Shown here piece after piece: positions 1 to 64,000 of a stretch of DNA of 64,000 nt. The notes below the pieces were generated by a model. It did no database searches, was not told the origin of the DNA, and saw only the letters and a program-made list of their open reading frames with translations. The DNA is from Amyelois transitella (Eukaryota; Arthropoda; Insecta; Lepidoptera; Pyralidae): positions 1,203,001 to 1,267,000 of the forward strand of contig NC_083505.1 of NCBI RefSeq assembly GCF_032362555.1. Direction: 5' to 3'. The position numbers and the translations under genes were made by a program. The first letter of the stretch is position 1. Each line of letters begins with the position of its first letter.

Positions 1-89
1 TCACCAGGTAAGCGTGGATAGCAATCATGACAGTGAACCCTGAATCGGGTAATTGGTGGTAAATCCAAAAAAAAGTAGTGTCAAGAACA

Positions 90-131
90 AATAAAACTCA
101 CAAGCTGTCCATTTACAATATTTTTTTTATT
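90..131. terminator. Facing polyadenylation signals at the left edge
   Basis: AATAAA occurs on the plus strand at 90-95 and on the minus strand at 126-131, only 30 bases apart. This is the arrangement expected where two convergent transcripts end. The plus-strand gene would lie off the left edge. The minus-strand transcript could be the Rab5 3' UTR or an unseen gene. Confidence 0.35.
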
Positions 132-2900
132 CAATATAATAATCTTAATAAATCCAAAATATTTACACAATACAAAAACATACAATGTTACCGCGCGTTA
201 GCATCCCGCCGCCGGTCAGTTACGGCTTCGACCACTTGTGGCGTCCGCCATAGCCGCCCAGCTTGACCGCCCGCTCCCAAACACGAAACTAGCGTATAAA
301 GAAACGGAGCTGCGGGGAATCAACCAATAGCAGCGCTCAATTGTTTGAAAACGTTGCGCGATTGGTTGATACCTACTCATCTCCGCTTGTGGTCGCCGCA
401 TTGTAAGGCCGTATTCACATCAATTTGTCAGCTCAAAACTAAAATAAGCCGAGTAGTAGATATCTTTAGGATACGAGTAGATGGTGTTTATACAAGAAAA
501 AAATTGTTTACTCGGCTGACAAAAAGTTGGCAACATTCCTTCATAAATCTTTATAGCAATATTGATGATTCATCAACAACGAGAATCGCCGAGAAAATTT
601 CATAATTGTATTTCCATTAATTACAATATATTTTTGAAATCCTAAAAGATATTATATATACGTGTAATACAATATTTAATCACATAAGCTATACCGGTCT
701 AGTCGTTTATAGGAATGCTCTTACCAACGATCGGCATTTAATTTTACAAGACAGTTGCTCAGGCGCGGGGAAGCGGGCGGTCACGAGCCTCCAATTTCCA
801 TATCCAAAATAAGATACATAACATCTATGTATAACAAAAGTTGTATAGTAACCGCAATCGATTTTACATGAAAACCTTATTGGACATTTTCTATAATTTT
901 CGGGATTCAGGGCTCACCAAATGCATTAACAATTTTGTAATAGGTTAATATTTATATCACAAATGAAGAATATCAAGTGTAGCATCGCTCAGTATCAAGA
1001 CATTTTCAGACAAAATTAATCTTCTCATTAGATATTACAGCTACAAGAACAAGCCTATAAAAAAATATTTAGCTATAAATATTGAGGCGATTACTCCTCG
1101 ACCATAGTTCCGTCTACTGATGTTTTTCTATGACCAATATTTTACATATTAAGTTTCGAAAACCCAGAAAGGACCCCTGTATGGAATGCGATATACAAAT
1201 ATAATGCTGAAACACTGATTAGCAAAACCACCAAGATACACTTTGCTTAAAATATATAATTATAAAGTTACATAAACATAACGTAGAACAATTTGTCCAT
1301 TGAATAATTAGTGTGTTTTAAAATAACTACAACGACCTAACTGAGACGTGTAAACCTAATATTAAATAACTATTGTTTGAACTAAATAAGAAATGCGTTT
1401 GTTCCTCCACATTTCAATATATTTTGGTGTGTGGGTCTACTGAAATTTGAATAAATAAATACTTTTTAAAAGCTTTTATTTTTTCAAATGATGTGTCAAT
1501 GTTGCAAACAATAACCTCAAATCAAGGCCGGATGTACCAATGTAAAATAGACAGAATTAATAACTTAATTAAAATTACCTACAATAATTTGGTTGCTGTA
1601 GCACAGAACGTACAGGATTGTTGTGTGACCTCAAGACGACAAAATATATCAAAGCGACAAGTACCTATACATAGTTACAGAACAGTCAAAACTCCGGTTA
1701 AACACGTTGACAAGAATCCAGAGGACATGTTTTCTCTCTTTTTCAAAATGTTTGGTCTTGTCGCTTGTATAAAAAAATATATTGAAATGTGCAGGAGAAA
1801 CGGCGGTGATGAAATTAGCCTAGGACCTTGTGGAAAACGATGAAACCACGATTGAAGCGATGCGAATACAACTCTTATCTACAAAGTAATAGGGTTTGTT
1901 TGCAATGAGACCGGCTCACAGACGCGGTATTTCACAGAGGTGACAGCTGTATTCAAGTTTCAAAATTCAATGTATAGCTTCATGAAGGAAAATCTTTTGG
2001 ACCGAAATTAATTGTTTTTTTTAAGTATTTATAATTTATTATAACAAATGTCAAATAAGATATCAAAAGCCAACATATTTTTATAAAGTTTCACATTTGT
2101 CATTCGGCAATATGACAATTCGCCAACCAATCAGCTAAACCAAAAAATCTTAATAATCGAAACAAGATACAGAAACTTTACTTCTAATGTAACTCTGCAA
2201 TAATATTAACATGCAAATAAAAATTTATTATGAACGTTGGCTGGCAACTGGCAACTTATTTGACATTTTGCTGTACAAAAATTAACGTTGACATATTTTT
2301 TTTTTATATTTGCTCCGGGATCTATGTTTCACGGCCTCGGCGTAAGTAAAATGAAAGCGAAGTGAGAATGAATCGCGAATGTAAATGCACCTTCACCACG
2401 TTTTGATAGTTATTGAAGCATATGCTTCTATGTGACGTATTACTGTAGATACTGCAGCTGGAAGTCATACGTTTTGAACGACGGCTGAAATGTCGTTGAT
2501 TTGAAAAATTCATTGAAGAAATAACATTGTTACATTAAATTTCAGTTTATTCGATGAGACCTTTAAATAAAACTCTTAAACTTTATCAAGGAATGTTCTC
2601 GCTATTTTGTGGGTGGCAATTTTAAAATGAGAACACTTAATTGTTTTATTTTTATTACTGTTCAATAGCCCTCATCTATATTATGCGTTGACTTTAACAG
2701 CAAGTAAGCGTATCCCTTCCGACTGCAGCATCTTTAACATAGCAACGACATTATACGGCCTAAACCGAAATTTCGTTATGTAACCCCTTAAACTACATGG
2801 GAACAGTGCAGCCGACTGCCTATAACATGATACAAACGAAATTAAATATATCTTTTATTACATCTCATTAAAATTACAAATAAGTTTTAATCTATTTATC
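132..2900. other. Unique AT-rich stretch, no gene recognised
   Basis: Nothing here matches a protein family I know. The longest open frame (1499-1843, plus, about 114 codons) has no recognisable motif and is probably chance. A GC-rich patch at 200-290 encodes nothing convincing. There are almost no SINEs, in contrast to the next 12 kb, which is compatible with untranslated transcript sequence. Confidence 0.4.
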
Positions 2901-2929
2901 ATATAGCGTTTTTTTTTTAATAATATTGG

Positions 2930-3190
2930 GTCGCCGCCGCCTGCGTTTCGTCCGAGAAGTTTGAAACCGGAACGTGGGTGACGGTTTCAATCTTTTCGGT
3001 TTGGCGCCAATTCTGATGTCACTATTTGGCGCGTGTTCTGACAGGTGTCAATGTCAATATAGTTTTAAACAGATGGCATTAGAATTGGCGGGTGGTGTGT
3101 GTGTGTGGGGCCGAGCCCGGGGCGCGCCGCAAGTCTCCGGCGGCGCCCCGACGCCGGCCCGCGCCGAGCGCTGTGTGGGACATTTCTGGA
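2930..3190. promoter_or_regulatory. CpG-rich stretch with two E2F-like sites
   Basis: The sequence is strongly GC- and CpG-rich inside AT-rich DNA. It contains the palindrome TTTGGCGCCAA at 3000-3010 and a second TTTGGCGCG at about 3025-3033, both fitting the E2F/DP consensus TTTSSCGC. A CG block (ggggcgcgccgc and similar) follows at 3110-3170. It looks like a promoter or CpG-rich first exon, but no adjoining gene is recognised. Confidence 0.4.
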
Positions 3191-3647
3191 AATTGCAATA
3201 TTGTTGTTTTAATGAATCGATTCCAAGATTATGTAATTCATTATTTCTTAAATTATGTATACACTTTTAGACGAACATAACGTAATCTGCAGAACGAAGC
3301 TAGGTTATACCAAAGTATTAGAGTTATTTTTTTGGAAAAGGATATCTTTTGAAAAGTTGTTTTATCATCGAAAACTAATATAAACGCGTGTGCATTTTTT
3401 CAAGTGCCTCAGACTAATGACTGAATGCCAGTGAGGGTTGGTACGCACTCTCCTTGGCTCACGAATGTAGGCATAGGCGTTGTCTAAACAGTTCTAACGT
3501 AGATTAGCGAACCCATTAAGTTCATTTTCGTACACTTTTATAGGGGAGTTTCGTACTTGTGAATGTATCACTTACCGCGACAGCCATCTAGCAATACTAG
3601 CTGCCCATTGTGAAGTAAAAAGTATTTTTTTAATGAACACCATTACA

Positions 3648-3793
3648 AAAACAATAAGGCTTTAGGCTATAACATCACGCTGCAACTATAAGGAGCAAAG
3701 AAATAATGGAAAATGTGCAAAAAAATTATGCATCCCTGAGTGCTTCAATGATGCCCATAATAACTATTTCACGCGGACGAAGTCACAGCTAGT
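3648..3793 (+). mobile_element. Truncated Lep1-type Helitron, 3' end
   Basis: The text (aacatcacgctgcaacta, cgcggacgaagtcacagctagt) matches the 3' part of other copies in the window and ends in CTAGT, the expected Helitron terminus. Confidence 0.65.
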
Positions 3794-3954
3794 ATTATTA
3801 TAAAAGTAAACAGGATGATTTTACCGAAAGGGTACTCAGCATAATGCTGGCTGTAAACAATCTTCGGCCGATCGCGAAGCCGAACTTCCGGCAGATTTCC
3901 CTTATTGGCATTGCTACGGACACTAGACTTTATCGAGGAGTAGAAATATAAAGG

Positions 3955-4330
3955 TGCCGTGTTGTTCCCGGCACCATTACAAAAAAGAATAGGACCACTC
4001 CATCTCCCACGGATGTCGTAAAAGGCGACTAAGGGATAGGCTTATAAACTTGGGATTCCTCTTTTAGGCGATGAGCTAGCAACCTGTCACTATATGAATC
4101 CCAATTCTATCATCAAGCCAATAAGCTGAGCGTGGCCCACCAGTCTCTTTTTATATATACGGGACAAATTACACAGATTGAGTTAGCCTCGAAGTAAGTT
4201 CGAAACTTGTGTTACGAGATACTAACTCAACGATACTATATTTTATAATAAATACTTATATAGTCTCTTCAAGACTGGTTACCCTACCCCGCTAGGGATA
4301 TAGACGTGATCATCATATGTATGTACGTAT
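3955..4330 (+). mobile_element. Lepidopteran SINE (TATG tail), interrupted by another SINE
   Basis: It starts gtgccgtgttgttcccggcacc and ends gggatatagacgtgatcatcat then atgtatgt. The element is split at 4150-4261 by a tRNA-related SINE piece flanked by the 8-bp duplication AGTCTCTT (4142-4149 and 4262-4269). Confidence 0.8.
4150..4261 (-). mobile_element. tRNA-related SINE fragment with 8-bp target-site duplication
   Basis: It carries the text acgggacaaattacacagat and gagttagcctcgaagtaag, shared with the copies near 8230, 13970, 43570 and 58205. It is flanked on both sides by AGTCTCTT. Confidence 0.75.
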
Positions 4331-4363
4331 AAACATGAACCGTACGTGTTACCTGTGAGAGTA

Positions 4364-7300
4364 TCACTTGCAGCAGCCGCCGGCGCGCGGCGCGTCGTTG
4401 TCGTTGAGCCGCCGCGCGCCCGCGCCCGCCGCGCCCGCCGACTCGCTCTTTGGTAACTTGTTCGCTGCGGGAACATGAGAAAGATCAATTGGTTAAAAGT
4501 CGATATACATACATACATACATATGGTCACGTCTATATCCCTTGCGGGGTAGACAGAGCCAACAGTCTTGAAAAGACTGAATGGCCACATTCAGCTATTT
4601 GGCTTAATGATAGAATCGAGATTCCAATAGTGACAGGTTGCTAGCCCCTCGCCTAAAAAAGAATCCCAAGTTTGTTAGCCTATCCCTTAGTCGCCTTTTA
4701 CGACATCCACGGGAAAGAGATGGAGTGGTCCTATTCTTTTTTGTATTGGTGCCGGGAACCACACGGCACAAAAGTCGATATGGTGACAAATTAGTGTGTT
4801 TGACAAACAGAAACACTCGTATTTTATTTATAAAATATATATATATGCATATGTTATACCGTGTGGTTCCCGGCACCAATACAAAAAAAAAATAGGACCA
4901 CTCCATCTCTTTCCCACGGATGTCGTTAAAGGCGACTAAGGGATAGGCTTACAAAACTTGAGATTCTTTTTTAGGCGATGGGCTAGCAACCTGCCACTAT
5001 TTGAATCTCAATTCTATAATTAAGCCAAATAGCTGAACGTGGCCATTCAGTCTTTTCCGCAAGGGATATAGACGTGGCCATATGTATGTATGTAATATAT
5101 ATACATTGAATGTGTAATAAAATGAAAAGATTTTTGCTTTATATATTTACATAAATAAATAGTCACAGTTTAGCCATGATATAATATAATATGTACCTTG
5201 ACTGCGGAGGTCAGATGGAAGTCGCTTCGTGTTAAAACCTATCTCGGCGACATAAATCTGGGCCTCCTCACACTCGACCATGCGCTTAGCAACTTATCAC
5301 TTAGTACCAAAATAGTAGAAAAAAAAAATAACAGCCACTTTTACTACCAAAATAGTAGAAAACTCACCAATAGCCAGGAAGATGTCGTTGACATTCATGG
5401 CGGTCTTGGCGCTGGTCTCCATGAAGAGCAGTCCGTTCTCGTCGGCGTACGCTTGGGCCTCCTCACACTCGACCAAGCCCTCAGCAACTTATCACTTACT
5501 ACCAAAATAGTAGAAAAAATAGCTGTCCGTTCTTGTCGGCGTACGCTTGGGCCTCCTCGAACTCGACCATGCGCTTGGCGGCCGAGTCACTTTTCCTACC
5601 AAAATAGTAGAAAACTCACCAATAGCCAGGAAGATGTCGTTGACATTCATGGCGGTCTTGGCGCTGGTCTCCATGAAGAGCAGTCCGTTCTCGTCGGCGT
5701 ACGCTTGGGCCTCCTCACACTCGACCAAGCCCTCAGCAACTTATCACTTACTACCAAAATAGTAGAAAAAATAGCTGTCCGTTCTTGTCGGCGTACGCTT
5801 GGGCCTCCTCGAACTCGACCATGCGCTTGGCGGCCGAGTCACTTTTCCTACCAAAATAGTAGAAAACTCACCAATAGCCAGGAAGATGTCGTTGACATTC
5901 ATGGCGGTCTTGGCGCTGGTCTCCATGAAGAGCAGTCCGTTCTCGTCGGCGTACGCTTGGGCCTCCTCACACTCGACCAAGCCCTCAGCAACTTATCACT
6001 TACTACCAAAATAGTAGAAAAAATAGCTGTCCGTTCTTGTCGGCGTACGCTTGGGCCTCCTCGAACTCGACCATGCGCTTGGCGGCCGAGTCACTTTTCC
6101 TACCAAAATAGTAGAAAACTCACCAATAGCCAGGAAGATGTCGTTGACATTCATGGCGGTCTTGGCGCTGGTCTCCATGAAGAGCAGCCCGTTCTCGTCG
6201 GCGTACGCTTGGGCCTCCTCGAACTCGACCATGCGCTTGGCGGCCAAGTCGCTCTTGTTCCCGGCCAGGGCGATCACTATCGATGGTGACGCCTGCCGCT
6301 GGAGCTCCTTCACCCAATTCTTCGCGCGACCGAATGTGTCCTGGAAAGAAATGGTAGATATAATTGAAATGTTTATCTATAAAGAAATGGATAGGGCCGT
6401 GTGGTTCCCGGCACTAATAGAAAAAAGAGCACGAGTAGGACCACTCCATCTCTTTCCCATGAATGTCGTAAAAGGCGACTAAGGGATAGGCGATGGGCTA
6501 GTAACCTATCACTATTTGAGTCTCAATTCTATCTTAAAGCCAAAAATAGCTGAACTTGACCTATCAGTCTTTTCTAGACTGTCAGCTCTGTCTACCCCGC
6601 AAAGGATATAGACGTGATTATATGTATGTATGTATGTAAGAAAAGATGATTGATACCTCGAATGTTAGCTGGAAGAAAATATTGTGAGTGGAACATTGAT
6701 AAGTCTGTTCTTATGACATCTAATGGAGCATCCACACATACCGCTGAATTATATATAACGCTCGATTACCCGCGGGCTTCCAGACCGCCTTGATATACTA
6801 TAAGGATGCATGTGTAAATGGCATGTATGTATATATAGGCCATAACGTTTATTTTAAATATTCTAATTAATTTGTTCTAATCGACTCTTTTGGATTGCGG
6901 ATGGTCTGCGGAGTTATGACCAGGCACTTCTAAAAATGAGTTTACCACAACATAACAATGAGAGAGAATACATGCGGAGTGGACACAGCCAACAGTCTTA
7001 AAAAAGACTGACGAGCCACGTTTGGCTTAATGATAGAATTGAGATTCAAATAGTGACAGGTTGCTAGCCCATCGCCTAAAAGGAGAATCCCAAGTTAAGA
7101 CATATCAAATTAGGTTAACCAACTTTCAGGTACTTATGAGATGAATGATGATTATAACTGAAATCATGACCCTGTCATCAACAAAGCTTTTCCTGACATC
7201 GTCCGCGTGTGCCGTGTGGCTCCCGGCACCAATGAAAAAAGAACAGGACCACTCAATCTCTTTCCCATGGATGTCGTAAAAGGCGACTAAGGGATAGGCT

Positions 7301-10300
7301 TACAAACTTGGCATTCTTCTTTACTTCACTATTTGAATCTCAATTCTATCATTAAGCCAAATAGCTGAACGTGGCCATTCAGTCTTTTCAAGACTGTTGG
7401 CTCTGTCTACCCCGCAAGGGATATAGACGTGACCATATGTATGTATGAATGTATCAAGAGATTCACCCCCAGACGATCACAGTACAGTGGGGCACGCCTA
7501 CGACGCGACACGGGAACCTTATCTTTCTGTGTCGTCTGACCGCCGTCCGGGACGTATAGCAAACGGGTATACATCACTAGCTGTGCCTGAGACTTCGTCC
7601 GCGTGGAATAGTTATTTTAGGCATCATTGATGCCCTCGAGTATGAATAATTGTTCCCGTTTTTTTTTACATATTCCATTATTTCTTTCCTCCTTGTAGTT
7701 GCAGCGTGCTGTTATATAGCCTAAAGCCTTCCTCGATAAATGGTCTATTTAAGGAAAAAAGAATATTTCAATTCGAACCAGTAGTTCCTGAGATTAGCGC
7801 GTTCAAACAAAACTCTTCAGCTTTATAATAGTATATTAATATAGATGTTAAGTAAAGAATTTATTCGTAAAACGCCAAAACAAAAAGACAAAAAAAGAAC
7901 AAATAAGAATAAGTACAAAAATAGAAAGGTAGTATGGTGCTCCCGAAAGGGTACCCCCTCAGCATAATGCTGGCTGAAAACAATATGCTACACAGCCAAC
8001 GCTGACCTTCCGGGGGTGCCCGGGTAGGCATCATGTCTTCTTCCTCCGACTTCTTTCTTTGACGGCCTCTGTGGCGTAGTGGTAATACGTTTGTCTTTGT
8101 CACCGGAGGTCCCGGGTTCGAATCCCGGCCAGGGCATGATGAGAAACGAACTTTCTCTGATTGGCCTGGGTAATGGATGTTTATCTATATAAGTATTTAT
8201 TATAAAGTATAGTATCGTTGTTAGTATCTCGTAACACAAGTTTCGAACTTACTTCGAGGCTAACTCAATCTGTGTAATTTGTCCTGTATATATTTTTTAT
8301 TGTTCCTGGCTTTAGTCCCGGTTGCATCCTCACCGTTCTAGAGAGGAGCCCGGGGTATGCCTCGCACCATGGATCTTAGATTGGTTGAGTCAGCTTTTTA
8401 CACGAAACGACTCCCATCTGACCTCCTCAACCTTTTCAGGTAAACCTAACCCGAATTGGATCCATTTAAAGCGCTCAAACCCTTTACCCTTACTTGTAAA
8501 CAGAAATTCTAACCATATCTTCGCTTTAACAAGTGCGTTTCATTTGCCATACAATGTTAATTACTGATCTGATCGCAACATCAATAATAACCTATCGTAA
8601 ACCGGTCGAAAGCGACTGTCGACTTTATAGGGTCTAATAAGGATGCCAGTAATGTTGTAAGACAGTTATCAGTTTTTTAATACTCATCTGTACGTCGAGA
8701 GGGCAAGGTATATATATATAAGAACAAGCTGTGCCCGCGACTTCGTTCGCGTGGAATAGTTATATTGGGCATCATTAAAGCCCTCAAGGATGAATAATTG
8801 TCCCGTTTTTTTTCACATTTTCCATTATTTCTTCGTTCCTTATAGTTGCAGCGTGATGTTATATAGCCTTCCTCGATAAATGGTCTATTCAACACAAAAA
8901 GGATTTTTCAATTCGTAACAGTAGTTCCTAAAATCAGCGCGTTCAAACAAACAAACTCTTCAGCTTTATAATAATAGTATAGATATAAGAAGAGTTTTCT
9001 TAGCGCGGATACGTATATACATACATATAGTCACGTCTATATCCCTTGCGGGAAGACAGAGCCAACAGTCTTGAAGAGACTGGTAGACCACGTTGAGATT
9101 CAAGTAGCGACAGTTTGCCAGCCCATCGTCTAAAAGAAGAATCCGAAGTTTATAAACATGTCCCTACATAATTCGTCATTCCAAATTGTAAAAAAAAACT
9201 GCCTACATTTGCCAACACTAAAAGTACAATCAGCCGCGATACGAAAATAACAATTAATGTATTTGATAAGATAGTGGCGATATACAGATATCACGTACAT
9301 GTATTCAGACTTGTAACAGGCTGTACAGAACCTTGTGTGATTTATGTTAATTTTTGTACGAGTCGGGATTTCACATAATTTTCATCATTCATTTTGATAA
9401 CTTTTTGCTTTTAAAATAATTTTTAGCAGACACAATAAATAAACCACTCCATCTATTTCGAATGGATGTCATCAGAGTGCCGTGTGGTTCCCGGCACCAA
9501 CACAAAAAACAGTGATCTTTCACAAGTAGTGAAATGGTCTGATGCCAATGGATTAGTAGTGAATCCGAAAAAGTCCATGTATATAATAATGGGCACTAAC
9601 GCACAATCCTCTAATATCAAGAGTCATACACCCGTTATCAAACTGAAAGAAATTGAAATTAAAGAAGTTGCAGAAGCCAGAAACCTTGGTGTTGTAATGG
9701 ACAGTAGACTGCTATTTGAAAGGCACGTCACCGAGATTGTAAAAAATTGTTACTACCGCCTGAAAGTTCTCTATCACATACGGGATTATCTGAATGCGGA
9801 AACGCGGATTTATTTATGTGAAGCGTTAATTTTGTCCAAATTAAATTACGCAGACGTTGTAACAGGAGAGTGTTTGCTTGCTCGTACCAAAAAACTCATA
9901 CAACGGGTTCAAAATTCTTGTGCAAGGTATTGCTTTGCCATCCCCCATAGAGCTCACGTAACACCTTTTTTGAACAATAATGATCTGCTTAAGATGGAGT
10001 CCCGGCGAACACTGCATTTTGCAGCCCTGCTCTTTGGTGTAATTAAGAAAGAAAGCCCACCCTATTTATTCCAAAAACTAAAGTTCACTAAACGTGGTCG
10101 AGACCCTGATCGCCTTATATATCCCAGACATAAAACCGCAGCTTTTAGGGGTAGTTTCCGATATGCTGCGACCAAGTGTTGGAACAACATCCCACCACCT
10201 ATCAGAAAGAGCATGACATTAAAAACGTTTAAAAATAAACTAAAAAGACATATTCTTAATATTCAAAAGACATAAATCGCAGCTCCATAAGTAATTACTA

Positions 10301-10395
10301 AAATTTTTTGTTATATTTATATTTATTTATTATATAATAGTATATTTTATTTTATTGAAGTAGGTACATCACATTACAAATTGCTTCACCCAGCA

Positions 10396-10456
<61 letters not shown>

Positions 10457-13400
10457 TATTTCTAGTTTCTGTGTTTTGTATCGTCAGTGTTTTTGTAGTT
10501 TTAAGGCATCCGCGGAAGACCAGCGTTGTAGCTCACGCTGCGACATATGCTGAGCGGAGACCTTTTTGGTGCTTTTTTCTTTTTTTTAATATTTCATTGT
10601 CTTGTACATTATGATATGTTGGTGTTCTATTGTACATTTAAATTGCACCGAATAAACATTTTTCTTTCTTTCTTTCTTTCTTTCAAACAATAGGACCACT
10701 CCATCTCTTTCCCATGGATGACGTAAAAGGCGCCTAAGGGATAGGTTTATAAACTTAGGATTCGTTTTTAGGCGATGGGCTAGCAACCTGTCACCATTTG
10801 AATCTCAATTCTATAATTAAGCCAAATAGGCTATTCAGTCTTTTCAAGACTGTTGGCTCTGTCTACCCCGCAAGGGATATAGACGTGACCAAATGTATGT
10901 CATAAAAGGCTACTAAGGGAATAATAGCACATATATCATAAAGATATCACGGATAAGAGCATCACTACATAGTATAAAACAAAGTCGCTATTTTAGTCTG
11001 TTTGTCTGTATGCTTAAATCTTTAAAATTACGCAACGGATTTTGATGCGGTTTTTTGTAACAGTTTGAATTTTGCACCCGTGCGAAGCCGGGGCGGGTCG
11101 CTAGTTAATAATAAACTCCAACTCAACATCGTCGCGCGGTTCCCCAGGCATTACGCCTAGCCTTGCGGAAGGCCTTTCAGTCTTTTCAAGACCGTTGGCT
11201 CTGTCCACCCCTTAATGAGATATAGACGCAATTATATGTATACAAAGTATGTAAAAAATTTAGTTAGGAAATTTATCCATTCATTTATTTATTCCGAAAC
11301 CGCCGCCGAGCTTGCATGAAAAGAGTTATGAATGTGGATGAAGCGAAGGAAGTATGCAGAGATCGTGGCAAGTGGAAAGAGGTAGTCTCCGCCTACCCCT
11401 CCGGGAAAGAGGCGTGATTTTATGTATGTATGTAAATTTATCATTACAATTACCTGTCACTATTGGAATCTCAATTCTATCATTAAGCCAAACAGCTGAA
11501 TGTGGCCATTCAGTCTTTTCAAGACTGTTGGCTCTGTCTACCCCGCAAGGGATATAGACGTGACCATATGTATGTATGTTATCATAACAATTGAACCTAT
11601 GACTAACGAATACTGTCGAGTTTTAAATAAGGCATCCTTTGTGAGTCGACCTCGGCCGGCCTAGGCAGAGGCGAATAGCGGGCCTTGGACAGTGCGAGCG
11701 AGGAAAACTTATGTAACCTAACCGAACCTAGGTCAATGACGCTGGCACAATCGGTTACTTACTATAATACCTACATCATTACATTTATACAAGTTCATTC
11801 GCCGCTCAAATTGCAAAGTAAAATGTCACCAAAAATCGGATACCACAAGAAAGACTTTTATTTTCATCATTCATTTTGATAACATTTTGCTTTTAAATTA
11901 TTTTTTAGCAGACACAATTAATAAGACCACTCAATCTATTTCGACTGGATGTCATAAGAGTGCCGTGCGGTTCCCGGCACCAATAGAAAAAAGAATAGGA
12001 CCACTCCATCTCTTTTCCATGGATGTCGTAAAAGGCGACTAAGGGATAAGCATATAAACTTGTGATATACAATGTATAGCTTATGAACGTGGCTTATCAG
12101 TCTTTGAAGACTGTTGGCTCTGTCTACCGCGCAAGGGATATAGACGTCATATGCATGTATGTATGTAGGTAAAATTGGCACGGCACGGTGTAGGTAATTA
12201 TGCGATGGAAACCATTCATAAGACCAAAAAAAAAAACAAACTTACTTGATTAGTTATATCATAAACGACGATGGCGGCCTGCGCCCCTCTGTAGTACATC
12301 GGTGCTAAACTGTGATATCTGCAACACAAAATTAACGTAGTTGTAATTATCTATACTTATATTATTTGCCGTGTGGTTCCCGGCACGAATAGAAAAAAGA
12401 ATAGGAGCACTCCATCTCTTTCCCATGTATGTCGTAAAAGGCGACTAAGGGGTAGAATTATAAACTTGGGCTTCTTCTTTTAGGCGATGGGCTAGCAACC
12501 TGTCACTATTTGAAACTCAATTCCATCTTAAAGCCAAACAGCTGAACGTGGCCTATTAGTCTTTACAAGACTGTCGGCTCTGTCTACCCCGCAAGGGATA
12601 TAGACGTAATTATATGTATGTATGTATGTATAAGATGTCGTAAAAGTCGACTTACTAATAGACTTATATACCTACTTTAGGCGACGGGCTAGAGACCTGT
12701 CACTATTTGAATCTCAGTTCCATCATTAAGCCATACAGATGAACGTTTCACTCATTTCAAGATTGTTGGCACTGTTTAACCCGCAAGGGATATAGACGTG
12801 TATGTACGTGTAATGCCAACATTGACGTGTATGCCAACGCTTTTGTTTATTACTTTAACCGTTTATCAAATGTCAAGAGTTTTGATCCAATGTCAAATGT
12901 AAGAAATGTCGTGATTCATTCACACTAGGTATAAGTAGTATCGACCTCACTTCCTCACATGGTTTATATTGCGTCGCACGTGTATGTATGTATGTCTGTG
13001 TCAATATATTCCGTTATCTAATCTTATTGTCTTGTAAATATGTATATTGTATGATAAAGGGATTCAATACTTTCTTCTTAAATGTGAATGTATATACATA
13101 TGTATTTACATTATATTTTATTTAGTGAATTCGTCGTACTTAAATCTCTATAAATGTTTGTTTGTTTGTTTGTAATATCTTTATTGCATAGAAATTTACA
13201 CAGTAACAAGAAAATAGTATATAGTTATAAAAGAAACAAATCACTTGCAATGGCGGACTTATCCCACGAAGGGATCTCTTCCAGTCAACCGGCAATGTAT
13301 TTCCAAAGCCTAAGCTATATTCTAATTTAACTCCGTTCAGTAGTTTTTGCATGAAATAGTAACGAACACAAATCATCATAAACTTTCGGATCTATAATAT

Positions 13401-16400
13401 CACTACATAGTATAAAACAAAGTCTCTATTTTAGTCTGTTTGTCTGTATGCTTAAATCTTTTAAATTACGCAACGGATTTTGATGCGGTTTTTTGTAACA
13501 AGTAGAGTGATTCAAGAGGAAGGTTTTTATGTATATTTTTTTCCGAATTTTGCACCCGTGCGAAGCCGGGGCGGGTCGCTAGTTAGTACATAATTTCAAT
13601 GATACAAAAAATGTCGTTCAGTCAATGTGTAAAAATTTATTCAGACAAAATTGATAAATTTCAGAGATACGTCCTTTATACCCCACTTGGGTCAAGTTAA
13701 ATACAGGACTCTGCAAGTTATATTTTCTAGGTGGGCCTACAGTAGGTGCATTTGATTTTCATCCTACGGTTATAATGTAAATGATTTACTTATCGGTAAA
13801 TATAAATAAACATATTATTATAATGCTTCATGTGACGCTGCCATTGAACTAGGAGATTATAAATATTAAGTTGGCAGAAAGAGATAATAAAAAAAACTGC
13901 ATGTTTGAAACCTTTTTTTCTTTGTTATGCCATTTAATATATATAAATAAATATAGGTATATACGGGACAAATTACACGGATTGAGTTAGCCTCGAAGTA
14001 AGTTCGAGACTTGCGTTACGAGATACTAACTCAACGATATTTTATAATAAATACTTATATAGATAAACATCCAAGACCCAGGCCAATTAGAAAAAGTTCT
14101 TTTCTCATCATGCCCTGGCCGGGATTCGAACCCGGGACCTCCAGTGTCACAGACAAGCGTACTACCGCTGAGCCACAGAAGCCGTCAAACCATTGTGACT
14201 GACGTTTAAGAAATGATTCTTTTGTAAAATGGCGATGGAAAATCAATCTTTTTCTCTTGTTCGTTGAAATACATACTTATAATCACGTCTATATCTCTTA
14301 CTGGGTAGACAGAGCCAACAGTCTTCAAAAGACTGAGAGACCGCGTTCAGCAGTATGTCTTGAAGATGGAATTGAAATTCAAATAATGACATGTTACTAG
14401 CCCGTCGCGTACAAGAATCCCATGTTCACTCAGTTGTCGTCTCCTTAGTCGACTAAGGGAATAAGCACTCTCATCTAGTGCAACCAGTGTAAACCAAGCT
14501 GGGTTAGATACCGTTGTGACAACGTCTCAGAGAGGTCAGACAGCGTTTGCATAAACATCGAATTACATACAAACATACATATGGTCACGTCTACATCCCT
14601 TGCGGGGTAGACAGATCCAACAGTCTTGAAAAGACTAAATGACCACGTTCAGCTATTTGGCTTAATGATAGAATTGAGATTCAAATAGTAACAGGTTGCT
14701 TAGCCATCGCCTATAAAAGAATCCCAAGTTTGTAAGCCTATCCCTTAGTCCCTTATTGGTCCTATTCTTTTTTGTATTGGTGCCGGGAACTACACAACCA
14801 AACATCGAATTGTACGGAAATTATTAACAAATGTGACCTTTTTTTATTTATTCCATGAGTAACAGTACATAGTAAGAATAGAGAGAGAGAGAGAAAGAGA
14901 CTACACCTTTCACTTGCCACGATCCCCGCATACTTCTTTCGCTTCATTCATAAACATTCATAACTCTCTGCATGCAAGGTTTCAGGTACTCTTGACCTGA
15001 TGATGATGATATAGCCAGAACGTTTTTAAATACAAATTATTTGAAAAAATACCGGTACTGCATTAGTATTTGTGTACTATTGATTCCGTTACCGGTACAA
15101 AGTACCGAGTGTAGGATTCCCGCTAAGGAGGGGAAAGCGCGTTAGTGTCCACTTCAACATTAGTAATCTTTACTAATTATATTGATTACGTTCGTTTACT
15201 AATTAATTAATGTACAAATATAATTTGTCGTAACTAGTTTTGTGATTGCGCAAGTATCATAAACAAATTATAGTAAATTAGATTAGATTGAGAATCATAG
15301 ATATTCTTTGTATTTTTTTTTGTCATTATTGTATTTTACGTAACTTTCATTAATAAATTATAGTAAATGAGCAGCGGAGAAAGTCCCCTTTGTTTAGACG
15401 TGAAATAGGGACAAACAAACTTCCAAATTTTTAATATGACAGCCTCTGTGGCGCAGAGGTAGTGGGTTCGAATCCCGGTCAGGGCATGATGAGAAACGAA
15501 CTTTCTTTGATTGGCCTGGGTCTTGGATGTTTATTTGAATCTCAATTCTATCTTAAAGCCAAATAGCTGAACGTTGCCTATCAGTCTTTACAAGACTGTT
15601 GGCTCTGTCTACCCCGCAAGGGCTATAGACGTGATTATATGTTGTACGTTGATTATAGATACCAATAAACCATGCAGATTCTATGTATGTCAGGGTCGTT
15701 CATAGTTTGTTTAAGGTTCAAGATTATTGCCACGTCAGTGAGCTATTTGCGTAGACAGTGTATTAAATCATATTCAGTTTCTAAGTTAACATAGAACACA
15801 ACATGTCTGGAGGGGGTTTAGCACTGGTCGGGCTTCCTATTAAGAATGGAAGTTGATTACGTCACGTGGAACGTTAATGAGAGATTTATTCCCAATCTCA
15901 ATTAAGTTATTTTAATACATACATACATATAATCACGTCTATATCCCTTGCGGGGTAGTTCAGTAATTTAGCTTTAAGATAGAATTGAAATTCAAACAGA
16001 GACAGGTTGTTAGCCCATCGCCTAAAAGAAGAATGCCAAGTTTATAGGACTACACCTCAGTGGCCTTTTACGACGTCCATGGGAAAGATATGGAATGGTC
16101 CTATTCTTTTTTCTGAACCGTGTGATTCCCGACACCGACACAATAGAAAAAGTTATATTAATAACTAGGTATCGCCAGCCAACAACAACAACAAAAAACA
16201 AACAACCTCTTCAGCTTTATAATATTAGTATAGATAAAGAATAGGTCACGACCAAATAGTTCTTACTATGAATAAAAAAAAAAAATAGTCTCACCTCTCC
16301 TGCCCCGCTGTATCCCATATCTCGAACTTCACAGTGGTGTCATCAAGGCAGACGGTCTGAGTAAGGAACGCCGCCCCGATCGTGCTCTCCTGGTACTCGT

Positions 16401-16542
16401 GGAACTGGCCCTTGACGAACCGGAGTACCAGCGAGGACTTGCCCACCGCGGACTCGCCGAGCAGCACCAGCTTGAACTGGCACACTTTGGTCTGGGGCGC
16501 GCCGTTTGGCCGCTGAACAGCGCCGCTCCTGTTTGTTGCCAT
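4364..16542 (-). CDS. Rab5: Rab5 small GTPase (4 coding exons)
   Basis: Rab5 is a Ras-superfamily GTPase that controls early-endosome fusion and endocytic traffic. Coding exons on the minus strand are 16295-16542, 12246-12318, 6124-6340 and 4364-4464. All have AG/GT borders and compatible phases, giving 212 residues (usual length about 215). Visible motifs are the P-loop GESAVGKS (residues 29-36), switch I with STIG (53-56), WDTAGQE (76-82), GNKSD (134-138), ETSAK (163-167) and a C-terminal GGCCK, whose cysteines are the expected geranylgeranyl sites. The ATG at 16542 lies three bases inside its exon, right after an acceptor, so a non-coding 5' exon must exist further upstream. The last exon encodes a Gly/Ala-rich hypervariable tail and is very GC-rich. 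Introns are crowded with SINEs. Intron 3 begins with tandem copies of part of exon 3. Identification is very secure; the transcript ends are not. Confidence 0.96.
4505..4769 (-). mobile_element. Lepidopteran SINE copy (TATG tail)
   Basis: Full-length inverted copy from the catacatacatac tail to gccgggaaccacacggca. It lies in Rab5 intron 3 about 40 bases upstream of the last coding exon, facing a plus-strand copy at 4859. Confidence 0.85.
4859..5094 (+). mobile_element. Lepidopteran SINE copy (TATG tail)
   Basis: Near full-length copy from ccgtgtggttcccggcacc to tatgtatgtatgta. With the copy at 4505-4769 it forms an inverted pair separated by about 90 bases. Confidence 0.85.
5198..5344 (-). 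repeat. Degenerate edge of the Rab5 exon-3 array joined to a dispersed repeat
   Basis: Positions about 5262-5344 contain further shortened copies of the array, including the sequence around the VEFEEAQ segment and two more copies of the taccaaaatagtag junction motif. Positions about 5200-5235 match, in inverted orientation, a dispersed lepidopteran repeat that also occurs near 8400 and 27160 (ggtcagatgg next to gtcgcttcgt). Confidence 0.6.
5345..6100 (-). repeat. 252-bp tandem array of a partial Rab5 exon 3 copy with donor site
   Basis: Three units of exactly 252 bp (5345-5596, 5597-5848, 5849-6100) abut the genuine exon 3 region, whose own copy starts at 6101. By eye the three units are identical. 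Read on the minus strand, each unit holds a short exon-3 piece (around the [12 protein letters not shown] coding segment), a junction motif ctaccaaaatagtag, then a longer piece running to the exon end and an intact GTGAGT donor. Copied exon ends fall at 5368, 5620 and 5872, matching the real one at 6124. The genuine exon differs from the copies at a few bases. A more degenerate remnant continues to about 5262. The near-perfect identity means either a very recent expansion or an assembly effect. Confidence 0.93.
6396..6639 (+). mobile_element. Lepidopteran SINE copy (TATG tail)
   Basis: Head gccgtgtggttcccggcac and tail tatgtatgtatgtatg are both present. It lies about 55 bases upstream of Rab5 exon 3. 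Confidence 0.85.
6974..7098 (-). mobile_element. Truncated SINE copy (TATG-tail family)
   Basis: It keeps the central segment (agccaacagtctt... to ...cctaaaaggagaatcccaag) in inverted orientation. Both ends are missing. Confidence 0.75.
7209..7450 (+). mobile_element. Lepidopteran SINE copy (TATG tail)
   Basis: Starts tgccgtgtggctcccggcacc and ends gacgtgaccatatgtatgt. A short internal deletion removes the gggctagcaacc segment. Confidence 0.85.
7576..7846 (-). mobile_element. Lep1-type Helitron, near complete
   Basis: On the minus strand it begins near atctatattaatatactatt then ataaagctgaagag, and ends in ...gcacagctagt (CTAGT at 7576-7580). The AT-rich start and the CTAGT end with no inverted repeats fit non-autonomous Helitrons known as Lep1. 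Confidence 0.7.
7861..8060 (-). repeat. Unclassified dispersed repeat
   Basis: The segment ccgaaagggtaccccctcag plus cataatgctggctg recurs near 3825-3860 (ccgaaagggtactcagcataatgctggctg). It is probably a retroposon 3' end; the family is not recognised. Confidence 0.45.
8061..8296 (+). mobile_element. tRNA-derived SINE, full length
   Basis: The head has an A-box-like tggcgtagtggtaa and a B-box ggttcgaatcc, as in tRNA-derived SINEs. The body continues through aacgaactttctctgattgg to the end shared by other copies (taactcaatctgtgtaat). It is not a tRNA gene: the body does not close into a cloverleaf. Confidence 0.8.
8304..8470 (+). mobile_element. Second dispersed SINE-like family
   Basis: The text ggctttagtcccggttgcat plus cctcaccgttctagagagga recurs at 26805, and inverted at about 61890. 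The downstream part (gactcccatctgacctcctc) recurs at 27165 and, inverted, at 5210. Confidence 0.65.
8724..8985 (-). mobile_element. Lep1-type Helitron, near complete
   Basis: Inverted copy closely matching 7576-7846, from atctatactattattataa to gcgggcacagct. The terminal CTAGT is lost. Confidence 0.65.
9015..9152 (-). mobile_element. Truncated SINE copy (TATG-tail family)
   Basis: Tail end (acatacatatagtcacgtct) to the centre (gtctaaaagaagaatccgaag) in inverted orientation. Confidence 0.75.
9510..10275 (+). pseudogene. LINE reverse transcriptase C-terminal fragment
   Basis: An open frame of about 255 codons encodes the thumb and C-terminal part of a non-LTR retrotransposon reverse transcriptase, with [17 protein letters not shown], a KLNYADVV-like segment and [14 protein letters not shown](P)PIR. 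The catalytic FADD/YADD part is missing, so the copy is 5'-truncated and cannot move itself. The frame runs to a TAA at about 10275, so the truncation looks recent. Confidence 0.8.
10276..10684 (+). mobile_element. LINE 3' UTR with 55-A tract and (TTTC)n tail
   Basis: An uninterrupted run of 55 A bases lies at 10397-10451. It is followed by a GC-richer block containing ggcatccgcggaagaccagc and by caccgaataaacatttttc with TTTC repeats. The tract may mark the end of a first element with a second one attached, or be internal to one 3' UTR. Confidence 0.65.
10963..11105 (+). mobile_element. Helitron-like element ending CTAGT (family 2)
   Basis: It starts near cactacatagtataaaacaaag and ends tgcgaagccggggcgggtcg then ctagt. 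It shares almost all of this with 13400-13583. It has no terminal inverted repeats. Confidence 0.65.
11176..11245 (+). mobile_element. 3' fragment of the TATG-tail SINE
   Basis: Short remnant from ttcagtcttttcaagaccgt to agatatagacgcaattatat. Confidence 0.55.
11310..11434 (+). mobile_element. 3' end of a LINE with (TATG)n tail
   Basis: The last codons of a reverse transcriptase reading frame are visible ([20 protein letters not shown] then PSGKEA stop), followed directly by ttttatgtatgtatgtaa. The tail equals that of the abundant SINE. A second copy lies at 14885-14990 (minus) and a 60-bp one at 43672-43731. Confidence 0.7.
11450..11579 (+). mobile_element. 3' half of the TATG-tail SINE
   Basis: Runs from acctgtcactattggaatct to gaccatatgtatgtatgt; the 5' half is missing. 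Confidence 0.75.
11866..12168 (+). mobile_element. SINE in a flank shared with 9386-9507
   Basis: The SINE begins at 11961 (tgccgtgcggttcccggcacc). The preceding 95 bases (ttttagcagacacaattaat and neighbours) match 9386-9477 with few differences. It is the uninterrupted counterpart of the split SINE. Confidence 0.75.
12368..12630 (+). mobile_element. Lepidopteran SINE copy (TATG tail)
   Basis: Full length from tgccgtgtggttcccggcac to tatatgtatgtatgtatgta. It begins only about 50 bases from Rab5 exon 2. Confidence 0.85.
12633..12812 (+). mobile_element. Second, 5'-truncated SINE copy in tandem
   Basis: Begins in the gatgtcgtaaaag segment directly after the preceding copy's tail and ends gggatatagacgtgtatgta. 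Confidence 0.7.
13400..13583 (+). mobile_element. Helitron-like element ending CTAGT (family 2)
   Basis: Second copy of the element at 10963, with about 40 extra bases (caagtagagtgattcaagag region) before the shared end gaagccggggcgggtcgcta plus gt. Confidence 0.65.
13952..14190 (-). mobile_element. tRNA-derived SINE, full length
   Basis: Inverted copy running from atacgggacaaattacacgg to the tRNA-like head, with B-box complement gggattcgaaccc and A-box region cgctgagccacagaagccgtc. Confidence 0.8.
14268..14475 (-). mobile_element. Decayed SINE copy (TATG-tail family)
   Basis: Inverted copy with many substitutions, from aatcacgtctatatctctta to ttagtcgactaaggga. Confidence 0.65.
14565..14803 (-). 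mobile_element. Lepidopteran SINE copy (TATG tail)
   Basis: Inverted copy, from tacatacaaacatacatatg to gtgccgggaactacac. Confidence 0.8.
14885..14990 (-). mobile_element. LINE 3' coding-end fragment
   Basis: The complement repeats the RDRGKW-type end seen at 11310-11434 (cacttgccacgatccccgca, acttctttcgcttcattcat). The TATG tail is absent. Confidence 0.6.
15437..15643 (+). mobile_element. Chimeric SINE: tRNA-type head on a TATG-tail SINE 3' half
   Basis: 15437-15532 is the tRNA-derived head with an internal deletion removing the anticodon side. At gatgttta/tttgaatctc it passes directly into the 3' half of the abundant SINE, which ends ggctatagacgtgattatat. Confidence 0.65.
15917..16145 (-). 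mobile_element. Lepidopteran SINE copy (TATG tail)
   Basis: Inverted copy from tacatacatacatataatca to gtgattcccgacacc, moderately diverged and lacking the central palindromic segment. Confidence 0.75.
16195..16240 (-). mobile_element. Lep1-type Helitron 5' remnant
   Basis: Contains ctcttcagctttataatatt then agtatagat, the inverted start of the Lep1 copies. Confidence 0.5.
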
Positions 16543-16599
16543 CACCTGTGTAAAAAAAAAAAATTAAAAAAAAATATAGATTTTGGCGCGAACATAGAC

Positions 16600-18450
16600 T
16601 TAGAATGAAAAGGTTCTTTTTGGCAACATCTATGGCCGCGAAATACGCAAAATCCCCGTAAATTCCAGAAGGCGAATGAGGGATCTGTATTTTCCATGAA
16701 GACCTAAAGACCCTGTACTTAAAATAACACTTTTACCTAATCAGCTCATAATTGTTCGTAAAATAGTGATTGTTGATGCAAGAAAATAATAAATCAAGAA
16801 GATGGCTACCAACAGGAAGTCAAACCAAAAATAGACTTTTCATAATACATTACCTACCAACATACTGTTTTGCCATTACATTGTGCCATTTCAAACATAA
16901 CAAGTATGAGTGTTTACATAAAAAATAAAATAAAATAAATAAAAATTAGTTTATTTCTTTTACAACAAAGTGTACAATGATACATTGTTAGGACTCTCTT
17001 GTAAGCAAATAATGCTTGTGTCAGAGAAAAATACATAATGGGTATTTTTTTTTTTCTGTAAACTTGACAAATCCAAGTCAATTGTTTTGATAAAAATTGT
17101 TTTTCATGTGAAAACAATAGAATATTATACCATAGAGGAAAAAAATATTTGCAATTCCAAAAAAAAAATTTTTTGGATATCTTTAGAGATCTTTTTTATA
17201 TTTACTGAAAGATAGATAAGAAAATAAGTTAATATGTTACCCTTTTACCATGCCTATAGGAGTGCAAAAGAAAAGAATGAACGATGACATGTGTGGTTCA
17301 GCAGCTATATGAGTTGGTGTGGCAAAGGACAGAAAAATTTGGCATAGACAAATGCACATGTTTTTTTTCATTGTGCTATAAAGTTTTAAATAAATAAATA
17401 AATATTATGTCAATGGCTATTAAAAAAAATCAAACTGAATAAACTTACGAAGATTAAAGTCATATGTTGAATTGATAGATATAGTGACCTTGCAAATATG
17501 TTTATCTAGTGACCAAGAAGCATATTATTCCAATTATAGTATGACTCACACATTCCTATGATAGAAAAAGATAAATATAAAAGAAAAATATTATACTTGT
17601 GAATGTTGTCTAAAGCTGAAGCAATTTTGATGAAATTTTGTATGATTACACATAAGCTAGCTATAAAGCAGCGTTCTAGGATTCATACCCATTGGAATTT
17701 TGGGATGGGAAGTTGACATAAGACAGGTTGCTTGAAGGACATGCTGTAGAGTGGCAGGCGAAAGACAGGAATGGAAAAGTTTGGTTGAAGCCTTTGCCGA
17801 CTGAACGAAAGTTTTATTTGTAAAACTGACAGGCAAACAGATTGTCAGAAGAATATATGCAAAATACAGATTACAGAATGAAGTTTAAAGAATTGTATGT
17901 AATGTAATATGAATAAAGTGTTATTTATTTATATAAGGCAGAGAGGTAAGGATATCAATAGGTTGATAAAGCATGTCGTTTGTTCAGAAGAAGTAAGGCA
18001 TTCAAACAATGTGGTATTTTCTGTTCACAAAGGCTAACATATTGAAAATACCATGTGTTACTGTCAACTCCAAGGTTTTAAGGCTTTATAGAGATTTATG
18101 CTAAGAATTTAACTTTTTATATTTATTTACAACTACACAACTTTACTGAAATGTCATATGTGACCATATAACATTTCAGTAAAGTTGTGCTATCATACAC
18201 TTTTTAGTCAATTTCCAAAAAGAAGCATTTTAATAAAATGAAAGTCTTACCAACGAAAGCTTGAACTATGTTGTCTATGAATATTATTATATTCAATAAA
18301 AATGCACAAAAAAAAATATTTACTTGATTTTACTACAATGAAAAAAAGTGCTCATGTTTTTCTCACAGCTGATTGAACAACAATGACTTTAAGATTTGAA
18401 GTTCAGCTCAAACAGGAAGTTATTAATGCTTCACTGCTCCTCAAACTCAC
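16600..18450. other. Rab5 leader intron, decayed LINE remnants
   Basis: AT-rich with poly-A and poly-T runs. Around 17270-17350 and 17720-17890 short plus-strand frames resemble LINE reverse-transcriptase C-termini (AKDRKIWHRQM; AGERQEWKSLVEAF). A long perfect hairpin lies at 18136-18189. No host exon is supported. Confidence 0.45.
18136..18189. repeat. Perfect 19-bp inverted repeat, hairpin-forming
   Basis: cacaactttactgaaatgt at 18136-18154 is followed 16 bases later by its exact reverse complement at 18171-18189. The spacer itself can pair (atatg with catat), leaving a 4-base loop. Confidence 0.9.
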
Positions 18451-18700
18451 CTCTTAGCAATCCACCAACGACACAATTTCACCACAAAAAGGGCCAACAA
18501 TTCACTTTCTATCCAGAAAATATATTAAGCACTACACAAAGATAACCTTCATATGGGAGCTAAACAAAAGCAACTAATTAAGACTCACTCCAAACGGTAA
18601 ACAAGAGCATGTTATCTGTCCGTGGCTATCGTCGCGACATCACAAAGAAACAACGTATTCAGGGGGCACTTATCTCGACCAATTTCACATTAACGTGCAA
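18451..18700 (-). other. Rab5: Candidate non-coding 5' exon of Rab5
   Basis: Rab5's first coding exon starts with an acceptor three bases before the ATG, so a leader exon is required. The nearest strong minus-strand donor upstream is at 18450/18451, reading GCTAAGAG|GTGAGT. The upstream end is unknown; the right boundary given is only a placeholder. Inference from splice signals alone. Confidence 0.35.
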
Positions 18701-19830
18701 CTACCATTTCTTGATTAATTTCCCTTTAGCAAACGTGTCTCTAGACGTGATGACTAACAGTATCTGCCCTATCAGTGCGTTTCCTTCATATTTGACCATG
18801 CAATTTTATTCAATAGACGCCCTCCTCCGAATCAGCTGGAGGTCCTAAAAGCCTTTGGAAAAAGAATTTCCGTGATACGTTATTATGCTACAGTAGGATG
18901 CGAACTTCTTGTGCCAAAAACGGTGCAATTATGATCTCAAACACGACATTATACGATAAAATGACGCATTTACTGGATTATATTGGATATGAAAGACGTA
19001 CCCTCCCTGTTATTATTTCGCCGATGTACACTTTTCCTCGGGCGATAAATCCTCACGAGGTCGCCGTAATGCCGAAAATTTCATGAATTACACTCCTAAA
19101 TTGTGAAAAACATCGATTTTTACACAGCAAATTAGAAAATGTATCACTGAAATGAGAAATTACCACGAACAAACATGGAAGCGAGAGAGCGAACGAACGA
19201 GACGTTTCACAAATATTGTCTATGGTTAACTTACATACGTCACTTTTAAAAACTTGTCTATGTCTTGTCTATGAAACAGGTCTATGAGAAGAGTGCACGA
19301 AAAGCATTCAGTCTTAATGGAACTGCTACCTACCATATCAAACGTCTCGAATCTAAGGGCAAGCACAATCTATTCAACTCGTCCTTTGTATTTGTATTTA
19401 TTTCTCGAAATCATATAAAAATTACAATGATTAGATATTAACGGCTTAATAACTGCCCTGACGATAATAAAAAAGATTTGTGGTTTTATTCGTCTAGTTG
19501 TTTCTGAATCTTTATTCCAATCTGTTTGAATTTTCGGAGCTTAAGCCGAAAATTTTTCTTTTTACGAGTTTTATTGCATTTATATTTCTATGTATCTGTG
19601 TATAGGCTCCTAAACACTATTTTATGTTGTCAAATATTCAATTGATGGTGACAGGGTGACACTGACATTTGAAGTTGAACTGACTTACGTTTCCTGTGGC
19701 TGCGGGTTCGGTTGCACTAAGTTGAAATTTTACTTGAAACTACATTTCCATCAAATACAAATTTCTTTTCCTCTGCTGTTCGTTACCATCATCAGCCAAC
19801 TTTACGGGTCTGTATTAAAAATAACTTAAA
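18700..19830. promoter_or_regulatory. Gap between Rab5 and UTP23, probable divergent promoters
   Basis: Rab5 is transcribed leftward and UTP23 rightward from this repeat-free stretch. No coding sequence is recognised. Small frames at 18609-18848 and 18898-19086 carry no motif. The spacing suggests separate or divergent promoters, by position only. Confidence 0.35.
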
Positions 19831-21166
19831 ATGAAGATTACCAGATACAAGAAAGTCCAGAAGTACATGAAATTTTACTATAACAATTTCGGTTTCCACC
19901 AACCTTACCAGGTTTTAGTCGACGGCACGTTTTGTTTTGCTGCCTTCAAAGTGAGTTGAGTTCTACCTAAGAATACCTAGTTGTGGTTATTGCTTGCGGA
20001 CTGTTGACACTTGCGCCAACTGACCAGATCTTTAAATTGGGTACATACATTATAATCACGCCTCTTTTCTCAGGCAGGCATAGTCAAATCGAAGTTGTGT
20101 GTAGTCTTTTAAATAATATATTAAAATAAAACTGGAAATATGTATGTGCAGAATGGATAGCAAATACGTCCGCGTGGGTCGCTTGATAGACGTGGTGGAT
20201 GACGAGTGGCGGGCCGAGCAGCTTCCCCACGAGGACATTCAGGTGCCAGTGGAGGAACTCCCGGACCCAGAGGCAGATAGTGCAGACTCACACCTCACAC
20301 TCAAAGAGCAGAGCCTGCGTTGGCAAGAAAACTTTCCGGAGCCAGCATGCAATAATTAAAACTAGGTATTCTGCTTTATAAAGCTTCTTTTTTTTATTTA
20401 TAAACTTGAAATATGCTTAATATTTTCCTTTTGTAGTTAACTCAGTTGCTAAATATTAAGGTATTAAATCTTATGTTTTCATTTAATAATGACATGAAAT
20501 ATATAAATAATACATTATTTATTCCAGGAGCAAATCAATATCAGAGAACAATTACCAAAATATCTCAACAACCCAGTAAAACTACTAACAACAAGATGCA
20601 TCATAAAAGAAACAGAAAAAATATCAAAGAAAACACATGGAGCGCTAACTATTTTAAAACAGTACGGTATTCATGAATGCGGGCACAAGGAGCCTGTAAC
20701 CGGATCAAAATGCATTTTCTCTATGATTGGCAAAAACAATGAAAAACATTACATACTGGCAACGCAGGACCGCGACCTGCAAGAGAAGTTAAGATCTAAG
20801 GCTGGAGTTCCACTACTATATCTACATAACAAATCACCCACTCTTGATAAACCCTCCAAAGCGAGCTACGAAAAAGTTGGACAAAACTTTGAAACAGCCA
20901 CTATGTTCATAAGTCAAAATCAAAATGAAGTCCTCAAAAATATGAAAAAGGCTTTAGGTGTTGAAGAAAATGTGGAAGAACCAAAAGTTCCCATTAAGAA
21001 GAAGAAAACTCATAATCCCAACCCTTTGTCTTGTAAAAAGAAGAAATCTAAGAAGCCAATGGGTAAAGAAAGTAAAATAAAAGAAGGGAAAGTTAGAAAG
21101 AGGAAGAAGAATAAAATACCGAGGCATGTAAAGGAACAGTTGCAAAGTGCTCTCAGTAATTCTTAG
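19831..21166 (+). CDS. UTP23: UTP23, rRNA-processing PIN-like protein (2 exons)
   Basis: UTP23 is a nucleolar component of the small-subunit processome needed for early cleavages of pre-rRNA. Exons 19831-19950 and 20528-21166 join in phase 0 to give 252 residues, close to the human length. Exon 1 encodes the hallmark N-terminus MKITR...NNFG..PYQVLVDGTF, which includes the conserved aspartate of the PIN-like fold. Exon 2 continues with EQINIREQLPKYL, TTRCI, a Cys/His segment (HECGH...GSKC), LATQDRDL and GVPLLYLHNKSPTLDKPS. The last 80 residues are lysine-rich, as is usual for the family. A polyadenylation signal AATAAA lies at 21175-21180, just after the stop. The intron contains the complete APC13 coding sequence on the same strand. 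Confidence 0.95.
20153..20359 (+). CDS. ANAPC13: Anaphase-promoting complex subunit 13, nested in the UTP23 intron
   Basis: This is a 68-residue protein beginning MDSKYVRVGRLIDVVDDEWR. It matches the APC13 (Swm1) family in order and spacing: MDS start, GRxxDxxDDxWR, LPxEDIxVPxxELPxPE, then a KEQ...W segment. Human APC13 is 74 residues. APC13 is a small structural subunit of the APC/C ubiquitin ligase that stabilises TPR subunits. The coding sequence is intronless and lies wholly inside the UTP23 intron on the same strand. A possible acceptor (gtgcag) ends at 20151, one base before the ATG triplet. No canonical AATAAA follows closely; ATTAAA at 20355-20360 overlaps the stop codon. The earlier in-frame ATG-less extension (to 20144) is not needed. 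Confidence 0.9.
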   Translation: MDSKYVRVGRLIDVVDDEWRAEQLPHEDIQVPVEELPDPEADSADSHLTLKEQSLRWQENFPEPACNN

Positions 21167-21574
21167 GTTAAATCAATAAATAAGTTTAATAATATTTCAT
21201 TTAGTCTTTTTACTTAATCCCTTTGGTTACATATCCTGGTTTTTTTCCGAGTCATCCCGTGACCACAGTAGGAAAAAAACAGTATGATTTCGAATTAATT
21301 CCCCTTAAAACATATGCTGTATAATCATAATAACAGCCATAAGTCCACGGCTGGGGAAAGGTTCTGATAGCACTTGTTGAAAACAAACTGAATCCAATAT
21401 CAAGCCTAATGAACCATGTATAAAGTATAAATAGTACCTAAATTTATTATTTACTATCTACAAAAAGTGAAAAGTGCCCAATGTTCTTCCAAAGACTCTT
21501 AAATATACGCATAATTTCAAAAAAATTGGTTGAGTAGATAACGCTTGAATAGAAAACAAACAAGTAAATTAACT

Positions 21575-21830
21575 TGCCGTGTGGTTCCCGGCACCAATAT
21601 AATAAAGAATAGGACCACTCCATCTCTTTCCCATGGATGTCGTAAAAGGTGACTAAGGGCTAATAGGCTTATAAACCTGGGATTCTTCTTTTAGGCGATG
21701 AGCTAGCAACCTGTCACTATTTGAATCTCAATTCTATCATTAAGCTGAACGTGGCCAGTATTTCAAGACTGCTGGCCCTGTCTTTCTCTAAAGGGATATA
21801 GGATATGGACGAGATTATATGAATGAAAAA
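21575..21830 (+). mobile_element. Lepidopteran SINE copy (TATG tail)
   Basis: From tgccgtgtggttcccggcac to tggacgagattatatgaatg; slightly decayed 3' end. It lies about 400 bases downstream of UTP23. Confidence 0.8.
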
Positions 21831-21860
21831 GAAATAACTTAATTTCGCATCTATATCTAT

Positions 21861-22110
21861 CTATACTTATAATAAATCTGTAGAGAGGTCAATTCTGTAC
21901 ATGGAATATATTTTCAAAATAACTATCAGGGGGTGATTAGTGATCGATACTGATGCCAAAAATGCAATCAGTAAAATTTTTGTCTGTCTGTCTGTATGTT
22001 CTTTATAGAAACAAAAACTACTTGACGGATTTTAACGAAACTTGGTACAGTTATTCTTCATACTCCTGAGCAGGTTATAGTATACTTTTCATTACGCTAC
22101 AATCACTAAG
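21861..22110 (+). mobile_element. Helitron-like 5' end fragment
   Basis: Starts tctatctatacttataataa and includes the gtctgtctgtctgtatgttc and tacttgacggattttaacga segments common in lepidopteran Helitron families. The CTAGT end is not found. Confidence 0.45.
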
Positions 22111-22539
22111 AGCAGAGCAGTGAAAGGAAATGTTGGGAAAACGGGAGAAGTTACTTGATTTTTAAGCTTCCGTCGCGTGTGCATCCTTAATGGTTAAAGA
22201 TACAGCGAAACCATGTACAACGGAAATATTCTACATAAAATTATTAAAAAAATATCCCAAGACAGCATAAGTCTATCTTTTATGGTTGTCTCACAATAAC
22301 ACGTGTAATTCCTAATAGCTTAGCAGTTCGGAGATTTCTGATTATATTTCTTTACTCTGATGTTTATAATACCAATAACACTCACACTCATTCGTAAATC
22401 TTAAAAGTTAATATAAGTACCTATTCAATAAAAAAAGAATCACCGAAATCGGTATATAAACACCAAACTTATACATGAAATGAAATACGCTAGCAAGCCA
22501 TCGCGCGTAAATACTGAATCATGCTATAAGGATTATTTT

Positions 22540-23180
22540 TGCGTAACGGTTACCGCGCTCGACGCGGCTAGCGGCGGCAGGGTAGAAAAGGGGCGGGAGG
22601 CGAGCGCAAGCTTCATGACCAAGGCAGCCAGGGGGAGACTTCACGCAGTTCTCTCCTCCAGCCTCCCCCTGAGGACGAAGCACGGGATCTACCAAACGTA
22701 CGTCAGATCCCGCCTCACGTACGCGGCCCCGGCGTGGTACGCATTCTGCTCTGAGACCAACAGGAGAAGACTCAGAGCCCAAGAGAACCAAAGTCTCAGA
22801 GCAGTCGTCGGAGACCCGCGCTACGTGAGGAACTCGATGATCCGCAGGGACCTGAAGTGGGAGAACCTAGATATTCGAGAGGGCGGACGCGTCATCACAC
22901 AGCCACCTGCGCGGCATCTCGCCGCTCCAGGCCCGCCCTCCGGGCCGTCGGGTAAAACCCTCCCCTCGCTGCCTTGCGGCAGACGTCGTCGACCAGTGGC
23001 AACGCCGCCGCCGACGACTCCCAGTGTATGAAGACGTGAAGACCCCGGCCATCACGGCCGCCCCATCGATCTGCTTACAGTCGTAGGCAGCGATGATGCC
23101 ATTGAAGAGGGCTAAAAGCCCTAACCAATCTACTCCGAAGGGAGTATGGGAAGACCCGAAGACGGCAAGATAGTATTGCA
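22540..23180 (+). pseudogene. Jockey-like LINE reverse transcriptase C-terminal remnant
   Basis: The frame reads LPLRTKHGIYQTYVRSRLTY, AAPAWYAFCSETNRRRLRAQ and VVGDPRYVRNSMIRRDL, the C-terminal region of Jockey-clade reverse transcriptases. The frame is lost after about 22890, where the usual C-terminal helices continue in a different frame. The GC-rich composition is unlike its surroundings, as expected of an inserted element. Confidence 0.75.
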
Positions 23181-23292
23181 CAGGCGTTTCAACTTTATTT
23201 TCATTTCTTTTTCTTTTGTAAGTTGTAGGTACATATTTCTGGTTATAATTCTATTAGAATATTTTTTTTAGTTTAAATAGGCACTTAGATTT

Positions 23293-23545
23293 ATCTATAC
23301 TAATATTATAAAGCTGAAGAGTTTGTTTGTTTGTTTGAACGCACTAATCTCAGGAACTACTGGTTCGATTTGAAAAATTATTTTGCATTGAATAGACCGT
23401 TTATCGAGGAAGGCTATAGGCTATGTAACATCACGCTGCAACTATTAGAAGCGAAGAAATAATGGAAAATGCGAAAAAAACGGGGTGTATTATTCATCCT
23501 TTAGGGCTTCCGTTGCGTGCGCTGCGAAAACGGTTCAAGTTATCA
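23293..23545 (+). mobile_element. Lep1-type Helitron, 5' part
   Basis: Starts tctatactaatattataaag and gctgaagagtttgtttgttt and continues past aacatcacgctgcaactatt. The 3' end has been replaced by other sequence after about 23510. Confidence 0.7.
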
Positions 23546-23644
23546 AAAATATATGTATGAAAGAATTATTCCTCTTAAAATAATCTAAAAAATGTCCACG
23601 ACAGTATACGTCTATCTTTTAAGATTAACCCACTAGAACCGTTT

Positions 23645-23808
23645 TTATACATACATATCATCACGTCTATATCCCTTACGGGGTAGACAGAGCCAACAGT
23701 CTTGAAAAGACTGAAAGGCCACGTTCAGCTATTTGGCTTAATGATAGAATTGAGATTCAAATAGTGACAGGTTGCTAGCCTGTCGCCTAAAAAAGAATCC
23801 CAAATTTA
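23645..23808 (-). mobile_element. SINE copy (TATG-tail family), 5' part missing
   Basis: Inverted, from tacatacatatcatcacgtc to cgcctaaaaaagaatcccaa. Confidence 0.8.
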
Positions 23809-24112
23809 TATGGTAATCAAATTTGGTCGAAATTAATGTATTAGTTATATTTATATCAACGTAATAGTATTAATCTTTATCCAAATAAATGAGTATTTAA
23901 TTGTGAACAAAATTGTCTTCGACATCACTTAATTTCCATCTTAGAAGATATAACATTTTAAAAATAACACCGATATAAAATTCACCCGCGCCGCATGATG
24001 TGTAAAACATGACGCAGCAAGGAAGAGAGGAGCCTACCACGCCGCGCGGCTCAGATATTTTATATTTTCCGTTGTATGTAGTTATTCTACTTTTTTTTGT
24101 TTTGTGAACCCC

Positions 24113-24540
24113 AACTAATATTATAAAGGCAAAAGTTTGTTTGTTTGTTGTCTCTTCAAGCGTTATCTACTGAAGCAATATTCTTGAAATTTTGCGTATA
24201 GATATATAACTTGGTTTAGGGCGAGAAAATTCTAGAAAAAATGCCTATGTCACTTCCGAAGGTCTATTCTATATTAGCGCGTTCAAACAAACAAACAAAC
24301 TCTTCAGCTTTATAATATTAGTATAGATATGCCCCAAATTTCGTAAAAATAAATCCAGTAACTTTTGAGTATATTCGTTACAAACATACGATAATACAAA
24401 AATTTTCTCTTTATTATTTGCGTGGACTAAGAAGAGTCTGGAGAATGTTGTCTGGCACTTTACATAAATGCCACAAAGACTTTAATTTCTGTGGGATTTG
24501 CGACTCTTCCACGCGTACGAAGTCGCGGGCAACAGCTAGT
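24113..24540. mobile_element. Composite of Helitron fragments
   Basis: A plus-strand start (aactaatattataaaggcaa), an inverted Lep1 start (aaacaaactcttcagcttta then taatattagtatagat, near 24290-24328) and a plus-strand end (cgaagtcgcgggcaacagct then agt, to 24540) lie together. Order and orientations show repeated insertion. Confidence 0.55.
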
Positions 24541-24680
24541 TTATAATAAGCCTATGTAGATCAAATTGAAAACAAGCATCTTCATACATTTTTATTCATA
24601 ATTATTAATATAAAACTGGATCATCCAATGATTCCATCAAATGCCGACATAAAATGATATCTAACGTAAAACTCTTGAAA

Positions 24681-26414
24681 CTATTTGGCTTTAAAAGGCC
24701 AAGTGAGTTTCAGTCTGAAGGCGCCAAACGTCAGGATGTGCACTAGTGGCAGGTTGCTCAGGTACAGCGTGTGGAAGTGCGTCAGAATGTCGTAGCACTC
24801 CTCCGGCTCGAATACCTCCTGACCGTCAGGGGAGTCCTGGAAAATAAAAAATTCAGTGCTAGCCACCAAGCCGCTGATTAAAAAATTGAATTTACTTGTG
24901 AAAGTAGTAGAATAGAATCCCTTACAGTCTTGCCCCAACTGTCCTTAGATAGGTACTAATGTTGTAAATTAAAAAGTTTTAACGGCTTCTGACGTGAGCT
25001 AAATATACATAGAAAGATTGAAGTCATTGACATTATAGAAGTTGAGTTTCTGGTAGACTGGACCAAGTCTCTTATGCGCCCGAAACTATTCTTGACCTCA
25101 AACCTACTATGCTTCAGATTTACCTCAATCGTATGCCGTATCATTATCTCCTTGAAATAAAGCCAGAGACTCTCCGGGGGCAGCCAGTAATAGCCCTTGA
25201 AATAAATATGCGTGTCCAGGTAGATCGTCAGCAAGCAAGCCAACTTGAAGCTGCCGAAGTCTCTTTGCGCCGCGTAGTCGATAGTCTCGGCGAGGAAGCT
25301 GATGAGGAAATTCTTCTCCGATAAATTGTAGTTCATAATTACATTTTTGGCGATGAGAAATTCACCTGTAATGTAAAATTTAACCTAAAAATTGCTTTTT
25401 ACCTTTTGACTAGATAATATATTATTTGCGTGGTAGGTAGGTACCTATTTTAGCGAAAAGGGTTTTAGAGATCACCACCCGCCCACTACGGTATCTTCCT
25501 TTCACAGCTGTCTAGTTTTAGATAATTCTCATTTTTACTATCAGCCGTTGAGGTCAGCTATCTATAAAACTAACGAATAAAATACGAACTGCCTTCTGTC
25601 CGTTAGAGAAGAAACGCCTTTGAAGTTAACCTTTTTTTTAAGTCGGCTAATTAGCAAAGTGAAGCCAAACCTAGAAACTTAGCCAATCCAAGAAACTTGT
25701 CAGCGTCGAAGGCTGCTATCATGGCTATGGCTTCCTCCTGACTCATGATGTGACCAATCAGCAGCATGGGAGTAGGCACTGGCTCCGGGTACTTGAACGG
25801 CGGTGCCTTGAATTAGATATTATTTATTTATTTGTGTGCCTTGTGGTTTCCAGCACTTAAAAATTGGACCACTCCATCTCTTTCCCATGGAGGTCGTGAA
25901 ATGCGACTTAAAGTTGGGGCTTTTAACTTGGTATTTACTTTTAGGCGATGCGCGAGCAACTCTTTCACTAATTGATTCTCAATTCCAGGCCTATTCCTGC
26001 CAAGATCTCTGTCTACCCGTAAGCGATAAAGACGTGATCAAATGTATGTATCTTATTATTAAGTATTTTTCATCATAAGTAGTCTATTTTACCATGGATT
26101 TAGTACCACAGGCGAAATCACTTTCTGGCGAAACACTATATAGCCAACATACCTACCTAAGATTGCTTTTTAACCGAACGATTAAGACTATAATGCGTCC
26201 ATGCTGAAACTTTGTACCTATAGGTAGGTACCTTATTTTCACTAAGCGAGCAAAAGTAGCTAGGCGCGGATATCTGCTGTTTCAGCGGCGGCGCTTCGCT
26301 GCGGGGCGCGACGGTGATCGGCTCCGACGCCGCGCGCCACGCCTTCGAGCTACCGTCAGATCGCTTGGTGCTACCACTGCCGCTATAGAATGAATCTCCG
26401 TCCATTTCAGACAT
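24681..26414 (-). CDS. CLAMP-domain axonemal protein (flagellar C1a-32 / CFAP119 / CABCOCO1-like)
   Basis: Minus-strand exons are 26232-26414, 25671-25806, 25124-25365 and 24681-24836. They join without frame breaks to give 238 residues, starting MSEMDGDSFYSGSGS. The first 60 residues are Ser-rich and low-complexity. The rest is a mixed helical domain, including EFLIAKNVIMNYNLSEKNF, FGSFKLACLLTIYLDTHIYF, PPESLWLYFKEIMIRHTIE and a C-terminal LTHFHTLYLSNLPLVHI. This pattern resembles the CLAMP (flagellar C1a-32) family of central-pair and sperm-tail proteins such as CFAP119 and CABCOCO1. The assignment is from memory of the family pattern and is moderate. A minus-strand AATAAA sits at 24591-24596, about 85 bases past the stop. 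Confidence 0.6.
25837..26050 (+). mobile_element. Decayed SINE copy in an intron
   Basis: Starts tgccttgtggtttccagcac and ends gataaagacgtgatcaaatg then tatgta. It lies in intron 1 of the CLAMP-domain gene, about 30 bases from exon 2. Confidence 0.7.
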
Positions 26415-26799
26415 TTTTTGTTGCTATCGAAAAATACTTATCGTAAGTCAATATGGCACATTAGATTTATAATTGAGTTGATCGATATCGATACTGTAAG
26501 CACATTTGCCGTCAAAGTTAATAAATTTTTTTGACAAGGTATCTAAATGTCAACAATATGGAGGTGTTTATATTATAGACCAATTAAATGTAATCTCATT
26601 AAAAAAAAGTTAAGTCGGATATCGTAGGAAGCGAACTATTTTTAATTTTCCCTCGTCAAGGAAGCGATCAAGCGATTCGTGTGATCAACATTTTTCCCCA
26701 TTCAGAGATACAGTACGTACGGCAGAAAAAAATTACTATTCTCATATAAAACGAGTTCTATCAGGCACTCATCTATTTCGTCAAAATTCAGACTCTTTC

Positions 26800-27270
26800 T
26801 CCTGACTTTGGTCCCGGTTGCATCCTCACCACCCTGTAGAGAAGCCCGGGGTATGCCTTTGACCATGGATCCTGGTGTTGGGGATGACCAAGGTTGTTTC
26901 GAAGTATTTCTTTATTTTTTATGTAATTTTTTGAATAGTGTTTTTTTGTTGTGTTCTTGTTTGTCAGTGGAAGTAAAGACCGTATTTTGCAATCTTCTAT
27001 ATTTTATTTATTCCTGCCGCTAATTAGGGGCATCTTTGGGAATAAGGAGAGCTGCAGGGTCTACCGGGCAAACGAATCCATTACATAAGTGGCGACCGTG
27101 ACAGGACTCGAACCTGCAATCTTCGGATAGACCTGGGTTGCGTGTCAGGTTTTTCCACGAAGCGACTCCCGTCTGACCTCCGCAACCTTTGCAGGGGAAC
27201 CTAACCCGTATTGGATCGATCATGGCTTCACATCCAGTTGCCTGAATGTGCAGGTTTCCTCACGATGTTT
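26800..27270 (+). mobile_element. Second dispersed SINE-like family, long copy
   Basis: Shares ggtcccggttgcatcctcac at its start with 8304, and the gactcccgtctgacctccgc region with 8410. Between them is an inserted block containing gtgacaggactcgaacctgc, a tRNA B-box complement. Confidence 0.6.
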
Positions 27271-27319
27271 TCTCTCACCGGTCAAGAGGATCGGTTAGTA
27301 TTCAAAGTAATGAACATAA

Positions 27320-27412
27320 CTTCGAAAATTGTCATTGGTCGGGGTGGAATTCGAACCTGTGCCTTTTTGGAGCACAAATTTAATCGAGCACCTTACTGAT
27401 TCGGCCAGATAA
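27320..27412 (-). mobile_element. tRNA-related repeat with B box
   Basis: The complement reads ggcacaggttcgaattcc, sharing the gaatcgg/taaggt...gcacaggttc pattern with 61630-61705 on the plus strand. Confidence 0.5.
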
Positions 27413-27533
27413 AATACAAGCTAAATGAAATCAAACTCTGACACTTAATAACCATTAATTTATTACAACTTATCATCAGTAAGAGGAATTATATAGAGCA
27501 AATATTATGTACAAATTACACAACTGATTACGT

Positions 27534-30500
27534 TTATCCTCGCAACGGCTCTATATCCCAATAACGACCTATGTTTTCCTTTCGTGGACTCTGCTCGCTG
27601 TCTTCACTGCTGTCTGCTCGTTCAGAACACGATACCTTGTCTCTTCTCATCTTTTTGTCTATTTTTCTTCTAGTATCAACATCGAAAACGTCGCTTTTAT
27701 CTTTTTTCTTCTTTTCATCTTTTCTCTTCTTATTTTCTTTACTACCCTTCAAATCTTCATCCTTGTCCGGTTTTCTGTAGTCGTCATCATCCTTGAGTTT
27801 CTCTCTTCTTTTACCCTCACGATCATCTTTCCTTCTAGAATCATCATCAGAGTCCTTATTTTTTCTTCTCCTATCGTCTCGTTCCTTCTTCTTCCTACTT
27901 TCTCTATCACGGCCATTATATTCCTCATTGTCGCTGTCACTCTCGTCATTTCTTCTATCTTCTTTACCCTTCCTTCGTCTGTTATCATCTTCTCCTCTAC
28001 TACCTTTGTCGTAATAACGTTCTGCTTTTGATCTGCTTTTATCAGAGTCGTCTCTTTCTGTTTGTCTTCTGTCTTTGTCACGTCTGTTATCTCTCGATTC
28101 GCGATTACTTCTGTGATCATCTGTGTCTCGTCCACTGTCGTTATCCTTTCGCGGCCTTGTTCCCCTGTCACTTTCACTGTCTCCATAGCCAGTGTCGCTC
28201 TCATCACGATTTCTCCTTCTAGGTTCCTCGTGCCTCCTATTTCTATCTTCTCTATCCCTGTTCCTACTAGACTTCGAATCGTCATTTTCTTCCCGATTTA
28301 GTTCTCTGTACCTATCTTCATTGTTACTTCTGTTTCTAGAACTATCTTCTCTATTCTGTCGTTCATTTCTCTCTTCACGGTCTTTGCCCCAAAAATCGTC
28401 AGCCCGAGCTCTACCATCTGTCCTTCTCCTGTTGTCATCCCCGTTTCTTTCTCTAAACCTATCTCTATCATTTCTATTGGACACATCTCGTGGTCTGACA
28501 AAATTATCGTCATCTCTTTCCCTTCTCTCAGGTCTGCTTTCCGTCCTTCTAGCATCTTTGCCGTACGTGTCGTAGAACCCGTCGTGTCCCCATCTTTCCG
28601 CATTTTTGTCAGCTACTTCTGCTGCTGGCGTTTTTGGTGACTGATTTTTCTTTTTCTTATCAGACTTCTTCTTTTTCTTCTTACTTGAGTCTTCTTCAGA
28701 ATCTAAAAATAATAAAATTCAATTTGTTATGTAGTGTAGTTAGTTAATGAAGGGAATGTTTCTGAGAGTGTAATCAATAGATCATTCTGATTCAATCAAA
28801 ATGCGCATGTATTCACCACTGACGACCACAGAATGTGGCTAAGAGGCTCTACCATAAGCCCTACTAGTTACTTTTATGGTATGAAGTAACTATATATAAG
28901 TATAATTATGAATGTAAACTTTTAACATATTAAGCCATCCAAATTCAAATAGTGACAGCTGCCAAGCCCATCGCCTAAAAGAAGAATCCCAAGTTAAAAG
29001 CCGAATATCACCTTTCAGTCTTTTCCAGACCTATGGCAAGTATTCACAGTCTTTCTTGGCCAGTCTAGACAAGTATAATAACTTTATTGATTACTCACCA
29101 CTAGAACTGGAGTCACTGGATGTATCCGAGCTGCTGCTAGAGCTCGAGCTGGATGAGTCACTGCCCAAGTTGATCTCCGTTATGGGAGCCGGAACATTCT
29201 GGAACATTTATCAGATTTATTACTACCTACCTCTTGCAAAAAACAAAGTATTACTGTTTACCACAATTGCCAACTGTACCTACAATGATTGTCTTTTGAA
29301 CATTTTTTATTAAGAATAAAGGAAAACATCCACCAGATAAACGCCTTTTAAGATTTATCCCAAAAAGCAATCTTTTTTAATTAACCTAGAATTGAGAAAG
29401 TAGTTTTATTTTAAGAAAGTATAATAAATGTATTATAATACCTTTGGCATTTGTTTCAAGTGCTCTCTCAATTCGTCTGTGAGCCCTCCAAGACCTATTG
29501 ATGTGAAGAAGTTTATGGAGAACCTTGTATTCTTCGGGTTATCCCTCGGGAATATTCCTGAAAATGCACTCTGCAAAGTCCTGCAAAAAGAAAAAAAGAA
29601 CATTATTTTCAAGCTTACTTTATAAAGAAACATACAAAACAGTTAACAGGACTCACGGATCTTGCAGACGATCATTCAACTTCTTGAGTCCCATATATTC
29701 CGCTAACTCTTGGAACAAAATCTTGATGTATATCCGACTGGAACTTGTCGTGTCTTCCTCATTCAGTTTGACGCATTCCAGAACCTCCCAGCTGATGGAA
29801 TCGGTGAACAGAAGATGAGCAAAGAACTTGCTGACATTCCTCAAACGGTTTGTATCTAATCTGTGAGCTGTCGAGTATGAATCTTTGAAAATTTCCTCAA
29901 ACGGTCCGATGTATATCCTGTTTATGTTACAGAATCTTTGAGCTAGCAGTCCATAGAATTTCTCATAAGTTCTTTGCTCAGCACAGCAGTCGAGGAACAT
30001 GTGGCATAGTTCTACTTCTTGTCCCGGTTTTAGTTCCATTTTCATCAACTTGTGCGCACACTCTTCAAAGTCTAAACTGGAGTTAATAGTCAAATAGATT
30101 GTGCGTCTCAAAGCAATGAGGTTTGTCTCCGTGTTGTCTATGATGGTGACAGGTTTATGTTCACCCTCGGCCTCTTCGTCATCCGACTCTTCACTGCCAC
30201 TGCCTTCGGAGCCGTCCTCTTCTCCTGACTCTGCGTCAGATCCCAGGATCTCCTTGCTCAGTGTTTTGTATTTCTGTTCATTTTCCTCATACTTGTCATC
30301 GAATTTGAAGACATCTGGAATTTTTGTGATAATGTGATTAGTCTAGTAGGACAAAAAGTATTGAGAAAAGCTGCAGCTTTATTTATCATAACTATTACAA
30401 ATTTGATAATTGCTTATGAGTGATATTTCATCTAATAATTAACCTGCTTTTAATTAAGGAAAAAAAGAATAAAGGAAATTCATTATTGAAGAGTGTTTAA

Positions 30501-31599
30501 GGAAGAAAAAGATGAAAAATCAAGAGTGCTTCAAATAGAGAAAAGTCAACTTACTCAGAATATCCTGTGGATCAGTTGCGTCATCCAACATCAAGAGATG
30601 AGTGAACTGTTCCTCTTCAGGGACCAACTCCAATTCTTCAATCAGAGCTGGGTGATCTTTAAACCCATCCTTCCATACTTGGAACATCACCTCTATCATA
30701 TACTGAACTCTTTTATCTAACTGGCCTTCATGGAGAATATTTCTCAACATCTCAAAAATGGCATTCACCCCCTTTGATGATACTTCTGTTAATTTTTGAC
30801 CGCATTCTTTCAAGAATGCTATCGCTACCTCAACCGAATCATCGGTAGGTGTCTCAACAAGCAAAGTAAGTAGCTCTAAAGCGAGGATTTCATGTGCCAC
30901 CCTCTGATTAACGAGGTGAGCTATGAATGATGCAGAAGAAATACAGGTAGGTTTGTCATTACGTTTGAAACCTCTTTTGAACTGAATAACCAACCTTTTC
31001 AGCAACAACTCTCCAATATTCGGGAAACGCGAGTTAACTGCAGCCACTAGGGCAGCGTATACATTAGTGAATGTTGGTGAAGCGGCTTGGGCTTGTATTA
31101 CAGATCGACAAAGCAGACCTCTACCGCGCACTATATTTTCTTTCAACAACTCTTTTATTATAATGCCAATGTTGCCGACGTTGATTTTGTTAATGTGGCC
31201 GTGTATGGACTTCTTGAGCGCCTCCCAGGCTAATCGTTGATATGCTACGGACGACTTGTCAGTGATCTGGGCTTGCATCATACGCAGCCGTGCTGGAGGT
31301 ATATAAGCACCACCAGTTCGGGTGTTAAGCATATCTGTCTCCTTTGCCTTTCGAACGGGTGCATCACTTTGGTTTTCATTCCCTTTTTGAGCATCGTTAC
31401 CAGATTTTTCTTGCTTGATTGACGGCTCTTGTGATTTAGACCGAGATCGCCTGCGCTTACGACTAGACTTCTTATCCCGGCTAGTTGGAGGCGAGCGAGA
31501 CCTCGTCCGAGCTCGTTTTGAGCTTCTTTCCTTACGATATTCGTCATTTTCTTCTCTGTTTTTGTTCCTTCTACGTTTGTTGTCTTGTTCATTCTCCAT
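27534..31599 (-). CDS. CWC22: Pre-mRNA-splicing factor CWC22 (5 exons)
   Basis: CWC22 is a spliceosome component that recruits eIF4A3 to build exon-junction complexes. Minus-strand exons are 30555-31599, 29657-30314, 29442-29580, 29099-29198 and 27534-28702, giving 1036 residues with every phase consistent. Order of parts: an Arg/Ser-rich N-terminus; a [13 protein letters not shown] motif just before the MIF4G domain (about residues 120-310); an acidic linker in exon 2; the MA3 domain (about 415-530); the conserved DPTLQ...[22 protein letters not shown] block; an Asp/Ser run in exon 4; and a long Arg/Asp/Glu/Lys/Ser tail ending in [11 protein letters not shown]. The ATG at 31599 is used because the upstream extension has no ATG. 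AATAAA on the minus strand is at 27459-27464. Confidence 0.95.
28930..29060 (+). mobile_element. SINE fragment in a CWC22 intron
   Basis: Contains caaatagtgacagctgccaa, the cgcctaaaagaagaatccca segment and cagtcttttccagacc in rearranged order. Only partial, low quality. Confidence 0.5.
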
Positions 31600-31860
31600 T
31601 GCGAACAATATATATTGTAACAAAACACACTTTTTATTTTAAATTCTACTTACTTTAGGCTAGTTACGGATCACTTTTTTAATTTATAAATGAAGTTAAT
31701 TAGTTAATAAAATTTCAGTTACAAACAAAAATAAATCACAACCCCAACGTAGCATGATGCTAATAGGGCGCCATTTTGGTTTCGCTGACGTTCTTATTTT
31801 ACCAACATTGACTTATGTCAATTTTACAAAAACTTCAGGCCGCCTATACATTTAGGCAAA
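31600..31860 (-). promoter_or_regulatory. Probable CWC22 promoter region
   Basis: This stretch lies immediately upstream of the CWC22 start. It contains gggcgccattttgg at about 31767-31780, which fits the core GCCATTTT/GCCAT of Pho/YY1 sites often found at insect housekeeping promoters. No gene is seen on the other strand here. Placement is inferred from position and motif only. Confidence 0.35.
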
Positions 31861-32644
31861 TAAAATCAGAAACACATACATGCATGTCTCAAATTCAAAC
31901 TTTTATTTGCATAATATGAGTACAACTCTCTTGCTCAATGTAGAACACATTGTTTTCTTAAAAACCTTCATGAATATTTCTCATTTATAATCTTTCCCTC
32001 TTATCTTCGCGTGTTCCCAGTTGAACCATATGCCACCATGCTTAAAGACCTTCGATCTGCCTATATTCCTTAATTATAATAACCCATTCCTTCTTGTTTA
32101 ATTTATTTTCATCACCGCATTACATCCTCATTACAATCTTCAATGATCTTCAATCAACTTGGGGCGAAGATACACATTTTTTTATGTATGTTTGTAGTCC
32201 ATTAACTTTCGTAACGCTAATCTGATTTTGATGAAATTGGAAAGGTCCAGCTTCCATTACATGCAAATACTTACCTACCTAAAGTTAATCAAGGGAAAGT
32301 AACCAAGTTTTCTTTATTCTAAGTTCCTGTTATATTTTTTCCTTGATGTACTTGTAAATATATAAATAAGGCTTATAAAATTGTGATTCAATGGGTCTGT
32401 CACTACCAGAACCTCAAATCAATCATTATGAAAGACATAAGTAGTTACGTCTGAACGTCAACTGTTGGTTCTGTTTACCCGTAAGGGATAAAAACGTACC
32501 AACAAAGAAAGGACATAGACAAAAATTTCGACAGCCTCTTGCGATAAATCTGGCTATAAGTAAACGTTCTAAGTTTGCCTTTTCATTGGTGTCGTATTTA
32601 TAAAAAATAAAATTATATAAAAGGTATAGAGGGAATCTGAAGTA

Positions 32645-35600
32645 AAACAGAAAACTATTATATTTATTACTTTATTCATTAGGTACGACAATGAAACTAC
32701 AAAAGTTGCCTGCACTCCAAACAGCATTTCTCATATACCTCACAAACTGAAGCACATTAATTATAATAATCACGTAAAATAAAAAAAAATAAAAAAAATT
32801 CAATTACACCATTAGAATTACGCAAAAATTACTAAAACAATATGAATAACATTTCTGAAAGCATCGCTATACATGATTTGTCTCAATTGTGAAAATCTAA
32901 GGCTACACAATACCCAAGGCAAATTGGTCAGAGTTCTCTCCCAAGAAAAGCTTACAATTATTCTGCTTACTCATAGCATTAGTACCGTAAGCGACCAGCC
33001 CCAGCAGTATGGCATGCGCGACGCCATTTTAACGCGAGAAAACCTATCGCTTTTTTATACCTACTTTGTCCTGAAACAGTATTTTAAAGGTATGTTAACA
33101 GTTTTTCGCGCGATAAAATGGTGTCGCTCGTGCCATGACGGGGGCAGCATGCGACGTGTGTCGCGACGCGCCAAGCTTTACATATCTCCTAAACATTATA
33201 TACAATTATTTGCTCAGTCGCAGCATTAACCTTCGCATTTACTCTTTTTTTTTTGGGCAAAAACGTGTTAGTGATAAACAATTATCTATATCCCTTCTCA
33301 TGTATTGATGAGAGAGATATCAGTGTTGCCAAATTAGCATTTCGACAAATTTAGCGCATTTTTGACCTCATCAGCGCCAGCGCAAGTTCGTTATTTTTAG
33401 TAACTTAACGCTATTTGTAATGACTTAGCGCCTTCTCGTCGGACAAAAATGACAGCACTGCTTTACACACAAGTAAAATCAGAAATTGAGCCAGACTTAG
33501 GTATCTTTCGTTATGATACAGATTGTGTATAGAGATTAATATAGAGATTAACGCAATCTATATGGAGAAAAACAACGGGACAATCTGCGACTGAGCCTTA
33601 TTATCTTTGACGTTAAAACAGACGCTAAATGAATGGCAAAAATATACTATAAAATACAGGGTACTCTCACTTGCGAGCGCCATATAATTTGTGCCTAACC
33701 GAACGATCGATACGATACATATATCACTAGAGCAAAAACATCACAGAAGCGGTTTGTGTCCAACACACCATTCCCGCGGCCCGGCGCCTTCGCCCACTAC
33801 GTTTAAAAAAATATAAAACCCTATCAAGGCAGTATTATTGATATCCAAGGGCCGATCACGAAATACGAGGCACTTCCGATGTTTATGATCGTCCGTTTTT
33901 TAAATTTGAATTGAGAATCCGAACAGCGGATGTTTAAAATCTCTTTCTATGGGACAGTGAGAGATTATACAATAAAATGTGCTGAACAGTATAAGAAAAA
34001 ATATTATCAATTCATCTTTATTATGAATTTATAATGAAATATACCAAACATTTAGAATTCCGCTGTTCCTCAATTAACATTTTGTGTTTAAAAAATATAT
34101 GAATTGAACGTCGTAGACTTGCGACCGCCGAGCAAGCATCCACCAGACGAGCAGCCACATCGACCCGCGACACAGTCTCAAACCGAAACTAATTCATAAA
34201 TATATTACATTCATTAATAAATGGACAGTCAGCAACGGCGATTCATTGATACGAACGTGAGAGAAACTTAAATTTAGATTATACTCCCCTAAAATACTGA
34301 TGCGTACGATAAACATTAAAAATAATGATATAAGACTATAACTATCGATAAGGTTCCACTTCACCCCGACGAGCCAACCCTATCCGCTCGCATCGTTTTA
34401 TTTTGCCGCGGGTTCCGTTGTTCAGCCTTTGAGCTAGCTTGAAAAAAATAACAGGCTAAAATTCCACGATAAGTACAGAACCCCGTGAATGGTTAGCTTT
34501 TAGCAGCTCAAAGTCGAACTGTGATTGATTATACTGTTCTAAAGTTAAAATTAAAAATGAACTGCTAAAAACTGACCATAGATAGTGAGATCTTTTTTTT
34601 TATAAAGTAGGCCTTATTTTAAAACGTGTCAACATCGTAGTTATGTATCGGCGAAAATAAAATTCGAATTTAGAATGGAGTCGTAAGCGTGATTTACGAG
34701 GGAAATATTGTGGTTTAATTTACAGATCTATTTTCATCACAATCGGATTAAAACGTTATTAAAATTTAAAGAGGATGCTGCTGTGTATTTGTCACAATAT
34801 TACCGCTTTACGAATCCGCCATATCCGCTTTGAAGAACGTATGCATTCTCTGATCATTTCACTGACAATACAAATATTTCTTAATGCAACAACAAATACT
34901 TCTTTCTGAATATGAGTTGGTGATCATCATATTATGAAAACGCAGGTATGCATAGTCCCTCAAAGTCCAGATAAACAACCGATACAAATTCACTACTGGA
35001 CCAGCCAATCCTTAATACTATATCAATTTTATACGATACAAACAATTCTGACTAATCTAGCCTCCATCAATTTCGAACTAAGATAAAAACTACCATCTCT
35101 ATAGTTACAAGTGATAATTACATTTCAAGCTATTTTCATATCAAAATTCATTATGTAATGGTAACCCGATCGTAATGGCGGTAATTATAGCGCGATATCT
35201 CAGAAGCGGAGCCATCAATCAACCAATCAGATTACAGCATTCTAGACCTATTAACCTGATTGGTCAATTTTCAAATTGTCTTAGTCCTCTTCCAAGGAAA
35301 CGCCCACTCAAACTAAATAAATATAACTGGTTTGAAATAAACCCGCCAATATTTTTAATTAGGTGCGCCGCCATTTTTGATCCCTTTATATCATTCAAAT
35401 AGCACTGTTTGTATCGTAAAATAATTTTAATATTTCTTAGATGCATTTGAATCGATGCCTTTACGGAAATTTCGTGCGACGCAGATGAAATGATTAGCCC
35501 GCGCCATCTCACACACACAGTTTGTATTTATGATATATAACGCTTATAATATTTAAAATAACAAATTAAATTTTAAAAAGTCGTGTCGGTTTTTTTATCA

Positions 35601-36217
35601 ATTGGCAATTGCTTGTTTTGAGAACTGTTACCTATGACAATTTCTGCATGGAATAAAGATATAATTTACAATAACTTCTTTTATCCTTAAACATTTTCAA
35701 TGATTAAAATTTTCTCACAATCCACAGACTGAAAAAAACCATATAGTCTTCACAATAAAAGCATAACAAATTCAATATTATTTTCAGAGCGCGCATAAGT
35801 ATTTCTTGTCCCGCGAACCACACTCTATGTAGGTATTTAAAATTCGCTTCTTATAAAACCCGAACCTTTAAAGAAATTATATGTCAATTCGAACTGTTAA
35901 TAAATTCGAATTCGCTATGCCTTCCTTTTGACAACACTGGTTTTAATCACTTGTCTTGCAGACATGCCATTGTTAGTTATAAGTAAAAAAAAATAAAGCT
36001 GAGTACACACCTGGCCAACGAGAGTTCCTTTACCTCTCTAAATTGGCTTATAGGTTCATCAAATCAATCAAAATCAAATGCAACCGGACACCATTCGTTT
36101 GGCCTCGTTGTATTACAAAGACAGCTTTAGTTTTTATTCTCAAGTACACATATTTATTTTATGTATGTTATCAATTTGTTATGTGTGTGTGTGTGTGGGC
36201 GTGTTGTGTGTGTGTGC
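32645..36217 (-). other. Probable long stathmin 3' UTR, no coding sequence seen
   Basis: Nearly 3.6 kb downstream of the stathmin stop contains no SINE copies and no recognisable coding exon, unlike the surrounding introns. Minus-strand AATAAA-type signals occur around 32660-32680, and a (TG)n run lies next to the stop at about 36183-36215. A long 3' UTR is the simplest reading, by inference only. 31860-32640 holds an unclassified AT-rich stretch. Confidence 0.35.
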
Positions 36218-39200
36218 CTAGGCGGTGGTGACGGCGTCGTGTTCGGCGCGTGCGCTCTTGTTCTGCCGCACCAGCTCCGCACGTCGCTCCTGAGGGATTA
36301 AATGTAATCATTAATGGAAATATGAAATCATTACTTACTTGGAGTCAAACCAGTGAAAACCGAAGCTTCGTTTTTAAAAAAAATATAAGACCCTTTATTG
36401 ACGGTCTTATTTTTAAGTGAGCCTATATACCTATTTTAAGTATAACATTTCTACCCCCATTAGTTTGAATAATTAGAAAAAAGTCTACAAACGGCCTTCG
36501 CACGTGAAGTTTAAATTCAAATTAAAAACTTTTATTCATTATTATGGTACATTTCAACATCATAAATAACTTAAACTTTACCAAACCGTCGCTTCCAGAG
36601 CGTCAGTGCAGAAGAAGCTGTAACCAACTGCACTGCAGCATTTTTTCTACAAAAACTACAAACCTCTTTTTATCAAAGTGTACACAAACCTCCTTCTTGA
36701 CGAAGTCTAGTTTCTTCTGTATCTCCTTCTCCCTGTTCTGCTCGGCGGTCAGTAACTTGGTCTCAATCTCTTTGGAGATCTCCTCGACTTTGGCGGTGAC
36801 GGTGGAACGGGCTTCCTCGCGCTTATCGTTCTAACATCGAGAAAGATGAATGGTAAAATAATAAAAAAATTGAAATGATCCATGCTACATAAATGGTGTT
36901 ATACTCGCTTTTTTAACGGTTTAAAGTTTATCATTGACCAGAGGATGCCCCATGCGTCTCCGCCCGCGTTAACAATAAAATTACATAATTCCCATTCCCG
37001 CGGGAATTTTGGGAAATCCTCTCTTAGTGCACCCCTAGACCACATAAAGAACCTACACGCCTAATTGCAAGTCTCTAGACCCAGCGGTTTGGGCTGTGCG
37101 CTGATATGTCAGTCAGTCATTTACTTTTTTCTTTAATAAATTTAGATGGAAGATAATTATTAATAAAGACCTGTAATTGGCTCTTAAATGTTTAATATTA
37201 AAGCTAATAATTGTAACATTCGCTGTTGGTCATCCAAATATATAAAATAAAATAAAAACAGTTTACTTTTTTCAAACTTGTACGTGAATCAGGTTTTTTT
37301 TTTAATAAAGTTTAAAAAACGAGGATATCAGTAAACAAAATACAATGAAACAATTACACACAACTAAAATCATGAGACTTAAAAATACCAAAATCATGGT
37401 AGATACGTAACTAATTAATTGATCAAATATAAATTATGAATGTAAAATAATGAAGTAGGTAATAAAAATATGGATGAAAAATTAATGCGATACGTCAAAT
37501 AATTTTTAGATTCAAGTCAAATAAAAGTATTTATACATGAGATGTATACTTACACACATAGATGCGTGGTCTCAAATCTATACACCATTCGAATTTCAAA
37601 CGATTCAAGCGGTTGCAGCGCTGCTTCATTTGAACATAGCATACCATAGTGTACCAATGAAGCGTATAGCGCTGGAGAGTAAACTTATAAAGCGGTCGAA
37701 GTTGCGCGTCAATTTAGAATTTAGCTATCTGTCGGCCTGCTGCAGCTTGTCCTGGATGTCTCCAGCTGCTGGAAACGGTCGCTGACCAAGCTGTACAGCT
37801 GTAGAGGTACACTCACATAGCTGCGCAGTTTCTGTTTCTGCTCGGCCTCGATCATCAAGCGGCGATCATCGACCTACTGCAGCTTGTCCTGGATGTCTCC
37901 AGCTGCTGGAAACGCTCGTGGTCGCTGTCCAAGTTGTACAGCTGTAGAGGTACACTCACATAGCTGCGCAGCTTCTGTTTCTGCTCGGCCTCGATCATCA
38001 AGCGGCGCTCGGCCGCCTGCTGCAGCTTGTCCTGGATGGCGCTTTCGAGCTGCTGGAAGCGCTCGTGGTTCCCTGCTCGCACTTTACGGACTTGCTCCTC
38101 CTGGAAAAAGAAATGGATTTAAGGCTGGTTTCAGATTGGTGAGACTCACCGTTGACTTGCGCGTTTAGAAAATTTATTAGCATCATTTATTCGAATAACT
38201 AATAATAATAGGTCATAAACGGATCTTGCAATATGCAATTCACCTTGGGGCAAAAATACCTTTTATTAAGCAAGTAGGTATTTTTGTAACTTGATAACTT
38301 TTGGTCTGATTTTAATTAAATTTGGTATATACATAGGAAAGATTACTTCAAGTTCCTTAGGTATCGATCGGTAAATAAAAGAAAAATGATCATGTAAAAT
38401 TATACGACTGTAGTACACATGTTTTTCACTAGATGGCGCTGAAAATAATCGTGGCATTTACGTTCATAAGTCACGGCTAAATCTTAATCAATTCTAGCAA
38501 AAGAGACTCTGTCACAGCAAAAATAGGAAGGTTCCCATTTAGTCCTATATCTAACTGGTGGAAACCTTCAAAGGTAATAGAACTCACATGCTCGCGAAGG
38601 CGCTCCAACATCTTCTTGATGTTCTCGTCGCGTTTATCCGCGGCGGTGGTCATCTTGTCCTCGATCGCCTTGTACACCTCCGCTGTCTGCTGCTCGAGAG
38701 TCAACCTGGAAGGTCAAAACTAAACCTTAATTATGTCCAAAGCTGAGGAGAGGCATATGTCCAAAGTAATAGACAAACGGATGAATAATAGACAAATCGG
38801 TGATACAACTAAATTTTCAAACAAAAAAATAAAGCAATGTATAAAATTACGTAAACCTCGTGAAAACCAATTGACTTTCGCCAGCGAGCATGTCTTGTCT
38901 CCTGCTCTGACCCTACAGATGACAGTCTTAGGCCCGAGATATAAACACTAGCATACTCGTAACGGATATATAACCTCCTTCCAAATGGTCCTTCATCCGC
39001 GCCATCACCTCGTTGATGCCTCACGCTTCACTTCATGGATCTCCATCTTGGTATCGGAGACCTTCCCATCTTTTGCCATACACTCCTCAAGAACCAATAC
39101 ATCAGCCTATCACAGTTAAATGTGCTACGCCAATAACAGCGAATGTATTAATTTCTGCAAATTGCTGTTCATCAGGCAGAACACCCAGCCTGGCGGAGGA

Positions 39201-40022
39201 TTTTCCCTATGCGGCGGTTGAGACAGAAACATCGCGCCCGCTAAAATTTAAACCTATACACAGCTCTTTATTATTACCTGGTCTTCTCCACTCCTTCCAA
39301 ATGGTCCTTCAGCCGCGCCTTCAGCTCGTTGATATACGCCTCACGCTTTTCCTCATGGATCTCCATCTTGGCATCAAGTGCTTCCTTGGTGGTCGATATG
39401 AAGTTGTTTGTCTGCTCGCTGCGGATGCGAGACGCTTCCTCGATCTTCGCCATTTTAGACGCGATCGCCGCCATCTTGCTGGCTTCCAAGCTCTGTAAGT
39501 AACGAAAATGTAGCCTATAATGTCAATTAAACGTTTAAAAATCAGAGGAAATCTCCTGTCTGCGTTCTTTATGTACTTATGTGGCCACACCATACCGTTG
39601 TGGCGACGTCTTAAAACGCCACAATAGGTAAATCCAAATCTAGATATCATCATATCACTGATATGATTTGATTTGGAGTAATCCACAAGTTAATGCACCT
39701 AGCCTGGCAGATAAACTTCCCTTTAGCAAGGTGGAGAATGGTAAACACCGAACCTTCTTTTGCCACATTTATGGCACATCATTCCTTCTTATTATTTTAT
39801 ACAGTGTTATATAATAACAGCTTCAAGAAAAGATTCAATCATAAAGGTAACTTACGCGTCTCCTCTCTTCAGCAGCCTTCAGTTTCTCCTGGATCTCCTC
39901 AACAGACGGCGTCTTCTCGGGAGAGTCAGCGCGGCGAGGCACTGGCACGCCCACTGGCTCGGCGAGGATCACCTCGTACGCAAGACCGCCTTTCGACATC
40001 TCCTGGCAGCGGATTTCAGTGG
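36218..40022 (-). CDS. stai: Stathmin, tubulin-binding phosphoprotein (6 confirmed exons)
   Basis: Stathmins bind tubulin dimers and regulate microtubule growth. Minus-strand exons 39856-40022, 39278-39492, 38588-38705, 37960-38100, 36690-36830 and 36218-36289 join in frame. They encode EIRCQEMSKGGLAYEVILAEP, then SVEEIQEKLKAAEERRR, then long charged helices (SLEASKMAAIASK; LEQQTAEVYKAIEDK; GNHERFQQLESAIQDKLQQ; NDKREEARSTVTAK; ERRAELVRQNKSARAEHD) ending in VTTA. The L-AEP motif with EE-IQ-KL-AAEERR is the stathmin-domain start, and the repeated helices are the tubulin-binding repeats. The first of these exons starts in phase 1 and needs an upstream exon. Two introns carry partial copies of neighbouring exons. 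Confidence 0.93.
36544..36689. other. Stathmin intron segment, no separate gene
   Basis: The stretch between the two last stathmin exons (36290-36689) contains no repeats I recognise and no supported exon on either strand. The donor following the exon at 36690 is GTTTGT, a non-ideal but acceptable site. Confidence 0.4.
37004..37125 (+). mobile_element. Dispersed retroposon 3' end, AGTC tail
   Basis: cattcccgcgggaattttgg through tctctagacccagcggtttg to gatatgtcagtcagtc. The same sequence recurs at 60650-60755. Confidence 0.6.
37736..37959 (-). repeat. Two partial copies of the stathmin GNHERF exon with donor site
   Basis: Downstream of the real exon (37960-38100), about 140-bp units repeat the end of that exon, its GTGAGT donor and the first part of the intron. 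Copied donors lie near 37815, and copied exon text (cttgtcctgg...ctgctggaaacg) lies near 37746 and 37883. The copies carry changes, including an in-frame TAG in the first copy, so they cannot encode the domain. Confidence 0.85.
38975..39062 (-). repeat. Degraded partial copy of the upstream stathmin exon 39278-39492
   Basis: The sequence ccttccaaatggtccttcat followed by cgcgccatcacctcgttgat matches the text of the real exon near 39291-39335 with substitutions and small deletions. It continues through the tggatctccatcttgg segment. It lies about 300 bases downstream, in the intron. No intact frame or donor remains. Confidence 0.75.
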
Positions 40023-40651
40023 CTGTCAACAAAGACTCCTTTATACAACCTGTTTATGCGGTTAAAGGAGACATTTTTTGGGTCTAATGCGGATTGTTTA
40101 GCGTTTATTGATGAAACGCATATTATTTAATGAGTTTTTCTCATCTCACACACACTACCATCAGCAGTGGGCTTATGTATACAAAAATAACTTCTTTGGA
40201 TCAGCTTACTCTCCAGGATCGTTAACATGAGTCTACTCCCTTTAATCGCCGGGAGGAAATGATACAAAAATTATAATACCAAAGGCAAAATACCTCTTGT
40301 CCTTGTCGAGTAAACCATCAGTAATCGACGTCTAGGTTATGTGCGATCGCTCTACGGCACTTTTCTCAAGATCAAGAATGGAAAGCCAGCTTACGCGAAC
40401 CCTTTGGCCCTATTTTATATGGAAATCTCGAAAATTCGAAAATGTTTTTTCTATAGTTGCTTGATACGCATTTAGTATTTTGACATTTGATTAAATGATT
40501 GATGTTTTCAAATTTAAGGAATTTTTATTATTTTAATATTTGACATTTGAAAACATGGAGATTGGAACTAAAGAGATGGTTTCAACGTAAACTTTTCTTT
40601 AGTTGAATGAGTTTATGTTGAAGAGAATTTAAGAATAAGAAATTCCTGTAC

Positions 40652-40758
40652 CGTTGCGCCTTGTCCTTCAGACGAAGCGCGTTAATTTTATTTAGTTTTG
40701 AGATCTCTGCGTCCTGGAAGGCAACCGGTCGATACTGTATCCTTGGCGGTCCGGTCAT
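40652..40758 (-). CDS. stai: Probable stathmin N-terminal exon
   Basis: The exon reads MTGPPRIQYRPVAFQDAEIS and continues to KLNKINALRLKDKAQ before a GTACAG donor at 40651. The DAEISKLNKINALRLKDKAQ segment resembles the region just before the stathmin domain in longer isoforms. An internal acceptor-like ttccag just before DAEIS offers a second possible exon start. An in-frame stop lies upstream of the ATG region. The exon ends with two bases left over, while the next recognised stathmin exon needs one base left over, so an unseen exon must lie between them or this belongs to another isoform. Length of the 5' end is uncertain. Confidence 0.6.
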
Positions 40759-40999
40759 AACGTCACCGAGCAAACTCTTTTGCGACGTTATTTGAGATTC
40801 AATGTAAATCTTCCATTTTCATTTCTTTAAAATATTGTTTACTCACTGGAATTTGGATAGGTAATATAATACAGGTGCATATTTATAAATTTCCATGATT
40901 GTGACGAGGACTCGAAGCAGAAACTAGAACTAGTTTAAAAATGAACTTGGTTAGGTTCATAATTTTTTTGTTACAGGTAACACTGGGAAAAATCCCCAA

Positions 41000-42860
41000 A
41001 AACCAACAAATTGGTGAAAATGACAGTTCCATTTTGTTCACAAACCAAAAGAGGTGAATTCCGACCCCTGAATTGAACTGTTTTCACTACTTATTTTCTG
41101 CTACATTCTAACCCAACCTACTTATTTTAGCAATTGTTTGAAAAGATAAACTTGAAACTCTTTGTGTTGTAACACGACGAATACTAAGTACGATAACCCT
41201 AATCTGAATCACAGCTTATTTACGTGGTCGAGCCATTTTGTACCGTACTTAACTCTACACAAACTTGTGCTTCAGACCGTATCTCCATGAGCCATCATAA
41301 TTATCTCGGAGCCCGGCCACACATCGCTGTCGACACGGCACTAAAGCCACATACTAATTAACACCCGCTTATGATCGCACTTAAGCATAAATTAACCCCC
41401 CAGACACCATTTAGGGTGTTTTAGGTGACGGAATTCAAAAAATGCAGAGGGCCCCAAACTTGTCAAGGTCGGTCGTTAAACTCATGTTAAACTCCTGGGT
41501 CCCGGAAGGAATTCGCCATTGTTTAATTATTAGGGGGTTAAGGGTGGGGTGATCCCGCCCGCTGACTCATACCTCGGATATTGCACTCGCTACTACGCAC
41601 CAGCGTATTTGCAGAGAATGAGTAAGTTGACTCTTGTTTGTCGTTGAAAACCTATTTTCAGTTGATAGCCAAGTAGTTAAGTTAATACCGCGGACTTTGA
41701 TTATTACGGATTTTGAAATACATATCGATTTTGATGCAAATGAGTGCAGGCATCGTAACTATTGTTTGATGATGATAATATTTACAAAATATTAAAATAG
41801 ACTACATTTATAAAATTTAATGAAATGACAGAGATAAGTAAATGGCCTTTTGTCGATATTTAGTCTTGCATTGTAATTTTTTTAGGTTTGGTAGTTTATT
41901 ATTTTTGTTTTATCAAAGGTGAAGAAAGCGCTAAGGAACTTTAATCACAGATGAAAGAAAGCAACTATTACAAAGCTTTTCTCATATTCATAAGTTCATA
42001 ATGCAAAATTATGAATCGATTAAATACGATTATAAAGCGAGCTTCGGCATTTAGGGCAAGGTTGCTTTTATAAGAACTAGTTCTTTTGTCTGCAGTCTGT
42101 ATTTAATTTGGTAGGGTATTGTCATATTTTCAAGGATATTCCCTAATATTATAAATGAACATTGAACCTCCATGTATCGACAAGTTCAAAATACAAAAGG
42201 CAGGTCTAACAGACATTTCGTTTCTGTATTCCGAATCGAAATAATTCTGATTTGAGAGAGGCTCTCTTATCTTTGTGAATGTTCTCAGTTATGCCTCTCA
42301 TCTTCGCTTCATTTCAAAGCCCGGGATCTTCTTTTTCAGGATAACCCGGGATACGTATTTCTCTCTTTCGGCAATTTTACATTTGAGTCTTTTATTTTAT
42401 ATCATTTCTGGCAACGTCAATTTTGTTTGTGAATGTAATAAATTTATACAAACCACTTGACCTTTTCTGTAGAATTTCCGTTATGTATTTAGCCGGCGTT
42501 AAGAACAACACTTTCATGTCTGTTCAAACATCGCGTCCTCTATTGTTTTCTGGTTTTGTCATCTACATCTTAATAAACAAAGATGGCGTGTATTCAGATG
42601 TGCACACATTTTCACGGAAACAGAAATCCAGCGGCCTCTTAACCCGCTTCTACACAAAAGAAAAGATGTTCGTGTTCGTATATGGGAAGACTGACGTGCG
42701 ATATCTCAACATCTGGGTCAATGCAAAATAATGATCCTTCGGGCACGATACGCCCGCATTTCTAGGATATAACGAGCGACGCATTTTATGTACTTTGAAG
42801 ATAAAGAATTTAATGTTGATTAAAATACTGGTCAAATTATTTTTTTTAACAAGCGACTTA
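41000..42860. other. Stathmin upstream region, no gene recognised
   Basis: Repeat-free. 41280-41600 is richer in GC than its surroundings and may be regulatory. No exon is supported on either strand before the candidate at 42862. Confidence 0.35.
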
Positions 42861-42861
42861 C

Positions 42862-42939
42862 TTATAAATTTGACCTTCTTGGGTTGCTTCGTCCTAGGTT
42901 TTCCCACTGGTTTCTTCACCGGTGCCGACCGCCGATGCG
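42862..42939 (-). CDS. Candidate cassette exon, phase 1-1, lysine/proline-rich
   Basis: A 78-base stretch on the minus strand is bounded by tttttgtttag at its upstream side and GTAAGT at 42861. Only one frame is open, encoding HRRSAPVKKPVGKPRTKQPK and then KVKFI. The exon is phase 1 at both ends. It would join in frame to the stathmin exon ending at 40022, giving a basic N-terminal extension. No family is recognised. It could be an alternative stathmin exon or part of another gene. Confidence 0.4.
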
Positions 42940-43561
42940 CTAAACAAAAATTGGGACGTCAGCGGAGTCAGGGTGGTGACACCGCCACCTTCTTGAAATC
43001 AAACCCTTATGTGTTGCCTGATTTATCATTCAGAAATAAAAATTGATATGATGGCATAAAAGCACTCAAGACGCGACCATTATGCTACTAGATTGTCAAA
43101 ATATACTTTCCTCTACGAACTAACACCAATTTTGTGATGCATCAGTTCTAATATCAATTAATCTAAAAATATGCTTGCGTTACAATATCATCCAAGTAAA
43201 CAAATTAGTGAAAATGCTATATACTCTACGTGACAATGCCAAGAATTATTCTTAACAACTAAAAAAAAATCTTTCATGTACAGGAAAGGTAACTTAGAAA
43301 ATACAGCCAAAACCACGAGGGGCACGACCCAAACATCATTAGACGCGCGCCCAACGTCAATACCATTGCGAATCGAAAACCGATTAGGTACGACCGGCCA
43401 ATTTGGGTCGTCCAATATTTATTTAAAGTCTTTGAAACAGACTAATGAATCGGGAATCGATGCTAGCCACCACCTAAAAGTATCGATTTCATATCGATGA
43501 TGTGGGGAGTAATTGTGGAGTAGACATTGATAAACATCGACAACATAGGAAACATTATTTT

Positions 43562-43852
43562 TATATACGGTAGAAATTACACAGAATGTGTTAGCCTCGA
43601 ATTTAGATCGAAACTTGTGTTACGAGATACTAACCCAACGATACTATATTTTATAATAAATACTTACATAGTAATAATAATAATTACATAAATGCCTACC
43701 CCTCCGGGAAAGAGGCTTGATTTTATGTATGTACTTACATAGATTAACATCCAAAATCGTTTCCTATCATTCCCTGGCCAGGATTCGAACCCGGGACCTC
43801 CGTTGTCACAGACAAGCGTAGGTACTACCACTGCGCCACAGAGACCGTCAAC
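43562..43852 (-). mobile_element. tRNA-derived SINE containing a 60-bp LINE insertion
   Basis: Inverted full-length copy from atacggtagaaattacacag to the head ccactgcgccacagagaccg. It is interrupted at 43672-43731 by a LINE tail. Confidence 0.8.
43672..43731 (+). mobile_element. 60-bp 5'-truncated LINE insertion with 11-bp duplication
   Basis: The insert holds gcctacccctccgggaaaga then ggcttgattttatgtatg, the extreme 3' end of the LINE seen at 11310-11434. It is flanked by the exact 11-bp repeat tacttacatag (43661-43671 and 43732-43742). Confidence 0.88.
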
Positions 43853-43899
43853 ATTTGATTCGTAATCGTTCCGCGACCAAAATAGAAACATATTTCGGT

Positions 43900-46800
43900 C
43901 TCAGAACATAACTATACTTATTTGTAAGACTGGAATTATTTAAAAGTATTATGACATTGAACTTACTTAAGGCGTTGAAATATAGAATCCTAAATAAGAT
44001 TTCAGACATTCATAGCAACATATTTCAGAACTTAACAAAACTATGCTTAACAGTAGACATTTTGAAGACAGTGCTGGACTGTTCAGAAGTGATATTGCAT
44101 AGCAAACTCAATTAAGGCGCTGAAATAGATCCCGAATCACATTTCAAGTTAGAATTTGTTTTGCACCGGCTTCAGTAATAGTTGGAAGGTAATAAGGAGA
44201 CGGCACGAGACAGCGCGAGATGAGAGGCCGGTACGTGAGCTGAATACTCGGCGGGGGAAATTTGCCGCAAATACGGATAATCCCACACGGCAGGGCAAAG
44301 CTCTAGTTTACATCGCAGACGATGCAGAGACACCACCTCGTTTTAACGGTCTTATAAACTTAGTCCTTCAACATATACTTACTATTTAAATACCTATAAA
44401 GCTTCAGTGGTATTATGATCCATGGTGTCAATAGCCATCAACTAACATTCAATCCAAAACGATACAAGACACGGCATACAAGCAAAGCTTATTATTAATG
44501 TTGTAAAGGTGACTCTCTACATTAAAATACATACTTCAGTGGAACCAACTAAAATTTTAACAATACCAAAGCCTTTCCAACCAAACTACTACTATCAATG
44601 TACCAAAGCTTTTGGGAAAATCTATACACAAACCTGCCCTATTTTATACAATATCAATATCAAATACTATGTCAATCAGAGGCGTGTGGGGATTCTGGAT
44701 TCTACTCTCTACTAAATCAAGTACGATGTCCATATGCTATTATAGATGCTTCGCATTTTAAAATTCGAAATACTGTGAATTAAATAAATTCAATAAAATG
44801 GAGACCATGGAAGAGAAAAAAACGAGAAATATCATTAAAGCAAACAAAATATTTTAACTAAATGAAAAACGTTTAAAACGAAGTTGTTACCGGTAGGGCA
44901 ACCGGCATGCAGCCCCTTCGGCGCCACACGATACGACATGAAAACTGATAAAATATTTAGAGCTTGGTATTAAAACTCGCGAGGGGAGAGTAGAAAGCAA
45001 ATTTACTACCACTGGGAATACGAATTTTGCCACGTAAGTTTTAAATGTAGCGTAAATGCGATGGCGAGCTGGTGCAGATACGAGGTGGGTAGAATTGAAT
45101 GCACCACAGGGAATATTCCGTATCTCCGCATTCCTTTGACGTCCTCAGTTAGAGCGGCGCTCATTAGTGAGATTGCATCCAGTAATTGCTGGAGTAATAT
45201 GGAATTATAATTACTGAAGAGCATTTCATTGAAAGTTCTTTTTATAATTCTAAACAGGTCAGCGTTTATCTAGTTAAGTACGTACAGCAATGTCTAAAAA
45301 AATAACAATCTTGAAGAATTGAGGAATTAGAAAACATTGCTATATCGTATTAAGTCATAAATATTTACAACAAGGAATAAGTAGAAGGTTACATAAAGAA
45401 ATAAATGACTTTTCACTTTGCCTTTGTCTACAATTAAAAAACAATGACATAGATACGTAGCAAACACATTAGGTACGCATAATCTCTACACAATTAAGCA
45501 GCAAATTTTACGAATTATATATCTTGCATTTTGAAAAGGAATAATTTTTAAATAACGCTCATGAAATCCCAGTTATTTATTCCCCAGCCTTCCTGACCCA
45601 AACGCACACTCAACTCAATCGGCGAAAGAGGTTTACATAAATTTGAACAAGCCGAAACATGAAGAGGGAGGGTTTGAGACCAATAATGACGGGCATATCC
45701 TCATCCCTCGAGCTCCTGTTGCGTCCGGAAGCGAGGGATCCTAACTTGTTGAGTTCAATTTAATTCGAATAATCACCCCTGAACAATTACGTACCTACTT
45801 TGTAATCCCTCAACTCAATGGTGTCAAGTGTGTTGGCACAATGAAGCACTTAAATATTATTGGTAAGCTGTTAATTCAGTCGGATTGCGATCACCCTTAT
45901 TTGTTTCGTACATATGGAATTTTGAAAGACATATACGCATTAATATTTTAAGAAAAAGATGAAGGAGATACTTCAAGAAAAAGCCGGTCAAGTAAAAGAT
46001 TTACAGACAGGCATCTGTGTTACATGGTTCCGATTTTTGTTCCTTTAGAATTAAAACAATGCCATTAGTATTACAACTATTATGTCATGATCGCGTGTTA
46101 GAACTTCATTATGCTAACCCATTACGAAATCAAAGACTGTACAATTGAAAATAACGACCAAAATACATTTTATAAAATCAAGTGACTATAAAAAGTAACG
46201 CAGACAGTGTATGACGAAGTTAATTATATGATTAGTGTCAATTCCGACCTCAGATCCAGACTGGTATGTTTTGACTGCGCAAAATGGTGGACGCATGTAG
46301 TAATATCACGATGAACAAAATGGTGGACTAATGCAGTATAATGTTTAATCAATACCCCAACTACAGTTTACCCGATACAGAGTTCAATATCACGGATAAG
46401 ATACATATGGCACCACTGGTATATAAAACAACTCTAAACAAGCCGGCGGCATCTATTCGTCTTTTACGAATCAACATTTCCTAGGTGAACTGCTAAAAAA
46501 AGCATGTAACAAGGAGAATTTAAGTAAGCAGGAACGAACAATTGTCGTTTTCAAGAGAAAAAAAAAACATCTTAACCGACAAATAACATTACTTGATAGA
46601 CCATCTTAACATTATCACATTATATTCTCGTCTTATTGCCAAACCATGAAGATGATGTTTAGAAAATATCTGCAGACATTTACCTGCCAATACTTTGGAA
46701 CTGATACCACGTGTTAATGACATAACATTCATTGAAAAGACCGGCCGGCAAGCGATGACGTACCGGCCGGCTTGCCAAGATACTGGTAAAGTTTGTAAAG

Positions 46801-48560
46801 TTGGCACAAGACCAATATCTGAACTGGTCATATAATCAATGTAATAAGCTTTGCAGGCAGTTACCAAGCTGGAACAACATGACGATCTTCACCTTAACTT
46901 GAGAAACATGCATTTTTTAATAAATGTAATTAATAACTAGTTGGTAACGTTTATGGCATGAAATTAAGTAGAGATCACGATCAAGCAACACATAATACAG
47001 AGAGTTTGACTTCAGTGAAGACAACGGTATCACCAATAGTTTTGATAGAAAATCGCCGATTTGACATCCACTGGAGCAGCTGTCCCAACCTGCTGGTAAT
47101 ACGGGTGCACGGCATGAGTGGCAGAAGCACTGCATCACCGAGTCCCGAACCAATCCTATGAGCATGATGACAGATTCAAATTGACTATCTAACGAAGTGA
47201 CGGAGTCGCGTCGCGGCACCAGCGGACTGCGCGACTCTCGCCCGGAAACTGACATACCGGGGGGAGGGTTTCGGTCGATAGCTATACCCTTCGTCCCGCA
47301 TCCCCGCCCTGCGGACCCACCCCCGTTCACCCCTTGAGCACTACCGTCCCTAACTTGATAACCCGCACAAGAAAATAAGCCTACCAAATGGAAAAATAAT
47401 GTCATTCACGTCGTCTATTACTTTATGTCAGTTTTTTCGTGACGGGGTTTGGAAGACCTTATAAGAGTAGTCTATAAAACTTTCATTGGTGTCCTGAATG
47501 TTATAAAATAATACAACATATAGATACAGAATATTTAAGATATAGAGCTATGAAATCTATAAATTAGCTGGACTGAATGAAATTCAAGGGCGAATTCAGG
47601 TTGGTTTTCTGTAAAATTTTCCACCTAGAAACAACGAATGTCATAACAAGGGAAAGGCAGACTAATTTAAGAGCCGCCCAGACTCGTGCGGGTCTCGACG
47701 GACTTTGCGCTCATAAAAACGCAGAACTGTAGAGGGGCGGTGGGCGACACGTAGAGGGTGCAGAGAGGGGTACCATGCGGAGGTTCCACCGCCGTCTCGG
47801 CGCCGCCACCCGCAGCCAATTAACAACCGGCAACGCCACGTTGAATTTGTTTCGCCACTCGGATTGCTTCCGATTGATTTCATACCTCAGAATCTATCAT
47901 CGGCGATCGAGTCTTACTTAACACCTCTTGAATTCTCTCATTACATTTTCCACAAATAACCTTGAAGATCACAAACTGAATTTTATTTACGAAAATTTCT
48001 AGAGAGGATAAAAATTATGGATCATGATGATAAAAAATAAGCAAGCGATGTAAAAATATGAAATATCATACTGCACAACGATCATGGTGCCGTAACCCCG
48101 TGCACCGGTTACAACGATGGCCGTGGTGCGCTAGCATCGATCGATTCCGGCCAACAACCCCCAAGGACTCCCCCTACGATAATAACTGGGAATTCCAGGA
48201 GAAAGCCACCAATGCACTAAAGTCCTGAACACAGTCTGGAAATACCACTGCTTGGCGACAGCCTGGCTGTCGACCACAGCTTTCCGAGAAGCAATTCATG
48301 ACGGATATCATCGGCGTATGTGATAAAGAATATTAATAACTTTAATTTTTTTATAACCTATATTTGTATTTTAAAAAAAAGTGTCATTCATCTAGAGGAA
48401 GATAACTTAAAGTAATCATTGTCGGTAGTTAATTCCGGGTTTGTTTGAAATGACTATTAAAATATCTTAATCCAAAGTGTTAAATGAATTCTGTCTAAAG
48501 GTACTGGAGTTACTGGACATTATTTTCTAATTAAGTAAGGTGGCATAACGCCAAGATTAG
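43900..48560. other. Unique region, no gene recognised
   Basis: AT-rich sequence with small GC-rich islands at 44160-44340, 47200-47340 and 47670-47860. Open frames inside these islands carry no family motif. They could be leader exons or promoters of a stathmin isoform, but no donor pair supports this. Confidence 0.3.
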
Positions 48561-48569
48561 ACTTGCAAT

Positions 48570-49215
48570 TAGGGATGTGACATTGCTGATAAAAAATCGA
48601 TTTTTATATAATCGATTTATTTTTTAAGTATGAAAAATCGATTAACAAATAATCGATTTTTCGTAAGAAAATAATCGATTTTATTATATTGAGAGATTTT
48701 TTCCTAATTTTTCAATTTATGTCAAAATAAACGCCATTTACATTATATCAATAGATTTATTCATTAAAAATAAACAACAGAAACAGAAAGTTCTTATAAA
48801 ATCAACACAAATTAAAGTTTTTAACAATCAAGTTTGAAAAATGAAGTTTCAGCAACGAATAATGAATAAAATATCAACCGAATGTCGGTAAAATACTGTT
48901 CATCGACTAATTCCATCTAGAAAATGTTTGATTAAATTAATCATCTAAACTGTTTTAAGAGCACAGAAAGAATGCACAGATGGCGTTGATGTAATATTAT
49001 GGAGCTATGATAGTATTCTTTGGCAGTTCGCGTTCCGGGCTCCAAGCCAGAAGACAAAAACGTAATGTTGGAGTGCATTTATTGTATGATTATAAAAATC
49101 GATTTTTAATCGATTATTAATTTAAAAAAAATCATGTACAAAAATCGATTTTTCCATTAAAAAAATCGATTTTTAATCGATTTTTTCCATAATCGATTTT
49201 TTTTTCACATTCCTA
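48570..49215. mobile_element. hAT-type MITE with ATCGAT-centred repeats
   Basis: Ends are TAGGGATGTGA and TCACATTCCTA, an 11-bp terminal inverted repeat with one mismatch. They are flanked by the exact 8-bp duplication CTTGCAAT (48562-48569 and 49216-49223), the hAT signature. Both subterminal parts carry repeated aaaatcgattttt-type motifs, about eleven ATCGAT cores in all. The 646-bp element has no transposase frame. Confidence 0.88.
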
Positions 49216-50116
49216 CTTGCAATGAACAAACCCATTTTCAGTTTTTGGACAGCTTTATTTAATCGACTTAAGTGTTAATGGCGGCCAACGTGGGGCTTGG
49301 GTAAAATATTTTTAGGTTTAAATACCGAATATAGTTTCGTGGAAAAAACAATAGTGGCAGCCACCTTGATGCAAGTTCAATTTTTACCGTTCCAATGTTA
49401 CCATTGCTATAACAAAATTAAAGCAAAAAAATAAGTTTCAGATAATGTCTGTCATTCTATAACGATGAAATGCGTCACGGGAAAATATGAACCTAATTAT
49501 GTATCCTGTTTTGTAGCGGCAACAAGTTGAGTCACGTGCCGGCTGGATTTTCTGGGAATATAATTTGGAAGTAGCGGCGCGCGTCCTCCTGCCACGGCAG
49601 TCGTATCGATTTTGCCTTGTTTCAGGCTTTGTTTAAACATCAGTGAGTGTTGCCTAACATTCTTATACAACCGATATGTGGATGTCTTCATTTCTTTTCT
49701 CTGCTAGGGAAAACTAAAGAAAGGACTTGGATTTTTCTGATGATAATTGTTGTAGATTGGGTAATATTTACTTTAAGATAAACAACAAAGATAGGGTAAC
49801 TAATTCTGCGCTTTCTCCAAAGCTAACCCCAGATAAAGTATGTTCTGAAAGCAACGCCTTTAAGTATGAGGATAAGCTTTATCAAACAGTATACCTAATG
49901 GAGAATTTAAATTAAGGAGTAATATTTGAACTTTTTGAAACAGTTCTCAAAGTCAAAAAAACATTTTGCATACAAGATTCGCTGGTAATTATTGTTATTA
50001 CAATTATCTTGCTTCATTACTTTAATGTATTAAATCGTTAAAGACTTAATCGGACAAAACGCGCAAATCGTGCAATGTTTTCGATTTTTTTATTTTATTT
50101 TAAGGCTCTTTGTCTT

Positions 50117-50258
50117 ATCCATACATATATCTATGTCCCTTGCGGGCTAGACACGTTCAACTGTATGGCTTCATGATGGAATTGAGATTCAAATAGTGAC
50201 AGGTTGCTAACCCATCGCCTACAAGAGTAATCCCAAGTTTATAAGCCTATCCTTAATC
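50117..50258 (-). mobile_element. Decayed SINE copy (TATG-tail family)
   Basis: Inverted copy keeping tatgtcccttgcgggctaga and tgagattcaaatagtgacag, with an internal deletion of the central stem. Confidence 0.65.
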
Positions 50259-51679
50259 GTCTTTTTCTTTTTAGTCTTATTTATGTTTCATACAAATCAG
50301 AACATCCATTAGAAATTAAAAACAATGAATAAACATCCAACTTTTCAAAGCCTACCGCTACGGCTTCGTGTTTATCGATAATTTGAATGTATAGCAAACT
50401 GTACGTCGTAAAAACAAACTGTTACCGACGTTTGATGGTAAATTTATTCTACGAGTATACCATCGTGATAAAATTTGTTAGGCTGGGCAGCAACTTTATT
50501 AATATTTTAAGTATGAAAGTGTGCTTGTGTGGCCGTCTTTAACGTCATAACCACTGAAGTGATTGAGATGAGCAAAGAGTAGTTTAGTAGAGTTATTTCA
50601 CGCAGGCAAAAGCTATCATTCTTATGTAGTGAATGATGAAACGCTTCTATTGTCCTTAAAACTGTTTCATGTATGAGAAGGGGTTTTTACCGGTTTCATC
50701 TATCCTGTTTTTCAAATAAAACTTCTTCAACTAAATATATGTTTTCCTTGTCATTATTAAATGTGAGATCCAGCATTAATTGGATTATATTGGCTTCTTT
50801 CGCGAAAAAAGTCTCCATATATTTTCCGCAATGACAATATTATGCTTCAAATTACGTTTCCGTAACATAATCGTGAACCTTTTCATATTCCGGATATTTG
50901 GAGTACGAAACGATGCAAGGTGGGACTCCTCAAGAGAATTTTACTTTGTATTTGACATTTCTTCGAAATCGTTCTTTTTTAAATCGTATACTTTTTTAAA
51001 TTGATTTAATATTTGCCATGATTTTTTTTACAACTGTTAATCTTCTTCTTCGTCGTTACCTACAAAAATATTGTTTAATAATTTGTTTTTTACAACTGTT
51101 AATAAATCCATAAAACTATTTTCGACTTCGACAATCAGACGAGGTAAGAATGAGAGCAACCTGGGATAGTCATAGTCACAGCATGAAAATATGTCTGACA
51201 GACATCACCTCGCTTTAATAAGAAGACTCAAGAAATAAATTTTAAATAATTTCGTTTGTATAACCTCATTCTTAATCATAAATTAATGAAACGTAGTACT
51301 GATTTCACATTATGTATCGGGTCGAGAATTAATTTATTTCAGCCACGTCCGCCGGAGAAGTAATCAGAGTTCAAAAGTTTCCTCATTAATATTGACTAAG
51401 ATCTTTTAATTATTCAAAGTATTTCGCTTCTGTTTTTCTTTTGGTTATCAGTACAAATTCAATATAATAAGAATTAAAAAAACCCAACGCAACCGCTATT
51501 CCCCTCATAATAGCTTAATATGGTTTGAGGTATGCAAGGATTTCCGAGTACAATAAAACATATCCATAGATGTAAAATAAAATTGTAACTGAGTGATGTC
51601 TGTACTTGAACGATATTGCTCAAAAAAGATGGGGATCTATTTAAGAGCAACAGAAGCCACAATATCTGGCTGTCTGTAT

Positions 51680-51816
51680 ATTTGTAGCAGCATAAAACGA
51701 AAACTATTGCTCCGATTTAAATGCGGTTGTCTGGGGTGTGTCCGGCTTGGACCAACTTAAAAAATGGTATATAAAAATTTCGCCCCTTACTCCTCTAAGG
51801 TGGCAATACAGCTAGT
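51680..51816 (+). mobile_element. Helitron-like element end
   Basis: Includes cagcataaaacgaaaactat and ends ggcaatacagctagt (CTAGT), the Helitron terminus. Confidence 0.5.
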
Positions 51817-54800
51817 TATAATATGAAATAATTTATAATTAACTCATCTATAATGAATCTATATAAATCTAATAATGAAGTTATATCAGATCACAATAGT
51901 GATATTCAAGAACCAGTACTCTTCAGATTAGCCCCGGATGCGTCGCACCCTCACCAGGTCGTTATACGGACATCTGACAACAGTTTGCCAACACCGAGAG
52001 CAGCGGATATTGGAGCCATTTGAGAGGCGACATCTTTCAAAGTGTTGTTAGTGACTAGGCAATAAAATGAACAGCAAATTGTCGTAGGTATAGTACAACT
52101 ACGACACTTAGAAATAAGGCGGGTTTTCGGAAAACATTTCATTTTTAGTAAAAAGTCTCAGGGTTATCTTAATTTAAACGACAATAGTTTTCCAATTTAC
52201 TGCCATATGTTTATTAAATAAAATATCAGTCTTAATAACTGTCTGATTAGAAATAAAAGTTCGTGTTTCAAAAGGTTCTCTAGAAAAAAGAGAAGATGGT
52301 ACAAAGGTGTCATCACAAACTTTGGTTGGCAAACGATAACAAAACCGAGGTCTACTGCAAAAATTATCGTAGAACTAACTAAACCAACAAAATCACACGT
52401 AAGCCGATCCTAAACACTATTTCTACATTTTTCGTAAGACCCCCTAGGTGTCGCAGGTGTATTAGAAATTATTACCCAAAATCCCCGGATCAAGTGTAAT
52501 ATCGTCCTTTTGACCCAATACTGGGCGTATTTTGCAATCTAACCTCGTGATCATGGAAACCTACGGACAGCGGAACTCCAATTGCCTCTTTTTCATATTG
52601 AAATGTCCTCAGACTTTAAATTTGAATATGATTTTTTAATAGCTCAAGTCGTTGATAACAGAGTTGATTTAGAGAGTCGTTCTTGCCTCAACAATAGGGT
52701 TATCCAGATTATCCCACCAAAAATTGTTGGTGAAATAATTACTCTTTATTGTACCAAGAGAAAAAAGAAAAACGGAACATTTAAAGAAAAACAAGCTATG
52801 ACGTACGAAGCCGGACTTATCGCTAATGCAATCTCTTCCAGTCAACATAAGGGTGGAAAGAAACTAAAGCAAAGAAGGTTATCTTTATTTTTATTAAATA
52901 GTAAATTCCCCCTCTATTTTCCTGGGTTCATGATCTGCCTCTCGGAAGATCGGATCACGTATTAATGCTCAGTGATACTCAAAGCCTTGAAATGTCGGGA
53001 AGCTTAGCCCTTGATCGAAAACACAACGAGGTTGCAACTAAGAATACACAAAAAAATTTCGAGATAGAATCTAAATCAAGGCATCAAATTAGCTTTTCTT
53101 ATAGGCACATTTTCGCTTCCGCTTTCCGCTAGCCACTGAGAACAAGGAGTCTCCCCAGTCCACGGACGCCACCCGCGAACGGTGTAAAGGGAATGACACA
53201 CGCAAGGATCGATCAAGGCCAGACGCCCACGTCGAGTTTGTCTGGCTCGCATGTGTTTCTTTATACAGATAGCCCTCAGCCTTCCAACAAAGGGATGGCA
53301 AACCAGTTGGATTTCCGTGTTGATGCATTCAAGGTTCTGAATAAATAATAGCATTTATTCGATTATTGAAATAACTTTGGTATGAATTCCTGTAAGTGAT
53401 GTAGACTCGTGTAAACTGGCGAAGAAAGAAACAACACACGAAAAGAATATAAAGAAACTAAAAATACAAACAGCCTACTTACTCAACTAGAGAAGGTCAA
53501 TATCCTAGCCAAGAGAACAAACAATAACAGCAAAAATTATGAATCACAGCTATTTTATCTCAACAAAAAGTTTACAATCGGACAGTCTAATTCTAATGAC
53601 GTTCTACGATGTAAATAACAGAAAATTGCTGTGAATCATAAATACAGGCGTTTTGGTGAACAACTCCTAGCAGGTTATTTTGATGTCATGGTTACATTTC
53701 CTGGAAACTTTATTATACAGAGAGGTGTTTATACCTTTCACAATGCGATTTTGATATTTTTGTTAATTCTAAACGAATACAGAAACAGCATCAGGACCGG
53801 ATCTTGCAAAATAAAACACTTAGCGTTTTCGACGGAAAATTATATCTACGATTAAATCTAACGAAGTTGCAAATAAAAGGTTACGTACAAATTTGACCAC
53901 CACTACAGTTACAGACAATGAGGGCATGGCCGAGGAGTCTCAGACCACAGGGTTCAACCACTCGTGGAACACGACACCAGAAGCCATATTAATTCGCGAC
54001 CCTGCCAATCCGGGGCACGGATTAGATTATGCTAGGTGTTACGAGTAACATTTGTAAGTTACCTTGATGATATAACAGTAATATCGTAAATTGCAAAGAT
54101 ATATAAAATCCAATTACATAATTTTATTGCTTTTTCTTGAGATATCTCCTGTTAATATACATATACTGTAAATTAAAAAAGAATTTGACATACCATTATT
54201 TAACATACGATATATTTGATTTGTATAGGAACTCATAAAAATTTTTAGATCGATTGTAAAAGTTGTTTAGACTTTATTTCAGGGCAATCGTTATAAAAAC
54301 CAAACATTACTCTAACCCACATTCGCAATAAAGACAAAATATTTGTAATGTTTGTAACGAATAAACTCAGCTCAAAAACTAGGCTGATATTCACGAAATT
54401 TGGTACAGAATAGACCTTCAGGCGTGACATAGGCTATTTTTCCCGGTGCAAGAGCTAGTACAATATCAATTACGGCCTAAAAAGAAGAAATCGGCTAAGT
54501 CGCTTCTGCTAGCGTAATCACAATAAAGACAAACGACGTTGGCAGTCCAAATAAAGCAATAAAGTAATTAAGGGGAGGTGATTCAGGCTCGTTAAACATC
54601 TTATTGGAAAAGCCATTGCATAGGGGTGGGGCACATCCCTGGGGAAAGGAAATGCACAAATCGGATTATTCGACCTCGAAAGATACTTGCAGTTAAATGA
54701 GCTATAGCGGCATGAAATATGTAGATCCTACTAGAAATAACACATTATTTCAAATCAAATTCAAATCAAATCAAATCTCTTTATTGCGGAAACACAGGTA

Positions 54801-55014
54801 GAAAAGATGATGCAAAACAGTTTGTGTCACTGTGATCTGTCTTCACAAGACGTACAATAATTCAGTCAGATAATTTTTTTTTCATTTTGAATTTAAAATC
54901 ATTCAATAATAAATTAAAAATCAAAATTTCGCCTTAATTTATACTTAATTAAAAATAATATATATTTAGCAATAATGTCATCAATTAATATTTAATAAAA
55001 ATAACATATAATAA

Positions 55015-56835
55015 TTATGTCACAATATCTTTTAAAAAGTCATTGACGCTATAATAGCACTTATCAGTTAGTAATAATTTTATTTCCTTTTTAAATGTTA
55101 CTATGTCCATTTTTTTTAGATAATCCGGTAATTTGTTAAAAATAATAGGAGCCATACCAATCACACTCTTGCCAAGCATAGCAGTCTTATGACCTCCAGT
55201 TGCCAGTTTTAGTTGATATTGGGATCTCAAATTATTTGGTCTCTTTCTAGTGTCTATTAATTTTTGAAATAAGTGCGGATTAGATTTAACAAAAATACAT
55301 ATTTCCATTATATAAACACAGGGTAGTGTTAAAAGTTTAAGTGTTTTAAAAATAGGTACACAACTTTCCATTGACTTTAGTCCACACATTGATCTGAGAC
55401 ATCTTTTTTGAGCTTTAAATACTTTGTCATTTTCACGTGAGTTACCCCAAAATATTACACCATAACTTAGATGTGGCGTTACCATACCGTGGTAAGCTAC
55501 AAGTGTAACATCCAATTTGACTTTTTTGGATAATCTGAATAATGCATAAGCTGATTTATGTAACTTTTTACATATTGATTCAATGTGAGAATCCCATGTT
55601 AATTTGCTGTCAACTTTAAGTCCTAAAAATCTAGTTTCTTGCACTTCTTCTATGTTCAGATTATTGTATTTCACACAAATATTTAAAGGTAGTTTTTTGT
55701 TGTAAAAATGCATTAGTTTTGTTTTTTGCAAATTGATTTTCAAATTATTTATGTCTAACCATTTAATTATATCATTTAATGTATTATTTACGTCCAATTC
55801 ATAACAATTCGGGTCAACGCATTTTATCACAGCAGTACTGTCATCAGCGAATAAAACCATATTTTGCTTAATGTTCAAAGGCAATATATAAATGAGGAAC
55901 AGTAACGGTCCTAGGACACTTCCTTGAGGAACGCCAAATCTGTTTAGTTTATAGTTTGACACATTATTTGTTTCTTGTTTTGTTTTATGACATAGACTAG
56001 TTAATTTTACACATTGCATTCTATTATTTAAGTAAGACTTTATTAAGTTTAATACATTTCCTCTTATTCCATACTTATCTAATTTGTTTATCAGTCTTTT
56101 ACGATTGACATAGTCAAAAGCTTGTGTCATATCAGTATACATAACACAAACAGGATTACGATTATCTACATTTTTCATAACAATTTCAATTAAGTCATAT
56201 ATTGCCATATTGATGGTTTTGTTTTTCCTGAATCCCTTTTGTTCGTCGCATAAAATATCATATTTCGTCAAGTAATTATAAAGAGCGTTGTACAAGTATT
56301 TTTCAAATATTTTTGTAAAGATAGACCCTAGCGCTATTTGTCTATAGTTGGACATGCGTTTTTTATCTCCTGTTTTATGGAGTGGTATTATAATTGTCGG
56401 CTTTAAATTATCAGGATAAACACCAGCCGATATAGACATATTTATCAAGTGAGCTAAATGATCTGCAATATCCTCGCAGACAAACTTTACAGCTTTTGTG
56501 GAGATATCATCATATCCAGTACTGTTGGTATTTTTTAATGTTTTTATAATTTTAATAATTTCTTCGACCATAATTGGCAACAAGAACATAGACTGCGGTT
56601 GAGCCTTTAGATCTACCTTATCTTGTAAGTTATTAGAGGAATTTTCAATTTTGTCAATAAAATAAGTATTAAAAGTGTCTGCCATTAAAATTGGTTCTGA
56701 TACTATGTTTCCTTCATTTTCAATCTCTAAAATAAAGTCTTTTTTGTTATTTTTATTATTTATAATTTGCCAAGTTGCCTTGGATTTATTTTGGGAATTA
56801 CTAATATATGAAGAATTTTGAACCCTTTGTGTCAT
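55015..56835 (-). pseudogene. LINE ORF2, reverse transcriptase half
   Basis: A 606-codon frame covers the linker and the whole reverse transcriptase: the TGYDDIS block, KPTIIIPLHKTGD, YRQIALGSIFTKIFE, DMTQAFDYVN, GVPQGSVLGPLLF, the catalytic VLFADDS (about 55840), and the ETRFLGLKVDSKL block. Typical of CR1/Jockey-group elements. It is separated from the endonuclease half by about 45 bases in another frame. Confidence 0.88.
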
Positions 56836-56880
56836 ATTTATAATTTTTTTTAATTTTTTGGAATAATTAACTAAGTTTAT

Positions 56881-57945
56881 TTAAGACTGACTGGATGGCG
56901 CTATTCTATGTTTCCATAACAGCAGTCTTTTCTTTTTAGAACAAATTTTAATCCCCTTTGAAACCCACCGCAAATTCTTTTTATTTCGGTTAACGGTTTG
57001 AATTTTAAAGGGAAAGCAAAGATCATAGATCATTTTGAAATTATCAAAGAAATAATCAAACGCTGTATTGATATCGTTTGTACTGTAAATGCCCTCAAAA
57101 GGGAAAGATTTTATATATTTTTTAAATAAATTCATATGCTCATTTGACAAATTTCTCCTTTTTACACGCCAGTTATATAATTCATTAATTTTATTAATGG
57201 GGATCTCTAAAATTTGGGCTGTGTGATCCGACAAAGCAAAATCAATTACTTGACTGTTGCATTGATCCCGTAAATTGTGAGCAAAATTATCAAGACAAGT
57301 TTGAGAGCTTGGTCTTGTAACTTCTTTGATTTGTAATTGAAGATTGTAATTCATGAGAAAATATTCAAAGTCTTGAGATAAATTATTTTTTACCAGTACA
57401 TTAATGTTAAAATCCCCACACATTATTATATTTTTATAAGAATTTTTATTATATAATGTCTTTAAAATTAAATCTAATTTTTCATAAAAAATGTCAAAAT
57501 CTTTTGAAGTAGATGGTCTGTATATACACAATATTACCATTTGATATTGGATTAATTCCGTTGCACAGCATTCCACAACACCAGGTACAGACAGTTCAGC
57601 TATATAATGCAACTCATTGTATCGAAAATATTTTTTTAATAATATACAAGTTCCACCACGTTTAATATCCGGTCTCGCATATACGGCTGCAGGAACATAA
57701 TTTGAAAGTTCTATTTCATCTTCGTCACCAGACCGTATAAAATGCTCCGATATGCAAATAATGTCAATGTCAATCTTCTGGTCAACTAATAATTCTATAT
57801 TTACAGTTAACAAATCTGATTTATTTAACAATCCCGCAATATTTTGATGTAAGATAGTTAATTTATTTCCCTTGGATTGATTTGCGAAAAAAATTTGTAC
57901 ACGTATTAACAATTGTGTCTTCAAATTCGGTGTTTTTAACGTCAT
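56881..57945 (-). pseudogene. LINE ORF2, endonuclease half
   Basis: Exonuclease-endonuclease-phosphatase fold: LHQNIAG, ISEHF, RRGGTCILLKK-like segment, YRPS, MCGDFNIN and ALSDHTAQIL are in the expected order. These cover the residues that bind metal and cut DNA. The frame ends in a stop at 56881 just before the reverse transcriptase half, so the polyprotein is broken by a small frameshift or deletion. Confidence 0.85.
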
Positions 57946-58135
57946 CCTCGGTCACTATACTAAATACTAGTTCTTTCAGGTCATCAAATATTTTTTTCAT
58001 ACCTTTGTTTTTAATTGTACCATATCGGACTGAGAACATGTCACAGTCGTAGGTGAGATTTAAATTAGAATCTAACAAATAGGCATAGTTATGTGTGTGT
58101 ATGTCCAGATATAATAAATTATTGAAACACTCCAA
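57863..58135 (-). pseudogene. Probable end of LINE ORF1
   Basis: A 90-codon frame overlaps the start of the endonuclease frame by about 80 bases. It has no motif I can name. Its position fits the C-terminal end of ORF1 of the same element, cut off by 5' truncation near 58140. Confidence 0.4.
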
Positions 58136-58199
58136 TCTCCAGGTGTTATGAATTGGAAACGGAAACGGTTAAAACGGTTCTAAAATAAATAAATAAATA

Positions 58200-58315
58200 T
58201 ACATGTACGGGACAAATTACACAGATTGAGTTAGCTTCGAGGTAAGTTCGAAACTTGTGTTGCGAGATTAGTATCCGTAGATAGAGATATATGAGTTAGT
58301 ACTCAACGATACTTA
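58200..58315 (-). mobile_element. tRNA-related SINE fragment
   Basis: Carries gtacgggacaaattacacag and attgagttagcttcgaggta, with an internal change before actcaacgatact. Confidence 0.6.
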
Positions 58316-58387
58316 TTTTACTATACAACGACACAGGACAATAGAAAGTCAAAGATGAATCCTCATAATTAATTTTATTTTGCTCGC

Positions 58388-58455
58388 TTTATAAATATAT
58401 ATATATACATATTATATTTATATAAATATATATATATTTATATTATATATCTATA
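58388..58455. repeat. AT dinucleotide palindromic stretch
   Basis: Alternating tatata runs broken by tta and aat, nearly self-complementary. Simple sequence. Confidence 0.7.
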
Positions 58456-60649
58456 TCCTTATCATTAAATTTCCTGCATTTCTTTGTCTTATAACTTTCA
58501 TAGTAGGTAGGTACATCACACTTTTGATAACGTTATCAAATCGTCAGCGTCTGTATATTTATTATGAAGTCAATTTTGTTAAGACGCTGACCTGACCTCA
58601 AATTAATGTTAATACATACAATAATTATGCTGTAAGTACCAGAAGAAGTAGCAAATCTATATCTTTTTCTACAGATATCGTAGGAGACATCTAATGGACA
58701 ATTTCATGCACAGAGGCAAAGAGCCATTATAACTCAGCCTTATCTTGTTTTATTTTCTCCTCCCGGCTATAAATTGAACAACTACATAGAAATCGAGTAA
58801 GTATCAAACACGCTGATTAAAAAAGAACAGTTGAATATAGCATGGGAAGGAAATATTCGTTGATATTGAAACAATATGGATTGTTTTGTAGTAATTCCTT
58901 GCAACTTTGATGATATCATAGGGTTGTTGACATGTGGATGGATTGTAATTATAGCTTATCGCGTACAATAACAGGAAAACAGGGTTTAATAACTAGAGGT
59001 AATAGATAAAAGTGTCATTTATTTCAGGTTCAATTTCTTTCATAAATGATTTAATATACATTAGACTCGAGAGAAGTGGAGCTGTAAAGTAAAATCTGTA
59101 GACATAAAATCGAAGACACTGGCGAAAAAAATGAGTTAATTCACAGCCAACGCTTGCAAGATTCGAGATATGCTGTGAAAGTCTTAAATGAGACAGATGT
59201 TCGCAATATGGCGACCAAATGTACTGAAGGAATTGAAAGCTTGCGTCTTTCTTTATTTGGCGACGTCGTCTATTCTTTTGAAACACTCGGAAAGGAGTGA
59301 AATTTTTTTGTTTGTTTTAACTTTTATCTCGGGTCTAAGTGGCGTATAATGAAACATACGACAGTTTCTCAATTAGATCACCAGGAATTTAAAAACATGG
59401 ACATTTAGGTGTATTCCTCATTATGGTTGTGCTTTTTATTATCGCTTAAACCACACGGCACCGGTGCTACGTTGAGATCAGATTTTCTATCCCAATTGAT
59501 AACATGAACATGAACGATCAATTGGTGATACTTTTTTCAAGTGCAAATAAAAATTACATACTTTTTATGTAGGTATGTAAGTATGTGTACTTATGTTTTA
59601 TTAAACCACGTTCCAGGAGGTAGCACGCATTGGCCGGAAGGTGGACCATCAATTTGGCCATTCCACCAGCCATTAATCCTACTCGGTGGCTTTTAGTTAC
59701 GACGTTTTACTGTCAGTGTCCGTCAGAAATTCTCTCTTGGAAGTCTTGGAACTAAAAGTCCCGTAAGTATATCCTATACATATATGGATCTTCTTAACAT
59801 TAAGGTTGAATTAAATTGTTTGAATTATACTTCAAAAAAATTATAATTAAACATTTAAACGATGACTTAGATACTTTCTTCATGAGTCTAAATAATTAAG
59901 ATTTATAATTAAGATCGTGAACATAGAATGAAGAAAAATATTGTACGGGACGTTTGTTTTTAAAGGTAAAAAAATGTGAAGTACCTAACTTTTAGTAGGC
60001 AATATAATAATGTTTTTTTTTCTTATTATCCTTACATCATGCACATATGTATATGATTAACTTTTCAACAAAATAAGCCATGGTATCATTGTCTGTGATC
60101 GTGTTCTCAAAATAGGCTAGAACTTTCTTATCCTTTCCTCAAACTCATCGGAACCTACCATGTACTCCAGAGAATTATGTTACTTTTGTCCTCTTTAGCC
60201 TAAAACAAAGTCAGAGCATAGAGACGTGGCCATCGATTCCTGACGTTACCAGTTGGACTGTACCCAAAAACTGTTATGGTTCATCGCGCATGACCCGAGC
60301 GGAGCTGAATAATCTACATTTGCATGTATATAGTCTAGGCAGTATTATATCAAATAATATAGGTACCTAAGTAAGTAGGTACATAATATTATTATATTTA
60401 TTTATTTATTCAGTTCACCAACAGTCGATACAACAGTAAATACAGAGATTATACATACAATAAGGTTCGTTCTAATTGCTCGAGCAGTTACAGGCAAACC
60501 CAGCATGCTATGGGGAACAATCCGTGTTTAATTTTTATTATTACTGATAAATTTATGTAAGTATCTATCTACCTTTTTGTTAGTATAAAGTTTATTGTGT
60601 ATTATTTATATACTCCACCATCGTATTACATAATATCCCGTTGATTCCC

Positions 60650-60760
60650 GTTCCTGCGGAATTTCGGGAAATCCTTTTTTAGTCAACCCCCTGTCCACAT
60701 AAGGAACGTCTCCAGACCCAGCGGTTTGAGCTGTGCGTTGTCTGTCAATCAGTCTTACTC
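60650..60760 (+). mobile_element. Dispersed retroposon 3' end, AGTC tail
   Basis: gattcccgttcctgcggaat through ctccagacccagcggtttga to gtctgtcaatcagtc. Matches 37004-37125. Confidence 0.6.
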
Positions 60761-61614
60761 ACTAACTAACGGAAGAGTTATCTGGACGTTTGAAAATTAG
60801 TATTACTTAAGTAAGCTTATATAAATGTTTATTAACTTCATTGGATTGGAATTTTTGTTCAAAACGTACCTACCTAAATATTTATCTGCATCATTAAATT
60901 ACTTAAAGTACTCTGTTTAAAGCCTATGGTTTGTATTGGATCGATATGCTAAAGTTGAGAGTTGCAAAAATCTGCATTACATGCGGTATCCTTACCGGCT
61001 TGCCGTAGAACAAGTTCAATGACCTTGTCATGGGTCGTTTGGGAAAACTTTATATCCAGTCACGCGATGACATCTGCACAGTCATATTAACCTGAGCATT
61101 GATAGTTATAAGTAGTTGAACAGGGTGCTTACCTATCCCTGACGACAAAGACAAATGAATTGTATACTCATGTTAGTGTCAAATAATTATGATAAATTTA
61201 AGAGATCTATATTTGTTAATTGATAAATTGCGTAAATAAATCAATCGCAATCAGAGAGAGGTTTTGTTTTGAACCTTTCCATTCAATGATGCACGTTGAA
61301 ATTTCGCGTATTGAGCGTAAGTAACCCGTGTCGCGTACCAAGTTTTGCAGCGATGCAATGTGGGCGTTCACCCACGCTCGTCTTACCTTTTCTGGGGAAG
61401 CTTTCGTTCAGCTCAAGCCGGTTAGCACCGTACTCCATAGAAAGCAGCGTAGGAGGACAGGCTCAGTTATTTCGATTGCAATTGTATAAATACCGACATA
61501 CGACGTGCAATTAGAATGATCGATCATCGTGAAAGTTTCAGTTTAGTCATATGCTTGACATATTGTGTGCGCAAGTTTTATTAACGGTAAACACTGTTCA
61601 TTCAAATGAGCTTT

Positions 61615-61925
61615 GGTTTTTGGCTTTGGTGATCGAATCGGTAAGGTTCCTGGTTAAAATGCGTGATGCGCAGAAAGGCACAGGTTCAAATCCCACATCG
61701 GACAAAGTTATGTACCGTACCGTAGGGTGCTAACGTACGTTAGTTTGAATACCGATTTTACTTACGATGAGCAAAAGCCTGCACATTGAATGAATGAATA
61801 AAAGTTTATTAGCATCACACAAATGTATCTTACACTTAAGTATTCAGGCAACTGGATGTGTAACCATAGATCCAATATCTCTTCTCCTGAGAGGTGAGGA
61901 TGCACCCGGGACTAAAGCCAGGAGG
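61615..61925. mobile_element. tRNA-related repeats
   Basis: 61630-61705 carries a B-box-like ggttcaaatcc. 61840-61925, inverted, matches the 8304/26800 family (caggcaactggatgtg, ggatgcacccgggactaaag). Confidence 0.5.
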
Positions 61926-63244
61926 AAGAGGAGGACTGTTCATTCAAACGAATTGATTTCGGGTAACGAAGTATTTAGTGGACAATATATCACATTATAT
62001 AAAACATGAAAAAAAAACAGAATATGCCGGCAAGATTATTAAAAAGTTCGCTAGCCTTTTGACATGAAACTGTGCTACTTTTACCAGCGAATCATAGAAA
62101 TGATTCATGTCAACACGATTATGTTTTTGATGAGATTGCGAGCGCGATAGCTTTGTTAATGATATACGTAGTTGTGATAACACTTGTCTTTGTCACCCAA
62201 CTGGTGAATGGGGCTAAAATAAATTATAATAATGTGCGCGACGCAATAGCGGCTCTTATCTCCCAATTTCTTCCGTTTGTAGAAATGTCTTTGTCTACGA
62301 GGCAGGACAATGGTCGATGTAATTAGTGCTAACGCGTGGGATTCCAGCATTGTTATCTTAAAGCTAGATCTGAATCAGGTCAATACAGAATGCCAGTAAA
62401 GCAGTATAAGGACAATGTGCGAATGCACATTTCGTCATGCAAATTCGTCCACGATTTAGATTTCAGAGTAAGAATCTATATTTGTTAATTGACGTCCGGT
62501 GATAAAATACTGCAGTGTAGTTTGTTCCGCCGCATCTTCTACACATGCGAAGCGAAGCGGTAGTACTTAGTTATAATTCGATTTAAGTGATGTGACGTCA
62601 ATAAGTGATACCTTGTATCCAATTTTGAAAATAAATTTATTGTACTAAAATATTTTAGACTTGTCTCTTCACAGTGTGACCTGAATCTGAAGAGTGTCCA
62701 AATAAAGAGACAACTGGTTTTTTACATATTAAAACAAGATGACGATTGTAGATCATTAAAAAATAGTAATAGGACTATAAATACGACTACGGAGCAAACA
62801 ATTAGCACAAAGCTTTTAAATTCGCGAAAGTATTCAATTAAACCTTTTCCTCGACAAATAAGAGACACCTGCAAACGGCCCATTAAGGGGGCAATTGTAG
62901 GATTCCATTACCCAGTTTAATTATAAGATCGGCGCGAATTTGTTCAAATATCTATGTATAGGGTGTGTTAAATAGTGACGGATACTGAACCACTTTTTAG
63001 GCGATTATCACACGGCACCGCGCACCGCCGCGGCAGGCGGTGAAGCGGATCTCATGTCGCATAAGCCTCTACTAAATCCGTTGATACTAAACACATGTTC
63101 ACCGCCCGACCGCGCGGTCGAGCGGTGCTCTCGCCGCCACCGCCTCTCCGCGCGGACGGCAGCGCGGAGGGGCGGCACCTCACACACGTGGCACCGCATA
63201 ACCGCGCGGAACATCGTGGAAGCAAGACGTGTCGCAATTTAAAA

Positions 63245-63303
63245 ATGGATTTCGATGTCGAAAAGTTTATTTCAGAGATTCAAAGTCGCTCTGCTATCAA
63301 ATG
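63245..63303 (+). pseudogene. Start of the Harbinger MADF/Myb-like gene
   Basis: The frame opens MDFDVEKFISEIQSRSAIK and stops. The pattern (DVEKFI.EIQ.R.AI) is that of the MADF domain start found in the DNA-binding partner protein of Harbinger elements. The remainder has been deleted. Confidence 0.7.
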
Positions 63304-63311
63304 AAGAAGAG

Positions 63312-63487
63312 GACATTCGCGTATAATTAAAAAATTTATCTTCGTATTTTCTCAAACTTTTATAGAATAACATGAATGACCCATTTAGAGTTCTGCTTCG
63401 TAAAAATGGATGTACCCAGTATCTTCTTATTTTTTTCTTTCTGCGCCATAAAAGCCAGATTGCTGCCACCACTTCAGCGTCCATTCT
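63312..63487 (-). pseudogene. Start of the Harbinger transposase
   Basis: The minus-strand frame begins MDAEVVAAIWLLWRRKKKI and passes through RRYWVHPF and EDKFFNYTRMSSSSFD. YWVHP and EDKFFNYxRMSxxSFD are typical of the N-terminus of insect Harbinger (DDE_Tnp_4) transposases. The catalytic part is absent. Confidence 0.75.
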
Positions 63488-63734
63488 TGCCAGCGTCTGC
63501 AATAAAACTGGTCAAAACCGCGTTAAATCCATCCGCGCGTACAGGCGCGTAAACCGCCTTACCGCGCGGTGCACCGCTGCGAAATCCGCGTTACCGCCAC
63601 CGCCCTCCGCGGCGGTGCGCGGTGCCGTGTGATAATCGCCTTAATGTAATTGAAGTAGATAGCAAAGTCTTTTCTTAAGTTTAAAAAAAATATATCTTTT
63701 ACTCACATAATGCTTCACTGGAAAACTCAACATC

Positions 63735-63990
63735 AACATACATACATATAATCACGTTTATACATATTGCGGGGTAGACGGAGCCGACAGTTTTAAAAAT
63801 ACTAATAGGCCACGTTCGGCTGCTTGGCTTAATGTTAGAATTGAGATTAAAATAGTGACAGGTTGCTAACCTGTCGCTTAAAAAAAAGAATTCCAAGTTT
63901 ATAGTAAGGTTATCCCTTAGTCGCCTTTTACGACACCAGGGAAAAGAGATGGAGTTGTCCTATTCTTTTTCCTATTGGTGCCGCACGGCA
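63735..63990 (-). mobile_element. Lepidopteran SINE copy (TATG tail)
   Basis: Full-length inverted copy from acatacatacatataatcac to ttggtgccgcacggcaca. Confidence 0.85.
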
Positions 63991-64000
63991 CATCAACATC

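Follow-up and report, generated by a model that had tools for sequence, protein, structure and literature searches.

Tandem copies of an exon end and its splice donor in the Rab5 gene of Amyelois transitella, and related copies at other genes

How did the end of a coding exon, together with its splice donor, come to stand three more times in the intron that follows it, and what becomes of these copies when the transcript is spliced? The question arises in a 64-kb window of the A. transitella genome (the whole stretch of 64,000 nucleotides that was analyzed, to which coordinates refer unless another locus is named), in which a near-perfect 252-bp tandem array had been predicted beside exon 3 of a Rab5 gene. 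Here, we describe the anatomy of this array and trace copies of the same kind at other genes. We consider it probable that a tandem duplication spanning the donor was followed by higher-order amplification, that the copies are spliced out, as predicted from their order, and that the process is common to other exons of the genome.

The gene lies on the minus strand. Exon 1 (coding part, 16295-16542), exon 2 (12246-12318), exon 3 (6124-6340) and exon 4 (coding part, 4364-4464, with the GGCCK end) were located by tblastn and, when joined, give a 212-aa open frame; for exon 3, the splice contexts agree as well, with the acceptor side at 6340 and the donor GTGAGT at 6123-6118. The product matches human Rab5 structures in the PDB, with Rab-5B as the top match (E 7.1e-103), confirming the proposed identity of both gene and exon. 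This four-exon coding sequence is intact without any copy from the array. A SINE-like interspersed repeat, present in many copies on both strands, flanks the array on both sides (4859-5094, 6397-6634, 6973-7096 and others). On the plus strand, an open frame of 369 aa (5180-6289) runs antisense through the whole array. We rejected it as a gene and read it as the antisense of GC-rich coding repeats; it stays open because each 252-bp unit is a whole number of codons. Elsewhere in the window, two long minus-strand frames of 621 and 356 aa (55015-57951) resemble a LINE reverse transcriptase and endonuclease.

The array lies in the intron that follows exon 3. As the predicted periodicity implied, 5344-5935 is identical, base for base (592 of 592), to the sequence 252 bp further on, so that 5344-6187 (844 bp, 3.35 units) is perfectly periodic; with 592 identical bases, this periodicity is not due to chance. 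Past the perfect stretch stands a single mismatch, 5936 versus 6188, followed by 32 more matches (5937-5968), and the last period enters the true exon, where 6125-6187 and 6189-6220 agree and 6188 differs. Tandem Repeats Finder (TRF) delimits the array at 5336-6231, with a period of 252, 3.6 copies and 99% identity. The copied exon ends at 5368, 5620 and 5872 lie at the anticipated 252-bp spacing from the true end at 6124, and all four read TTG/GTGAGT.

As a description of the unit, the original prediction was incomplete. Each 252-bp block is a higher-order unit of two sub-units, A (155 bp) and B (97 bp), which in a MAFFT alignment are copies of one segment running from the 3' part of exon 3 across the donor to nt 24 of the intron. 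The two exon pieces foreseen in each unit are thus there, and the rearrangement ascribed to them is not: both are the same segment, one of them internally deleted. Sub-unit A, whose 5' edge is diverged, reaches from the 3' part of the exon through GTGAGT into the start of the intron; the acceptor and the 5' part of exon 3 are missing from it. In sub-unit B, an initial fragment of exon 3 matches the exon at 91% over 77 bp, and an internal deletion has removed both the GTGAGT donor and the exon end. Minisatellites and satellites with higher-order repeats contain two diverged sub-units that have been co-amplified to near identity. The same organization is found here, with A and B 82% alike over 97 columns and the 252-bp blocks 100% alike; unlike those repeats, the Rab5 repeat includes a donor and some of the sequence of the live coding exon to which it belongs.

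In gene direction, all on the minus strand, the true exon is followed by sub-unit B (6003-6099), A (5848-6002, donor exon end 5872), B (5751-5847), A (5596-5750, exon end 5620), B (5499-5595), A (5344-5498, exon end 5368), a 40-bp remnant flanked by two copies of the joint motif (5304-5343) and an older, decayed exon-3 copy without a donor (about 5237-5303). The first B was placed by alignments including MAFFT, the first A by the period, MAFFT and its splice contexts, the later B copies by the perfect period, and the later A copies by the period and their splice contexts. The remnant, placed by alignment and MAFFT, is probably a sub-unit with a larger internal deletion, judging from its sequence. 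The oldest copy was recognized by tblastn (5290-5237, 72% amino acid identity over 18 aa, E 0.003) and by DNA alignment; the interval 5259-5324 is 94% identical to the A copies. These two decayed copies (~5237-5343) had not been foreseen, nor had a second donor-like site, GTA/GTAAGT, with exon ends at 6004, 5752 and 5500.

Sub-units A and B each end, in gene direction, in the same 15-mer, TTTTCTACTATTTTGGTAG. The recurrence of a motif at the joints had been predicted correctly: in the window, CTACCAAAATAGTAG has eight matches at ≤2 mismatches (seven exact, one with a single mismatch) versus 0.18 expected. It is the intron end of the duplicated segment and not a separate element. In the 327-Mb assembly, the exact 15-mer occurs eight times, seven of them in the Rab5 array and one elsewhere, and the reversed control pattern occurs zero times. 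That seven of eight exact copies lie at Rab5 is evidence against a mobile-element end, and we discarded the idea that the 15-mer is the end of a transposon. Likewise, a genome-wide DNA search returned two matches, both at the Rab5 locus; on this basis we rejected dispersed copies of this exon, and the repeat is set apart from mobile elements.

What would splicing make of the copies? Because the true exon comes first in the order, its donor is still usable, and we infer that the copies leave with the intron if this first donor is used. By consensus scan, from which all acceptor and donor calls at this locus derive, the array holds a cluster of acceptor-like AGs and of copied donors of the GTGAGT and GTAAGT types. 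Extension of exon 3 to 5872 is predicted to add 252 nt and a stop 124 nt ahead of the junction, a distance that makes the product a likely target of nonsense-mediated decay. Insertion of A as a cassette (131 nt) is predicted to shift the frame, with a stop at codon 214, 27 nt ahead of the last junction; such a stop might escape decay. Cassette B (96 nt) and the extension to 6004 (120 nt) are predicted to remain in frame and stop-free and to keep the CCK end. Neither cassette replaces exon 3 in frame, A because it shifts the frame and B because it is in frame as an insertion only.

Exon-end copies were considered unusual in the original prediction, and Rab5 is indeed an extreme case; it is not a lone oddity, however, since copies recur at other genes of the genome. 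Two lie in the same window, at exons assigned to the stathmin family (PF00836) and read on the minus strand. Here, an array (37732-38069; TRF and alignments; period 143 bp, 2.4 copies, 88%) covers the end and donor of the exon at 38100-37960, with copy 1 retaining the donor and copy 2 lacking it. In the next intron from the exon at 39492-39277, alignments place a decayed copy downstream (38975-39055, 87% over 85 columns), which has lost its donor.

Beyond the window, the closest parallel is the DLIC gene (PF05783). Its array, at 19684-21258 of a joined stretch (L005 9684 to L025 1258), has a unit of ~325 bp in 4.9 copies at 95%. In each unit, a full exon end with GTGAGT is paired with a shorter copy that carries a GTGAGT as well, and the true exon comes first; it is the Rab5 design. 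A Rab11-like gene (L028 737 to L047 ~290) has an exon with three downstream copies, CC2D1 (PF21528) has an exon copy in its downstream flank, and so does a putative coding segment in L003 that has no Pfam match. An R-Ras-like exon (L043 1060-1158; PF00071 match C12:180880-181026) is followed by a decayed partial copy that includes the donor (1208-1318). In L023, a calumenin-like EF-hand exon has a 78%-identical copy upstream, and its end and donor form a perfect 66-bp direct repeat (6019-6084 and 6527-6592) with a SINE-like stretch between, which might be an unusually long target-site duplication. Finally, an array of ~137 bp at L025 3551-4876 contains eight diverged exon-start copies upstream of one that is still open. 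The names Rab5, stathmin, DLIC and CC2D1 follow PDB or Pfam matches, and the Rab11-like, R-Ras-like and calumenin-like genes are named after the resemblance of their sequences. Among 11 loci with copies, the copies are downstream at nine (Rab5, two stathmin exons, DLIC, CC2D1, L003, the Rab11-like and R-Ras-like genes and the calumenin-like 3' copy) and upstream at two (the calumenin-like 5' copy and the L025 array). These 2 of 11 rule out a strict downstream-only rule, and the donor boundary is therefore not the sole boundary affected.

The frequency of such copies was estimated from exons chosen regardless of repeats, within ~290 kb of DNA sampled beyond the window from this one assembly. 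Copies were found at 4 of 93 exons or putative exons, all four downstream (DLIC, CC2D1, L003, Rab11-like); the R-Ras-like exon, in the flank of L043, was kept out of this count. Three come from a position sample of 20 stretches of 10 kb (200 kb), in which 3 of 59 putative coding segments, all with the copy downstream (DLIC, CC2D1, L003), had a flank copy at a bit score of at least 32. The 59 segments are ORF stretches picked by a home-made codon-usage score trained on 13 seed exons, with flanks of up to 2000 bp. The fourth, Rab11-like, is the one case among 34 small-GTPase exons selected from 120 PF00071 matches by place and profile range, with their 600-bp flanks unseen. Because the other 33 had no copy within 600 bp, exon-end copying is common rather than universal. 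A control with foreign flanks at the same score gave eight pairs, against a denominator of 15,312 that includes same-record pairs, which the numerator excludes. In a laxer rank test, nine downstream and five upstream flanks ranked <0.02 among 168 tests, some of them reflecting stathmin's own coiled-coil repeats; four array-copy segments were excluded from the rank tests and from the exon counts. Of six local duplications in the 200 kb, three hit exons (binomial p 0.003 at an estimated coding fraction of 5.5%, rising to 0.02 if this fraction is doubled and to 0.06 if it is tripled), a thin case for exon enrichment. Local tandem duplications in which no coding sequence was recognized also occur, at L012 3408-3776 (184 bp, 100%) and L015 5163-5858 (118 bp, six copies, 95%; also 97 bp). 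Among the PF00071 matches listed (120 matches; 150 of 161 candidates scored), Rab5 alone has near-intact neighboring copies, and arrays that intact therefore look rare.

We suggest that a local tandem duplication captured the stretch from the 3' part of Rab5 exon 3 through the donor to nt 24 of the intron. Older copies would then have decayed through substitutions and internal deletions, giving sub-unit B, the 40-bp remnant and the copy at 5237-5303. Later, the adjacent B+A pair would have been amplified to three perfect copies through unequal exchange or replication slippage, processes that we infer and that may also have preserved the likeness of the copied exon end to the true one. Other exons of the genome have probably undergone the same process. 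Under this scheme, the likeliest status of the Rab5 copies is that of tolerated, spliced-out decoys homogenized with the true exon; a putative role in splicing is possible.

Such a role is the most serious competitor of this scheme. The copies could be functional, with arrays of decoy or poison exon ends stalling splicing or yielding unproductive or altered mRNA and with selection keeping the donor region; we regard this as unlikely. Where a copy retains the donor, its positions -40 to +20 agree with the true exon at 57 to 60 of 60 at four genes (Rab11-like 60, 60 and 60; Rab5 A 60; stathmin copy 1 59; DLIC 59, 60, 59 and 57), whereas neighboring 20-nt bins fall to as low as 13/20. Across the Rab11-like exon and its three copies, none of the 100 columns between -60 and +40 is variable, versus 20 of 85 outside (p 4.5e-8), and the three intronic copies alone give 0 of 100 versus 15 of 86 (p 4.6e-6). 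At DLIC, 4 of 142 exon sites vary versus 16 of 95 in the intron and B part (p 2e-4); conservation here extends over the entire exon part rather than the donor only. Moreover, donors in the copies are preceded by acceptor-like TTTTCTACTATTTTGGTAG or T-rich tracts, and the Rab5 products predicted from B or from the extension to 6004 are in frame and stop-free and retain the CCK end. Such near-perfect stretches beside diverged edges differ from what uniform neutral decay would give and call for gene conversion or selection. However, the limits of the donor core were set after the alignment had been inspected, the DLIC intronic copies alone reach only p 0.03, and the donor region is gone in Rab5 B, the decayed Rab5 copy and stathmin copy 2 (25, 0 and 3 of 60). 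Conversion by a constrained true exon predicts a similar pattern, and we favor conversion or exchange over selection for the identity around the donors. A bolder version, in which the genome grows exon-end decoy arrays that selection keeps near-identical at the donor for their effect in tuning the splicing of housekeeping genes (Rab5, Rab11-like, DLIC, stathmin), and in which B could add a 32-residue insert before the intact prenylation tail of Rab5, is a speculation to which we give still less credence.

Two further readings concern how the repeats came to be in the sequence at all. The identity of the copies had been taken to imply recent expansion, homogenization or an assembly artifact. 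The perfect identity of 844 bp is what an assembly or polishing error in the repeats or their copy number could leave behind, but diverged remnants adjoin the Rab5 array, and other genes hold copies 75-96% identical to their exon, which misassembly could not produce. Older, diverged copies built alike, both at Rab5 and at other genes, make an assembly origin very unlikely, with the unit count at Rab5 being that of the assembly; recent expansion or homogenization stands. Transposon-driven copying, e.g., by long target-site duplications at SINE insertions, would fit L023, where the 66-bp repeat brackets a stretch resembling a 5'-truncated SINE, and the related interspersed repeats on either side of the Rab5 array (4859-5094, 6397-6634). 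No such element lies between the Rab5, DLIC or stathmin copies, however, and the unit joints vary from gene to gene; of all the readings, we find this the hardest to credit.

How does local duplication with later homogenization, the reading we prefer, relate to known processes? Tandem exon duplication is a known process (PMC9013439; Exonize, PMC12343006), and the mechanisms nearest to the Rab5 array are intron gain by tandem duplication and splicing decoys. Exonize, as outlined there, searches introns for exonic matches, including degenerate exons, and counts partial matches; a full-exon duplication is an exon duplicated in its entirety (PMC12343006). The Rab5 copies resemble this process, so described, in that a piece of the gene with coding exon sequence is duplicated beside itself, and differ in that only the 3' part of the exon, the donor and the intron start are repeated, in higher-order arrays. 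Having neither a whole exon nor an in-frame replacement, the array represents neither full-exon duplication nor mutually exclusive exons. In intron gain as summarized in PMC2891723, a duplication inside an exon yields a new intron through an AG/GY motif. Tandem duplication at Rab5 likewise takes in exon sequence and splice motifs; unlike the process outlined there, it spans an existing exon/intron boundary and needs no new intron, the existing donor being included and the four exons coding without it. Decoy exons in intron retention are described in PMC8706089, which cites Parra et al. 2018, as non-coding intronic segments with splice sites, often clustered. The Rab5 intron resembles them in having clustered splice-site-like sequences, as called by consensus scan, and differs from that description in that its segments were recently copied from the neighboring exon's end. 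A literature search over titles and the beginnings of abstracts found no paper describing donor-spanning exon-end arrays.

Catalogs of exon duplication usually deal in whole exons. If the pattern holds at a few percent of the exons in a genome, partial, donor-spanning arrays would be a major and overlooked supply of decoy splice sites, and would also furnish candidate poison exons and recombination partners for live exons. In such arrays, one can ask by natural experiment how the spliceosome comes to use the first among identical donors, and whether gene conversion passes between a coding exon and the copies in its intron.
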